Origin: a virus
Virus record (IMG/VR): IMGVR_UViG_3300017745_000012
Span: 1-48,454 of that record
Reading direction: 5' to 3' (one strand)
DNA: 48,454 nucleotides
Part shown: positions 1 to 48,454 of the stretch, piece after piece
Position numbering within the stretch: position 1 is the stretch's first letter
Layout of the letters: every line of letters begins with the position of its first letter
Translations under genes and position numbers: made by a program
The notes under the pieces: generated by a model
What the model was told of the DNA's origin: nothing
The model's database searches: none
What the model saw: the letters and a program-made list of their open reading frames with translations, nothing else

Positions 1-1
1 A

Positions 2-3000
2 TCTATTAAGTTAGCACCTAACTCATTAACATTCAGTTGTGGATATAACGGTGCTACAGGTGCTGCTGCAGAGAAATCATATCCTAGATCAAATGGTAAT
101 GACCCATTTTATAATACTGCAATTAACATTGAGTCAGTAACTGGAACTACAATTACACTTCAAGTATTAACAACTGTTCCATCTACAAACACTGATCCAC
201 ATACATTTGTATCAGCAACAGCTGGAGCAGTTATCGCTGGTGGTAACTACGCCCACACATTTGTATCTGCAACAGCAAACGCAGTTAGAAAACAGAACTC
301 AGCAATTACAAGCAGAACAAGTTCAAGTGCATGTTCAGATGTACAGTCTGCTATTGACACACTAGGAACTATCGTTACCGATGCTATCGCTGCTGGTAAT
401 ATCACAGGTGGTATCTGGAATAACGCTGCCAATCCTGGCACACTGATACCTGGCGAAGCTAAGTGTCGTAGAGACTTGGGTATTGTAGTTGAGGCAGTTG
501 CACAAGATCTTTGGTTTGGTGGTAACGAGTTTACTATCGCTGCAACTAAGGAATACTTCAAGGGTAACCAACTCATTGCTAACGGTGTTGACAATGAGGT
601 TGCACCATCAGTTACTGCATTCAAACGTGCAGAAGATTTGATGCAACGTGCATTGAACAATCAATACTATGATCGTGATCTAAACATTACACTTGACACT
701 ATTGGTGATCCTCCTATTGTTGGAGACATTGAGTGTGATGCACATGACATGGTTATATCTAATCAACTCTTTATTGCTAAGGAAGCATATGAGAGAATGA
801 GAGCAGCATATCCATCATACACACCATCTACAGGAAATACAGCACAAGATTGCTTAGATGACATCTATGATGTGTTACGTGATGTAATGTGGGATGTTAA
901 GTTTGGTGGTAACTATAAGACATATTCTATTGCTAAAGGTTACATCACTAATGACTTTAATGGTAAGACATATCCACAGATCATTCAAGATGTAGAAAGA
1001 GACGAGGTAGCAAAGGTATTCCAAGAAGTTAAGAATGTTGCAATGCAAGTTATCAAGAATGAAACAGTCACTGTTTCTGCTGGTAACGATCTAACACAAA
1101 TCATTGACAATACAATCGTAGACGACTGGGATGATGAGGAACTATTACCTAAGTGTGGTTCAGCAGTCGCTGCTGTTGACTCATTGATGGACATCATCAT
1201 CGGAGCAATCGGAACTGATGCTGGCGTTGGTAATCTTAATGGTATACAAAGGACAACTGCTGATGGTGCAGATCCTGGTTGGAACACAGCACTCAACATA
1301 CTATCTGCAACTGCAACATCAATTACAATTAACGTTGGTGCATCACCAGCGGGCGAACAATACGCCCATACATTTGTTGCTGCACAGTCAGGTGCAGTCA
1401 TATCTGGTGGTAACTATGATCATAAGTTTGTAAGTGCTACAACTGGTGCAGTCAATGTTGTTAACGGTGCACAAATAACACCAACCAACGCAACATATGA
1501 TGCAACAAGTGGACTATTGGTAATGTACTTTGGATTTGCTCATGGCGTAACTACAGGTGATTCACTATCATTAGATGATAACTCACTCACATTCTCATGT
1601 GGAATGGATCAGTATGGAACTACTAAGACATATCCTAGAGCAAGTGACCCAGTACAGGGACAGAATGTAAACCCAACTGCTGTTACAACTTATAGTATTA
1701 CAATTAACGTTGGCACATCACCATTAGTTGAGCATAACGTATCAAATGCTGTATATGATCAAACAAGTGGACAACTTGCATTGACTATAGGTAACCATAG
1801 TCTAGCATCTGGTACATCAATTAAATTGAAGGAAGAGTCACTCATCTTTACATGTACTAAAGATCAGAACAAGACATCACATGCATATCCAAGATCTGCT
1901 GGTAAGTATCAACCATCCACATATCAGGATGGTAACTGCTCTGATGTTTGTGCAACAGTCAATGCTTTACTTGACATCCTTTGCAACTCTATTAATGATG
2001 GTAATTTAGATGCTCTACCTCCACTAAACAATGGTGAATGGGATTGTGCTAACGTTCGTAGTTCTATTGAGGTTCTATTTGATATTCTCAATGACGCAAT
2101 CACTGACGGGACACTTGCTGGTCTACCCGTACTCAACACAGGTGACTTTACAATCAATAACGAAGCATCCAAGTGTTTCCGTGATGTCACATACATCGTT
2201 GATGCTGTTGTTAATGACCTTAGACTTGGTGGTAACTTAAACAGTATACAGGCTGGTGAAGCATATTATGTTGGTAACAATCTAGAATACATTGATGGGG
2301 AGAAGACAGAAACACTAGACGCATGGGATTACGTTGGACAGATGGCAACTGCTGCCATGAGAAACTTCGATGTTCTAGCATATAATTGTTCAACTAACTC
2401 TGGTTCTGCAATTGTAGATGTTAACGATACTCGTGGTATTATCATAGGTATGAGTGTTGTTGAATACACTGCTGGATCTTATCGTGATGGAGACAATGCA
2501 CCTGGCTTACTAGGTAACAGTCCAACTCCAGTTTACACAACAATACCACAAGGAACATATGTCAAGAGAATTGTAAGTAACACACAAGTTGAACTTGGTG
2601 TCAATGGTTCTAGATTGACTGAGGGTGTGACTGTAAACGCACTACAGAATAGCACAACAATTGATCTATACTTTGTATATGAAAATGGTATCTGGGCAGA
2701 CACATTACCAACAACTGTGACTGTAGGTCCTGAGTCAGAAGGTCCTGAAGTTATTGCTGATACAACCACATCACCATCAAGTAGAGAGTGTGCAGGAACA
2801 GCAAACGCCATTGAAACATTAGTCGGTAACATCACTACTATTATTAACAGTGGTCTTGGCACAGTCACTAGACAAGAACAAACAGTCAACACTGCACTGT
2901 TATCATCTAGAGCAACACTATTCACAATTGACGTTGCTGGTACAGGTCCTTCAAACCCACATAACTTTGAGACTGGAACTCCCGTAAGATTAGTTCCAAG

Positions 3001-6000
3001 ACCCCGTTTCGATCAAGTAACTGGTAAGTATGTTGATGTTGACAAGCGTCTTGTTAGACTACCAAATGGATTTGAAACTAACAGAACATATTATGTAATC
3101 GCACCAGGCAGAGTTACACAACCAGAAAACTATGGTGCAACAACACTATTCAATGGTAGTGATCAGACTAGATTGATGCTTGCAACATCCAAAGAAAATG
3201 CTGCTGCTGGTATCTACATCTATGCATCTGAGACAGATAGTATAGACAAGGATGTTGAGATTGATCTTTATCAATTCGTTCTTGATGACAAGTATGATCT
3301 ACACAACTACAGTGCAGAGTTAACAAATACAGTCAACGCTGGTATTATGACCAACGTTTCACATATATTTGACGTACCAAATGCAGGAACAACTCCACAG
3401 AAAGCATTCATCAGAGCAGTAGAAGGTGGTGTACTACCTCTAGTTTCTACAACTTATGCAAATGATTCATCTGTTGCAGTTACTGATCCACAAAATTCTG
3501 CTATCGGTAGAATTAATCCTAACGTTGAGTTCTTCACTCGTTACCAGAACAGTAAGGTAATCACATTACACAAGTCACATGCTGATGCTATTAACAATGT
3601 AAATCCAATTACATTTGCATCTGGTCAGAGTGGAACTAAGTTTGATGTATTTGCTAACAAACGTCGTTCACCAATGAAGTTTGATCCTGGCTTTACTGAC
3701 GCTACCGCAACAAGTGGTAAATGGTACATTCAATGTAGGGATGAAGTTACTGGACAACCAGATAACGTCAAGAAAAATAATATATTCTGGAGAATTAAGG
3801 AGTCAGACTACGCAGACAGACAAAGATCCACTGACATGTGGTATCAGCGTCTAGAAGACAATCGTATTGCTGATGAGAGAACATACAAACTTCGTATGGT
3901 TATTCCTAGTTACTTACAGAACGCTAGAGATCCTATCAATGGATTTGTTATTAAGACTAGAACTGACGACACACGTAAGTTAGTACCACAGAAGATCCTA
4001 CTAAAACCAGTTGTTGGTAGTGTATATGGTGCTAGATTCCAGAACCCAGTTGATGCTGGTGAATTTATTGGTGATACATCTGGATCATACGATCCATACA
4101 GAAGAGACACAACAGGTGCTGGTATTGAATACAGAGCATTTGCTAAGTTCACATCTGGTATCCAAGCAACAATCGAGTCTGGACGTAAAGTTAAGGACAT
4201 ATTAGATGACAGCATTGAATACTTAGAACTAACACTATTTGATCATGGTGTCGATACTAAGAACTTCCCTGGCTTAAGAAACGAGACATTTACTACAGTT
4301 AAGATCACATCACCACAGGGTGGTAACTTCGTAACAAGCAAAGTAAATAATCTTGCATCATCTACCAACGCAGTTTCATTTGCTGGTAACTCATCAGGTC
4401 TTGCAAATATCCATGCTTACTACACCATAAATGGTGAGCATTATATTATCATCAAGAATATTCGTGGTGGTGATCTAGTTTATAGTGAGTACGCCAATAC
4501 AAGATTTACTCAAGGCACAGTCTTTGCTGACATGCTAGAGGATCAGGATATGGGCAAATCACTACCTCTTAAGACCCAAATTGCAAAAAATAATCCCCAG
4601 TTTTTCTACAAGCAAAACGGTGCGAACGTTTACACAATCACACCTGGCGACAGAATACAAGATGACGCTGGTGTAGAATACTATGTTGATAGTGTTGATG
4701 ATGTTGGTGTTATTGAAGATACATTCTATATCTTTGGATATGAGACATTACAACAACGTATCTCAGGTCAGCAGGATGGTATTTACTATCTAACTGCACT
4801 ACGTGGTAATATCTCACCATTCCCAACTGGTGCTGGTGTAACTAACAACTTTAAGAAGTTTAAGTTCTCACAACCAGTCGGTAAACTATATCCTCTAAAC
4901 TATAGAAACGATCCTCTTTGGTTCAACAACTCTGGTACAACACAGAAAGAGAAAGATTACTATGCTGGATTAATTGATCCACCACAAGCATACTCTGCTG
5001 CTGATAACTATGTACATGGTGCTGTTACAGTCAACGATTTCAAAGGATCAACAACCAGAGAAATGGTTGCAGACTTGACAGAACAACCAGCGTTTATCGA
5101 AAGATCATATACAATTGAAGCACAAAGTGGTAACGCTGCATCAGGATCTGAACAAAGAAAGATACCGATTGGTGGTAATGGTGCTGTATCAATAACAGAT
5201 ACGAAATACTACGTCGAACTTAGACGACCATCTATCGCAAGAGCAGGAAACCACACATTTGAATACCTCGGTTTCGGTCCAGGTAACTACAGTACTGGTT
5301 TACCAGCAAGACAAGAAGTTGTACTCACACCAGACGAAGACTTCTACGCACAGTCCAAGAAACAAGACGGTGGTATTGTATTCTACACTGGTATCAACTC
5401 ACAAGGTGACTTGTATATTGGTAACAGAAGAATCAATGCTATCACTGGTGAAGAGACATTCATAGACAGGGCAACACTTGTAGATGATGGAGATGAGGAT
5501 GATACACTAGGAGGATTAGTTACTACCTTCGATACTCCTGTAACATTCAACCAGAATATTACAGTTGTTGGTGGTGACGGTGAATTGGTGAACACATTTG
5601 AATCACCTATCACCATTGCTGTTCAAGATTCTGATCTTACACAGGCACGTGATGCTTTGATCATTCGTTCAAATGTCACATCTGTTGATCCAGTTACACA
5701 ACTAGAACAGGATGAAGGACTAGACAGAACTTCATTCTCACCTCCAACTGAGGGTGACATCAGAATTAGTAAGAACACAATTAAATCTGCTGTATTCCAG
5801 TTTAATGCTAGAGGTAATGGTCAGGGATACTTATTCCAGACACATACTGTAGCGGGTGTTGCTTCTAACATCACACCTAATCAATCTCCATTGATTGCAA
5901 ACGGCGGATCTAGAATAAACGCAGGACAGTTTGTAAATTATGGTGGTGTATTAGCAAAAACAGGCGATGTATTACTTAAGGGATCTGAAATAGGTAAGAG

Positions 6001-9000
6001 TGGTTCTCTTGGTTGGATCCTCGCTAACTACTTTGCACAGGTTGCTAACAATAGTATTGACAATATTGTGTTTGATGGATCAAACGTTGTTAAATTAGAG
6101 TTCAGAGACTTTAATAGTGGCGTTGCTCTTACTAACCAAGAGATTGGAATTACATCTAGTTCACAGATTAGAATTAAGAACTTCTACTATGATCCTAGAT
6201 TAAATCTAACATGGCAGATATATGCTGCTAAACCTGGCGATCCATTCTCACCAACAAATAACTACTGTCATTTCCAAGTTATTGATCAGATTCCACAGGC
6301 AACACAACCATGGGAGACAATCATTGCTGGAACTGCTGTAGGAGCGACAGCACCTACCATTGAGTTCTCTAACTCTAACTTCAAGGAAGTTGGTGTATTA
6401 GGTGGTGAAGCATTAAGAACAGAGACAGAAACTATTGGTGATTACAAGTTAGGTATTAACACAGTCGCAAGAGCACCACACAGTGCATATGAAAATGCGT
6501 TTGTTGATAACCTTACAACAGATCCACGTGCTAACTTAGATGTTGTTGGTACAGCATTCATCAGTGGTAGAACAACTGCTGACTTCTTACAGCATACACA
6601 GTTTGCTGATCGTGATAAGACTGCTGTTGACAATGCATTATTAGTTGGTGGAGATAGTTCTGCTCCTAATGACATATCAGTATTCAGAATAGCAACTACA
6701 AACAGTGGTCGTGTTGGTATCAATGTAAGTAATGCTAACCTAGACAGAGCTCTGGTTGTAGCAGGAACATCAAGATTCACTGCTGATGCTAGATTTGAGC
6801 ATGACATCGAAGTTAATGGCGATGGTGTAATTGCTGAGATCAGAACATCACAGACAACAGGAACATTTAACCTAGTCGATGATACTACATTCGTTGGTAC
6901 ATTAAACATAGGTAGTCAGGTTACAACTGCTAATCTATTCAATGATAGCACTGCAGATCAGTTCATATATGTTGGTGGTTCATCTGCACACAGTAACCTA
7001 TGGTTAGGTGCAACACCTGACAGTGCTGGCACTAGCATTTCTAAGGTAGAAATTGGTGGTGCATATGCTAACACTAACGAAGACTTATCATACACCAAGA
7101 TCAAGACTAGAAACTTGAGAGTTGATGGTGATATGTGGTTAGGATTCCGCAGAGCAAGTGGTGATACTGTTGAACTTAAGTCTCAAGCATCACAGGTTGA
7201 TTTCTTCTCCAACTCTGGAGGACCTTCAATCATTAACTTTGCTACTAACGCATCTGAAATTAATGTCGCTGGTCAGGGTGGTAAGACTACTATCAATAAC
7301 CAGTTAGAAGTTATTGCATCTGCTAAGTTTAATGGTGATGTCCATCTTTGTGGTGGTGTTGCATCATTCGCATTTACTGGTGGAAGAGCACAGTTAGGAA
7401 CAGATATAGTTTCACATGAAGATGGTATTATATCACAGGCATTATTCAATAAGAACGTTGACATCTTAAATGTACTCGTAAAACAGACAAACGAAGAAGG
7501 ATACAACCAAGTTGATACTGCTGGTGCAGGACAATGGGGTGGAGCATCATATCAGAACTCAATCAATACTGGTGGAGCAGTTGAACCAATTATATTATCT
7601 GGTCTATCTGGCGATGAGTACTACTTACCACTTAAGTTTGCTCCAGTCAAAGCAAATGGCGATCCATACTTTGGAACTAACGACTATATCATAGTTGATA
7701 GTGCTACTGTTGGTGCAGGATCATCTGCAACCAGTCATCCAGAGATTCTACAAGTTGTAGAACTTACAAGAATAAGTGAAGCACCTTACTACATCAAAGT
7801 CAAGCGTCAACCATTTGGTGCATTTGGTGGTGTATTAAGTAATCACGTTGATACTACACCAATATACAAGGTTAACGTACAGTTTGATGCTACATGGACA
7901 GAGCAAGCACTTGACAATGATACCAGTGCAACTGATAGTGTATACTTATCTGAGTTTGGTGGTAATCTAACAAGCAATGATTACATCATTGTTGACAGAG
8001 ATGATTCACCAAAAGTTCCAGAATATATCAAGGTTATTACATCATTAGATCAGCAAGTACAGAAGTTTAGAGTTTCTAATTGTGCTGACCCAGACTTAGA
8101 TGTATTTGAAGTTAACTCTGTAACAGGTGAGGTACAAATTGGTAACCCAGCCGTACCTGGTTCTATTGTTACAATCAATTCATCACTCAATATGTCTGGT
8201 GGATGTGGTACTCTCAGTGATATTTCATTCTTAGGTGATGCTGCTGCTGGATCAAATGTAATTACTAACGTATCAATTACAACTTCTGGTAAGACAATCA
8301 ATGATATTAAGAAGGGCGATGTTCTATCTGTCGTTACAGATTCATCACCACTCTTTTTACTACAAGATACTGCTGTTGACTTTGTATTTGGTGGTGCTAT
8401 TTACTTAACATCCAATATTATTGGAGCACAGTCAGTAACTGGAACTACATTCAGAGCAAGCAGGAACGAAAGACTGACTACAACTGATGGTGGACTCAAC
8501 ACTACATTTGATGTTGATACATGCTCAGGAACAACAACAATCGGAACACATGCTGGTAGATTTGATGTCAACTTAGCATGGTCTAGCAGTGGTAGTATTC
8601 TTACAAATGCTGATCTACCAACAGCATTGAATGCATCAGAGATAATCACATATGGTTACTACGCAGATCCACAGTCAATACAGGGTAATGGTCCTAATAC
8701 AACTATTATATCAACTGCTGCTGGTAACAGTGCATCTGTTTTACAGATTGCAGTTCAATCTCTTGGAGAAGGAACTGGTAAGTTTACGATAGGAGACTTA
8801 ATTGCTGTAGGACCTCTAGCATCATTCACAGGTGTAACTGGTCAGATTGAATTTATGACAATCACTGATGTTGTAGATGGAACGAATACAATCGTTGCAA
8901 CTAGAGCACAGGAAGGAACAGTCAACATGAGTCACAGTGCTGCTGATGTTGTTAGAAGAGTTATCAAACATGAGACACAATCTCTCGTAACTGATGCTCA

Positions 9001-10048
9001 GATCAGACAAAGATTAGTTGCTGGTGTAAGTAATGATTATCTCTCTGTAATACTAGAGAGAGGATATATCTCACAATCTAAACTGGACTACAAACAGTGG
9101 TTAAGATTTAGAAATACAACTACTGGTGTTGAAATTCTTGGAATTGTAACTGGTAGATTATATGGTAAGACTCATACATCAGTGATGAATGAGCAAGTTG
9201 GTGATGGTGCTAAGTCATATAGAGAGGGTAGTCTAAATGTCACAGATAACCTAACACTAGCGGGTGGTAACTTTGTAATTTACGATAGTGTTAAACAGAC
9301 AAAACTATTCCACTTTGTTAATGATGACGGACATGCTGATCACCAAGGTCTATTATATTGGGATGCTGGTGTACTTGCTAGAGGAGACTTCTTCTTATAT
9401 CCATCATCCTGCCCAGAAAACGTTCTCCTAACATTAAATTGCACACCATCATTCTCAGTTGACAACTTAGGTAACGTAACTGCTAAGACAACTCTAACAG
9501 TCACAGGTGTATCATCAGCATCACCAACAGAGTCAGATGTATTCTCAGTACAGAATCTAGGTATAAATGGTGGTAGTGAATACACTATCAAACAAGATCG
9601 TTCGATTGATGCATTCGGATTAACAAACTTCACTACATCAAGTGGTGCAAGACATACAAGATACTTATCCGCAGCGTCACCAGAAGCAGATCTATCATTG
9701 ATTGCAAATATAATATACATGGTCAATGTTCAGAATACACAAACATTAATTGTTACACTACCAGCAGCACCACAAACAGGTGATGTTGTAAGAATGATTG
9801 ATGTAGGTGGTAACTTGAAGTATGACACAACATTAGTTATCAGAACTCCTGAGACTAGTGGAACACCAATACAAGGTGACTCAACAGGAACACTATTTGG
9901 AGATAGATTAACTCCATATCCATCTGGTGAACTTGTAGTTCAGACTCCTAACGCAGGATTCGCATTAGTATATCTTGGTGCAACCGATAGTAATGATCAA
10001 ATAGGCATCCCAACCAGCGTACAAGGTTGGTGGTTAATGGAGGTATAA
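2..10048 (+). CDS. Giant repeat-rich virion structural / tail-fibre protein (5' partial)
   Basis: The frame is open from base 2 to the stop at 10046-10048 (3,348 residues visible); the TTG at 476 is internal, so the true start is upstream of the window. The N-terminal third repeats three short modules: 'GGNYxHxFVSA..GAV' (around bases 200-290 and 1365-1460), 'LTF(S/T)C...YPR' (26-100, 1575-1665, 1840-1895) and a helical unit 'DxxxDxxxGGNxxxxxxxxY' (about 495-560, 880-940, 2200-2270). The centre is beta-rich. From about 6500 it resembles fibre shafts ('DPRANLDVVGTAFISG'). The last 130 residues, ending GWWLMEV, look like the conserved C-terminus of cyanophage fibre/structural proteins. It probably forms an extended fibre or whisker at the tail. 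The three fibre genes follow with a 3-base gap. Family membership is inferred from memory; the exact receptor or location on the virion is unknown. Confidence 0.85.
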   Translation, partial: SIKLAPNSLTFSCGYNGATGAAAEKSYPRSNGNDPFYNTAINIESVTGTTITLQVLTTVPSTNTDPHTFVSATAGAVIAGGNYAHTFVSATANAVRKQNSAITSRTSSSACSDVQSAIDTLGTIVTDAIAAGNITGGIWNNAANPGTLIPGEAKCRRDLGIVVEAVAQDLWFGGNEFTIAATKEYFKGNQLIANGVDNEVAPSVTAFKRAEDLMQRALNNQYYDRDLNITLDTIGDPPIVGDIECDAHDMVISNQLFIAKEAYERMRAAYPSYTPSTGNTAQDCLDDIYDVLRDVMWDVKFGGNYKTYSIAKGYITNDFNGKTYPQIIQDVERDEVAKVFQEVKNVAMQVIKNETVTVSAGNDLTQIIDNTIVDDWDDEELLPKCGSAVAAVDSLMDIIIGAIGTDAGVGNLNGIQRTTADGADPGWNTALNILSATATSITINVGASPAGEQYAHTFVAAQSGAVISGGNYDHKFVSATTGAVNVVNGAQITPTNATYDATSGLLVMYFGFAHGVTTGDSLSLDDNSLTFSCGMDQYGTTKTYPRASDPVQGQNVNPTAVTTYSITINVGTSPLVEHNVSNAVYDQTSGQLALTIGNHSLASGTSIKLKEESLIFTCTKDQNKTSHAYPRSAGKYQPSTYQDGNCSDVCATVNALLDILCNSINDGNLDALPPLNNGEWDCANVRSSIEVLFDILNDAITDGTLAGLPVLNTGDFTINNEASKCFRDVTYIVDAVVNDLRLGGNLNSIQAGEAYYVGNNLEYIDGEKTETLDAWDYVGQMATAAMRNFDVLAYNCSTNSGSAIVDVNDTRGIIIGMSVVEYTAGSYRDGDNAPGLLGNSPTPVYTTIPQGTYVKRIVSNTQVELGVNGSRLTEGVTVNALQNSTTIDLYFVYENGIWADTLPTTVTVGPESEGPEVIADTTTSPSSRECAGTANAIETLVGNITTIINSGLGTVTRQEQTVNTALLSSRATLFTIDVAGTGPSNPHNFETGTPVRLVPRPRFDQVTGKYVDVDKRLVRLPNGFETNRTYYVIAPGRVTQPENYGATTLFNGSDQTRLMLATSKENAAAGIYIYASETDSIDKDVEIDLYQFVLDDKYDLHNYSAELTNTVNAGIMTNVSHIFDVPNAGTTPQKAFIRAVEGGVLPLVSTTYANDSSVAVTDPQNSAIGRINPNVEFFTRYQNSKVITLHKSHADAINNVNPITFASGQSGTKFDVFANKRRSPMKFDPGFTDATATSGKWYIQCRDEVTGQPDNVKKNNIFWRIKESDYADRQRSTDMWYQRLEDNRIADERTYKLRMVIPSYLQNARDPINGFVIKTRTDDTRKLVPQKILLKPVVGSVYGARFQNPVDAGEFIGDTSGSYDPYRRDTTGAGIEYRAFAKFTSGIQATIESGRKVKDILDDSIEYLELTLFDHGVDTKNFPGLRNETFTTVKITSPQGGNFVTSKVNNLASSTNAVSFAGNSSGLANIHAYYTINGEHYIIIKNIRGGDLVYSEYANTRFTQGTVFADMLEDQDMGKSLPLKTQIAKNNPQFFYKQNGANVYTITPGDRIQDDAGVEYYVDSVDDVGVIEDTFYIFGYETLQQRISGQQDGIYYLTALRGNISPFPTGAGVTNNFKKFKFSQPVGKLYPLNYRNDPLWFNNSGTTQKEKDYYAGLIDPPQAYSAADNYVHGAVTVNDFKGSTTREMVADLTEQPAFIERSYTIEAQSGNAASGSEQRKIPIGGNGAVSITDTKYYVELRRPSIARAGNHTFEYLGFGPGNYSTGLPARQEVVLTPDEDFYAQSKKQDGGIVFYTGINSQGDLYIGNRRINAITGEETFIDRATLVDDGDEDDTLGGLVTTFDTPVTFNQNITVVGGDGELVNTFESPITIAVQDSDLTQARDALIIRSNVTSVDPVTQLEQDEGLDRTSFSPPTEGDIRISKNTIKSAVFQFNARGNGQGYLFQTHTVAGVASNITPNQSPLIANGGSRINAGQFVNYGGVLAKTGDVLLKGSEIGKSGSLGWILANYFAQVANNSIDNIVFDGSNVVKLEFRDFNSGVALTNQEIGITSSSQIRIKNFYYDPRLNLTWQIYAAKPGDPFSPTNNYCHFQVIDQIPQATQPWETIIAGTAVGATAPTIEFSNSNFKEVGVLGGEALRTETETIGDYKLGINTVARAPHSAYENAFVDNLTTDPRANLDVVGTAFISGRTTADFLQHTQFADRDKTAVDNALLVGGDSSAPNDISVFRIATTNSGRVGINVSNANLDRALVVAGTSRFTADARFEHDIEVNGDGVIAEIRTSQTTGTFNLVDDTTFVGTLNIGSQVTTANLFNDSTADQFIYVGGSSAHSNLWLGATPDSAGTSISKVEIGGAYANTNEDLSYTKIKTRNLRVDGDMWLGFRRASGDTVELKSQASQVDFFSNSGGPSIINFATNASEINVAGQGGKTTINNQLEVIASAKFNGDVHLCGGVASFAFTGGRAQLGTDIVSHEDGIISQALFNKNVDILNVLVKQTNEEGYNQVDTAGAGQWGGASYQNSINTGGAVEPIILSGLSGDEYYLPLKFAPVKANGDPYFGTNDYIIVDSATVGAGSSATSHPEILQVVELTRISEAPYYIKVKRQPFGAFGGVLSNHVDTTPIYKVNVQFDATWTEQALDNDTSATDSVYLSEFGGNLTSNDYIIVDRDDSPKVPEYIKVITSLDQQVQKFRVSNCADPDLDVFEVNSVTGEVQIGNPAVPGSIVTINSSLNMSGGCGTLSDISFLGDAAAGSNVITNVSITTSGKTINDIKKGDVLSVVTDSSPLFLLQDTAVDFVFGGAIYLTSNIIGAQSVTGTTFRASRNERLTTTDGGLNTTFDVDTCSGTTTIGTHAGRFDVNLAWSSSGSILTNADLPTALNASEIITYGYYADPQSIQGNGPNTTIISTAAGNSASVLQIAVQSLGEGTGKFTIGDLIAVGPLASFTGVTGQIEFMTITDVVDGTNTIVATRAQEGTVNMSHSAADVVRRVIKHETQSLVTDAQIRQRLVAGVSNDYLSVILERGYISQSKLDYKQWLRFRNTTTGVEILGIVTGRLYGKTHTSVMNEQVGDGAKSYREGSLNVTDNLTLAGGNFVIYDSVKQTKLFHFVNDDGHADHQGLLYWDAGVLARGDFFLYPSSCPENVLLTLNCTPSFSVDNLGNVTAKTTLTVTGVSSASPTESDVFSVQNLGINGGSEYTIKQDRSIDAFGLTNFTTSSGARHTRYLSAASPEADLSLIANIIYMVNVQNTQTLIVTLPAAPQTGDVVRMIDVGGNLKYDTTLVIRTPETSGTPIQGDSTGTLFGDRLTPYPSGELVVQTPNAGFALVYLGATDSNDQIGIPTSVQGWWLMEV

Positions 10049-10051
10049 TAA

Positions 10052-11359
10052 ATGCCAAGTTACAACCGTATAAAAGCACAGAAAGCCAGTCCCATAGGCA
10101 CAATAATGCCATGGACTGGTAGTACAAGTGAGTCAGCACTGTCTCCAGATGCCATACCGAAAGGTTGGATCGTCTGTAATGGTAGTCAACTCAAAGCAAG
10201 AGATTATCCTTTATTGGCACAAATATTGGGTAATTTATACGGTCCTATAGTAGAGACTGGTCAACCATTTATTGGTATATCAAATTCATATCCATCCTAT
10301 AACGATGATGATGTGTTTAATCTACCAACACTAAATCAACAAGCACTCATAGATTTAGAAAGTAATCAATTAACTCCACAAGAATTACAGGTCATAGGAC
10401 CTTATGTTTCACTGAATGGATTTGAGGGTCAGCAACCATTATCAAATGTACTATCATATATTGATGTACAATTTCAAGCAGCAGTTGAGTCTGAACTAGC
10501 AGGAAAGATAAAAGGTATTACTCTCGAACCTCCATCATATTTTGATACCATTAGAACTATACCTAGAAAACTAGGTGTTGAACATACTGCAACACATACA
10601 CACCCAAGACCACCAGATGGTTTTTATCCATCAGTAGAAATAGGTGGTGGTTATCTTGGATTATTTGATGCTGGATATTTTGAAGTTGCAAGTTCAGAAT
10701 ATACAACGGGATCTGACACGGGTGCTACCGCTGCTGAACCATTAGCAGATAGATATGATCCTGGTGTAGTTACATGGACTGCATATGACCCTGCTGTTGA
10801 TTCACTTCCATCATTAAATAACCATAAACATTTTGGTAATGCTTCCAACGTAATTCCAGCAGTGCCATCAGTTCCTAGGACAGTACAGGCATATGGACAA
10901 ACAGTTTCATATCAAGATGACAACTCATGTATTGTACCAGTACAACAACCAGCAGTTACTGCTCCATTTCCACCACCTGGCACATACTTAGGACAAAGAA
11001 ACTATTATGTATCTGATCAAGTTCCATTAGCAAGAAGAGGTAATGGTTCTACTCCTCCAACTACTGATGAGGGAGATTATTTTGGCGTACCTCCAGAGGC
11101 AGTTGGTAGAGATTTTCCATATCCTACCACATTAAATCATACTGGTGATGCATTCACTGCTAACTCATTAGGATCTCACAATCATTTCACTATTGATATT
11201 GCAATGACGTTAGGACAAATGAATTTACCTAACACTATACTCATAAATAATATGACTACTGGAAACTTAGAACCAATAGATGTAGACAGAGGATTGAGTG
11301 TACAGATTAATCCTAACACACCATCCTTAGTCGTACTGTATATCATCAGAGCATACTAA
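10052..11359 (+). CDS. Tail-collar-domain fibre protein 1
   Basis: A 435-residue protein with a phage tail-collar domain (PF07484 type) at about residues 13-60: 'GTIMPWTG...IPKGWIVCNGS...YPLLAQILG'. T4 gp12 and related short tail fibres carry the same domain. Three histidine motifs, 'HTATHTHP' (about 178-185), 'NNHKHFG' and 'SHNHF', resemble the HxH metal-binding motifs that hold trimeric T4 fibres together. The C-terminus 'SLVVLYIIRAY' matches the hydrophobic endings of its two neighbours. It starts at an ATG 3 bases after the giant gene and its stop overlaps the next start (TAATG), so the genes are translationally coupled. Probable receptor-binding or accessory fibre; the trimer state and metal are inferred. 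Confidence 0.85.
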   Translation: MPSYNRIKAQKASPIGTIMPWTGSTSESALSPDAIPKGWIVCNGSQLKARDYPLLAQILGNLYGPIVETGQPFIGISNSYPSYNDDDVFNLPTLNQQALIDLESNQLTPQELQVIGPYVSLNGFEGQQPLSNVLSYIDVQFQAAVESELAGKIKGITLEPPSYFDTIRTIPRKLGVEHTATHTHPRPPDGFYPSVEIGGGYLGLFDAGYFEVASSEYTTGSDTGATAAEPLADRYDPGVVTWTAYDPAVDSLPSLNNHKHFGNASNVIPAVPSVPRTVQAYGQTVSYQDDNSCIVPVQQPAVTAPFPPPGTYLGQRNYYVSDQVPLARRGNGSTPPTTDEGDYFGVPPEAVGRDFPYPTTLNHTGDAFTANSLGSHNHFTIDIAMTLGQMNLPNTILINNMTTGNLEPIDVDRGLSVQINPNTPSLVVLYIIRAY

Positions 11360-12762
11360 TGGCAGTATTATATTCAAAAGAAAAAGGAAAATTAGGAACT
11401 CTTACTGGTTCTATTATAAACTGGTCTAATCAATTATCATCATCAGACCCAGAGGATCCTACTTTAGCACAAACTCTTCCTGCTGGTTATTTGAGATGTG
11501 ATGGTGCAGTCTATCAGGCAGAAGTATTTCCAGAACTTGCTACCATATTAGGCACAGGTATAAACTGTAGATATAAAAAACCAGATACAACATTACTTGA
11601 CAATCAATTTCAAGTGCCAGATCTTGGATCAAAGTCTACAAAGACATCATTTTCATCAAACTTAGGAACTTATCTTGACACATATTTGGACAATGACGCA
11701 GGACAAGAGATAACTAAATCTGGTGTAGGACTAGATGTAACCAGTAATATTGGTACTACATTTACTGTACAGTATCAAGGTAATTTCTTCCTGCCATCAC
11801 AGACAATTGAAATTACAGGACAACCTGGATTCACTAAGTCTAGTGGTAACTACACAGAAGAGACAGAAGTATTAGCAACAGCATTCCAACCACATGCTCA
11901 CTTCCATGATGGTAAAAGATCAAGGACTGCATCATCAACAAATGAATTTGGTTTGTTTGGTAGAAACTCATACTCATCTAAGTCTAGTTTGTGTATTATG
12001 CCATGGGTAAATAACACTAAGCAACCATTATGTCAGGCAGCAGCATCAGCGATAGTTGCATCAAGACAACAGAGAGTTATAACAGTATCATGTTTTGGAT
12101 TCTTTAGTAGTCCTCCTCCTGAGGTTCACACATGGTTTGGTGGTTGTTGGTCAGGTTGTAACTTTGATCAGACATCTAAGTGTTTGATACCTGGTGATAT
12201 CCCTGAGCTAGATCCAGCAGGATCTGGTGTACCAACAGGAACTACATTGCAATATGAATGTTCCACTCTAGGTACAAAATCTACTACAGGATTTCCAATC
12301 TACGTACCTGGCGGTGCTGCATCAGGACAATGTGGTAACATCACGTATAACGGTGAGATGTCATGTAAAACTGAAAACAGATGTGGTATTGGTGGTGCTA
12401 GTTGTACACAGTTTGATGCTAGTATCAGTGGTAATGCTGCATGGGCATCATTAGTTCCAAACTATACACCATCTTTAGTATCAGCAGCAACTCAAGTGCC
12501 ATTTGATGGAACAGCAAACACTGTTTCATATGGTGCTCTTAATAATATTGTTACTGATGTAGAAGAGTTTGGTAATGAGTGTGTGCACAAACACTTGGTT
12601 CCTTTCAATCAAGAACCACACACATATCAAGTCAAGACACAACCAGCATATATTCCTGGTGGTAATATAACATCAACACTTAACATTGATGTGAACGCAG
12701 AAAACAAAGCAGATGGTTACATACAACCATTTCTAGTCCAAGAATTTTTAATTAAGTATTAA
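11359..12762 (+). CDS. Tail-collar-domain fibre protein 2
   Basis: A 467-residue protein. The N-terminal collar motif reads 'GSIINWSN...LPAGYLRCDGAVYQ...FPELATILG' (about residues 15-70). HxH motifs are 'PHAHFHDG' (about 178-185) and 'CVHKHL' near the C-terminus. The middle is unusually rich in cysteine for this block ('CGNITYNGEMSCKTENRCGIGGASC'-like spacing, about residues 325-355; shown here only as a pattern), so disulfides or metal sites are possible in this extracellular part. It ends 'YIQPFLVQEFLIKY', like the other two collar proteins. Start overlaps the previous stop; the next gene begins one base after its stop. Confidence 0.84.
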   Translation: MAVLYSKEKGKLGTLTGSIINWSNQLSSSDPEDPTLAQTLPAGYLRCDGAVYQAEVFPELATILGTGINCRYKKPDTTLLDNQFQVPDLGSKSTKTSFSSNLGTYLDTYLDNDAGQEITKSGVGLDVTSNIGTTFTVQYQGNFFLPSQTIEITGQPGFTKSSGNYTEETEVLATAFQPHAHFHDGKRSRTASSTNEFGLFGRNSYSSKSSLCIMPWVNNTKQPLCQAAASAIVASRQQRVITVSCFGFFSSPPPEVHTWFGGCWSGCNFDQTSKCLIPGDIPELDPAGSGVPTGTTLQYECSTLGTKSTTGFPIYVPGGAASGQCGNITYNGEMSCKTENRCGIGGASCTQFDASISGNAAWASLVPNYTPSLVSAATQVPFDGTANTVSYGALNNIVTDVEEFGNECVHKHLVPFNQEPHTYQVKTQPAYIPGGNITSTLNIDVNAENKADGYIQPFLVQEFLIKY

Positions 12763-12763
12763 G

Positions 12764-15700
12764 ATGGCAACATACAGGAATTCATTTGCAAATTATTTTT
12801 CCGATAAGACTGGTAATCATTCTCCTGTCGGATCAATTCTTCCTGTCTTTGCTGACCTTAACTTAGCATCAGAAGAACCTGAGTACACATATCCACAGCA
12901 TCTATATTGTGATGGTAAAGAACTATTGATTCGTGACTATCCAGAATTATACAGCATCATACAAAATAGATATGGTGGATCTGCAAGTGTAGCAAAAACA
13001 CAGAACAATCAACCAGGTGGATTAAGAAGATCATATATTATAAACAATAAATTATTTTTCCAGTTTTATTATGATAGCACTAACGATAAGGCAAATGTAA
13101 AGAGACCATATCCTTTTGGATCAGTGTTTAGATTTGCTACGTCTGGAACTGGTGTGTTTGGTGCATTTCCAGGTGGTGTTGTATTTAATCAAAACACATT
13201 CTATTCATTAATACAACCAACAGAAGACGTCACTGCACAAGCACAGGCAAATGAATTTACATATGAGTTGACACTACCAGATAATGTTGACTTATCAACT
13301 GTTACAGCATCAGATTATACAAAAGATTTTACAGGTAGTGATGCTCATCCTCTTATTATTATACAGAAATCATTTACTCTACAAGACTATCCATATAATG
13401 TTGGTACGTTTAATCTACCAGACTATAGACAAAAAAAGATACTTGGATTTGGTAACGTAAACGGAGCAGGAACATCAACACCAGAGAATGCAGTTAACAA
13501 CTTTGTTGGACAGACTGGTGGTAATTGGTACATTCCTAAGTCAACACTAATTGATAGTGGAGAGTTCTTTGTTATTGGTGATGTTAGAACTACAGGATAT
13601 ACTACAATAACTGCTGACATTGCTGCATATATTACAGGAACTGTCAAGTATCAGATAGGACCTATGGATGACTATGTTTTTCCATTCCCTCCTACACATG
13701 GTCATAGAATATTATCTGTTGAGGTTGATCAAACAAAACAGGCAGAGCAAGGACCTACAGAGATTGATAAGTTTGCAGTCAATTATATTGATAGTAGAGC
13801 AAATATTAATATATTTGAACCACAAGGAACAGCTGGTGGTGCGTTAGGTCACTCACATGGTTTGATTGGTGTACCATTACAGAACTCACAGGCAGCAACA
13901 TATGGTAATAGTAATGGTATCGGTGACAGAGCAGGAACATCTGGTGATCAACAATATCAATACTTGGTATCAGAGTCAGCAAGTGTAGTCGTAACTGCTA
14001 TAACATATGATGCTAATACTAACTACATCACTATCAATACAGACGGATCACATAATTTATCAGTCGGTGATATAATAACAGTCGAAGGTTCACTACAAAG
14101 TTTTTATAATGGTAACTTTACAGTTATAGCAGACGCATTCTCTAATGATAGTCTTAATGTATTACCAAGAGATGGTGAGACACCATCATCATCCCCTGCT
14201 ACAGGGAGTATGAGAGTTAAATTAGCAAATGGTTATTTTGTAGAGACACCAACAACAGCACCACCAAGAGCATATGTAGTTGATAACAATACACTGGTTG
14301 GTGGAAAGCAAGTAGTATATGAAATACCTGGCAACGCTATTACTATTAAAGAAGAAACATTTATTACACCACAAGCATCAGTCGTAACAGCACCCGCTGC
14401 TAGTGAAGGAGACGTAACTGGAACATATATTCAAGTACAGGCACCAGGCGGTGGTGGTGCAGATAGTGATACAGATGGAGCAACCGCAGGATATTGTGAG
14501 ATAGGTCTAACAGTCGATAATAACTTCTATATTATTAAAGTTAATGGTGGTAATGGTGCAACATCAGGTGCTGGAGGTGGTGCTGGAGGAGCAGGAGGTA
14601 GTGTTGAAGTACCACAAGCATTATTAGATGACACTAGATTTCAAATATCAGTTACCGATGGAGACGCAGGAGACGATGGTGGTGTTACAGGTAATGGAAG
14701 TAACGATCCAGCTGGTGGTGGAGTTGGAGGTTTTGTTCAAGCAGGAGACTATACTACAGGTGGATATGGAACTGCACAAATAAAAGAACAAACAAATAGT
14801 CAATCACAAACAACATATACAAATAATGGATCATGGACAATACCATCAGTGCCTGGTAATGAAGTTTCAAGAAGCATAACAGTTGAAATATCAGGTGGTG
14901 GTGGAGGTGCTGGTAATGCTAACGCTAACTCTGGATGTACAGGACAATGGCCAGGTTGGCCACAAGCACTAACAGGTAGAACTGGTGCACTTGGTGGATA
15001 TGGTGGTAGAGGATCAAGATTAGTTGGTACATTAACATATGGTGCTGGAACTCTTAGTTGGGAACTAGGTAATGGTGGTAATAGTGGTTTCAACAGGAGA
15101 TCAGGAACATCTGGTGCGGGAACAACTGGTAATGACCCTGCTACAGGACAACCATGGGGACCTCCATGGCCAGGTGGTGTTGGTACAGGTGGAGAACCTA
15201 ATGGTTCAACTGCATCAGTTACTGGTGCATCTGGATGTATCTCTGGTATTGGAGGACCTGGTGCATGGGGTAATGGTGCTACTGCTGGTTCTGGTGGTGG
15301 TGTTACAGGTTTATTTTATGATGGAGTTTGCATCGCTGGAGCTGGCGGTGGAGGCGGTGGCGGTGGATCAGGTGGTGGTAACAACGGTGGTGGTACTGTT
15401 GATGGTTGCTATCCTGGTGGTGACGCTACAGGACCTGCACAGGCACTCATTGCTACATCTGGAGTTTTAGACTTTGCCAATGGTGGTAATGGTTCTGGTG
15501 GTGGATGCTCTGCTGGTGGTGGTGGAGGTGGTGGATCCGCATGCGGTATCATCAACGTAACACCTGGTGGTGTTGGTGGACAAGCGGGTGTCGGACACAA
15601 TGGTAATGGTGGTGGTACTGGTGGACGTAGAGGTATATCTGCATATAGAACAACATATTGGTCTGGTGGTGTATCTGAATCAGCAGATGGTGCGTTACCA

Positions 15701-16786
15701 ACAGAAAAAGGATATGTAAAAATACAATTCTCAAACGTCACAACATATTATGACAACACAGGTGGTGGTGGAGGACAAGGTGGTGCTTGTACCATATCAT
15801 TCACAGGAATAACAACTAACGTCACAGTCAACTTACAAGACAGAGGTCTAGGTGGTGGTACTGGTGGTGATGGTGCGGGTGGAAACATATATGTAAGATA
15901 CTTTGGACAAGAGGAAGGAACAACATTACCTGGCGATATCACTGTACCAACAGGAGTATACTATGAGTGTGATACAAGTGGTGATGCACAAGGAACAGCA
16001 TTTGATGCAGACGTATGGTTATCATCAACAGATGCTGGCATTAAACAAAAACAATTTGGTATAGGAACAGGAAATAATAGTGGTTTTAGTGGTAGTGTAA
16101 TACCATTTAATACTAATCAAAAAATACAAAGGTACATAGAATTTACAGGCAGTGCATCAGATGCAGGGGGTAAGAGACAGTTAGAGGTAGGAACATTTGA
16201 TTTTACAAATGTCAATGCTATTAGATTTACTGTAATTAGAGGTAGTGATCAAAATGGTGGAGAGAATCCAGACCAAGCACTGAATATATTCTATAAGAGA
16301 GGATCATCTAACAATGTCACATTATTCAGTCAAATATTATTAGCAGCAGATGTTAATCCTAATTGGCAAGATGTAACCATTCCAATAGCAGAAGGAGATG
16401 CTTTCAGAGCTAATGAAATAACATTAATTATTGAACAGGATAGAGGACCTACGTATCAAACAGCAACATCAACAGATGATAACTATGGACTAGCAGCAAT
16501 AACAACATTCTTTGCTTCAACAACAACCAATACATTCATATCTACTGGTGGAGCAACACTAACAGGTAACTTAGATCTTGGTGGTAATGATATTAATTCT
16601 GATGATGGTATTGATCAAGTAAGAAGAGAAGTATCAGCAGTTGGTGCAGCACTCACAGTTGGTGATGGTACATTTACAATGTCATCATCTACACCTATAA
16701 CTACGACTGCAACCGTGACTGCAGAGAATAACATTCCTCTCATCACTAAATACCATAGGGTAAAGTATTTAATTAAGGCACTATAA
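12764..16786 (+). CDS. Tail-collar fibre protein 3 with large glycine-rich adhesin-like domain
   Basis: A 1,340-residue protein. The N-terminus has a collar motif ('SPVGSILPVF...QHLYCDGKELL..YPELYSII', about residues 17-70), followed by HxH motifs 'THGHR' and 'GHSHG'. From about residue 560 to 1080 (bases 14440-16000) it is dominated by glycine, with runs such as GGGGGGGGG and many GGxGG units, interrupted by Trp/Pro/Cys patches ('GQWPGWPQ', 'PWGPPWPGG'). Glycine-rich polyproline-II/PGII sandwiches of this look are known in receptor-binding tips such as phage S16 gp38. The C-terminal region ends 'YHRVKYLIKAL'. Inferred role: receptor-binding fibre whose Gly-rich domain gives variable contact loops. 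The GGT-rich DNA could also slip during replication. Confidence 0.84.
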   Translation: MATYRNSFANYFSDKTGNHSPVGSILPVFADLNLASEEPEYTYPQHLYCDGKELLIRDYPELYSIIQNRYGGSASVAKTQNNQPGGLRRSYIINNKLFFQFYYDSTNDKANVKRPYPFGSVFRFATSGTGVFGAFPGGVVFNQNTFYSLIQPTEDVTAQAQANEFTYELTLPDNVDLSTVTASDYTKDFTGSDAHPLIIIQKSFTLQDYPYNVGTFNLPDYRQKKILGFGNVNGAGTSTPENAVNNFVGQTGGNWYIPKSTLIDSGEFFVIGDVRTTGYTTITADIAAYITGTVKYQIGPMDDYVFPFPPTHGHRILSVEVDQTKQAEQGPTEIDKFAVNYIDSRANINIFEPQGTAGGALGHSHGLIGVPLQNSQAATYGNSNGIGDRAGTSGDQQYQYLVSESASVVVTAITYDANTNYITINTDGSHNLSVGDIITVEGSLQSFYNGNFTVIADAFSNDSLNVLPRDGETPSSSPATGSMRVKLANGYFVETPTTAPPRAYVVDNNTLVGGKQVVYEIPGNAITIKEETFITPQASVVTAPAASEGDVTGTYIQVQAPGGGGADSDTDGATAGYCEIGLTVDNNFYIIKVNGGNGATSGAGGGAGGAGGSVEVPQALLDDTRFQISVTDGDAGDDGGVTGNGSNDPAGGGVGGFVQAGDYTTGGYGTAQIKEQTNSQSQTTYTNNGSWTIPSVPGNEVSRSITVEISGGGGGAGNANANSGCTGQWPGWPQALTGRTGALGGYGGRGSRLVGTLTYGAGTLSWELGNGGNSGFNRRSGTSGAGTTGNDPATGQPWGPPWPGGVGTGGEPNGSTASVTGASGCISGIGGPGAWGNGATAGSGGGVTGLFYDGVCIAGAGGGGGGGGSGGGNNGGGTVDGCYPGGDATGPAQALIATSGVLDFANGGNGSGGGCSAGGGGGGGSACGIINVTPGGVGGQAGVGHNGNGGGTGGRRGISAYRTTYWSGGVSESADGALPTEKGYVKIQFSNVTTYYDNTGGGGGQGGACTISFTGITTNVTVNLQDRGLGGGTGGDGAGGNIYVRYFGQEEGTTLPGDITVPTGVYYECDTSGDAQGTAFDADVWLSSTDAGIKQKQFGIGTGNNSGFSGSVIPFNTNQKIQRYIEFTGSASDAGGKRQLEVGTFDFTNVNAIRFTVIRGSDQNGGENPDQALNIFYKRGSSNNVTLFSQILLAADVNPNWQDVTIPIAEGDAFRANEITLIIEQDRGPTYQTATSTDDNYGLAAITTFFASTTTNTFISTGGATLTGNLDLGGNDINSDDGIDQVRREVSAVGAALTVGDGTFTMSSSTPITTTATVTAENNIPLITKYHRVKYLIKAL

Positions 16787-17629
16787 ATGGCAACTATGGC
16801 ATCACCATCAGAAACATCACTATACTTGAATGCCTTTGATAAGACCATTCAATTTGAAGGAGTGATGAAAACTATAGACGATGATTATTGGACTAGCGAT
16901 ATAGTTCCAATATTATATCCTCTATGGGATTCTGATAAGGATAAATTAGAATTATTTGTACAGTATAAAGATAATACTGTCAAGATGAATAAGACTAAGT
17001 ATCAGAGAAATCAAAAGACTGGAGCATATAAATGGGTATCATATCAGTTTGACCTAGCACCATTCCCAACAGAGGTTAATGATTTATATACTAGGATAGT
17101 AGAGAAATGGACAGAGTATAGAGTAGGACAAGAGAATGATTTAGAAAGGGCACTAGCAGCATCTTTCTCTAAGTCAACGATACTTAACTGGACTAAGGTT
17201 ACATTAATGAGAAACTTTTTATTAATGGACAGTGACTGGACACAGCTCGGCGACGCTCCTCTATCTACAGAAGAAAAGGCAAAGTGGGTGACATATAGAC
17301 AGAAACTAAGAGATATACCATCAGAACAGAAAGATAATGCTGCCAATGCAGTAGTATTTCCAATCACACCATCAAAGCATACTAAGTTAGGTGATGGAAT
17401 CACATATCTTGGTGATGTATCACATTTCTATACCATACCACAGTCAGTGTATAGTAAGTTCTCAACTAGAATTGTAAACTATCTTGCACTAGCAATAGGT
17501 ACAGCAGCAATAGATGAGATGCCTGTAACCAGTATCGCAAGACCAAATACAAGTCTTGATCCTAATACAGGTGACAATGATCTTGATAATATACTCAAGA
17601 TGATTGATGAAGGTGACTTTGGAGAATAA
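16787..17629 (+). CDS. Probable tail-fibre assembly chaperone
   Basis: A 280-residue protein starting right after the stop of the glycine-rich fibre gene. Residues about 140-195 read 'RNFLLMDSDWTQLGDAPLS...KWVTYRQKLRDIP...VVFP', which closely follows the phage tail-assembly-chaperone pattern (PF16778 type: 'L..SDWTQL.D.PL..E.K..W..YRQ.LRD.P'). That domain is usual in genes placed immediately downstream of fibre genes, and its context here is exactly that. The N-terminal 130 residues ('SLYLNAFDKTIQFEG...') are unfamiliar and may bind one of the fibres. No signal or membrane segment. Function by motif and position, not by search. Confidence 0.75.
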   Translation: MATMASPSETSLYLNAFDKTIQFEGVMKTIDDDYWTSDIVPILYPLWDSDKDKLELFVQYKDNTVKMNKTKYQRNQKTGAYKWVSYQFDLAPFPTEVNDLYTRIVEKWTEYRVGQENDLERALAASFSKSTILNWTKVTLMRNFLLMDSDWTQLGDAPLSTEEKAKWVTYRQKLRDIPSEQKDNAANAVVFPITPSKHTKLGDGITYLGDVSHFYTIPQSVYSKFSTRIVNYLALAIGTAAIDEMPVTSIARPNTSLDPNTGDNDLDNILKMIDEGDFGE

Positions 17630-17631
17630 CT

Positions 17632-17994
17632 ATGCCACTCATAACATTAAATCCTAAGTCAACTAACATGTTGATCGCTGACTATGCAAAGTTAAGCAAT
17701 AAGTTTCTATTGGTAATTGATAACAGTAAATATCATACACTTGCAGCAGATAAGAAAGCAACTGTATTAGCATACTATGATGGCATCATACCAGAGGCAG
17801 AGATTGATAGAATATTTGAACTAGAACACATATATTATTATTTTGACCAAGAATTAGCAGCAACAGACGCTGCATACGAGTGGTTCCCACAACCACAGAA
17901 CGTACCAGACGCAGATCATTATATAAAAGCATACGTTATAAGACCAAATGGTACAATACCATACGAGAACGCAGATCCTACACCACCTGGTTGA
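17632..17994 (+). CDS. Hypothetical protein following fibre operon
   Basis: 120 residues, ATG two bases after the chaperone gene. Charged, with 'YHTLAADKKATVLAYYDGIIPEAEIDRIFELEHIYYYFDQELAATDAAYEWFP' in the middle; probably mostly helical, with no known motif. Last gene of the late fibre block. Its stop TGA lies inside the TTGACA (-35) of the promoter for the next transcription unit. Possibly a fibre accessory protein; function unknown. Confidence 0.75.
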   Translation: MPLITLNPKSTNMLIADYAKLSNKFLLVIDNSKYHTLAADKKATVLAYYDGIIPEAEIDRIFELEHIYYYFDQELAATDAAYEWFPQPQNVPDADHYIKAYVIRPNGTIPYENADPTPPG

Positions 17995-18018
17995 CAACAT
18001 CTAAAAGTGTGATAGAAT
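17991..18018 (+). promoter_or_regulatory. Sigma70-type promoter overlapping a stop codon
   Basis: TTGACA (17991-17996), 16-bp spacer, TAGAAT (18013-18018). The upstream gene's stop TGA is bases 2-4 of the -35 box. It starts the small-gene region and, unlike most promoters downstream, has no 24-bp palindrome upstream of it. Confidence 0.65.
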
Positions 18019-18039
18019 AAGCGTAGTTATCACTCATCA

Positions 18040-18273
18040 ATGAACGTACCAGACCCTTGGATGCTTCAGCACTTGCAATTGCAAGCGATACTCAGGGATC
18101 ACCCAATTCCTGCTAATCAAATGCAGTATCTAGGAGAAAGAGAATATACAACAGAATACGCTGCACACCCAGAATATCATGGTAAGAAAATGCCATGGTA
18201 TTTAATTGGTGGTGAGCATGAAGTTCCAGTTTGTGACATTCAAGACGTTCAAGGCACTGATGAGGATATATAA
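18040..18273 (+). CDS. Hypothetical small protein
   Basis: 77 residues beginning MNVPDPWMLQ, first gene after the promoter at 17991-18018, with a leader of about 15 bases and no clear Shine-Dalgarno. Soluble and acidic at the C-terminus ('DVQGTDEDI'). No recognised domain. Followed after 18 A-rich bases by the next gene, so likely cotranscribed with it. Confidence 0.68.
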   Translation: MNVPDPWMLQHLQLQAILRDHPIPANQMQYLGEREYTTEYAAHPEYHGKKMPWYLIGGEHEVPVCDIQDVQGTDEDI

Positions 18274-18291
18274 AAAAACTTACATAAAACT

Positions 18292-18609
18292 ATGAGAGAT
18301 CAAGGTTCGGTAGGAAAGGAAAGTCCAGAAGTGAAATATGATAGAGCACTTGCTTTATTCACAGAGTCAGTGATGGAACCCAATCATCATCTAAGAGGTT
18401 GTGCACACAACCAAGGGTGCTTTGATGAACTCATGGAGATCAGGAAGCACGTATTGGAGTATCTCAAAACAATGAGAGAAGTTACACATCACACTAATGC
18501 CGATGAAAGTGATGAAATAGAAAGTGCAAAAGTCATGGAAGCAAAATATGTAACGCACCATGATAAAACAATGCAGTTCATGCGTGATTCTATACCAAAT
18601 AGATATTAA
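18292..18609 (+). CDS. Hypothetical small protein
   Basis: 105 residues, histidine-rich ('NHHLRGCAHNQGC', 'THHTN', 'THHDKTM') and probably helical. The two Cys and paired His residues could hold a metal, but no family fits. The stop overlaps the ATG of the next gene (TAATG), which supports both starts. Confidence 0.68.
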   Translation: MRDQGSVGKESPEVKYDRALALFTESVMEPNHHLRGCAHNQGCFDELMEIRKHVLEYLKTMREVTHHTNADESDEIESAKVMEAKYVTHHDKTMQFMRDSIPNRY

Positions 18610-18851
18610 TGGACAAAAAGACAAGATTGATCACTGCACTGTCACAACTTGATAGTGTGGGTAAAATGATAATTGATGAAGATTATCGAGGATACATGGG
18701 TAACCACTTACTCATGGTTGAAATAGAACTTCAAAGACAACTACAAAAACTTACCAATGAAAGAAGAAGAATTCCGATCCGCAATAAACAACATCTTAAT
18801 GATGCAAAGCAACAACGACCAGAACTTCCAGATTTTACAGGCACAGATTGA
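18609..18851 (+). CDS. Hypothetical small protein with long 3' overlap
   Basis: 80 residues. The first 50 ('SQLDSVGKMIIDEDYRGYMGNHLLMVEIELQRQLQKL') look like a normal amphipathic small phage protein. The last 30 are basic and low in complexity and share 95 bases with the next gene in the +1 frame. The conserved part is probably the N-terminus. Start coupled to the previous stop. Confidence 0.62.
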   Translation: MDKKTRLITALSQLDSVGKMIIDEDYRGYMGNHLLMVEIELQRQLQKLTNERRRIPIRNKQHLNDAKQQRPELPDFTGTD

Positions 18852-18954
18852 TAATTTACAAAAGCAACTAGATGATCTAAACGATCTTAAAGAGATGTTT
18901 AGACTACCCAACCCCGCTAACAAGGATAGGGAAAAGTTCGATGTTGTTGAGTGA
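18757..18954 (+). CDS. Small coiled-coil-like hypothetical protein
   Basis: 65 residues with heptad-like 'LQAQIDNLQKQLDDLNDLKEMF' (about 27-48), probably a short coiled coil. It starts inside the preceding gene (95-base overlap, +1 frame) without an obvious Shine-Dalgarno and overlaps the next gene by 14 bases. Heptad spacing and a normal stop argue that it is real. Function unknown. Confidence 0.6.
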   Translation: MKEEEFRSAINNILMMQSNNDQNFQILQAQIDNLQKQLDDLNDLKEMFRLPNPANKDREKFDVVE

Positions 18955-19276
18955 TTTTCAGTTACTACAACCAATAGTATGTGATGGTGTTGTTGGTTAC
19001 ATCAATTTTATATGCGAAGACTATGTTACCATGACATTCATGGACACACCACTACCCGCATCTATGAATAGTAGATGGGGAAGACATCAAGTGGCAATGT
19101 GCATATATCCGCAGGACTTACCAAAGGTAAGAGTAGATCTTACGGAGAAAGAGTTAGAGCATCCTGTATTGCACCGCACCAGTGATCCTCTATCTAATCA
19201 TCATAGAAAGAATAACCCAAAATTTATACGAAGACCCGCCCCTGATCGCAACAGTAGATCACATCCATACCAGTAA
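18941..19276 (+). CDS. Hypothetical protein
   Basis: 111 residues: N-terminal half hydrophobic and mixed beta ('LLQPIVCDGVVGYINFICEDYVTMTF'), C-terminal third basic and His/Arg/Pro-rich ('HHRKNNPKFIRRPAPDRNSRSHPYQ'), perhaps nucleic-acid binding. Overlaps the end of the coiled-coil gene by 14 bases. Last gene of this transcription unit, followed by a 14-bp perfect palindrome. Confidence 0.65.
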   Translation: MLLSDFQLLQPIVCDGVVGYINFICEDYVTMTFMDTPLPASMNSRWGRHQVAMCIYPQDLPKVRVDLTEKELEHPVLHRTSDPLSNHHRKNNPKFIRRPAPDRNSRSHPYQ

Positions 19277-19277
19277 T

Positions 19278-19291
19278 TCCGCAATTGCGGA
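19278..19291. repeat. 14-bp perfect palindrome
   Basis: TCCGCAATTGCGGA, immediately after the previous gene's stop and directly abutting the regulatory palindrome at 19292. No T-run follows, so it is not a standard terminator; a weak hairpin or binding site is possible. Confidence 0.55.
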
Positions 19292-19349
19292 GTGGACAGT
19301 TAGGAAAGTGTAACAATCTCTTGCACAGGGGATTTTTATGCTCTATAAT
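19292..19349 (+). promoter_or_regulatory. 24-bp operator plus sigma70 promoter (regulon site 1)
   Basis: Operator 19292-19315 (GTGGACAGT-N6-AGTGTAACA), then TTGCAC (19321-19326), 17-bp spacer, perfect TATAAT (19344-19349). The operator edge is 28 bp from the -10. One of thirteen such sites. Confidence 0.65.
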
Positions 19350-19407
19350 AAGAGTGGGAAAACAACCAGATTAACTTCTAGGTTTGTTTTCTCGCACCCT
19401 ATTACAC

Positions 19408-19436
19408 TTGACAATGAAGAAAAAGTATCCTAGAAT
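19408..19436 (+). promoter_or_regulatory. Possible second promoter overlapping a start codon
   Basis: TTGACA (19408-19413), 17-bp spacer, TAGAAT (19431-19436). The ATG at 19414 directly follows the -35 box. If used, it would only serve an internal start of the small gene there; it may be chance. Confidence 0.35.
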
Positions 19437-19590
19437 GTCTGTTACTATCACACCAGATCATGTAACTATGGAAAACAAGTTCTCACTTACAGAGATTAAG
19501 TATCTCATGAATCTAATGATGGGTGACTATCATTCAAAGCACTCTAGACTATATGCTAAACTAGAGAGAATGCTAGACGCATACGAGTAG
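19414..19590 (+). CDS. Hypothetical small protein
   Basis: 58 residues from ATG 19414 (MKKKYPRMSVT). An ATG at 19435 is an equally possible start; the frame also opens upstream at a TTG (19384), which is less likely. Helical C-terminus 'YLMNLMMGDYHSKHSRLYAKLERMLDAYE' rich in Met/Leu. Driven by the operator/promoter at 19292-19349. The stop TAG abuts the next operator. No known family. Confidence 0.6.
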   Translation: MKKKYPRMSVTITPDHVTMENKFSLTEIKYLMNLMMGDYHSKHSRLYAKLERMLDAYE

Positions 19591-19645
19591 ACAGTTATAT
19601 TAGTGGCACAAGAGAGGTAGAAACGTTGTTTATATCGACTATAAT
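19587..19645 (+). promoter_or_regulatory. 24-bp operator plus promoter (regulon site 2)
   Basis: Operator 19587-19610 (GTAGACAGT-N6-AGTGGCACA) overlaps the preceding stop codon. TATAAT at 19640-19645 is 29 bp downstream. At the expected -35 position there is only GTAGAA, so the promoter would need an activator. Confidence 0.65.
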
Positions 19646-19672
19646 AAGTACATACACAAAAGAGCACCACTC

Positions 19673-20131
19673 ATGACAAACACAGCACTATTCAAGAAAG
19701 CAGCAGTAGAGATCGAAGAGTACGCACAGACATTATGTGAGACTCTAGAGGAGAACTTCAAGCAAGACTCTATAGATTCATACAGAGCAATGATGATGAG
19801 AGATGGATACAGCATCTATGCAGCAAAGAGACTAGAGGACATCGAGGAAGGCACTGCTAACCTTTACAAGTATGTGATACACAAAGGACGTAAGTATCTA
19901 AAGATCGTACAGCAGCAGTTTGATGACATGGGTCCTAATCCATCAATGAAGTACAGAGATGGTTCAGTACATGCATTCATAGACAGAGAGACAGGAGATG
20001 TATACAAACCCGCAGGATGGGCAAAACCTGCGAAGCACGTAAGATATAATCTACTAGAGAGAAAGGATAGAGAGTTTCTATTCGATTACAAAAACGTTGG
20101 TTGGGCAGGAGGTTATCTCTACATGAGATAA
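19673..20131 (+). CDS. Conserved phage hypothetical protein
   Basis: 152 residues: helical N-terminus ('AAVEIEEYAQTLCETLEENF'), then a compact basic/aromatic domain ('GRKYLKIVQQQFDDMG...SVHAFIDRETGDVYKPAGWAKPAKHVRYNLL', about 92-130). The 'SVHAFID..TGDVYKPAGWAKPAK' string is of a kind I have seen in other marine T4-like phages, always without a function. Preceded by regulon promoter 2 and a leader of about 20 bases lacking a Shine-Dalgarno. Confidence 0.75.
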   Translation: MTNTALFKKAAVEIEEYAQTLCETLEENFKQDSIDSYRAMMMRDGYSIYAAKRLEDIEEGTANLYKYVIHKGRKYLKIVQQQFDDMGPNPSMKYRDGSVHAFIDRETGDVYKPAGWAKPAKHVRYNLLERKDREFLFDYKNVGWAGGYLYMR

Positions 20132-20163
20132 TCCACCCACCATGTACTCTTATACATAACCAC

Positions 20164-20415
20164 ATGAATCTTCTATCTGACCACATTAAGGATTACATTC
20201 AACCATACCCTCGTCTTAGATACACTAAGGGAGAGTATGAGTTACGTGTATTACCACGTGAAGAACTAGACATGGACGAAGAGAAGAAATTTTGGAGAAT
20301 GTTCCGTAAGTTTCCTAACGAGTTCGCTGCAGCAGCAGTATCCATGTTACCTAAGGACGTAGAGTTTAAGCAATATGATCATTTGAACAACACACTATTC
20401 CTCACTAAAAAGTAA
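20164..20415 (+). CDS. Hypothetical small protein
   Basis: 83 residues from ATG 20164 (MNLLSDHIKDY). The frame extends upstream to a TTG at 20101, but that would overlap the preceding gene and add an unlikely segment, so the ATG is chosen. 'EKKFWRMFRKFPNEFAAAAVSMLPKDVEF' suggests an amphipathic helix. No family recognised. Likely cotranscribed with the gene before it. Confidence 0.65.
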   Translation: MNLLSDHIKDYIQPYPRLRYTKGEYELRVLPREELDMDEEKKFWRMFRKFPNEFAAAAVSMLPKDVEFKQYDHLNNTLFLTKK

Positions 20416-20419
20416 AATC

Positions 20420-20659
20420 ATGCCAACAGAAGAATTCAACAACGAACGTGCACGCATCTCTAAACAACGTGATGATATCATGGATATTATGACGGAGAAG
20501 TTTAAAGAGCACACCGCAAACAACGACATGAATAGTGCTATGGCACTTGCAGATGAGTATTTTGAGTGGTTACACCCAGATATTGCGACGCACGAAGATA
20601 CACTTTACTCAGATGAAACAGAACTCAGAAGAACATACCTCGAACTCACAACTCGATGA
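20420..20659 (+). CDS. Hypothetical small acidic protein
   Basis: 79 residues, acidic and mostly helical ('ERARISKQRDDIMDIMTEKFKEHTANNDMNSAMALADEYFEWL'). Starts 4 bases after the previous stop and ends just before the next small gene. No known motif. Confidence 0.65.
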   Translation: MPTEEFNNERARISKQRDDIMDIMTEKFKEHTANNDMNSAMALADEYFEWLHPDIATHEDTLYSDETELRRTYLELTTR

Positions 20660-20663
20660 TAGT

Positions 20664-20777
20664 ATGAAAGATCTAGTCTTAGCGTATATTAAAGCAAAGA
20701 ATGCGGATGATGACGCTAAGGCAGAGGTCATACTCGATGAAATCAATGAACTCAGACGTTTAACCAATGACAAATGA
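20664..20777 (+). CDS. Very small hypothetical protein
   Basis: 37 residues from ATG 20664 (MKDLVLAYIKAKNADDDAKAEVILDEINELRRLTNDK), a single likely amphipathic helix. The upstream extension of this frame lies inside the previous gene and is not used here. Its last 11 bases are shared with the starts of two other genes, so all three frames are used at 20767-20777. Confidence 0.55.
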   Translation: MKDLVLAYIKAKNADDDAKAEVILDEINELRRLTNDK

Positions 20778-20994
20778 AGAAGAGTACAACAGCGAACGCA
20801 CTGAAGGAGAATCTCAAGGGGTTAACATCTACGACGAGATCAAAAAAGAAATCCAACGTGTCATCGACTCGGAAAACCCAAACGACAAAGGGCAAGACAA
20901 CCTCCCAGAACCGTACCAAACGTACGAGCAAAGGAACGACCTCCTCCCAGAAGACTTCTACAACTCGCAAAGCGAAGGTAAAGACTTCAACTAA
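20767..20994 (+). CDS. Small acidic protein, overprinted pair member A
   Basis: 75 residues, strongly acidic and hydrophilic ('MTNEEEYNSERTEGE', 'IYDEIKKEIQRVIDSE', 'LLPEDFYNSQSEGKDF'). Every base is shared with the next gene in the +1 frame. Codons end mostly in C or A like those of neighbouring small genes (gac, aac, tac, atc), which favours this frame being coding. ATG overlaps the end of the preceding gene. Function unknown; it could be the only real protein here, with the other starting later. Confidence 0.58.
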   Translation: MTNEEEYNSERTEGESQGVNIYDEIKKEIQRVIDSENPNDKGQDNLPEPYQTYEQRNDLLPEDFYNSQSEGKDFN

Positions 20995-21241
20995 GATAAC
21001 AATCACACAATCACGTAAGAAGGACATGTTCCCACATATGGGTATAGCACATAAGTTTCCTTATTACTTTGAACCAATGCCAGAGATACAAGATAAACTC
21101 AACAAAGCATGGTTCGATCAGTATTTCGGCGAAGAACGTATGATTGATCACATAAGGAAACATAAACTGAAGTCACATCAGTACAAAGCATATGTCAACT
21201 ATTGGTGGTTAAAAGAAACCAAAGCAAGAACTGTCACATAG
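20774..21241 (+). CDS. Lysine/threonine-rich N-terminus plus compact C-terminal domain, overprinted pair member B
   Basis: 155 residues. Residues 1-84 are almost only Lys, Arg, Ser and Thr ('TTRSKKKSNVSSTRKTQTTKGK', split pattern continuing to about 84), like histone-H1 tails, and lie over gene A in another frame. Residues 85-155 ('MFPHMGIAHKFPYYFEPMPEIQDKLNKAWFDQYF...YKAYVNYWWLKETKA') look like a normal folded small protein. A shorter version starting at ATG 21026 would avoid the overlap; the purine stretch before that ATG is too close to serve as a good Shine-Dalgarno. The long form would be a DNA- or RNA-binding candidate. The operator for the next gene lies within its 3' end. Confidence 0.6.
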   Translation: MKKSTTANALKENLKGLTSTTRSKKKSNVSSTRKTQTTKGKTTSQNRTKRTSKGTTSSQKTSTTRKAKVKTSTKITITQSRKKDMFPHMGIAHKFPYYFEPMPEIQDKLNKAWFDQYFGEERMIDHIRKHKLKSHQYKAYVNYWWLKETKARTVT

Positions 21242-21273
21242 ACCTGTACACATGCACACATATGGACTATAAT
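21215..21273 (+). promoter_or_regulatory. Operator half-site plus promoter, inside a gene end (regulon site 3)
   Basis: Window 21215-21238 has an intact proximal half (ACTGTCACA) and a degenerate distal half; it lies in the coding sequence of the preceding gene. TGTACA (21245-21250), 17-bp spacer, TATAAT (21268-21273); edge-to--10 distance 29 bp. The 20 bases from the -10 onward match regulon site 2 almost exactly (TATAATAAGTACATACACA). Confidence 0.6.
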
Positions 21274-21298
21274 AAGTACATACACAACAAATCACATC

Positions 21299-21550
21299 AT
21301 GACAGCATTAGAACTCGCATCACAAGTAGATCAACTCTTCTCTTTCTATGATTATGTTCACTCATTCTATGGTAAGGATGGTATCTACCCTGAGAACGAA
21401 AGAACAATACCACAGATAGCAGACGCTACCGCTGAGTACTTTGAAAGATGCTTCGACCCTAATGACACATGGACATGGGGTGATGGTGACTCACTCGACA
21501 GAGAAAGAGTCAGAGACATTATGAATTTTAACCTAGGTAAAGCACTATGA
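21299..21550 (+). CDS. Hypothetical small acidic protein
   Basis: 83 residues (MTALELASQVDQLFSFYDYVHSFYG...), with 'DATAEYFERCFDPNDTWTWGDGDSLDRERVRDIM' near the end; acidic, aromatic, soluble. First gene behind regulon promoter 3. Stop overlaps the next ATG (ATGA). No family recognised. Confidence 0.72.
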   Translation: MTALELASQVDQLFSFYDYVHSFYGKDGIYPENERTIPQIADATAEYFERCFDPNDTWTWGDGDSLDRERVRDIMNFNLGKAL

Positions 21551-21705
21551 ACCAAGCAGGAATCCCATTCTACGACTTCCCACACTCACCTATACTATGG
21601 ATAGGATTAGGTGGTATACTATTCACATTGGTATTATACTTTGTAACTAACAGAGCGTATACCATATCACCATTCAATGAAGACAATGAACTTCGACAAA
21701 AATGA
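21547..21705 (+). CDS. Small single-span membrane protein
   Basis: 52 residues with one clear transmembrane segment at about 16-33 ('ILWIGLGGILFTLVLYFV') followed by 'TNRAYTISPFNEDNELRQK'. Coupled to the previous gene by ATGA. Phage inner-membrane peptides of this size often act in lysis control, superinfection exclusion or host-membrane modulation; nothing here decides which. Confidence 0.68.
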   Translation: MNQAGIPFYDFPHSPILWIGLGGILFTLVLYFVTNRAYTISPFNEDNELRQK

Positions 21706-21859
21706 TCCTGATAATGAAGTGTTCAAGATTACATGGTGGGAAGGCGATAACCTGTCTCCCCATCATAAGTCAGGAGAACAAATAGTATACAGCATAAAAG
21801 AAGGTGCTGAACTAATCGAATACTTATCATCAAACAACTGGAGTTACACAGTACAATGA
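21677..21859 (+). CDS. Hypothetical small protein
   Basis: 60 residues from ATG 21677 (MKTMNFDKNDPDNEV); ATG 21686 is an alternative. 'VFKITWWEGDNLSPHHKSGEQIVYSIKEGAELIEYLSSNNWSYTV' reads like a compact alpha/beta unit with conserved-looking Trp. Overlaps the membrane-protein gene by 29 bases and the following gene by ATGA. Confidence 0.65.
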   Translation: MKTMNFDKNDPDNEVFKITWWEGDNLSPHHKSGEQIVYSIKEGAELIEYLSSNNWSYTVQ

Positions 21860-22008
21860 AACCTTACATACTATACATTATCATAGGACTATTCTTTATG
21901 ACACTGATAAGGACAACACTAACAATTGATAGGAGCGAAAGAAACCAAAGACTATATGATGAACTATGTCAAGTAGATGAATCATATTGTATAGAGGAGA
22001 AGTCATGA
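21856..22008 (+). CDS. Small single-span membrane protein
   Basis: 50 residues with a hydrophobic N-terminal span (about 4-19, 'YILYIIIGLFFMTLI') and a charged tail ('DRSERNQRLYDELCQVDESYCIEEKS') holding two Cys. Coupled on both sides by 4-base overlaps (ATGA), so it is part of the operon behind regulon promoter 3. The second tiny membrane protein in this operon. Function unknown. Confidence 0.62.
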   Translation: MKPYILYIIIGLFFMTLIRTTLTIDRSERNQRLYDELCQVDESYCIEEKS

Positions 22009-22151
22009 CTAATTGGAATGATCGTGAATCAATTCGTAATCACGTAAGACATGAGAACAAGATTAGATTCAAGAAGTGGGAGATGGAGAAACCAATGCCT
22101 ATCAAAAATAGAAAGTATCCAAAGAAGATAGATGATAACACCAACACTTAA
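22005..22151 (+). CDS. Small basic hypothetical protein
   Basis: 48 residues, very basic (MTNWNDRESIRNHVRHENKIRFKKWEMEKP...NRKYPKKIDDNTNT), probably nucleic-acid or membrane-surface associated. Coupled to the gene before by ATGA; overlaps the next gene by 20 bases. Confidence 0.58.
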   Translation: MTNWNDRESIRNHVRHENKIRFKKWEMEKPMPIKNRKYPKKIDDNTNT

Positions 22152-22335
22152 AACATTCACAAGTACATCAAATAGATCATATGACAGACACAAATATGAG
22201 TTAGTATTCAGTGATGGAAGGTCAGTTGTGATTGATGATTATTCTGCTATGAAACAAGCATGGATGCAGCATACCAGTGTGTGTTCTCATGTAAATATAC
22301 TGGATAAGAAGAAGAGTAGAGGTGGAGGATTTTAG
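22132..22335 (+). CDS. Conserved small hypothetical protein
   Basis: 67 residues; 'RSYDRHKYELVFSDGRSVVIDDYSAMKQAWMQHTSVCSHVNILDKKKSRGGGF' resembles a type of small cyanophage protein with a two-strand beta hairpin followed by a helix and 'SHV.ILD'. Overlaps the preceding gene by 20 bases. Last gene of the operon; a 320-bp non-coding stretch follows. Confidence 0.65.
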   Translation: MITPTLKTFTSTSNRSYDRHKYELVFSDGRSVVIDDYSAMKQAWMQHTSVCSHVNILDKKKSRGGGF

Positions 22336-22468
22336 AGTACTTTTGCGTACGTGAGAGCGTCAGTGGTAGACAGGGATTCTTGGAGGTAGTATAGGGTAGT
22401 ATCCTTGAGATTAAGAAAGGTTAATTAAATATAGGTAAGGTGCTCTCTTGTTGTTGTCTTAGGCTGGT

Positions 22469-22591
22469 ATGTATGAGAAGTCAAGTGCGGATATCTTTAT
22501 GTCCCGAAACCCTCAAAAAGACTCAAAAACACTCAGAGGTGTGCTACAATTAATACAGAAAGTCAGAAAAGTCACTTTTTTGGTTTTTTAA
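22469..22591 (+). CDS. Doubtful 40-codon ORF
   Basis: ATG 22469 opens 40 codons (MYEKSSADIFMSRNPQKDSKTLRGVLQLIQKVRKVTFLVF). It runs through the phased repeats and the first terminator-like element, so it may be accidental. No Shine-Dalgarno. Kept only because it is the sole sizeable frame in this gap. Confidence 0.2.
   Translation: MYEKSSADIFMSRNPQKDSKTLRGVLQLIQKVRKVTFLVF
22513..22550 (+). promoter_or_regulatory. Possible promoter with 10-bp phased repeats
   Basis: TACAAT at 22545-22550 with no good -35 box; instead TCAAAAAGAC, TCAAAAACAC and TCAGAGGTGT sit head to tail (22513-22542), one per helical turn. Could be an activator site for the gene at 22659. No regulon palindrome here. Confidence 0.4.
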
Positions 22592-22650
22592 GTTTTTCAG
22601 AAAGTTAAAAAAGTCATTTTTTTAATATTCTGAGTTTTTTAAGAATTTTT
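22556..22650 (+). terminator. Tandem A/T-rich terminator-like elements (42-bp period)
   Basis: Two copies of CAGAAAGT + (C/T)A(G/A)AAAAGTCA + (C/T)TTTTTT match at 23 of 26 positions (starts 22556 and 22598). The first holds the hyphenated palindrome AAAAGT-C-ACTTTT followed by T-runs. Could terminate upstream transcripts or attenuate transcription into the gene at 22659. Confidence 0.45.
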
Positions 22651-22658
22651 AATTTTAA

Positions 22659-22895
22659 ATGTTTGTGAAAACCTTCGAGAACCTCGGTAGTTCAGCATTA
22701 TATGTCATAAAAATAGGAGAAAACTCTGTATTTGCAACATATAATACAAATATCGACAAAGAATACGAATTTATGTGTGAAAACCCACAAAATTTCGAGA
22801 ATAAACTGTCAAAGTCCCTAGAGAAGGGAGAATCAGTAGGTAAACTATTCCATGCCAGTATAAAGGATGGTGAACTAGTACCCGCTGACAAATAA
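22659..22895 (+). CDS. KTSC-like small protein
   Basis: 78 residues: 'SSALYVIKIGENSVFATYNTNIDKEYEF....PQNFENKLSKSLEKGESVGKLFHASIKDGEL'. The order 'S..L..I.......V.Y.......Y.F.....P..F...L..A.S.GK.F...IK' is that of the KTSC domain (PF13619), a small domain also found alone in phages and tied by annotation to lysyl-tRNA synthetase C-termini. It begins right after an extremely AT-rich leader with no Shine-Dalgarno. The opposite strand is also open here but has no better features. Family call is moderate. Confidence 0.68.
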   Translation: MFVKTFENLGSSALYVIKIGENSVFATYNTNIDKEYEFMCENPQNFENKLSKSLEKGESVGKLFHASIKDGELVPADK

Positions 22896-23030
22896 ATGAG
22901 TAAAAAGTATAATATAGACCAAGGAGACGCTAATTCAGACGACCTTGAGACATATGGATATCAAATTAAAAGTATAAACAGATCTAATAAGAAAAAGGTA
23001 ACACGAATAAAGAAAGAAAAGGACAGATAG
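22896..23030 (+). CDS. Small basic hypothetical protein
   Basis: 44 residues starting directly after the previous stop (TAAATG): MSKKYNIDQGDANSDDLETYGYQIKSINRSN..., ending in a Lys/Arg tail 'NKKKVTRIKKEKDR'. An acidic middle followed by a basic end; no family. The stop TAG abuts the next operator. Confidence 0.58.
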   Translation: MSKKYNIDQGDANSDDLETYGYQIKSINRSNKKKVTRIKKEKDR

Positions 23031-23090
23031 TGTGCCGATATTATTAGTGGCACACAAGTGGTTGAATTATGCATATATTATTGCAATAAT
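23031..23090 (+). promoter_or_regulatory. 24-bp operator plus promoter (regulon site 4)
   Basis: Operator 23031-23054 (TGTGCCGAT-N6-AGTGGCACA), symmetric at both ends. TTGAAT (23062-23067), 17-bp spacer, AATAAT (23085-23090); edge-to--10 distance 30 bp. A GTG at 23032 inside the operator could nominally start the following frame but is unlikely. Confidence 0.66.
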
Positions 23091-23118
23091 AGAGTATACA
23101 CAAATTCAGAAACCATTT

Positions 23119-23304
23119 ATGTCATTCTTCAAGCACGTAGCACTTCACAAATACGACTTAACAGATAAAGGAGTATCTCAAGCATGCTACGACGAAATGA
23201 AAGCAGAGGGTTATGACCTCGTAATTTCAGAAAAGGAAATGCAAGTTCTTGCCAAGCACAGATGCGAGGAATTCAAGAACTATATGAGACCTCTCTTCGC
23301 TTAG
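23119..23304 (+). CDS. Hypothetical small protein
   Basis: 61 residues from ATG 23119 (MSFFKHVALHKYDLTDKGVSQACYDEMKAEGYDLVISEKEMQVLAKHRCEEF...). The frame extends back to a GTG at 23032, but that lies in the operator and would precede the promoter, so the internal ATG is chosen. Its stop TAG is part of a terminator stem. Unknown function. Confidence 0.62.
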   Translation: MSFFKHVALHKYDLTDKGVSQACYDEMKAEGYDLVISEKEMQVLAKHRCEEFKNYMRPLFA

Positions 23305-23314
23305 GGGTCTTTTT
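23287..23314 (+). terminator. Rho-independent terminator overlapping a stop codon
   Basis: AGACCTCT (23287-23294) pairs with AGGGGTCT (23303-23310; one G-U) over an 8-base loop, followed by a T-run to 23314. The preceding gene's stop TAG (23302-23304) is at the loop/stem border. The next ATG follows after two bases, so readthrough or reinitiation would be needed to express it. Confidence 0.68.
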
Positions 23315-23316
23315 CA

Positions 23317-23541
23317 ATGCCAGAAAATACATGGATCTACGACACTGTATGGGAAGAGTACAGAGAAGAGCACGGTCATACTATAGACGAGATGAACGAA
23401 TTCATCTGGCAAGGTAACCGAACCGTGATCCAAGATCTCGAACAGAGAGCAAACAAGATGATGTGGCAATTCGATCAGCGGAGTGCATGGATGTGTGGCG
23501 ATGAACCACAATACAGAGTACCCGAAGATTGCCCATTCTAA
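23317..23541 (+). CDS. Hypothetical small acidic protein
   Basis: 74 residues, Trp/Glu-rich (MPENTWIYDTVWEEYREEHGHTIDEMNEFIWQGNRTVIQDLEQRANKMMWQF...). Probably two helices. Begins 2 bases after a strong terminator-like hairpin with no promoter visible between, so expression depends on readthrough. No family recognised. Confidence 0.65.
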   Translation: MPENTWIYDTVWEEYREEHGHTIDEMNEFIWQGNRTVIQDLEQRANKMMWQFDQRSAWMCGDEPQYRVPEDCPF

Positions 23542-23598
23542 GACAGTTGACAAAGTGGCACACTCACCCGTTGACACACTGCCACCAACTGCTATAAT
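23539..23598 (+). promoter_or_regulatory. 24-bp operator plus promoter (regulon site 5)
   Basis: Operator 23539-23562 (TAAGACAGT-N6-AGTGGCACA) begins at the preceding stop codon. TTGACA (23571-23576), 16-bp spacer, TATAAT (23593-23598); edge-to--10 distance 30 bp. The leader contains AATCAGA three bases before the ATG. Confidence 0.7.
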
Positions 23599-23623
23599 AA
23601 GTACATAACAATCAATCAGACAA

Positions 23624-23797
23624 ATGCCTTTACACATCGCAACCGACCTCATCTCATTTCTACAAGACATGAGTTCAGACAACGACAACCTTGTACCTGA
23701 CCTAGACCTAGCAACAGACTACTTAGAGTCACAAGGTGTAGAACTCACAGATGCAGTCATCAGACATGCTGCTCGCCTTATCGACATCAACTTCTAA
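23624..23797 (+). CDS. Hypothetical small acidic protein
   Basis: 57 residues (MPLHIATDLISFLQDMSSDNDNLVPDLDLATDYLESQGVELTDAVIRHAARLIDINF). All-helical look with regular hydrophobic spacing. First gene after regulon promoter 5. No family recognised. Confidence 0.68.
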   Translation: MPLHIATDLISFLQDMSSDNDNLVPDLDLATDYLESQGVELTDAVIRHAARLIDINF

Positions 23798-23840
23798 TCT
23801 ATTGTACACTCTCTTATTCACCCTATTCTTTTTAATCACC

Positions 23841-24155
23841 ATGCGTAAAGTTGAAATGCAAATGAACACAGCGATCAGAAACAGAGTTAACTGGGCGGGA
23901 TCCAATACAACTGTTATGATCAACGAGAATAACAACAAAGCAAGAGTATTCTTACACGGTAACTTAATTGCTGAAGTATGCAATGAGTTTGTAGCAATCT
24001 TCGACGGTGGTTGGCAGTCCAACACTACGAAGAGCAGACTTAACGCATTACTTACAGAGTTCAGACCACAGGCGGGAGTATTTCAAAAAGACTGGACATG
24101 GTTCATTAGACATGGAAACTCAGTTTTCCCATTCAAATCAGGGTCGCTAGTTTAA
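23841..24155 (+). CDS. Conserved phage hypothetical protein ('GGWQSNTTKSRLN' family)
   Basis: 104 residues from ATG 23841 (MRKVEMQMNTAIRN). The frame runs back to an ATG at 23751 with a hydrophobic stretch, but that overlaps the previous gene and is probably not translated. The string 'VFLHGNLIAEV...VAIFDGGWQSNTTKSRLNALLTEF....VFQKDWTWFI....VFPFKSG' is one I know from many cyanophages and other marine phages, always of unknown function. A weak promoter (TTGTAC-N16-TATTCT, 23802-23829) may precede it. The stop lies in a hairpin (GGGTCGCT / AGCGATCC, 24141-24162). Confidence 0.78.
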   Translation: MRKVEMQMNTAIRNRVNWAGSNTTVMINENNNKARVFLHGNLIAEVCNEFVAIFDGGWQSNTTKSRLNALLTEFRPQAGVFQKDWTWFIRHGNSVFPFKSGSLV

Positions 24156-24223
24156 GCGATCCTCTGGGCGTACATCTCGCAGTTTTCTGATTTATGCCAA
24201 TTGTTGTAAGTCCCAGAAACGAC

Positions 24224-24273
24224 AAAAAGTTAAAAACCTAGGTTTTCTGATTTTCTAGGTTTTTGACTTTTTT
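24224..24273. terminator. Strong bidirectional terminator
   Basis: AAAAAGTTAAAAACCTAG (24224-24241) pairs with CTAGGTTTTTGACTTTTT (24255-24272), 18 bp with one wobble, 13-base loop, T-run to 24273. The A-run on the other side would make it work for minus-strand transcripts as well, which arrive from the operon at 24486-25022. Confidence 0.75.
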
Positions 24274-24291
24274 AGTTTTTTATATTATAAT
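24263..24291 (+). promoter_or_regulatory. Promoter overlapping the terminator arm
   Basis: TTGACT (24263-24268) lies in the right arm of the terminator; 17-bp spacer; perfect TATAAT (24286-24291). It would drive the gene at 24319. No regulon palindrome upstream, since the terminator stem occupies that place. Confidence 0.55.
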
Positions 24292-24318
24292 TAGTTCTTA
24301 CAAGCGGGGGTTATTCTA

Positions 24319-24489
24319 ATGTCTATGAGTATTGCGGATATGTATCAGGAGATGATAGATCAGTATACTGAACTGTATATGTATCAAAAGGCACAAAGAA
24401 GGGATGGCATCCGCAGGGACACCACAAAAGATATCCTCGACGACATGTCAGCCGTCGAGGTAGATGTAGAATATACTAGTGAGACCTAG
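24319..24489 (+). CDS. Small Met/Tyr-rich hypothetical protein
   Basis: 56 residues: MSMSIADMYQEMIDQYTELYMYQKAQRRDGIRRDTTKDILDDMSAVEVDVEYTSET, probably helical. Behind the promoter within the terminator arm. Its stop TAG and the TAG of the convergent minus-strand gene share the tetramer CTAG (24486-24489), so the two genes meet tail to tail. Confidence 0.62.
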   Translation: MSMSIADMYQEMIDQYTELYMYQKAQRRDGIRRDTTKDILDDMSAVEVDVEYTSET

Positions 24490-24695
24490 TGATCACAGTT
24501 GTGGTCTCGATAGCAATCCTCGTTCCAATGTTCGTTATCATCTAGTACACCTAGGCGAGTCATGATCATATCATATATTTCCATGCCACTGCGGGACATT
24601 CTACCCGCTGTGTAATCCCAACCTAAATCTGCTAGGTCGTTACATAGATCAGTTTTGTTCTTGTAACGAGGAAATTTGGTGTCTGTTTTAGGCAT
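24486..24695 (-). CDS. Hypothetical small protein (minus operon, third gene)
   Basis: 69 residues, MPKTDTKFPRYKNKTDLCNDLADLGWDYTAGRMSRSGMEIYDMIMTRLGVLDDNEHWNEDCYRDHNCDH. The 'GRMSRSGMEIYDMIMTRLG' helix resembles a helix-turn-helix in outline, but evidence is thin. Overlaps the gene before it by 8 bases. Its end converges on the plus-strand gene. Confidence 0.66.
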   Translation of the reverse strand: MPKTDTKFPRYKNKTDLCNDLADLGWDYTAGRMSRSGMEIYDMIMTRLGVLDDNEHWNEDCYRDHNCDH

Positions 24696-24861
24696 TGAGT
24701 TGATTCTCCCAGATTTGAGTTTTAAAACGTTTAACTGCTTTGTCTAACAGTTTGATGTCGCCATCGCAAATATTTGCTTGCTCTTCATTATCATATTCTA
24801 AATGACAGAAGGCGTTATTGATGTCGCCTATGAGAGTGAGCAATGCATTGTAATTATTCAT
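24688..24861 (-). CDS. Hypothetical small protein (minus operon, second gene)
   Basis: 57 residues (MNNYNALLTLIGDINNAFCHLEYDNEEQANICDGDIKLLDKAVKRFKTQIWENQLNA), helical and acidic. Its ATG shares one base with the stop of the preceding gene (CATTA on the plus strand), supporting an operon. No family. Confidence 0.62.
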   Translation of the reverse strand: MNNYNALLTLIGDINNAFCHLEYDNEEQANICDGDIKLLDKAVKRFKTQIWENQLNA

Positions 24862-25022
24862 TACGCTACCTCGTACTCAGGGTACACAACTGGATTAGTT
24901 TCTTCAACTGCTACGACATAACCTGTCTCGTTGAAATAGTCATCTGCAATCTGACATGCTTCAGAAAAATCATTAACGATCTTAACTGGCGATGTGTAGA
25001 CGACATACTGATTAATTCTCAT
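24861..25022 (-). CDS. Hypothetical small protein (minus operon, first gene)
   Basis: 53 residues (MRINQYVVYTSPVKIVNDFSEACQIADDYFNETGYVVAVEETNPVVYPEYEVA): a beta-alpha-beta pattern, with 'A..IADDY....GYVVAVEE' like small phage proteins of alpha/beta type. Preceded by a good minus-strand promoter and an AATCAGA leader two bases before the ATG. Confidence 0.65.
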   Translation of the reverse strand: MRINQYVVYTSPVKIVNDFSEACQIADDYFNETGYVVAVEETNPVVYPEYEVA

Positions 25023-25047
25023 AATCTGATTTGTATATTACTCTTAC

Positions 25048-25107
25048 ATTATAATCAGACATATATTAAATGCAACCACTCAGTGTGACAGTAATATTAC
25101 TGGCACA
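25048..25107 (-). promoter_or_regulatory. Minus-strand promoter sharing the central operator (regulon site 6, leftward)
   Basis: Read leftward: operator 25107-25084, TTGCAT (25075-25070), 16-bp spacer, TATAAT (25053-25048). Edge-to--10 distance 30 bp. Drives the three-gene minus operon. Confidence 0.72.
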
Positions 25108-25142
25108 TCATGTATTGTATTCCTGCTCTTAACATATAGAAT
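25084..25142 (+). promoter_or_regulatory. Most symmetric operator plus rightward promoter (regulon site 6)
   Basis: Operator 25084-25107 reads TGTGACAGT-AATATT-ACTGGCACA, a palindrome broken at one base pair. Rightward promoter: TTGTAT (25115-25120), 16-bp spacer, TAGAAT (25137-25142); edge-to--10 distance 29 bp. It stands midway between divergent transcription units. Confidence 0.75.
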
Positions 25143-25162
25143 ACGTATAGTTACGCAAATCT

Positions 25163-25381
25163 ATGCATTACTACAACGTTATTAGTTTTTTAAACGATGA
25201 TGAACTGCACCAAGTGTGGGACATTTGTGCTGAAGCACTAGAACGCAAAGGATGGGACTGCGACAACTCAGAGTTGTCTATCCGTGCCTTTGATCAGAAT
25301 CTAAAATCAAACATTGATTCAGACACGGTATGCGACCCAGAACCATGTGGCACATCTCACCCTTATTATTATGAATATTAA
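25163..25381 (+). CDS. Hypothetical small acidic protein
   Basis: 72 residues: MHYYNVISFLNDDELHQVWDICAEALERKGWDCDNSELSIRAFDQNLKSN..., ending CDPEPCGTSHPYYYEY. Four Cys in a short acidic protein suggest metal binding or disulfides. Divergent from the minus operon, under the shared operator. No family. Confidence 0.68.
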   Translation: MHYYNVISFLNDDELHQVWDICAEALERKGWDCDNSELSIRAFDQNLKSNIDSDTVCDPEPCGTSHPYYYEY

Positions 25382-25400
25382 GACACGGATCGCCACAGAG

Positions 25401-25460
25401 TGTGACAATCTTTTTTGTGGCATACTCAAGGTTGCAGGATACGCACCCACCCTCTACAAT
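25401..25460 (+). promoter_or_regulatory. 24-bp operator plus promoter (regulon site 7)
   Basis: Operator 25401-25424 (TGTGACAAT-N6-TGTGGCATA). TTGCAG (25432-25437), 17-bp spacer, TACAAT (25455-25460); edge-to--10 distance 30 bp. AATCAGA in the leader, five bases before the ATG. Confidence 0.68.
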
Positions 25461-25487
25461 ACAACTAGTCAAACAAATCAGAACACT

Positions 25488-25742
25488 ATGACAACAGCAA
25501 CTTATCAAGCGAACCTAACCGACACAGAGTATAACGGTTGGACTAACTACGAGACTTGGAATGTCGGTCTTTGGTTAGGCGGTGACGAAGGTTTATATGA
25601 TATCGCTAGACGTGCCTTGGATTATGATCACCTAGTTGAGATGCTCACATGCATAGGATCCGAGACAACTGGCGACGGTGTGCGATGGGATGACCCAAAG
25701 GTGAACACATGCGAAATAGATGAGATGCTGGAGGATATCTAA
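25488..25742 (+). CDS. 'NYETWNV' family protein (DUF7249-like)
   Basis: 84 residues from ATG 25488 (MTTATYQANLTD); the frame is open further upstream but that part precedes the promoter. 'YNGWTNYETWNVGLWLGGDEGLYDIARRAL' is the hallmark of a small family common in phages, plasmids and cyanobacteria (I recall it as DUF7249), often near anti-restriction-like genes. Function is not established. Leader carries AATCAGA and no Shine-Dalgarno. Confidence 0.74.
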   Translation: MTTATYQANLTDTEYNGWTNYETWNVGLWLGGDEGLYDIARRALDYDHLVEMLTCIGSETTGDGVRWDDPKVNTCEIDEMLEDI

Positions 25743-25880
25743 ATGAGCAGCAACAACTTCCCGCACCACGAAAACTATAGCACAGTTGGATCACCCGCTG
25801 TGCTATGGGTACTCAGCCGCATTGTGCCACTTATCAAACTGTCCATTACATGTAGCAGGAGTATATTCCATGCTCTATAA
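25743..25880 (+). CDS. Doubtful 45-codon ORF
   Basis: ATG 25743 directly follows the previous stop (TAAATG) and opens 45 codons (MSSNNFPHHENYSTVGSPAVL...). It runs through an inverted repeat (ATAGCACAG 25777-25785 / CTGTGCTAT 25798-25806), the next operator and the -10 box, so the later part is under other constraint. Possibly a short real peptide, more likely accidental. Confidence 0.25.
   Translation: MSSNNFPHHENYSTVGSPAVLWVLSRIVPLIKLSITCSRSIFHAL
25777..25806 (+). repeat. 9-bp inverted repeat upstream of operator
   Basis: ATAGCACAG and CTGTGCTAT form a perfect 9-bp stem with a 12-base loop. No T-run follows; it ends 16 bases before the operator at 25823. May stop upstream transcripts weakly. 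Confidence 0.5.
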
Positions 25881-25881
25881 T
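25823..25881 (+). promoter_or_regulatory. 24-bp operator plus promoter (regulon site 8)
   Basis: Operator 25823-25846 (TGTGCCACT-N6-ACTGTCCAT). Weak -35 TAGCAG (25853-25858), 17-bp spacer, TATAAT (25876-25881); edge-to--10 distance 29 bp. Confidence 0.68.
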
Positions 25882-25906
25882 TTAATCATAGCATACAACA
25901 CACTTC

Positions 25907-26212
25907 ATGAAAAGACTCGAACTAATCATGGGAAGAAACATTCCCAACGCAGGAAAGGTTTCAGACAACATGATAAACGACTTTATTAAGTCAGAGATCA
26001 TTCCTCATTTTGAGTATGGCACATTTATTGATGGCGAGGGGTTATGGAAAGGAGAATTTGAAAACACTAAGATTTTTTATATCGAGGTGCCTGATCATGA
26101 AGCAATCGCTACATCAGTTTTATTAAAGCACATTGCCGACAGATACCGCAAGGCATTTAGGCAAGAGAGTGTGCTAGTTTCAGAGGTGTCTACTCAAACA
26201 ACATTTGTTTGA
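25907..26212 (+). CDS. DUF3574-like protein
   Basis: 101 residues; ATG 25907, alternative 25928. 'VSDNMINDFIKSEIIPHFEYGTFIDGEGLWKGE' (18-50) and 'LLKHIADRYRKAFRQESVL' (72-90) line up with the DUF3574 pattern 'F..F....V.PRF..G.T..D..G.W' and 'I...Y...F.QESVL'. That family is of unknown function and often secreted in bacteria; here no signal peptide is present. The last 45 bases also hold the next operator and a 10-bp inverted repeat containing the stop codon. Confidence 0.72.
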   Translation: MKRLELIMGRNIPNAGKVSDNMINDFIKSEIIPHFEYGTFIDGEGLWKGEFENTKIFYIEVPDHEAIATSVLLKHIADRYRKAFRQESVLVSEVSTQTTFV

Positions 26213-26228
26213 GTACATGCCTTATAAT
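26170..26228 (+). promoter_or_regulatory. Operator plus promoter inside a gene end (regulon site 9)
   Basis: Operator 26170-26193 (TGTGCTAGT-N6-GGTGTCTAC) lies in the DUF3574-like coding sequence. TATAAT (26223-26228) is 29 bp downstream; the -35 position reads AACATT. Between them is the inverted repeat ACTCAAACAA (26192-26201) / TTGTTTGAGT (26205-26214). Confidence 0.58.
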
Positions 26229-26252
26229 GTAATTAATTAAACAAATCAGACT

Positions 26253-26729
26253 ATGCCAAATCATTGCTACAACAGAGTGAGTGTCTATTCAGATAATGAG
26301 CAGGACATACAAACACTCTTCGACATATTCGAGAATGGAACTAACCCGAAGAATGATCTAACAGTATTTGGTCAGATCATTCCCGAACCAAATTGGAAAG
26401 AGATCCCAGTCGGGGGTAAACTGCCTGTAATGGATAAACGTGAATTTGGAATGGGTTTAGCGTTTGAATCTACAGACGAAGAAGGACGTCCGCAAATGAC
26501 ACAAGATGCCAGATGGTATGACTGGCGAATTCAAAACTGGGGTACTAAATGGGACTGCTACGACTTAACCATTGACGAAAGCGAATTGCCTAATGGTTTT
26601 GAAGCATCATTTAATACTGCATGGTCACCGCCAGAAGACATTTATAATGCACTCAAAGAAAAATTTGAAGGCATGAGCATAAGTTGGTTCTATGACGAAC
26701 CAGGTATGGAGATCGCTGGTTATCTGTAG
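26253..26729 (+). CDS. Api92-like ferredoxin-fold domain protein
   Basis: 158 residues beginning MPNHCYNRVSVYSDNEQDIQTLFDIF, with 'YDWRIQNWGTKWDCYD' (about 89-104) and 'FNTAWSPPEDIYNALKEKF....ISWFYDEPGMEIAGYL'. This is the signature of the Api92-like / DUF1281 group (PF18406), found in phages and plasmids, with a ferredoxin-like fold and unknown function. Leader AATCAGA two bases before the ATG; no Shine-Dalgarno. Confidence 0.82.
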   Translation: MPNHCYNRVSVYSDNEQDIQTLFDIFENGTNPKNDLTVFGQIIPEPNWKEIPVGGKLPVMDKREFGMGLAFESTDEEGRPQMTQDARWYDWRIQNWGTKWDCYDLTIDESELPNGFEASFNTAWSPPEDIYNALKEKFEGMSISWFYDEPGMEIAGYL

Positions 26730-26784
26730 ACAATTTACAAACTGTCCACTACCTATTGCACAGTCAAACGTAGTGGACTATAAT
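26726..26784 (+). promoter_or_regulatory. 24-bp operator plus promoter (regulon site 10)
   Basis: Operator 26726-26749 (GTAGACAAT-N6-ACTGTCCAC) overlaps the preceding stop codon. TTGCAC (26756-26761), 17-bp spacer, TATAAT (26779-26784); edge-to--10 distance 29 bp. Confidence 0.7.
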
Positions 26785-26807
26785 AAGAATATAAATCAAA
26801 CAACATT

Positions 26808-26960
26808 ATGTCAACTCTACATCACGAATCAATCTTTGAAACAATCCTTGACGAAGTATGCGAGGAATTCGGTATCGAATACGATCCAATGGGCGACCCA
26901 GACGTTAACAACGTTATCGACGAAATGGTCATGGAAAAATTCTTAAGCATGGGAGGGTAA
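26808..26960 (+). CDS. Small acidic hypothetical protein
   Basis: 50 residues: MSTLHHESIFETILDEVCEEFGIEYDPMGDPDVNNVIDEMVMEKFLSMGG; strongly acidic, likely helical. Monocistronic behind regulon promoter 10. Short acidic phage proteins of this type are often host-takeover or anti-host factors, but nothing here shows that directly. Confidence 0.66.
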   Translation: MSTLHHESIFETILDEVCEEFGIEYDPMGDPDVNNVIDEMVMEKFLSMGG

Positions 26961-26990
26961 TATATGGGCAGTAGGCAGGGGTTGCGTTAA

Positions 26991-27080
26991 CTAATCGCAT
27001 TTAAATCGAACCTCTACGTAAGACCCAATATCTTCACCTGACCCGTGAACAGTGCACAGACCTGTAACTCTGATAGGCAT
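26991..27080 (-). CDS. Doubtful minus-strand 29-codon ORF
   Basis: Reads MPIRVTGLCTVHGSGEDIGSYVEVRFKCD, which looks more like protein than random sequence (beta pattern, two Cys), but it has no clear Shine-Dalgarno and no promoter behind it. It is the only candidate gene in the 180-bp gap 26961-27141, which also holds hairpins TTCAC-CTGACCC-GTGAA (27033-27049) and GGAGG...CCTCC (about 27092-27111). Confidence 0.3.
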   Translation of the reverse strand: MPIRVTGLCTVHGSGEDIGSYVEVRFKCD

Positions 27081-27132
27081 GGAATTTGCTAGGAGGGTCG
27101 GTCAATCCTCCGCCAACCACACAACACGGCAG

Positions 27133-27200
27133 CTGGCACCTTGTGCCAGTTGTCAAACTGTCCACTAGATTGTTGACATAAGCATCTAGTGGATTATACT
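27133..27200 (+). promoter_or_regulatory. Operator with extra half-site plus promoter (regulon site 11)
   Basis: Operator 27142-27165 (TGTGCCAGT-N6-ACTGTCCAC). Its left half also pairs with CTGGCAC at 27133-27139 to form a second perfect palindrome (27133-27149). TTGACA (27173-27178), 16-bp spacer, TATACT (27195-27200); edge-to--10 distance 29 bp. Confidence 0.7.
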
Positions 27201-27223
27201 TAAGTTAATCAGACAAAAGTATT

Positions 27224-27391
27224 ATGTTCGACAATCAACTAAGACCTTACTTCGACGGGCGAGTATTAGCAAACTCTTCAGCGATGCAAGACCCCGCAGT
27301 TAAGGCAGCACTTGCAGCAATGGCAGCAAGAAACTTTGAACCACTTCCAACACCTAACGAGGGAGTTTGGAATATATCCGATAGGCACTAA
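27224..27391 (+). CDS. Small Ala-rich hypothetical protein
   Basis: 55 residues: MFDNQLRPYFDGRVLANSSAMQDPAVKAALAAMAARNFEPLPTPNEGVWNISDRH. One Ala-rich helix and a Pro-rich tail. Monocistronic behind regulon promoter 11. The stop TAA lies in the loop of GGCAC-TAAT-GTGCC (27384-27397), which is also the edge of the next operator. Confidence 0.64.
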   Translation: MFDNQLRPYFDGRVLANSSAMQDPAVKAALAAMAARNFEPLPTPNEGVWNISDRH

Positions 27392-27451
27392 TGTGCCAGT
27401 TGGCAAACTGTCCACTGGGGTTGTTGACAACCAATCCCTAGGGACTATAAT
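27384..27451 (+). promoter_or_regulatory. Operator with extra half-site plus promoter (regulon site 12)
   Basis: Operator 27392-27415 (TGTGCCAGT-N6-ACTGTCCAC), nearly identical to site 11, with an extra half GGCAC at 27384-27388. TTGACA (27424-27429), 16-bp spacer, TATAAT (27446-27451); edge-to--10 distance 30 bp. Confidence 0.72.
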
Positions 27452-27479
27452 AAAAACATAAATCAGAAACAAACACATC

Positions 27480-28088
27480 ATGGGCAAAGGCAGAATCGAA
27501 CTCAACACAGCAGGCGGTCTCTACATTATGTTCGCTACTGAGGAGCATTACGAGAGAGCAACTGGAAACGGTAAAATCAAGATCGGTCTATCATACTCTT
27601 GTGAGTGGGGAACAATCCAGAGATACAAAGAGCATAGCACCTCATGTGCAGACAAGATTCATAACATTGCTCTATGGGCATGTGATGAGGGAACAGACAT
27701 TCCAACACCCGAAGGAACTAAAGGCGGTGTATTTGAAATGGAACAGTATCTCCACTCAGTGTGCAAGTCTTACGGATGGGAGCAGATCGGATCAGGCAAA
27801 GAGTGGTTCGCTGTACCTATGTCAGTCATCCAGATGATTAACGACATCACAGCAGGAGAGAGTTTTGATTACACAGCATGTCCAGAGATCGCACGCAGCA
27901 TGTACTATGCACCTAAATTTGAAGACATGCCAAGCATGGACGAGACACGCAGAAGGACATGGTGTAAGAAGAGCAGAGACAGAAAGATCAGCACATGCGA
28001 CAGATCACCAATGCAGATGTCAAAGGACACAGCAGCAGAGAGAACATATGCCAGAGACTACATGTTAAACAGGGGCGAGGTTAAATAA
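27480..28088 (+). CDS. GIY-YIG / T5orf172-like nuclease-fold protein
   Basis: 202 residues. Motif order fits the T5orf172/MUG113 branch of the GIY-YIG fold: G13-L14-Y15 ('AGGLYIMF'), K34-I35-G36 ('IKIGLSYS'), R48 ('TIQRYKEH'), Glu 86/88 ('VFEMEQYLHSVCK'), and E108-W109-F110 ('GKEWFAVP'). The C-terminal 70 residues are basic ('TRRRTWCKKSRDRKISTC'), suited to DNA contact. Such proteins may be endonucleases, including homing-like or host-DNA degrading ones; an inactive regulator is also possible. It is monocistronic under regulon promoter 12 and followed by another regulon promoter. Confidence 0.75.
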   Translation: MGKGRIELNTAGGLYIMFATEEHYERATGNGKIKIGLSYSCEWGTIQRYKEHSTSCADKIHNIALWACDEGTDIPTPEGTKGGVFEMEQYLHSVCKSYGWEQIGSGKEWFAVPMSVIQMINDITAGESFDYTACPEIARSMYYAPKFEDMPSMDETRRRTWCKKSRDRKISTCDRSPMQMSKDTAAERTYARDYMLNRGEVK

Positions 28089-28144
28089 CCCCTGTTTACA
28101 TTCCGTGACATATGGTTGACTTCCCTAGGGATATCCTTTATAAT
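28089..28144 (+). promoter_or_regulatory. Weak operator plus promoter (regulon site 13)
   Basis: Only the proximal half (CGTGACATA, 28104-28112) is recognisable. TTGACT (28116-28121), 17-bp spacer, TATAAT (28139-28144). Edge-to--10 distance 26 bp, outside the 28-30 of the others, so this copy is uncertain; the promoter itself is good. Confidence 0.55.
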
Positions 28145-28172
28145 TAGAATATAAATCAGTTCAGTTTTTATT

Positions 28173-28382
28173 ATGTTTACATACACAGTCACCGCTTATA
28201 ACAAGTTCGGCAAACCAATGGCAACAGAGGTTGTAACAGACACTTGGGAAGCAACCGAGTTAAGTCTTAGCATGAGTGAGTGCTTCGGATACGCAGAGAC
28301 CATTTGCGATAACTTCCAAACACACGAGGGCGAGTATGGTGAGAGACCAGCAGCACTAGGCGACAGACAGTATAACTTCTGA
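28173..28382 (+). CDS. Hypothetical small protein
   Basis: 69 residues (MFTYTVTAYNKFGKPMATEVVTDTWEATELSLSMSECFGYAETICDNFQ...), beta strand then helix. Behind regulon promoter 13 with an AATCAG leader. Last gene of the accessory block; a terminator follows its stop. Confidence 0.68.
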   Translation: MFTYTVTAYNKFGKPMATEVVTDTWEATELSLSMSECFGYAETICDNFQTHEGEYGERPAALGDRQYNF

Positions 28383-28396
28383 TCGCCCAGACAGCG

Positions 28397-28429
28397 ACCC
28401 CGCCCCTGACTGTATGTTGGGGGTTTTTT
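28397..28429 (+). terminator. Rho-independent terminator
   Basis: C-rich arm ACCCC (28397-28401) or CCCC (28403-28406) pairs with GGGGT/GGGG (28419-28424), followed by six T. It ends the accessory small-gene block before the late virion genes. Confidence 0.65.
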
Positions 28430-28496
28430 GATGGGGGGTTCGGTGCCAAGCAAAATTAGAAAACGCTAACCTACAAAAGTATCCACTTGACCGAGA

Positions 28497-28504
28497 AATA
28501 AATA
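28497..28504 (+). promoter_or_regulatory. T4-type late promoter candidate
   Basis: AATAAATA matches the T4 late box TATAAATA at 7 of 8 positions and stands 12 bases before a small ORF with a Shine-Dalgarno, at the entry to the late virion cluster. Confidence 0.5.
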
Positions 28505-28515
28505 TTAAAAGGAAA

Positions 28516-28569
28516 ATGAAAAACCAAAACCAAAAAAACCCAAAAAATTTTCCTGGTAAAAAAACATGA
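28516..28569 (+). CDS. Possible 17-codon leader peptide
   Basis: ATG 28516 has a good Shine-Dalgarno (AAAAGGAAA, about 4 bases away) and encodes MKNQNQKNPKNFPGKKT. Its stop overlaps the ATG of the next gene (ATGA at 28566), which has no ribosome site of its own. This suggests translational coupling. Confidence 0.4.
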   Translation: MKNQNQKNPKNFPGKKT

Positions 28570-28832
28570 AAAAAGTCGCACACCAATTCTTTGAAGATGA
28601 CGGACTAGATTACGAAGACATGCTGAATGACTTCGATACTTTCTGTGATCAGTTCGAGAAGAGGGCATCTGAATCATATAATGGAGGTGATCCAAACAAT
28701 GGAAGAGTTATCAAAGAAATTGAACGAATTGGAGGAGACACTCCTATGGCAGTCCGAGAAGTTAAACACCCTAGAGAAGACTTTGGAGAGACTGGCGAAC
28801 CCGTCATTGATGTACAAGCGACCAACGGGTGA
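28566..28832 (+). CDS. Hypothetical acidic protein
   Basis: 88 residues; 'VAHQFFEDDGLDYEDMLNDFDTFCDQFEKRASES' (4-37) is helical and resembles small cyanophage proteins of the late region. From about residue 45 it overlaps the next gene in the +1 frame (134 bases), and that part is of lower complexity. A historical frameshift that split one longer protein is possible, since the start of this protein and the coiled coil of the next would join naturally. Confidence 0.6.
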   Translation: MKKVAHQFFEDDGLDYEDMLNDFDTFCDQFEKRASESYNGGDPNNGRVIKEIERIGGDTPMAVREVKHPREDFGETGEPVIDVQATNG

Positions 28833-28926
28833 GGATTATGAGACTGTCGCTCAGACACTCGACTATCTTCACAATAATATCGAAGGTCTCAAAGAAGATC
28901 TCACAAAAGTAGCGAGGGCAGTATAA
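28699..28926 (+). CDS. Coiled-coil protein
   Basis: 75 residues from ATG 28699, chosen because AGGTGA lies 8 bases upstream; ATG 28681 (81 residues) is the alternative. 'MEELSKKLNELEETLLWQSEKLNTLEKTLERL' shows clean leucine heptads, then 'GEDYETVAQTLDYLHNNIEGLKEDLTKVARAV'. A short coiled-coil structural or scaffold-like protein; overlaps the previous gene and, by one base, the next (TAATG). Confidence 0.66.
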   Translation: MEELSKKLNELEETLLWQSEKLNTLEKTLERLANPSLMYKRPTGEDYETVAQTLDYLHNNIEGLKEDLTKVARAV

Positions 28927-29090
28927 TGTCACATTACACAGTAGGTTATCACGACCAACAAAGACATCACTTTGAAATCTGCGAATATGCAGAGAGTACA
29001 TTTGATGCAATTCAACATGCTAAGGAAGACGTTCCTTTTCTGAAAGAACATCCTCAGTATATTGATGAAGTACTATTAGAAAACATATGA
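28926..29090 (+). CDS. Hypothetical small protein
   Basis: 54 residues: MSHYTVGYHDQQRHHFEICEYAESTFDAIQHAKEDVPFLKEHPQYIDEVLLENI; an alpha/beta unit with 'S.FDAIQHAKEDVPFL..HP..ID'. I recognise the pattern from other marine T4-like phages but not a function. Starts at TAATG and ends at ATGA overlaps with its neighbours. Confidence 0.7.
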   Translation: MSHYTVGYHDQQRHHFEICEYAESTFDAIQHAKEDVPFLKEHPQYIDEVLLENI

Positions 29091-29269
29091 GTATCAAAGC
29101 ACCAGACAAATTACCTTATGATGAATGGTTTGATGACAATCCTCTGAAGGATTCAAAGTATATTGACACACCTTTATATGCATCATCTGATATATCGGTA
29201 CATCAACAGATGTATGAATTTTGTACTAGAATGTTAAGTAAAATCGGTGGATCTGAAAATGCTTATTGA
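29087..29269 (+). CDS. Hypothetical small protein
   Basis: 60 residues (MSIKAPDKLPYDEWFDDNPLKDSKYIDTPLYASSDISVHQQMYEFCTRML...). Acidic start, helical end. Coupled to the previous gene by ATGA and overlapping the next by 11 bases. No family. Confidence 0.65.
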   Translation: MSIKAPDKLPYDEWFDDNPLKDSKYIDTPLYASSDISVHQQMYEFCTRMLSKIGGSENAY

Positions 29270-29399
29270 TGTAACTAAAGAAGAACTCGAAGTCATTGTA
29301 CTACAGTTATGGAAGTCTCGGAAATCTGAAGAGAAAGTACGAGTGGTATATGAGAAGATGGAACCACTTCTAAATATTTGTAACTGTCAGGAGAAGTAA
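29259..29399 (+). CDS. Hypothetical small protein
   Basis: 46 residues (MLIDVTKEELEVIVLQLWKSRKSEEKVRVVYEKMEPLLNICNCQEK), helical, with a closing 'CNC' pair. Contains AGGAGA just before its stop, which serves as Shine-Dalgarno for the next gene; stop and next ATG overlap (TAATG). Confidence 0.64.
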   Translation: MLIDVTKEELEVIVLQLWKSRKSEEKVRVVYEKMEPLLNICNCQEK

Positions 29400-29776
29400 T
29401 GGCATTTCTAATTAAAAAGGAGACAATAGATACAGAGTCGGTAGGACCGTTCTGTGATTATCCTGCACAGACATTAGATGGTACTCCGTTCATGTCACCG
29501 AATGTGAAGGTTGGTCAGAGACCTGTACCGATATATGATGCAACAAGTTTACCAAGTATAGTGCCAGGCATTAGGAGAGGTATACCACAGTGTACTAGCA
29601 CAGGTCAACGGATTATTACTCCTGCTGTCAATACGACAGTTATGATTAATGGGAGACTACCCGCTGTTCAAGGTGATAATGCAACACTGGATGGAATTAG
29701 TACACCTAGACCCTTGACAGGACCATGGTTAAGTAGTACAATACAGATAGGAACTTCTGGAGGACAGAATATTTAA
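29399..29776 (+). CDS. PAAR-type baseplate spike-tip protein (T4 gp5.4-like)
   Basis: 125 residues. 'DYPAQTLDGTPFMSPNVKVGQRPVPIYDATSLPSIV' and 'TTVMINGRLPAVQGD...TPRPLTGPWLSSTIQIGTSG' are of the PAAR-like family that caps the gp5 needle and tapers the membrane-piercing tip. Strong Shine-Dalgarno (CAGGAGA) 6 bases upstream. Position just before the baseplate block fits. The metal-binding residues cannot be assigned with confidence by eye. Confidence 0.8.
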   Translation: MAFLIKKETIDTESVGPFCDYPAQTLDGTPFMSPNVKVGQRPVPIYDATSLPSIVPGIRRGIPQCTSTGQRIITPAVNTTVMINGRLPAVQGDNATLDGISTPRPLTGPWLSSTIQIGTSGGQNI

Positions 29777-29922
29777 TGGCGAAAGCAAAAGGTGGTTTTG
29801 GTGTATCTCAGACTATAGAAGCAACACCAAAGAAAACAAGACAGGGTACAGGATCACATACAAAGTATTCTGCGACTAGTAGAAATAAAGCAAGGAAGAG
29901 ATATAGAGGACAAGGAAAGTGA
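29776..29922 (+). CDS. Conserved small basic virion-region protein
   Basis: 48 residues, MAKAKGGFGVSQTIEATPKKTRQG..., ending 'NKARKRYRGQGK'. Small basic proteins ending 'KYRGQGR/K' are regular in this position in T4-like cyanophages. Overlaps its neighbours by TAATG and GTGA. Probably an internal or assembly protein; function not known. Confidence 0.75.
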   Translation: MAKAKGGFGVSQTIEATPKKTRQGTGSHTKYSATSRNKARKRYRGQGK

Positions 29923-30140
29923 CTGAGAAGAATTATATTACTAAAGCGAAGAATCAATTCAAGTCATCTGCATATTACACATTCTGGGGTGTTGCTACAA
30001 TTGCTGTAGTTGCAGGACAGGTGTATGTTGGCACTGGTTATAGAGCGATGAGCAGTAGTATTGAAGAACTTATCGACGCTTATACAGATAGACCGAAGAT
30101 AGCACCAGCAGACCTTTACTCCATGCCGATAATACGATGA
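29919..30140 (+). CDS. Small membrane protein of the late cluster
   Basis: 73 residues from a GTG start at 29919 (GTGACTGAG), overlapping the previous stop. 'AKNQFKSSAYYTFWGVATIAVVAGQVYVGTGYRAM' (9-43) contains one membrane span (about 21-37) and matches a cyanophage family with the same 'KSSAYYTFWGVATVAVV' string. Role unknown. Confidence 0.75.
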   Translation: MTEKNYITKAKNQFKSSAYYTFWGVATIAVVAGQVYVGTGYRAMSSSIEELIDAYTDRPKIAPADLYSMPIIR

Positions 30141-30289
30141 AGTGTTGGCACTGTAATACTGAGTTAATATGGGGTGGGGATAACTCCATGGAAGAGTTGA
30201 ATGATGGCGATGAGTCTGAGTATGACTTCTGGTCTAACTTCACTTGTCCAAAATGTCAAGCATACGTTGAGGTATTTCATCACAAATGA
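30137..30289 (+). CDS. Zinc-ribbon small protein
   Basis: 50 residues with two CxxC knuckles (C3/C6 and C37/C40): MKCWHCNTELIWGGD...FTCPKCQAYVEVFHHK. Typical of a conserved small zinc-ribbon gene in this position in cyanophages. Coupled on both sides by ATGA. Could be a transcription or assembly cofactor; unknown. Confidence 0.76.
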   Translation: MKCWHCNTELIWGGDNSMEELNDGDESEYDFWSNFTCPKCQAYVEVFHHK

Positions 30290-30942
30290 ATTTGATTTGT
30301 AATTTGCCTTCTGAGAAGGTGTGGGTACGAAAAGAATATTTAACTGACCATCAAAGTGGATTTGGTGAGTTTGTCGAGGGCGTCTGGGTTGCTTGTAAGA
30401 GTATACCTGGTCGTGCTTTTTATTTTGAGACTTACTTACCTGAGTATGGGGCGATGTATGATAAACTTCCTATAAGTGCCTTTCTCCGAGCACCGAAAAC
30501 GCCGACGCCCGATATGAGTCTAGAGAATCTGCAATTTTGGAATTGTATGGACTATGGTGTGATGGCAATCAATAAAGGTTTCGTATCTTCTATGGATGCG
30601 GAGATACGGACAAGAGACCATGGTCTGATGAAAGGTCAGTATATCTTTACTCTTGATAACTACCATGCGAACCCTGATGTGATAGATAATAATGTAAGTG
30701 AAGTGCCACAAGAGCATAAGAGTCATAATTGTATCCAACTAGAGAATGGACAGTATGCATTGTATCCTAATAATAGAATGCGTTTGTATGACCTCTCTAT
30801 CACCCCTCAAGAACCGAAGACACCAGACTTTAAGGTTTCTACCATAGAGTACCAAGTCGAGAATGGGACTGAGTGGGGACGGTTAGGAGATACCGATGAT
30901 TATTTCTGGGAAACACCAAAGGAGAAAACAAATGGTAATTAA
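30286..30942 (+). CDS. Conserved cyanophage hypothetical protein
   Basis: 218 residues: 'MNLICNLPSEKVWVRKEYLTDHQSGFGEFVEGVWVACKSIPGRAFYFETYLPEYGAMYDKLPISAF' (N-terminal 65, broken here for reading) is highly characteristic of a family that precedes gp25 in T4-like cyanophages. Later 'VPQEHKSHNCIQLENGQYALYPNNRM..YD.SITP'. No enzyme motif seen. Likely structural or assembly-related, by context only. Confidence 0.8.
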   Translation: MNLICNLPSEKVWVRKEYLTDHQSGFGEFVEGVWVACKSIPGRAFYFETYLPEYGAMYDKLPISAFLRAPKTPTPDMSLENLQFWNCMDYGVMAINKGFVSSMDAEIRTRDHGLMKGQYIFTLDNYHANPDVIDNNVSEVPQEHKSHNCIQLENGQYALYPNNRMRLYDLSITPQEPKTPDFKVSTIEYQVENGTEWGRLGDTDDYFWETPKEKTNGN

Positions 30943-31111
30943 AGTAGACAAATCTGAGGAATTTATAAAAAGTGGGAAGAAACTCATCTCTGAGTACGAT
31001 GCACAAGAATGGATAGACAAAATTGAAAAGAATGACGAAAGAGAATTGTTTGAGATGAAGAGAAAGAAGGAATTCCTTGACGAGTGCACTAAGTTCAGAA
31101 AAGATGGATAA
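30932..31111 (+). CDS. Small charged helical protein
   Basis: 59 residues from ATG 30932 (MVIKVDKSEEFIKSGKKLISEYDAQEWIDKIEKNDERELFEMKRKKEFLDE...), with AAAGGAGA 7 bases upstream. Almost entirely charged helix. The frame is open further upstream inside the preceding gene but that start has no support. Its stop lies in the late box for gp25. Confidence 0.72.
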   Translation: MVIKVDKSEEFIKSGKKLISEYDAQEWIDKIEKNDERELFEMKRKKEFLDECTKFRKDG

Positions 31112-31114
31112 ATA
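31107..31114 (+). promoter_or_regulatory. T4-type late promoter candidate for gene 25
   Basis: GATAAATA, 7 of 8 bases of TATAAATA, 24 bases before the gp25 ATG; it overlaps the previous stop codon. Confidence 0.55.
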
Positions 31115-31137
31115 AAAGCAGCCCATGCTGTCTTTAA

Positions 31138-31530
31138 ATGCCAGAAGTCTCAACCTTCAAAGATTTGAGTATTACATTCAAAAAACATCCTGTTACTAAC
31201 GATTTGGTAACAGTGAAGGATAAGGCTGCTGTTGCACAATCAATAAAAGGATTATTACTTACTAGAAGAGGTGAAAGACCATTCCAACCAGAAATAGGAA
31301 GTGGTCTACAGGATCTATTGTTTGAACCATTAGATTATGGTACTGCTGGATTAATTAAAAAAGAAATTAAAGAAACTCTTAATAGGTACGAACCTAGAAT
31401 ATCAATTCAAGGACTTAACTGCTATCCACGAACTGACGAGAATGGATATGAAGTGCAATTAGAGTATATGATCTTAGGTAGAGAAGACAGAGCAGTTGGG
31501 ATAGATATATTTCTAGAGCGTACACGATAA
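31138..31530 (+). CDS. 25: Baseplate wedge protein gp25
   Basis: 130 residues (T4 gp25 is 132). Contains the gp25/lysozyme-like core: 'DLSITFKKHPVTNDLVTVKDKAAVAQSIKGLLLTRRGERPFQPEIGSGL' (about 9-57, shown here as the diagnostic stretch in parts), 'LFEPLD', and a C-terminal 'YEPRI...V.YMI'. gp25 sits in the inner wedge, where it contacts the sheath and helps start sheath polymerisation. The name EPR-like 'YEPRI' motif is visible. Stop overlaps the gp6 start (TAATG). Confidence 0.93.
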   Translation: MPEVSTFKDLSITFKKHPVTNDLVTVKDKAAVAQSIKGLLLTRRGERPFQPEIGSGLQDLLFEPLDYGTAGLIKKEIKETLNRYEPRISIQGLNCYPRTDENGYEVQLEYMILGREDRAVGIDIFLERTR

Positions 31531-33326
31531 TGCCTTATACTCAGGTTGCCAATTTAGATTTTGATAATATCAAAACTCAACTCAAAGAATATTTGAGGAG
31601 TCAGAATGATTTTACTGATTATGATTTTGAAGGGTCTGCACTAGCAACTCTGATAGACACTCTTGCTTATAATACCTACTATACAGCGTTCAATACGAAC
31701 ATGGTAGTCAATGAACTGTTCCTTGATTCAGCAACGCTAAGAGACAACGTAGTAGCACTAGCAAAGCAATTAGGATATAGACCAAAGAGTGCAACATCTC
31801 CTACAGCATATATTTCATTTACTGTTACCTATACTAATGCAACAACTGATAAAGAATTAAATTTAAAACAAGGAACAGGATTTATTAGTAACTATGATAA
31901 TGTCATTTACAATTATATTGTTACAAGTGATGTAAAGGCACAAGTAATAAATGGTGTTGCAACATTTAGTAACGTACCAATTAGAGAAGGAACACTATTA
32001 ACAAACGAATTTGTAATAAACACTGCATCTAAGAGTCAAAGATTTATATTAGATAACCCTAACATTGATACTAATACAGTCTCAGTCACTGTATATCCTA
32101 CTGGTGGATCTTTTAATGAACCATATTTACTTGCTGATAACATATTAGGAGTTGATGGTGCATCAAAAGTCTTCTTCTTAGATGAAATTGAGGACGGTAG
32201 GTATGAAATTTTAATGGGTGATGGTGTTCTAGGTAAGAAACTAGAGAACAATGCACGTATTGATGTATCATATGTAACAACATCAGGTCCTGTAAGTAAT
32301 GGTGTTAAGGCATTTGTATTTTCTGGTGTGATAGAAAACGAATTTGGAGTTTCTCCTAATGCGTTTACAACAACAATTGTATCAAGCGTTGCTGCATCGG
32401 GCGGTGAAGAGATAGAAACAACTGCTAAGATAAAATACACTGCTCCAAAAGCATATGGCACACAAGACCGTGCAGTGACCGCTAACGACTACGAAACAAT
32501 TGTAAGAAAAGTATATCCAGCAACAAGTGATATTATCATATTTGGTGGAGAGGATCAAGAACCACCAGAATATGGAAAAGTATTCATTGTATTGAAACCA
32601 ACTGATGCTAGTTACCTTACATCGTTGACTAAATCACAGATCATTGCTGATCTTAAAAAATATGTTGTTGCATCTGTAGAACCACAGATAGTAGATCCTT
32701 CTATTCTATTTGTTGAAATGACAAGTAAGATCTATTATAACGGAGGTATGACAGATCAGACTCCTTCTAATATTAGAGATAGCGTAATCACTTCTATACA
32801 AGGTTATATTAATGAAAGTGATACTGAAAAATTTAATGGTAAGTTTAGGTATAGTAAGTTTGTGGGTGTTATAGATGATGCTGATGTTAGTATCAATTCT
32901 AATCTCACTAGTCTCATGATGAGAAAAGACTTCTATCCTCAGTTAAATTCTACCTTCTATTATGAGGTATGTTTCCAGAATGCCTTTGATGAAGACTGTG
33001 ACGATCCAGTCTTATCATCTACTGGTTTTAGAGTAACAGAATATCCTAATTTTGATGTCTATGTTGAAGATAGAAATAAGAAAATTGTCCTATATAGACT
33101 AGATAGCGTAACTGGTGAGAAAGTTGTTCTAGACAGTGATATTGGCGACATAGATTATGTAAAAGGTGAGTTGAAGATGTATGCTTTGACAATTATTAAA
33201 GGTAGTTTCTTTGATAATCGTATTTCACTAAGAGTAAAACCACTATCAAACGACATTAAGGCAATGCGTGAGGTATACCTTGACGTTGACGTTCCTAATT
33301 CATCCTTCACTGCATATAAAGAGTAA
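31530..33326 (+). CDS. 6: Baseplate wedge protein gp6 (baseplate J-like)
   Basis: 598 residues (T4 gp6 is 660). N-terminus 'NIKTQLKEYLRSQNDFTDYDFEGSALATLIDTLAYNTYY..FNTNMVVNELFLDSATLRDNVV.LAKQLGY' is the classic gp6/baseplate-J start; later 'APKAYGTQDRAVTANDYETIVRKVYP' is equally typical. It forms the wedge ring that closes the baseplate with gp25 and gp53. Overlaps gp25 by one base; gp7 follows after 4 bases. Confidence 0.93.
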   Translation: MPYTQVANLDFDNIKTQLKEYLRSQNDFTDYDFEGSALATLIDTLAYNTYYTAFNTNMVVNELFLDSATLRDNVVALAKQLGYRPKSATSPTAYISFTVTYTNATTDKELNLKQGTGFISNYDNVIYNYIVTSDVKAQVINGVATFSNVPIREGTLLTNEFVINTASKSQRFILDNPNIDTNTVSVTVYPTGGSFNEPYLLADNILGVDGASKVFFLDEIEDGRYEILMGDGVLGKKLENNARIDVSYVTTSGPVSNGVKAFVFSGVIENEFGVSPNAFTTTIVSSVAASGGEEIETTAKIKYTAPKAYGTQDRAVTANDYETIVRKVYPATSDIIIFGGEDQEPPEYGKVFIVLKPTDASYLTSLTKSQIIADLKKYVVASVEPQIVDPSILFVEMTSKIYYNGGMTDQTPSNIRDSVITSIQGYINESDTEKFNGKFRYSKFVGVIDDADVSINSNLTSLMMRKDFYPQLNSTFYYEVCFQNAFDEDCDDPVLSSTGFRVTEYPNFDVYVEDRNKKIVLYRLDSVTGEKVVLDSDIGDIDYVKGELKMYALTIIKGSFFDNRISLRVKPLSNDIKAMREVYLDVDVPNSSFTAYKE

Positions 33327-33330
33327 GTAA

Positions 33331-36300
33331 ATGGTTGCTGTAAAAACAAAGAGAATATCTACTCTGATAGAGACACAGCTTCCTGAGTTCATTAGTACAG
33401 AATACGAACTTTTTAGTAAGTTTGTAACGAAGTATTATGAAGCACAGGAGGTACAGGGTGGTACTCTAGACATTATTAATAATATTCAAAAATATGCAGA
33501 CATTGATTACTATGAAAAGAACTTACTTAGACAACACGATACTTTGGATGTTAGTATCACTAATAGTAGCGACACAATTGTACTACAAGATGCAAGGAGT
33601 TTTCCAGAAAAAGACGGATATATTAGAATAGATGATGAGATAATATTTTACGCAACTAGAACTGATACAACCTTAAGTGGATGTTCTAGAGGTGTTAGTG
33701 GTAATACAAAAATTGGTGATCTATACAGTAAAAGTAATTTTGTAAGTACAACTGCTACAGCACATGCTGCTGGTCAAACAGTTTACAATATTAGTAATCT
33801 TTTTCTTTATGCATTAGTAAAGAATTTTGAGAAACAATATCTAGGTTCATTCCCTGAGAAATATCTTAGAGGTAGTGTTGATAAAAGAACCTTAATAAAG
33901 AACATACAGAATTTCTATAAAGCGAAAGGAACTGATAGTTCTATTAAGTTTGTTTTCAATAGTATTATTGATAAGGACTTTGATCCTCTTGATCGTACTA
34001 ACTTAGCACAGTTTGAGTGGTTTATAAAATCTGAGTTTGATAATATTGCCATAGATGTTACAAGTCCAAATGGTCAATTTTTAGTTGGTGATAGAATCAA
34101 AACCACTACTGCTAGTGGAGAGATTGCTAAGATTGTTAGAAATGATCAGAACGTAATTACAAGAGTATATTTAAGACAAGTATCCAGCACCTTCTCTCTT
34201 GGAGATAGTGTTACTGGCACTACAGGATCAACATTTACTGCTAGTACAGTATATACATTCCCTAATGGTATTTTCTACATCAACTTTGGTAAATTGCCAC
34301 AGTTATTTGGAGATTTTGAATATGGCAAATATTATTTTGCACCAGAAGGAATAAGGATCTTCCAAAACTGGCAAATTATATGGAATCAATCTGACCCTTC
34401 TAACTTACCGATGCCTATCCATCCAGATGGTCATCCTATGAAGTTTAGTACCACTAGAGAAGGTACATTACTTGGTGGTCAACAATATTACAACAGCAAA
34501 CCTGTTCTTGGTGTCAAGACAAACTACGATAATGAATTCCAACCAGAATTCATGATGAATGTTGATGAGTCTAATAAGATTTACTATTATTGTGCTTATC
34601 ATCGTTACATGTCAGGTCTTGATGGTGATGAAGGTTACATGGAGTTGGTTGCTAATACAAGACCAAGAAAAATTGTAAAACCTGAGGTATACAAACCAAG
34701 AGATTTTACATATAAAGCATCTAATGCAGATTGGATAAACGTATATGCACTTAAGTGTAAAGTTATATCTGGTGATGTAAAAAGTTTAGTAGGAAAGAAA
34801 ATAGTTCAATCTGATACAGAAGAGTATGACTATGCAGATGCTGTTGTAGACAATGTATATGCAGATGGAACTAGAGATGATGAGGTAATCTATAATATAG
34901 TTTTAGCACCAGAGACAGTTAATGGTACATTTGGTGTCTCAACTAAGACTCAACTTGAGAAAGTGCTAATAGGCACTAAGTCTAAAGGAGATAGGATTGA
35001 TGTATTCTCTACTACTGGTTGGGATAATACAGGATCAGTATTGATTGGTGATGAGACAATTACATTTAGTGAAAAGACTGTAGGTCAATTTATTATTGAC
35101 AATAGATTAGCACAGACTGCTGTGCAGCACGATGTTGGTACACCAGTATACAAACCTGTTACAATAGCAGGATCTGGTGTCACATTGTTGACGATGGGTA
35201 TTGTTTATAATTTACAACCATCAGATCCACAACCATACTCTTTTGTAGGAGATAAGATACAAGTATCTAATCCTGGTTTTGAGACTTCTGATTCTAAGAT
35301 TGTAAACGTAGGAACAAATCAGACTAGATGGATATTAGGAACTGGTGCAGCAGTTAATGTTCCTACATTATCTGCAGTTGCTACATCATTAGATCAAGTA
35401 CCAACAAATGTATCTGCTATACTTGCAGATGATCAGTATTATTATATTGCTAGTTCTAGTTTCCCATCACATAAAATTTTAGATGGTTCTACTGTGACAC
35501 AAACAGTATTGGATCAGAAACTTCTTCGTATTATTAGAAAACAAGCAACTAGAACTACAGAAACATATCCTACACCTAAGAGAGATATTGGTATTGGATT
35601 AAATGGTGTTCCTTTTTATGGTTATAAAGATGCAGAAAGTATTAGATATGGTAAGTTAGAACAAATCAAGGTTGATCTTCGTGGAACTGGATATGTAAGA
35701 CCACCATTTGTATTGATTGATCAAGTACCTAATAAAGCAAGAGCAATATTAGCAGGACAAGTTGTAGAAAGCATAAGTGTGGATACTACTGATGTATTTC
35801 CTAGAACTCCAGACGTATTAATTACATCTGGTAGAAATGCTGCTGTTCGTGCTGTAGTAACTGGTGGTAAGGTCACAAGTCTTATACTTGATAATGCTGG
35901 TGAGTTTTATTCTTCTCCTCCACAAGTTGTAATTAGAGATAATGCTGGTAGAGGTAGGTTTGCTGAGTTTGAAGCAGTTGTTAATACTGATGGACAGATT
36001 ACTGGATTTAATAAGATTGCAGAGGGTAACTTCTATAATCAAAATACTGTAATAGTTGAAATAGTTCCAGTGGGCAGTGGTGCAACTGGTATACCTCTTC
36101 TTAAAGAATGGAATTTTAATAGATATAAAAAATTAGAAACTAAATTAGACACAGAGAATGGTTATGTATTTGGAAACAGCAATAACGTATTGGAGTATGG
36201 TTATGGTTATGCTGCAAACCCGAAAGCACTTCGTGTTTCTCTTAGTGATAACCTAAACAGTGCTGGAACAGAACCAGCATCTAAATCACACTCACCTATT

Positions 36301-39300
36301 ATTGGTTTTGCTTATGATGGTAATCCAATCTATGGTGCGTTTGGTTATCAAGATCCTTTAGATTCTACGTCATCTATTACTAGAATGACATCTAGTTATT
36401 CTATTAATGGAAATCGTTCTGAAGGACCTGACTTGACAACCTATCCTATCGGAACTTTTGTCAATGACTATACCTATACCCACAAAAGTGGCACACTAGA
36501 TGAAAACAATGGAAGATTTTGCACCACCCCAGAATTTCCGCAAGGAACTTATGCTTATTTCATTACTATTGATAGCAATCAAGTACCGCAGTATCCATAC
36601 ATTATAGGAGAGAATTTTTATTCTCTTCCTGTAGATAGTAATTACAATTCTGATATTAACCAGAACGACATTCCTAAAAAAGCAAGACGTTTTTACCAAG
36701 CAGGAATGCCACGTAATGGTGATGGTTTTATTGCACAAATAGAAGAAGTAAAACAAGGTAATGTTGAGAGTGTTAGTGTATTAGATACATCTGCTAACTT
36801 CTCTATCAACTCGCAGTTATATTTTGACAATACAGGAACACAAGGTTCAGAAGCAGAAGCAATCGTTAGTTCTGTAAAAGGTAAAGATGTATCTTACTTA
36901 CAATCAAAAGAAAACAAGGTTGTTAAACTAACAATCATTCAAAGTGCATACTTATTTGCAGATGATACGTTATCACAACCGACGTCTGGTGCATCTGGAA
37001 CTATTGTTGGAACAGTTAAGAATGATAGTACAATTGTATTGAAAAATGTAACTGGTACATTCAATAATACTGGTACATTCTCTGCTGCTATTAAGACATT
37101 TGATATTTTATTAGATCAAAGAAGTTCTTACACTAAAGGTGCAATATTAAGTTTGACTGATGGTGTAAATGCTCCTATTGCTACTGCCGAAGTATTAGAA
37201 GGAACGTCTGCCCAAAACGTAGTCCAGATCAAGGTTTTGACAGGTACATGGACTACTGATAACACATATTTCATACAGTCTAATGATTTGTTCAATACAT
37301 CTGGAACTAGAATAGTAACACTCACATCATTGAGTGATGGATTAGAACCATTTGAAGTAAATCAAAGTGTAGCACTAATAGAAACCACATCCAATCATGG
37401 ATTGGGAATTGGAGACAATGTAACTATTGACATCAACCCTGATGATGCAACTAAAACAAAAACATACTACATTAGAAAGAGATTATATCAAGAGGCAGTT
37501 CTAATACCTCCTAATGCAAAGACGAATATTAATTTTACAGGAATAGGAAGATATGAAATCCTTAATGGTGGTGCTGATTACACAGCTGGCACTTACACTA
37601 GCATTGCTCTTACTGGTGGATCGGGATCTGGAGCAACTGCTACCTTTACTGTATCTTCTGCAGGGGTAGTTTCTGGTATACAGATACAAGATGCTGGTGT
37701 AGGATATGCAAGAGGAGATTATCTTGGAGTTGCAGATGAGGATCTAGTAAGATCTGGTGCATCACAATCAACATCAAGGTTTACAATCTATGTTGGTCAT
37801 GTAGGTGTTGCTGTTGGTGCAACAAAAGTTACTGTAGATAACGCACAAGGATTTGCAACAGATGACTTTATACAAATAGGTCAAGAAGTTTTAAAGATTG
37901 CTGGTATTAATGGAAACGATCTTTCTGTAACTAGAGGACAAGAGGGAACTACAGATGTAGATCATTTTGATGGACAGGAAGTATCTCTTTACAATGCTCA
38001 ATATAACTTTACAAATAATTACCAGATCTTTAGTGGTTCACTATCAGGTTACATACAATCCTATGATCCTATAACACATAAGATAGTTGTTGTATATGAT
38101 TATGCAACATTAAACACTAATGCAAATAAAGTTGTATTGAGTTCTAGTTTCTTTGATACTAGCACACCACAAAGATTGGTTGCTGTTAGATCTGCTGAAG
38201 ATGTAGTATACAAATTTGAATTCTCAGAAGATAATAGTACATTTGTACCTAACCCTAACATAGATCTACAAGAATTTTACAAGTATAAGTTTGATACGTC
38301 TCATTCTAGTCTCACTGGGACTTACTTTGATATTAGTCCAAGTAGTAATTACAATTTAATTACAGTAGAGAAAATTGAATCAACTATATTACCTGGTAAT
38401 GCTGGTGCATTTACAGATGTTAAGTTTGGATTTGGTTCTAGACTTACTACTAATACATATCAAACAAAAACTGGAACAGATTTTACAAACTTCTATTACT
38501 TTGATAATAAGAATGTAGTAAACTCTGGAGGATCATACTTTAAACTTGTAACTGATCCTCTACAAGGAACTAAGACTATCAATTATGTTACACCAAATCG
38601 TTTTGTTTATGATGTTACCAGTACTCCTCTTTGGGATGGTTCTGGATCCATTTCTTATACTACTAATGGTCAGTTCGCTATCGGTAAGATTAATACAGTC
38701 GGAATTATAAATTTAGGATTAAACTATAAGAAAGTTCCAGTTATCACTGGTGTTGATCCTGCAGAGTCTTACAGAGCAGCAGCAACTGTAACATTTGATG
38801 CAGCATCACAAACTATTACAGGAGTTGACATTACAAATGAAGGATCTAACTATGTAAATCCTAAAATTGTAATAACTAAGTCTGATGGATCAGATGTAAA
38901 ATTCAATGTTCTTGTAAGAGAAGGTAAAGTCACATCTATTACTGTAGAAAAACCAGGCAGAGGTTATACATATGCACCTGAGATTCTTATTGTAGAAGGT
39001 GAGGTAGAAGCATTTGTTGAGAGTACATCTATAGGTGTACCACAGAGTGTAAGAATAACATCTAACGGTGGAGCATTCCATTTAGATGAAACTGTGTCAT
39101 CTACATTCCGATCTAACTATGTTCTTGCATTGAAAAATTATAATGGCAACTTTAGAATTGGTGAACAAGTAGTTCAAAAAATTAATGGTGTAGAAGTATT
39201 CAGAGCAACAGTTGTAGATTGGAGATTTGGATCTAATTTACTTAAGGTAGAAAATTCTACTGGTATAGTTCGTGAAGATGTTTCTATAGAATCTACAATT

Positions 39301-42300
39301 ATGCCAGTATCTGGTATAGTACAATCTATATTTGTAACTACATTTAGTGAAGAGATTTCTAGTTTTTATGATAACTTAGGTTTCTATCAATCAGACAAAG
39401 GAAAACTAGGTGTACAAAATCAAAAGATAATAGACAGTTTATTCTATCAAGATTATTCTTATGTTATTAAGTCAGGAACATCTATTGAGCAATGGCGTGA
39501 TCTTATCAAAGCAACTACACACCCTGCTGGTTTCAAATTATTTGGTCAAGTTGATATTGAAGCAACTGCTAATTTTGCAACAAGAGATCAAGGTTCATTA
39601 GTTGAGTTGCCTAAAGATCGTACACCTGATGCAACACACTTCACCGTTGTACAACTTTGGGATCCTGAGAAGAATAAGATTACAGTTGAGAACTCAAGTA
39701 GAATTGTTACACAGACTGTACAGAAAGTTGAGAACCAAAGAATACGTAAAGGATTTGGTACTGCTGCAACAAGTGAGTTTAATTTTAACGAAGCAGAGGC
39801 ATTTGAGTTTACATTAGGTGCAGTATTTGATGGAGCATTTGATAATGATGGTAGATTACAAGGAACTACTGCATTTACAACTAAGAAAGATGGTGTGGCA
39901 TTTAACTTAGCAGATAATAAGTTAAAAAATATGATTGTGACTCTTGATGGAGTTATACAAGAACCTGGCATTGCATATACTATAAATTCTGGAAATATTA
40001 CATTCTCACAACCACCTCTTGTTGGCGTTACATTCTATGGTAAGGTCTTTAAATTTAAAGATGAACAATACAATACAAAATACTTTAAAAAATTAAGAAA
40101 TATATTCCAACGTGGTGGTACATGGATAGATTCTGCAAATCAAATTGAAAGAAATGTACAGTTTATTATTGATGAGACTATTGGATATGGTAAAGCAACT
40201 CACCCATCATTAGACTGGAGTACCAAACAAGATGATTATGAGGCAAACATCAGAGCAATCTTAGATGCTTATCAACATGATATTAGATTTGGTGGAAATA
40301 TCAAGACAATTGATTATGCATCAATCTTTAGTTCGGGTAGTGCTTATCTTTACATTAGGAATTATAAGACACAATCTAATGATATATTTGAGTATGCAAC
40401 TAGATTAGCAAAACTTGCAATTAGGAACTGGGACTTTGTTGATGTAAACATTGCATATGTTCAAGGTCAGAAAACAATGACTGTCAGCAGCACTAAGAAT
40501 CTTGCTGTTGGTTTGTTTGTAAGTTCTGGTAAATCATATCCAACAGGAACTAAGATTGTATCTATTGATAGTGATACACAGGTCACATTAAACAATGCTG
40601 CACTTGCAAACTCTGGTGGTGGCGGTGGTGCTCCATCTGGTACCACTCCTGTATCTGGCACAGGTAGTACAACTACTATTGGTACTAGCACTGCACAAGT
40701 TCCATTAGGAAGCACATTCACTGTGCCACCTGGTGCAACTGTCACAGTACCTCTTTCTTTCTCAGGTACAACACAAGCTAAGTTTGGTTGGAGTGCATTG
40801 AACAATGGTATGTTCTATAAAGCAGGAGAGTTGATAGAGAAGAATGAAACAGAAATTATTCAATTAGCATTGAATGCAACTCAAACACAGTATCCAAACT
40901 TAGGTTGGGGTGGAGGTCCTGGTGTAGCACCATATTATCCTCTTCAAATGAGACCATTGATACAGGCGTATGTTTATCATCTTAAGATGGGTGGTAATTT
41001 TAAAATTGTAGAGAATGCACAAGCATACTATAAACAAAATGATTATCCTTATGGTGAAGAGTTGTATTACGATGCATCATCTTTAGGTGAAGTCCAGAAG
41101 GGAATTACTGGAACTGTGGAGTCAACAATTTTCATAATGAATGAAGTTAAAAATAATTGTATACAGGCAATGAGAAATCAGTTGTCAATCACAGATCCTA
41201 ATGTTCTTGTAGATTCTCTAAGTCCTGTATGTGCAGAAGTAGAGAGTACACTTAACACATACCATGATATTACTGAGACTATTATTACAGAAGGGCGTGG
41301 ACTTGTAGAGAAGACACCAGTTAATCAAAATAAGTCTGGTTATTGGACTGGTACAGTAACATATTCTAATTACAATATACTTGGTGATCCTTTACTTCCT
41401 GTAGAGGAATGCACTACTGTCATCTCTGCAATGGATTCACTGTATGAAAATTTAAGTGATGTTGTAAAAGAAGAGTCTGTAACAAGAAGTCTACCTGATT
41501 ATATTGATGGTGAGACCACAGACTTTGAATTATATTGGGATGATAATACTGAAGTAAACACAGAAGAAGATGAAGATTTATTCCTTACAATCAATTCAGT
41601 ATTACAAAGACCTAAGTTTACAGAAAACTATCCATTAAAAGATGCTTACTGGATTGATAGAACTGTTATTCCTAACGTAATTAAATTTGATACTGCTCCT
41701 ATATGGGATCAAGACTTAGGTGCTAAGAGTATTGGTGAACCAACTGCTGTAGAAAAAGTTGTAGGTATTGGTGTTTCTAATTACAAGAGATTGACAATTG
41801 ATTTTGAATTGGTAGATGGTGTTAGAAACGGACCTTTCTTAATTCTTGATGTATTAGATGGAACTGTTCAAAGCATTGAATCCGAAGATAGTTTGTATGT
41901 ATTCTTAGATGGTGTACTACAAGTAAATGGAAAGGCGTATACTGTTTCAGGTCCTAATATCACATTCCATGATTCTATCAAGAAAGATATGCAGATTGAC
42001 ATGCGTTACATCTATGGTAGAGACGTAGGTCAAATATTAAACATATATGACTTTGCACCTGACACTTATTTCAGTCAAGGAACTTTCTCATTTGTTGCTT
42101 CCCAACAAAACATGGATACTTTGTTAAGTTATACATGGATGGGTGAAAAGATAGGTAATCCTATACATGTGTGGCAAACAAGAGCAAATGGTACTAAGAA
42201 TGTAATAGGTGAACTTTCAAACCCAATTAGAACTGGAAACACTGTAGTATTTGAATTAAAATCTCAAAACTCAAATATCGAGTCGGGACTAGATTATACA

Positions 42301-44361
42301 TTTGCATCAAAAGGAAATTACAATAATAGTTTTGTACTAACAGATGCAGATATAACAAATGAGATTTTAAATCTCAAGAAAGATAGTGATGGTAGAAATA
42401 TATTAAAAGATCCTAACTCTGATTGGTTTGGAACAGTAGTTGGTAAAACATATGTTGCACCATTTGTATATTTGTCTAATGGAGACAATATTAAAGTAGA
42501 AGGTGAGACAGGTTTTAGAAAAATTAAAACTCTCCCTACTGAAACTACAAGTAAAGATGGAAGACCTAACGAACAGACATCTGATGATATCTTTGGTTCA
42601 GTCTCAGTTGAGACTTATACTGGAATCACGAGAGGAGAAGGTCTTTCTGTCGTTGCAGAAATTCAGAATGGATCTGTAATATCTCTTACATGGAACCAGC
42701 GTAGTTATGATCCAATTACACAACCAACTGCATATCAGTATTATACACCTCCTGTACTTAAGTTTGAGACATTAGATGGTAATGGTGGTGGTGCTAAAGC
42801 AAATGTATTAGTAAGTAAGGGTCAGGTAATTAGTGTTGATCTACTTGATGGTGGTTCTGGATATACCAAAGCACCTAAGGTTATCACAACTAGAAGATTT
42901 GATATCTTAAGTGAAAGAGACGTTGGTGTTTCTCTAATCAATGTTGCTATCAATCCATTTGTGGAAACTGGTGGAATGACTGCTTTATCAGTTGTTACTG
43001 AGATTGATGAGTCTGGTCTTACAGGTATTACAGGTGTTAGTTCTCTATCAGTACAGGTAGCGGGTGATGCTGAGATTGTTCTCGAAAGAGAATTTACTCC
43101 TGACGAGATAGAGGTATTCTCTATTGGTGGAGCATTAGATCCACAAAGAGATTATCTAGAACTTAATACTAACAGACCTACTCCTGCTAGTGAAGTTCAA
43201 GTATTTGAAGGTCCTACTTATGAAGCAACTGTTGTTTCTGCAGAGGTTCAAGATATTGTATCTCTCAATTCTATATCTACTGTTTCTAAAGTAATCACAC
43301 AGACTCAGCAGATTGAGATTCCTAATAATGCAATCAGCAATGTCAACTACTTTGAGAATGCTGCACTATTGGATCTTGACTTCCTCATCGGTGATGTTAT
43401 TGCTTACATTGCTGATACATCTAAGTTTGCTCCTAGTGGTAGATTGATGATTGGTGATGAGGTTATATACTATGAGAAGAAGATTAATGATAGATTCTAT
43501 CAAATCATTAGAGGATATCAAGGAACAACTGAACAAGATTGGGTTGCTGGAACTTACCTCAGACAGATTGAAGATGTAACAGTTATATCTGCTGGTCTTG
43601 TTGAAGTTGAGTCTGAAAGCGATGTTAGAATGGTTAACATTGGACTCGTCGGTTCTGGATTTGAAAGACAAGTATTCAGACAAGTAACATCTCCTGATGA
43701 CTTAGACATTACTAAGGAATCAACTGAAGTTCTTATTGTACCTCCACCTGGCGGTGCAGTTGATGGATATGAAGAGACAGCGTTCATTAATGATCCTATA
43801 CAACAGAGAAATCAGAACCAAGTTGATTTGATTGAAAATGCTCTTGGTAACTATACTGTTACTCAACGTGATGGAACAATCATTGAAGTAAGAAACGAAC
43901 TATTTGGAACTAACGAATATATCGGTTCATATATAAAGACTACTGTAGGTTCTAATATAGGAAACTGGCAGTACATAGCATTTGATGATGGAACTGCTGA
44001 CGTATCTAACCTAACAATCGCTGATATATCAACATACTATCCATCATTGACTCTTGGTGATTTTGTAGATAGAGCAAACTCCTCCTTCACAAAGGCAGGA
44101 GATAAGTTCAATCTTGCATTACCATCAATACAAAATCCTGTCGCTATTAGTTCTACAGTAGGAACTATTGGTGGAAATATTGTTGTACAAGATACAACTT
44201 ACTTCCCAACAACAGGGTATATTTTACATAACAATGGTACATATACAGGTATAATTAAGTATACTGGTAAGACTGCTAATACCTTCACTGGTTGTACTAG
44301 ACATAATGGTGATAATCAGATTGCGTCTGGATCTGAGATAGTACCTATATCAATCGTATAA
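33331..44361 (+). CDS. 7: Giant baseplate wedge protein, gp7 equivalent
   Basis: 3,676 residues, against 1,032 in T4 gp7. The call rests on position (after gp6, before gp8) and on the N-terminus 'LPEFISTEYELFSKFVTKYYE' with 'YLGSFPEKYL..SVDKRTLIKNIQNFYKAKGTDSSIKFVF' (about 165-210). Inserted domains: a cupredoxin-like module (about 330-440) with His368, Cys421, His424 and Met427; a YHYH-like domain (about 986-1094); repeated 'V..I...G.GY..(A/P)P' beta units (bases about 35690, 35890, 37690, 38840, 38955, 42850); repeated 'I(G/D)(D/Q)E(V/I)I.Y....G(C/Q)..RG..GT' units (33620, 37870, 43450, 44230); and two 'GGN' helical modules (40282, 40981) shared with the giant protein at the window start. 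It probably extends the wedge arms outward and may decorate the tail. The length is intact with no frameshift. Confidence 0.82.
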   Translation: MVAVKTKRISTLIETQLPEFISTEYELFSKFVTKYYEAQEVQGGTLDIINNIQKYADIDYYEKNLLRQHDTLDVSITNSSDTIVLQDARSFPEKDGYIRIDDEIIFYATRTDTTLSGCSRGVSGNTKIGDLYSKSNFVSTTATAHAAGQTVYNISNLFLYALVKNFEKQYLGSFPEKYLRGSVDKRTLIKNIQNFYKAKGTDSSIKFVFNSIIDKDFDPLDRTNLAQFEWFIKSEFDNIAIDVTSPNGQFLVGDRIKTTTASGEIAKIVRNDQNVITRVYLRQVSSTFSLGDSVTGTTGSTFTASTVYTFPNGIFYINFGKLPQLFGDFEYGKYYFAPEGIRIFQNWQIIWNQSDPSNLPMPIHPDGHPMKFSTTREGTLLGGQQYYNSKPVLGVKTNYDNEFQPEFMMNVDESNKIYYYCAYHRYMSGLDGDEGYMELVANTRPRKIVKPEVYKPRDFTYKASNADWINVYALKCKVISGDVKSLVGKKIVQSDTEEYDYADAVVDNVYADGTRDDEVIYNIVLAPETVNGTFGVSTKTQLEKVLIGTKSKGDRIDVFSTTGWDNTGSVLIGDETITFSEKTVGQFIIDNRLAQTAVQHDVGTPVYKPVTIAGSGVTLLTMGIVYNLQPSDPQPYSFVGDKIQVSNPGFETSDSKIVNVGTNQTRWILGTGAAVNVPTLSAVATSLDQVPTNVSAILADDQYYYIASSSFPSHKILDGSTVTQTVLDQKLLRIIRKQATRTTETYPTPKRDIGIGLNGVPFYGYKDAESIRYGKLEQIKVDLRGTGYVRPPFVLIDQVPNKARAILAGQVVESISVDTTDVFPRTPDVLITSGRNAAVRAVVTGGKVTSLILDNAGEFYSSPPQVVIRDNAGRGRFAEFEAVVNTDGQITGFNKIAEGNFYNQNTVIVEIVPVGSGATGIPLLKEWNFNRYKKLETKLDTENGYVFGNSNNVLEYGYGYAANPKALRVSLSDNLNSAGTEPASKSHSPIIGFAYDGNPIYGAFGYQDPLDSTSSITRMTSSYSINGNRSEGPDLTTYPIGTFVNDYTYTHKSGTLDENNGRFCTTPEFPQGTYAYFITIDSNQVPQYPYIIGENFYSLPVDSNYNSDINQNDIPKKARRFYQAGMPRNGDGFIAQIEEVKQGNVESVSVLDTSANFSINSQLYFDNTGTQGSEAEAIVSSVKGKDVSYLQSKENKVVKLTIIQSAYLFADDTLSQPTSGASGTIVGTVKNDSTIVLKNVTGTFNNTGTFSAAIKTFDILLDQRSSYTKGAILSLTDGVNAPIATAEVLEGTSAQNVVQIKVLTGTWTTDNTYFIQSNDLFNTSGTRIVTLTSLSDGLEPFEVNQSVALIETTSNHGLGIGDNVTIDINPDDATKTKTYYIRKRLYQEAVLIPPNAKTNINFTGIGRYEILNGGADYTAGTYTSIALTGGSGSGATATFTVSSAGVVSGIQIQDAGVGYARGDYLGVADEDLVRSGASQSTSRFTIYVGHVGVAVGATKVTVDNAQGFATDDFIQIGQEVLKIAGINGNDLSVTRGQEGTTDVDHFDGQEVSLYNAQYNFTNNYQIFSGSLSGYIQSYDPITHKIVVVYDYATLNTNANKVVLSSSFFDTSTPQRLVAVRSAEDVVYKFEFSEDNSTFVPNPNIDLQEFYKYKFDTSHSSLTGTYFDISPSSNYNLITVEKIESTILPGNAGAFTDVKFGFGSRLTTNTYQTKTGTDFTNFYYFDNKNVVNSGGSYFKLVTDPLQGTKTINYVTPNRFVYDVTSTPLWDGSGSISYTTNGQFAIGKINTVGIINLGLNYKKVPVITGVDPAESYRAAATVTFDAASQTITGVDITNEGSNYVNPKIVITKSDGSDVKFNVLVREGKVTSITVEKPGRGYTYAPEILIVEGEVEAFVESTSIGVPQSVRITSNGGAFHLDETVSSTFRSNYVLALKNYNGNFRIGEQVVQKINGVEVFRATVVDWRFGSNLLKVENSTGIVREDVSIESTIMPVSGIVQSIFVTTFSEEISSFYDNLGFYQSDKGKLGVQNQKIIDSLFYQDYSYVIKSGTSIEQWRDLIKATTHPAGFKLFGQVDIEATANFATRDQGSLVELPKDRTPDATHFTVVQLWDPEKNKITVENSSRIVTQTVQKVENQRIRKGFGTAATSEFNFNEAEAFEFTLGAVFDGAFDNDGRLQGTTAFTTKKDGVAFNLADNKLKNMIVTLDGVIQEPGIAYTINSGNITFSQPPLVGVTFYGKVFKFKDEQYNTKYFKKLRNIFQRGGTWIDSANQIERNVQFIIDETIGYGKATHPSLDWSTKQDDYEANIRAILDAYQHDIRFGGNIKTIDYASIFSSGSAYLYIRNYKTQSNDIFEYATRLAKLAIRNWDFVDVNIAYVQGQKTMTVSSTKNLAVGLFVSSGKSYPTGTKIVSIDSDTQVTLNNAALANSGGGGGAPSGTTPVSGTGSTTTIGTSTAQVPLGSTFTVPPGATVTVPLSFSGTTQAKFGWSALNNGMFYKAGELIEKNETEIIQLALNATQTQYPNLGWGGGPGVAPYYPLQMRPLIQAYVYHLKMGGNFKIVENAQAYYKQNDYPYGEELYYDASSLGEVQKGITGTVESTIFIMNEVKNNCIQAMRNQLSITDPNVLVDSLSPVCAEVESTLNTYHDITETIITEGRGLVEKTPVNQNKSGYWTGTVTYSNYNILGDPLLPVEECTTVISAMDSLYENLSDVVKEESVTRSLPDYIDGETTDFELYWDDNTEVNTEEDEDLFLTINSVLQRPKFTENYPLKDAYWIDRTVIPNVIKFDTAPIWDQDLGAKSIGEPTAVEKVVGIGVSNYKRLTIDFELVDGVRNGPFLILDVLDGTVQSIESEDSLYVFLDGVLQVNGKAYTVSGPNITFHDSIKKDMQIDMRYIYGRDVGQILNIYDFAPDTYFSQGTFSFVASQQNMDTLLSYTWMGEKIGNPIHVWQTRANGTKNVIGELSNPIRTGNTVVFELKSQNSNIESGLDYTFASKGNYNNSFVLTDADITNEILNLKKDSDGRNILKDPNSDWFGTVVGKTYVAPFVYLSNGDNIKVEGETGFRKIKTLPTETTSKDGRPNEQTSDDIFGSVSVETYTGITRGEGLSVVAEIQNGSVISLTWNQRSYDPITQPTAYQYYTPPVLKFETLDGNGGGAKANVLVSKGQVISVDLLDGGSGYTKAPKVITTRRFDILSERDVGVSLINVAINPFVETGGMTALSVVTEIDESGLTGITGVSSLSVQVAGDAEIVLEREFTPDEIEVFSIGGALDPQRDYLELNTNRPTPASEVQVFEGPTYEATVVSAEVQDIVSLNSISTVSKVITQTQQIEIPNNAISNVNYFENAALLDLDFLIGDVIAYIADTSKFAPSGRLMIGDEVIYYEKKINDRFYQIIRGYQGTTEQDWVAGTYLRQIEDVTVISAGLVEVESESDVRMVNIGLVGSGFERQVFRQVTSPDDLDITKESTEVLIVPPPGGAVDGYEETAFINDPIQQRNQNQVDLIENALGNYTVTQRDGTIIEVRNELFGTNEYIGSYIKTTVGSNIGNWQYIAFDDGTADVSNLTIADISTYYPSLTLGDFVDRANSSFTKAGDKFNLALPSIQNPVAISSTVGTIGGNIVVQDTTYFPTTGYILHNNGTYTGIIKYTGKTANTFTGCTRHNGDNQIASGSEIVPISIV

Positions 44362-44376
44362 ATAAACGTATAAATA
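44357..44376 (+). promoter_or_regulatory. Tandem T4-type late promoters for gene 8
   Basis: Two perfect TATAAATA boxes (44357-44364 and 44369-44376), 12 bp apart, upstream of gp8. The first overlaps the stop codon of the giant gp7. Confidence 0.7.
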
Positions 44377-44417
44377 ACTCAGGCACTTAATACAATAACG
44401 TCGGAACAGGAAAAACA

Positions 44418-46232
44418 ATGGCTGCTATTATCTCTGATAAGTTTAGAATTTTTAACGCTAAACAATTTTTAGAATCTTTAACCGAAGGACCCAACGATAC
44501 GAGTTCGGAAAGATCAAGAATGTATTTCTTTGTGGGAAGACCACAACCATGGAAGGCATATTTAGAAATACATACCAAGAACTCAACGGCTTTCGTAGTC
44601 GGAAATGAAGTTTATGTGGGTACATATGGATCGACTGCTTTTCGTGCCACAGTTGCAGCAGTATATGACACCGCTTTATTATTAACCGACGTTTTTGGAA
44701 GTTCTGGTGTTAACTCTGCTCCTCCTCTTGGATCTGCATTAAAAGGTAGAACAGGTGGTGCTGGCGGTTCTGACACAGGTGCTACAGCAGTCTCTGGTGT
44801 ATATCGTTACGCTACTGAAGATGTTCCACCACTTCCTCTAGATAATCAGAGAGAAAAGATTACTCTATACGACGAATTAATTGCTGCCAAACGTATTACT
44901 GATTCTTTTGCAAGAACAGTTATCCGCCGTTACAACTGGGATCTAGTTGCTAACCCTAAGTATGACATGTTCAAACCAGACTACTCTGCTACACCAGGTG
45001 GCGGTGGTCAAGTTGGTAAACAAGCAGCGACTGGTGCTACAAGCATCTCAGATGCTAAGTTCTATGTAATGAACACATACTACGAAGTATTTAAGTGTCT
45101 CTATAACGGAGAGAACCCTAGCAACACTACAGGACAGAACGCAACCGAAGAACCATATACTGCTGGTGGTAACTATGATTCTGCAACTGGTCTTTATACA
45201 GAGACAACTGGTGCAGGATACATCTGGAAGTATATGTACACTATTCCTACTGATGATGTTCTTAAGTTCTTATCATCAGACTTTATGCCAATCGTTCTTC
45301 CTGCTAACGTAAGTAGAACCGCAGTTGCTGGTATTGCAGTTTCTGGTGCTATTGATGTAGCACTTATTGAGAATGCTGGATCAGGTCTTCCTGCTTCACA
45401 GACTCTATACACTGCTATTGTTGGTGATGGAACAGGTGGTAAGGTTAAGTTTGTAACAAACGGTGCTGGTACAATCACATCTGCTGAAATTGAAGCACGT
45501 GGATCAGGTTACACTTATGGTAACGTACTATTAGGAAATGGTAACTTATTCTCTAACGCTGGTTTATCATCTGCTGTAACAACTGGTGCTTCTGCTGTTG
45601 GTGCTATCGAAGTTGTTCTACCTCCACAAGGTGGACATGGTTCTGATCAAGAAGTAGAACTTAATGGTAAGCGTGTTATGACTAACATTCGTCTTACATA
45701 TTCAGAAGGTTCTGGAGACTTCCCTGTAGATAACGACTTCCGTAGAATTGGAATTATTCAAGACCCATTTAACTGGGGTACTACAACATTCTCTACTTCT
45801 GATACATTATCTGGATTAAAAGCAGTTAAGATTACTGGTGCTTCTGCAGACTTCTCAGTTGATGAGAAAATTACTCAGACTGTAACTGGTGGTACAGCAT
45901 ATGGTACAGTTGTATCATGGACATTAGACAGTGGTTCTACAACTGCTGGAGTTCTTAAGTACATCCAAACAAACGATGCACACACAGACTCTGGTGTAGT
46001 AAGAGGATTTGAGTCTAATGGTTCTAACGCAATCACTGGAGAACTTTCTACTGCATCTGGTAACGTAGATACTGCATATGGTTCTACATTATTAGGCGTT
46101 ACATTCTCATCTGGACTTGCTGCTCCTGAGATCGAAAATAACTCAGGTGAGGTAATTTATGTTGAGAACAGAAGACTAATCACTCGTGCACCTGACCAGA
46201 TCGAAGATATCAAGTTAGTAATTGAATTCTAA
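44418..46232 (+). CDS. 8: Baseplate wedge protein gp8
   Basis: 604 residues (T4 gp8 is 334). The start 'ISDKFRIFNAKQFLESL..GPNDTSSERSRMYFFVGRPQPW' and the end 'NNSGEVIYVENRRLITRAPDQIEDIKLVIEF' align with T4 gp8 ('SGEMIYMENRPPI..A.DQ.E.I.I.F'), as does 'GYIWKYMYTIPTDDVLKF'. The extra length is made of Gly-rich beta modules in the middle ('GSGYTYGNVLL', 'TGGTAYGTVVSW'). AGGA lies 8 bases before ATG. gp8 dimers sit at the wedge periphery with gp7 and gp10. Confidence 0.9.
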   Translation: MAAIISDKFRIFNAKQFLESLTEGPNDTSSERSRMYFFVGRPQPWKAYLEIHTKNSTAFVVGNEVYVGTYGSTAFRATVAAVYDTALLLTDVFGSSGVNSAPPLGSALKGRTGGAGGSDTGATAVSGVYRYATEDVPPLPLDNQREKITLYDELIAAKRITDSFARTVIRRYNWDLVANPKYDMFKPDYSATPGGGGQVGKQAATGATSISDAKFYVMNTYYEVFKCLYNGENPSNTTGQNATEEPYTAGGNYDSATGLYTETTGAGYIWKYMYTIPTDDVLKFLSSDFMPIVLPANVSRTAVAGIAVSGAIDVALIENAGSGLPASQTLYTAIVGDGTGGKVKFVTNGAGTITSAEIEARGSGYTYGNVLLGNGNLFSNAGLSSAVTTGASAVGAIEVVLPPQGGHGSDQEVELNGKRVMTNIRLTYSEGSGDFPVDNDFRRIGIIQDPFNWGTTTFSTSDTLSGLKAVKITGASADFSVDEKITQTVTGGTAYGTVVSWTLDSGSTTAGVLKYIQTNDAHTDSGVVRGFESNGSNAITGELSTASGNVDTAYGSTLLGVTFSSGLAAPEIENNSGEVIYVENRRLITRAPDQIEDIKLVIEF

Positions 46233-46236
46233 GCAT

Positions 46237-46255
46237 TATAAAACTTCGCTAAATA
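46237..46255 (+). promoter_or_regulatory. Possible late promoter before the DUF4815 gene
   Basis: TATAAAAC (46237-46244) and GCTAAATA (about 46248-46255) are each 6 of 8 matches to TATAAATA. Weak; position 36-55 bases before ATG fits. Confidence 0.35.
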
Positions 46256-46291
46256 ATATGACGAGAATACTAGTATTATTGGCGGAGTAAG

Positions 46292-48454
46292 ATGCCTCAG
46301 AAGACGAACCTAAACGTAAGCCCATATTACGAAGATTTTGATGCGAAAAAGAATTTTTATAAGATTCTTTTCAGACCTGGCTATTCTATCCAAGGTAGAG
46401 AACTAACACAGGTTCAATCAATTCTTCAAAACCAAGTAGAGAGCTTCGGTAAATATGCCTTCAAGCAAGGCGAACTTGTTATTCCTGGTGAAGTAGGACT
46501 TAACACAAAATTAGATTACGTAAAATTATCATCTGTTTCAGAAGTTGCAGTAAACGATGGTAATAATAATATTGTTTATAAAAAATATGATATATCCCAA
46601 TTAGTTGGAGAAGAACTACTTGGGTTAACTTCTGGTGTCAAGGGAAGAATAGTTTCTACGAAACTGGCAACAGAAAGCACAGCAGATACTTTGTTTGTAA
46701 ATTACGTCAATAGTGGTTCGTCTAACACTGAGACTACATTTAGACAAGGTGAGACTCTAGAAGTTGTTGATGGTGTTAATACACCTTTACTCGTTGTAGG
46801 TACAGATGGTAGTGTTCTACCAACCAGTATTCAAGTAACTAATCCTGATACAAATGAGGTAACTTCATTAGAAAGTCCTGCTATGGGATTTGGTTCTGCT
46901 GTTAAGGTAGAAGAAGGTATTTACTTTGTCAATGGTTATTTTGTTCGTTGTGAATCAGAACTATTAGTTATTGATGAGTATTATAATAAACCATCTGCAA
47001 AAGTTGGTTTTACAATTAAAGAAGAGATTGTTACTCCAGAAGAAGATCCATCATTATATGATAATGCAATAGGATCATCTAACTATACTGCACCTGGTGG
47101 ACATAGATTAAAAATATCTCTCATATTAAAAGAGTTTGCTCTTAATGCAATTACTGATAAGAACTTTATACAACTTCTTACAGTATCAAGAGGAGTAATC
47201 CAAAGAAAGGTTGAGTCTACAGACTTTAGTGTATTAGAACAAACACTTGCTCGTAGAACATTTGATGAGTCAGGTGATTATGTTGTAGATAATTTTTCTG
47301 TAGACATTAGAGAATGGGCACAGAAAGATGGTAACAGAGGTTTGTATGCTGTAGATGAATTTGGTTTATACAATGGATATAATGCAACTGAGTCTTCTAG
47401 AAAGATGGTTGCAAGTATAGGTCCTGGTAAAGCATATATTAAAGGTTATGAGATTGTCAATAAAGAGACTAAGTATCTTGAGATTGATAAAGCAAGAGAG
47501 AGTCTTTCTACTGACAATGTAAATTTAAAATCTCAGGGTCTTCCATCATTTAGTGTTACCAATGTATTTGGTAGTGTTCCTTTAAACAAAGAGGGATCTG
47601 ATCTTACTGCATATCCTGACGTATTTTTATACAATACATTTAATGATGGTTCTGTTGGATTAAACAATACAGAATTATCTACAGATCATAGACAAACAAT
47701 TAGTAGAAGAGGTCTTAACTTTACTCCCGATGATGGTATAAAGACCATAACACTTCAAATAACAAACACTACAACTCTTATAGGTGCTGTAACAGATGCA
47801 ACTTTCCAAAGTCAGTTTGGTGAATTGTTCTACATCAAAACTAGAAGTGATCTTGGCACACCAACAGCAATTGGTTCTTTCAAAACATTATCTTTTGCCA
47901 CTACTAATAAACCACTTATCAATCCATCAACATCTGTTCAATTTTTAGAAATCACAGTATTCGGTCCTAAAAATGAATTAGAACAGTTATTGTTAGAGTA
48001 TGATTTATCTGATACTGAATTTAAGAGAAAGGTTTTCTTAACAGAAGCAAATGCACAGACAAACTCAGGGGATGAGTTTGGATTTGTGGTAGATTATTCT
48101 CCTACTATCACTCCTGTAATAGGTAAAGTAAAACCTAACAACTTCTTCTTGAAGCAAAGAGGTTCTGGTTTTAACTCAGACTCAGATATCATTCTTTCTA
48201 GAGGTCGTCTTGCTGCAGGAACTAATGCATACAATACAACATTTGGATTCTCTTACTTTGATCCACAGTTCTTTACTAAGATAGTTTTAGAATCTGTTCC
48301 TACAGGAACTAATGCATTTGATGAAGGTAAATATGTATTTGGTATTACAAGTGGTGCTTATGGTGTTGTAGAAGGAACTGCATCTGGTGTTTATAGTACA
48401 GGTGTACTACTATATGTAAAGACTCTATCTGGTAGATTCTTACCTGGTGAAACA
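46292..48454 (+). CDS. DUF4815 virion structural protein (3' partial)
   Basis: 721 codons open to the window end. The N-terminus 'MPQKTNLNVSPYYEDFDAKKNFYKILFRPGYSIQGRELTQVQSILQNQVESFGKYAFKQGELVIPG' (broken here for recognition of 'FDAKKNFY.ILF.PG', 'Q.RELT..QSILQNQ') is the DUF4815 signature found in T4-like marine phages after gp8. Good Shine-Dalgarno (GGCGGAG, 5 bases away). Later regions carry the same beta modules as gp7. Probably a baseplate or fibre-attachment protein occupying the place of gp9/gp10. Confidence 0.87.
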   Translation, partial: MPQKTNLNVSPYYEDFDAKKNFYKILFRPGYSIQGRELTQVQSILQNQVESFGKYAFKQGELVIPGEVGLNTKLDYVKLSSVSEVAVNDGNNNIVYKKYDISQLVGEELLGLTSGVKGRIVSTKLATESTADTLFVNYVNSGSSNTETTFRQGETLEVVDGVNTPLLVVGTDGSVLPTSIQVTNPDTNEVTSLESPAMGFGSAVKVEEGIYFVNGYFVRCESELLVIDEYYNKPSAKVGFTIKEEIVTPEEDPSLYDNAIGSSNYTAPGGHRLKISLILKEFALNAITDKNFIQLLTVSRGVIQRKVESTDFSVLEQTLARRTFDESGDYVVDNFSVDIREWAQKDGNRGLYAVDEFGLYNGYNATESSRKMVASIGPGKAYIKGYEIVNKETKYLEIDKARESLSTDNVNLKSQGLPSFSVTNVFGSVPLNKEGSDLTAYPDVFLYNTFNDGSVGLNNTELSTDHRQTISRRGLNFTPDDGIKTITLQITNTTTLIGAVTDATFQSQFGELFYIKTRSDLGTPTAIGSFKTLSFATTNKPLINPSTSVQFLEITVFGPKNELEQLLLEYDLSDTEFKRKVFLTEANAQTNSGDEFGFVVDYSPTITPVIGKVKPNNFFLKQRGSGFNSDSDIILSRGRLAAGTNAYNTTFGFSYFDPQFFTKIVLESVPTGTNAFDEGKYVFGITSGAYGVVEGTASGVYSTGVLLYVKTLSGRFLPGET

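Follow-up and report, generated by a model that had tools for sequence, protein, structure and literature searches.

A palindromic operator before the small-gene promoters of T4-like cyanophages matches the host Yfr2 promoter element and may recruit the host regulator PlmA

A 24-bp operator stands at a nearly fixed distance from the promoters of a row of tiny genes in a T4-like virus infecting marine cyanobacteria. In both sequence and position it matches the promoter element of the host Yfr2 (Cyano-1) RNA genes, so that the preliminary description of this DNA, in which the element was new to cyanobacteria, has to be corrected on this point. Judging from sequence comparisons, these sites are probably early promoters that recruit the host protein PlmA as an activator, and the pattern suggests that the virus borrows a control protein of its host to read its small genes. 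The host element (CGRE1) and a cyanophage early element have reportedly been described before.

The window, i.e., the whole stretch of 48,454 nucleotides analyzed here (IMG/VR virus record IMGVR_UViG_3300017745_000012), contains 12 operators (10 strong and 2 weak) that precede a dozen tiny genes, and 13 promoters, one pair of which is divergent. They are listed below; operators carry no strand.

19292..19315, no strand: operator GTGGACAGTTAGGAAAGTGTAACA; -10 TATAAT at 19344, gap 28
19587..19610, no strand: operator GTAGACAGTTATATTAGTGGCACA; -10 at 19640, gap 29; drives ORF 19673-20131
21215..21238, no strand: weak operator, right half-site AACTGTCACA only; -10 at 21268, gap 29; ORF 21299-21550; score 4.4-5.2
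23031..23054, no strand: operator TGTGCCGATATTATTAGTGGCACA; -10 AATAAT at 23085, gap 30
23539..23562, no strand: operator TAAGACAGTTGACAAAGTGGCACA; -10 at 23593, gap 30; ORF 23624-23797
25084..25107, no strand: best operator TGTGACAGTAATATTACTGGCACA, common to two divergent promoters; right -10 TAGAAT, gap 29; left -10 TATAAT, gap 30
25401..25424, no strand: operator TGTGACAATCTTTTTTGTGGCATA; -10 TACAAT at 25455, gap 30; ORF from 25488
25823..25846, no strand: operator TGTGCCACTTATCAAACTGTCCAT; -10 at 25876, gap 29; ORF 25907-26212
26170..26193, no strand: weak operator TGTGCTAGTTTCAGAGGTGTCTAC; -10 at 26223, gap 29; ORF 26253-26729; gap stem-loop ACTCAAACAA/TTGTTTGAGT
26726..26749, no strand: operator GTAGACAATTTACAAACTGTCCAC; -10 at 26779, gap 29; ORF 26808-26960; inverted repeat CCACTAC/GTAGTGG flanking the -35 region
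27142..27165, no strand: operator TGTGCCAGTTGTCAAACTGTCCAC; -10 TATACT at 27195, gap 29; ORF 27224-27391; inverted repeat CCACTAGAT/ATCTAGTGG flanking the -35 region
27392..27415, no strand: operator TGTGCCAGTTGGCAAACTGTCCAC; -35 TTGACA; -10 at 27446, gap 30; ORF 27480-28088
28114..28144, + strand: promoter without operator in the same gene series; TTGACT, then TATAAT at 28139

The strict pattern TGTGnCAGT-N6-ACTGnCACA fits only the site at 25084, the remaining operators being imperfect. With a leave-one-out matrix, nine of the thirteen operators originally claimed score above all 47,807 non-site positions of the window, and those at 25401 and 26170 are each exceeded by just three to four of them, while 29 positions equal or exceed the weak site at 21215. 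For an independent matrix we took 231 operators, all from other phages and all absent from the window. Its ten best matches in the window were exactly 25084, 27142, 27392, 25823, 19587, 23539, 23031, 25401, 26726 and 19292, and the two weak sites, both correctly spaced with a gap of 29, scored 6.8 (26170) and 5.2 (21215). Twelve of the thirteen are therefore retained. The last one, at 28089, is not an operator (38,587 positions score equally or higher, and its distance to the -10 box is 26, outside the range of 28-30), and since the site at 25084 serves both directions the count becomes 12 operators for 13 promoters. A single fair match was found elsewhere in the window, at 40639 (score 15), inside the giant ORF 33331-44361.

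Chance is excluded as the origin of the motif because its matches far outnumber those in shuffled and Markov-simulated sequence. Equal density in shuffled sequence had been named beforehand as grounds for rejecting the motif; the full palindrome with at most three mismatches matches five times, against 0.5 expected in shuffles. Among the relatives there were 498 matches with a score of at least 14 and 347 with a score of at least 18, against 12 and 0, respectively, in one Markov-simulated sequence.

The spacing of the promoters is equally regular. The twelve distances from operator to -10 box, re-measured as 28, 29, 29, 30, 30, 29, 30, 29, 29, 29, 29 and 30, are identical to those first given, as is the leftward TATAAT at 30 bp from the site at 25084. 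An exact TATAAT lies 28-31 bp from the operator in 208 of the roughly 240 cases counted, any other offset accounting for at most seven, and among 390 de-duplicated units (preselected for offsets 28-31) the ranking was 29 > 30 > 28 > 31. The typical unit consists of a stop codon, the operator, a short gap, the -10 box, a leader of 14-22 nt and the ATG. The -35 boxes are mostly poor: only 15% of the 390 units match TTGACA in at least five of six positions and 63% in three or fewer. Since most operator promoters have such poor -35 boxes, an activator is the natural reading of an operator centered near -53, although activation is not the sole possible reading, because some promoters in the window (27392, 27142 and 23539) carry TTGACA-like -35 boxes. 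The two arms of the operator do not covary, pairing being observed as often as expected from independence, which indicates that each half is a protein half-site and not one side of an RNA stem. The position of the operator, the poor -35 boxes and the non-covarying arms together support the dimeric activator near -53 that had been put forward in the preliminary description.

All ten T4-like cyanophages tested (P-HM1, P-HM2, MED4-213, S-PM2, Syn9, P-SSM2, P-SSM4, S-CAM4, S-SSM7 and S-CRM01) contain the operator, with 4-18 sites per genome against 0-1 for a reversed-pattern control; every Kyanoviridae/Eurybiavirus genome tested was positive. It was not found in T4, from which no such site had been known to the preliminary description, nor in the pelagiphage HTVC008M, S-TIM5, P-SSP7, Ma-LMM01, PSS2, Syn5 or Nostoc N1.

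Bacterial genomes seldom contain the operator in its exact two-sided form (8 stretches in 257 Gb). Chance seems to account for the exact matches in Acidobacteria, Ktedonobacter and Bryobacterales; the cyanobacterial ones led to Yfr2. A Rfam search placed a Cyano-1 gene (Yfr2 family, RF01701) just 3' of the site in 7 of 12 cyanobacterial loci. We then examined 29 Cyano-1 loci picked by the RNA, independently of the operator. The best match to the phage matrix fell at -70..-58 in 17 of them, compared with a mean of 3.4 and a maximum of 12 for 500 column-permuted matrices; in the other 12 this slot has no operator. The operator starts at -63 to -68 from the conserved 5' motif of the RNA, which corresponds to some 29-30 bp from the -10 box, the same position as in the phages. 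The window itself contains no Rfam family, hence no Yfr2 RNA of its own. A pattern search across cyanobacteria gave no close site in genomes below about 3 Mb, but with the RNA as anchor the half-site emerges there too, the yfr2 promoter slot of three small genomes (L340, L341 and L354) containing the perfect half-site TGTGACAGTT. In these small, presumably marine, hosts the left half-site alone is perfect and the right half degenerate, whereas phage operators are two-sided.

The host GntR regulator PMM1637 binds yfr2 promoters carrying the CGRE1 motif and has been described as mediating Yfr2 induction (PMC6778093); it has been treated as PlmA (PMC6243067). Our analysis of the yfr2 promoters indicates that CGRE1 is likely to be the exact sequence of the phage operator, given the agreement in sequence and in distance to RNA start and -10 box. 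Even so, the phage copies differ in being two-sided, near-consensus, repeated about a dozen times and placed before protein genes, while small host genomes have the element at the yfr2 promoter with its right half degenerate. The name CGRE1 reportedly goes back to Lambrecht in 2018.

GntR is single-copy in each of three cyanobacterial genomes, with an infC-like gene next to it in two, and the three host proteins compared share an identical helix-turn-helix stretch, GLHRNTISKVY. The Pfam GntR domain was found in none of 15 virus records, and neither was the Ogr domain (the E. coli control was positive). A phylogenetic profile of the P-HM2 and S-CRM01 ORFs across motif-positive and motif-negative genomes, followed by Pfam, yielded nothing but enzymes and domains whose function is not known, and no DNA-binding domain was recognizable in the ten cyanophage proteins scanned. 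A late-gene lead for the regulator was also discarded: the operators beside TATAAATA in L090, L099, L105 and L146 precede a porin-like late gene instead.

We therefore favor a role for PlmA (PMM1637 in Prochlorococcus MED4), which would already be in the cell when infection begins. Its dimer would bind TGTG(A/C)CAGTT-N4-AACTG(T/G)CACA immediately 5' of the -35 region, centered at about -53, and bring the sigma-70 RNA polymerase of the host to promoters whose -10 box is good and whose -35 box is usually poor. This would turn on the row of small cyanophage genes, probably of the early class to judge by gene type and position and by the early element reported for such phages. In many relatives a stem-loop in the gap, sometimes a terminator, would end the preceding transcript.

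PlmA, or another protein, might instead repress, holding early genes back or switching them off. Many GntR-family proteins are repressors, later shut-off is usual for early phage genes and the TTGACA-like -35 boxes mentioned above fit such a role. We consider this unlikely, since the fixed position upstream of the -35 suits contact with polymerase and not its blocking, most -35 boxes are poor or have given way to hairpins, and in the host PMM1637 is described as mediating induction. About as unlikely is a dimeric regulator encoded by the phage, brought in with the virion or produced early, its host likeness reflecting convergence or an old borrowing. The rarity of the exact operator in bacteria speaks for it, as do several small proteins without annotated function that motif-bearing phages conserve but S-TIM5 and HTVC008M do not have; the domain searches speak against it, as does the existence of a host protein that reportedly binds the corresponding element of the host (PMC6778093). 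The phage-specific regulator of the preliminary description thus loses ground to PlmA.

It is very improbable that no protein operator is involved and that the palindromes instead act in the RNA, as stem-loops or terminators, in a cyanophage counterpart of the promoter-stem-loop cassettes of T4. Several operators do begin within a few bases of the preceding stop codon, and real stem-loops adjoin them: a fold of -8 kcal/mol or better was obtained for 34% of the gaps in the 390 units but for 4% of shuffles, and 42 of these units have terminator-like stem-loops. The gap stem-loop is, however, an element separate from the operator, which has non-covarying arms, nearly invariant bases (G4, C6 and A7), a fixed distance to the -10 box and, in the window, no T-run downstream.

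T4-like cyanophages do not have alt, mod, motA and asiA, the genes with which T4 redirects polymerase (PMC2984593), which raises the question of how they take over transcription. If our reading is true, they would do so through operators for a universal cyanobacterial regulator, which a single purified protein would suffice to probe, and the identical GLHRNTISKVY would explain why marine and freshwater phages have one operator in common. Take-over would then also be tied to PII-PipX-PlmA nitrogen and redox signaling. A more far-reaching reading, and a less likely one, is that an entire virus family drives its rows of early genes from improved versions of the host PlmA operator, made two-sided, with the terminator of the previous gene nested between operator and -10 box. 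As PlmA is reported to bind the PII-PipX complex and to be reduced by thioredoxin, early transcription in these phages would then depend on the nitrogen, redox and light state of the host, which could help explain the light dependence of cyanophage infection.

Some known systems resemble parts of this arrangement. Phage P2 promoters with poor -35 boxes also have an activator site, that of Ogr/delta, at about -55, but P2 encodes its own zinc-finger activator, for late genes, and the Ogr domain is absent here. The T4 PeSL, reportedly a stem-loop joined to an early promoter among small hyperplastic genes (Arbiol, 2010), recalls the stem-loop in about a third of the gaps, but it has no 24-bp operator and the operator here is no stem. 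MotA boxes lie near -30 instead of -53, and cyanomyoviruses have neither motA nor asiA (PMC2984593). Cyanophage S-PM2d likewise exploits the site of a host regulator, its genes using PhoB boxes with binding shown by gel shift (PMC10976474), although regulator and motif are different and the genes respond to phosphate stress and do not form a row. Presence across T4-like cyanophages and absence from T4 are as expected of a T4-like cyanophage early element. Such an element, novel, conserved and serving early genes, was reportedly described in Syn9 and P-TIM40 by Doron in 2016; in Syn9 the present operator has some six candidate sites, half of which (three) stand among the small ORFs that precede gp25/gp6.

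The window is a 48-kb fragment of a T4-like cyanomyovirus, a relative of the Eurybiavirus phages P-HM1 and P-HM2. Its genes are arranged in the following order:

Tail-fibre genes
Row of small ORFs, approximately 18-31 kb
Baseplate run, gp25/gp6/gp7/gp8

The gene order of P-HM2 is the same, with its small-ORF row located at 33-44 kb, ahead of gp25/gp6. The window ORF at 26253-26729 codes for a 158-aa protein. IMG/VR contains 215 relatives of it, and the Puniceispirillum phage HMO-2011 has a protein that matches it at 31%. The intergenic blocks at 22500-22660 and 24210-24290, both very rich in T, border part of the gene row and are possible strong terminators; one of them contains the inverted arms AAAACCTAGG/CTAGGTTTTT.

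Thirteen copies of the operator, a 24-bp imperfect palindrome, had been listed for the window in the preliminary description. When scored with a leave-one-out matrix, nine of the 13 surpassed each of the 47,807 non-site positions, a further two were beaten by only three or four of them, while the site starting at 21215 turned out to be a half-site and not a full palindrome, and the one at 28089 is not an operator. With a matrix derived from 231 operators of other phages, the ten best matches in the window were all listed sites. The distances from operator to -10 box that had been reported (28-30 bp) were exact on re-measuring. The operators tile the gene row, and in several units (operator, gap up to the -10 box, -10 box, leader and gene) the operator starts a few bases from the upstream stop codon; the one at 25084 is common to two divergent promoters. 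The leaders predicted for the window promoters are 14-22 nt long in 11 of 12 cases. Those at 19650, 21280, 23605, 25467, 26235, 27207, 27458 and 28155 share stretches resembling ACATACACAACA or AAATCAGACAA ahead of the ATG and have no clear Shine-Dalgarno sequence, and these stretches are possibly a translation signal.

The operator is widespread among related phages. In 80 relatives, fetched via one ORF, 498 matches scored at least 14, versus 12 in a single Markov-simulated control sequence of equal length, and exact TATAAT hexamers were concentrated 28-31 bp away from the edge of the operator. All of the T4-like cyanophages tested (10 of 10, both marine and freshwater) contained it, and searches of T4, pelagiphage HTVC008M, S-TIM5, P-SSP7, Ma-LMM01, PSS2, Syn5 and Nostoc phage N1 did not find it in any of them. 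In P-HM2, P-SSM2 and Syn9 the operators are grouped among the small ORFs close to the baseplate genes, apart from a few located near replication genes.

A palindrome of this kind could act as an RNA hairpin or as a binding site on DNA. Six operator positions (4, 6, 7, 18, 19 and 21) are 96-99% conserved and, in a covariation test, the arms paired no better than independent columns predict. These two observations taken together indicate that each arm is a protein half-site and speak against the operator as an RNA element. Stem-loops do occur in the gap, as an element distinct from the operator, between it and the -10 box. Out of 390 gaps, 34% folded at -8 kcal/mol or better (4% of shuffles did so) and 42 held terminator-like stem-loops with a T-run. 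Such gap stem-loops, some with a T-run like intrinsic terminators, were seen in relatives L025, L026, L034, L036, L037, L038, L066 and others among the 390 units. In the window, three gaps contain inverted repeats:

Gap of operator 26170, inverted repeat
Gap of operator 26726, inverted repeat
Gap of operator 27142, inverted repeat

Given their location between operator and -10 box, the terminator of the previous gene appears to be nested inside the promoter of the next one. The -35 box is poor in most of the 390 units, which favours an activator as the regulator acting at the operator.

The exact operator was nearly absent from 257 Gb of bacterial genomes. Allowing up to two mismatches, it was several-fold commoner than the reversed pattern used as control in 146 cyanobacterial genomes, in the larger genomes only. 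Seven of 12 scanned loci from this search had the operator beside Cyano-1, the Yfr2-family small RNA of cyanobacteria. We also took the reverse path with 29 Cyano-1 loci picked by the RNA alone: the best match to the phage matrix fell within a 13-bp slot (-70 to -58) in 17 of them, permuted matrices reaching this slot in a mean of 3.4 and a maximum of 12 loci. Small genomes (1.7-1.9 Mb, presumably marine picocyanobacteria judging by their size) have a perfect TGTGACAGTT half there. In three of them (L341, L343 and L354) the operator upstream of Cyano-1 is directly adjoined by one more half-site in inverted orientation (AATTGGCACA-TGTGACAGTT), which is not the phage layout. Locus L207, from the filamentous cyanobacterium Mojavia pulchra, has two perfect operators (3107 and 5191), with no Cyano-1 match, upstream of a tandemly duplicated gene of ca. 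470 aa.

Two elements are known from earlier work: a novel element of early genes, conserved among T4-like cyanophages, was reportedly described by Doron in 2016, and Lambrecht is said to have defined CGRE1, a motif of yfr2 promoters, in 2018. The present analysis adds the layout with nested stem-loops and the comparison with host yfr2 promoters as a cross-check.

A candidate regulator is PMM1637 of Prochlorococcus MED4, a reported binder of yfr2 promoters with the CGRE1 motif (PMC6778093). Two papers take this protein to be PlmA, a GntR protein found exclusively in cyanobacteria and an interaction partner of PII-PipX (PMC6243067, PMC7344720). Our domain search found no GntR domain in any of the 15 virus records scanned, and one GntR protein (327-329 aa) in each of three cyanobacterial genomes, its gene adjoining an infC-like gene in two of them. 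The reading best supported by these results has T4-like cyanophages placing operators for the host PlmA ahead of their rows of probably early genes. We infer that PlmA binds the phage operators directly, that it activates these promoters and that their timing is early. A precedent is the binding of host PhoB to promoters of phage S-PM2d (PMC10976474).

In four relatives (L090:13285, L099:12268, L105:10348 and L146:12995) a conserved operator adjoins a late promoter, TATAAATA, both sitting in front of a late gene of porin-like type (MSIKSTIAAVAASPFLLAGAAFAGPYVNVE...).
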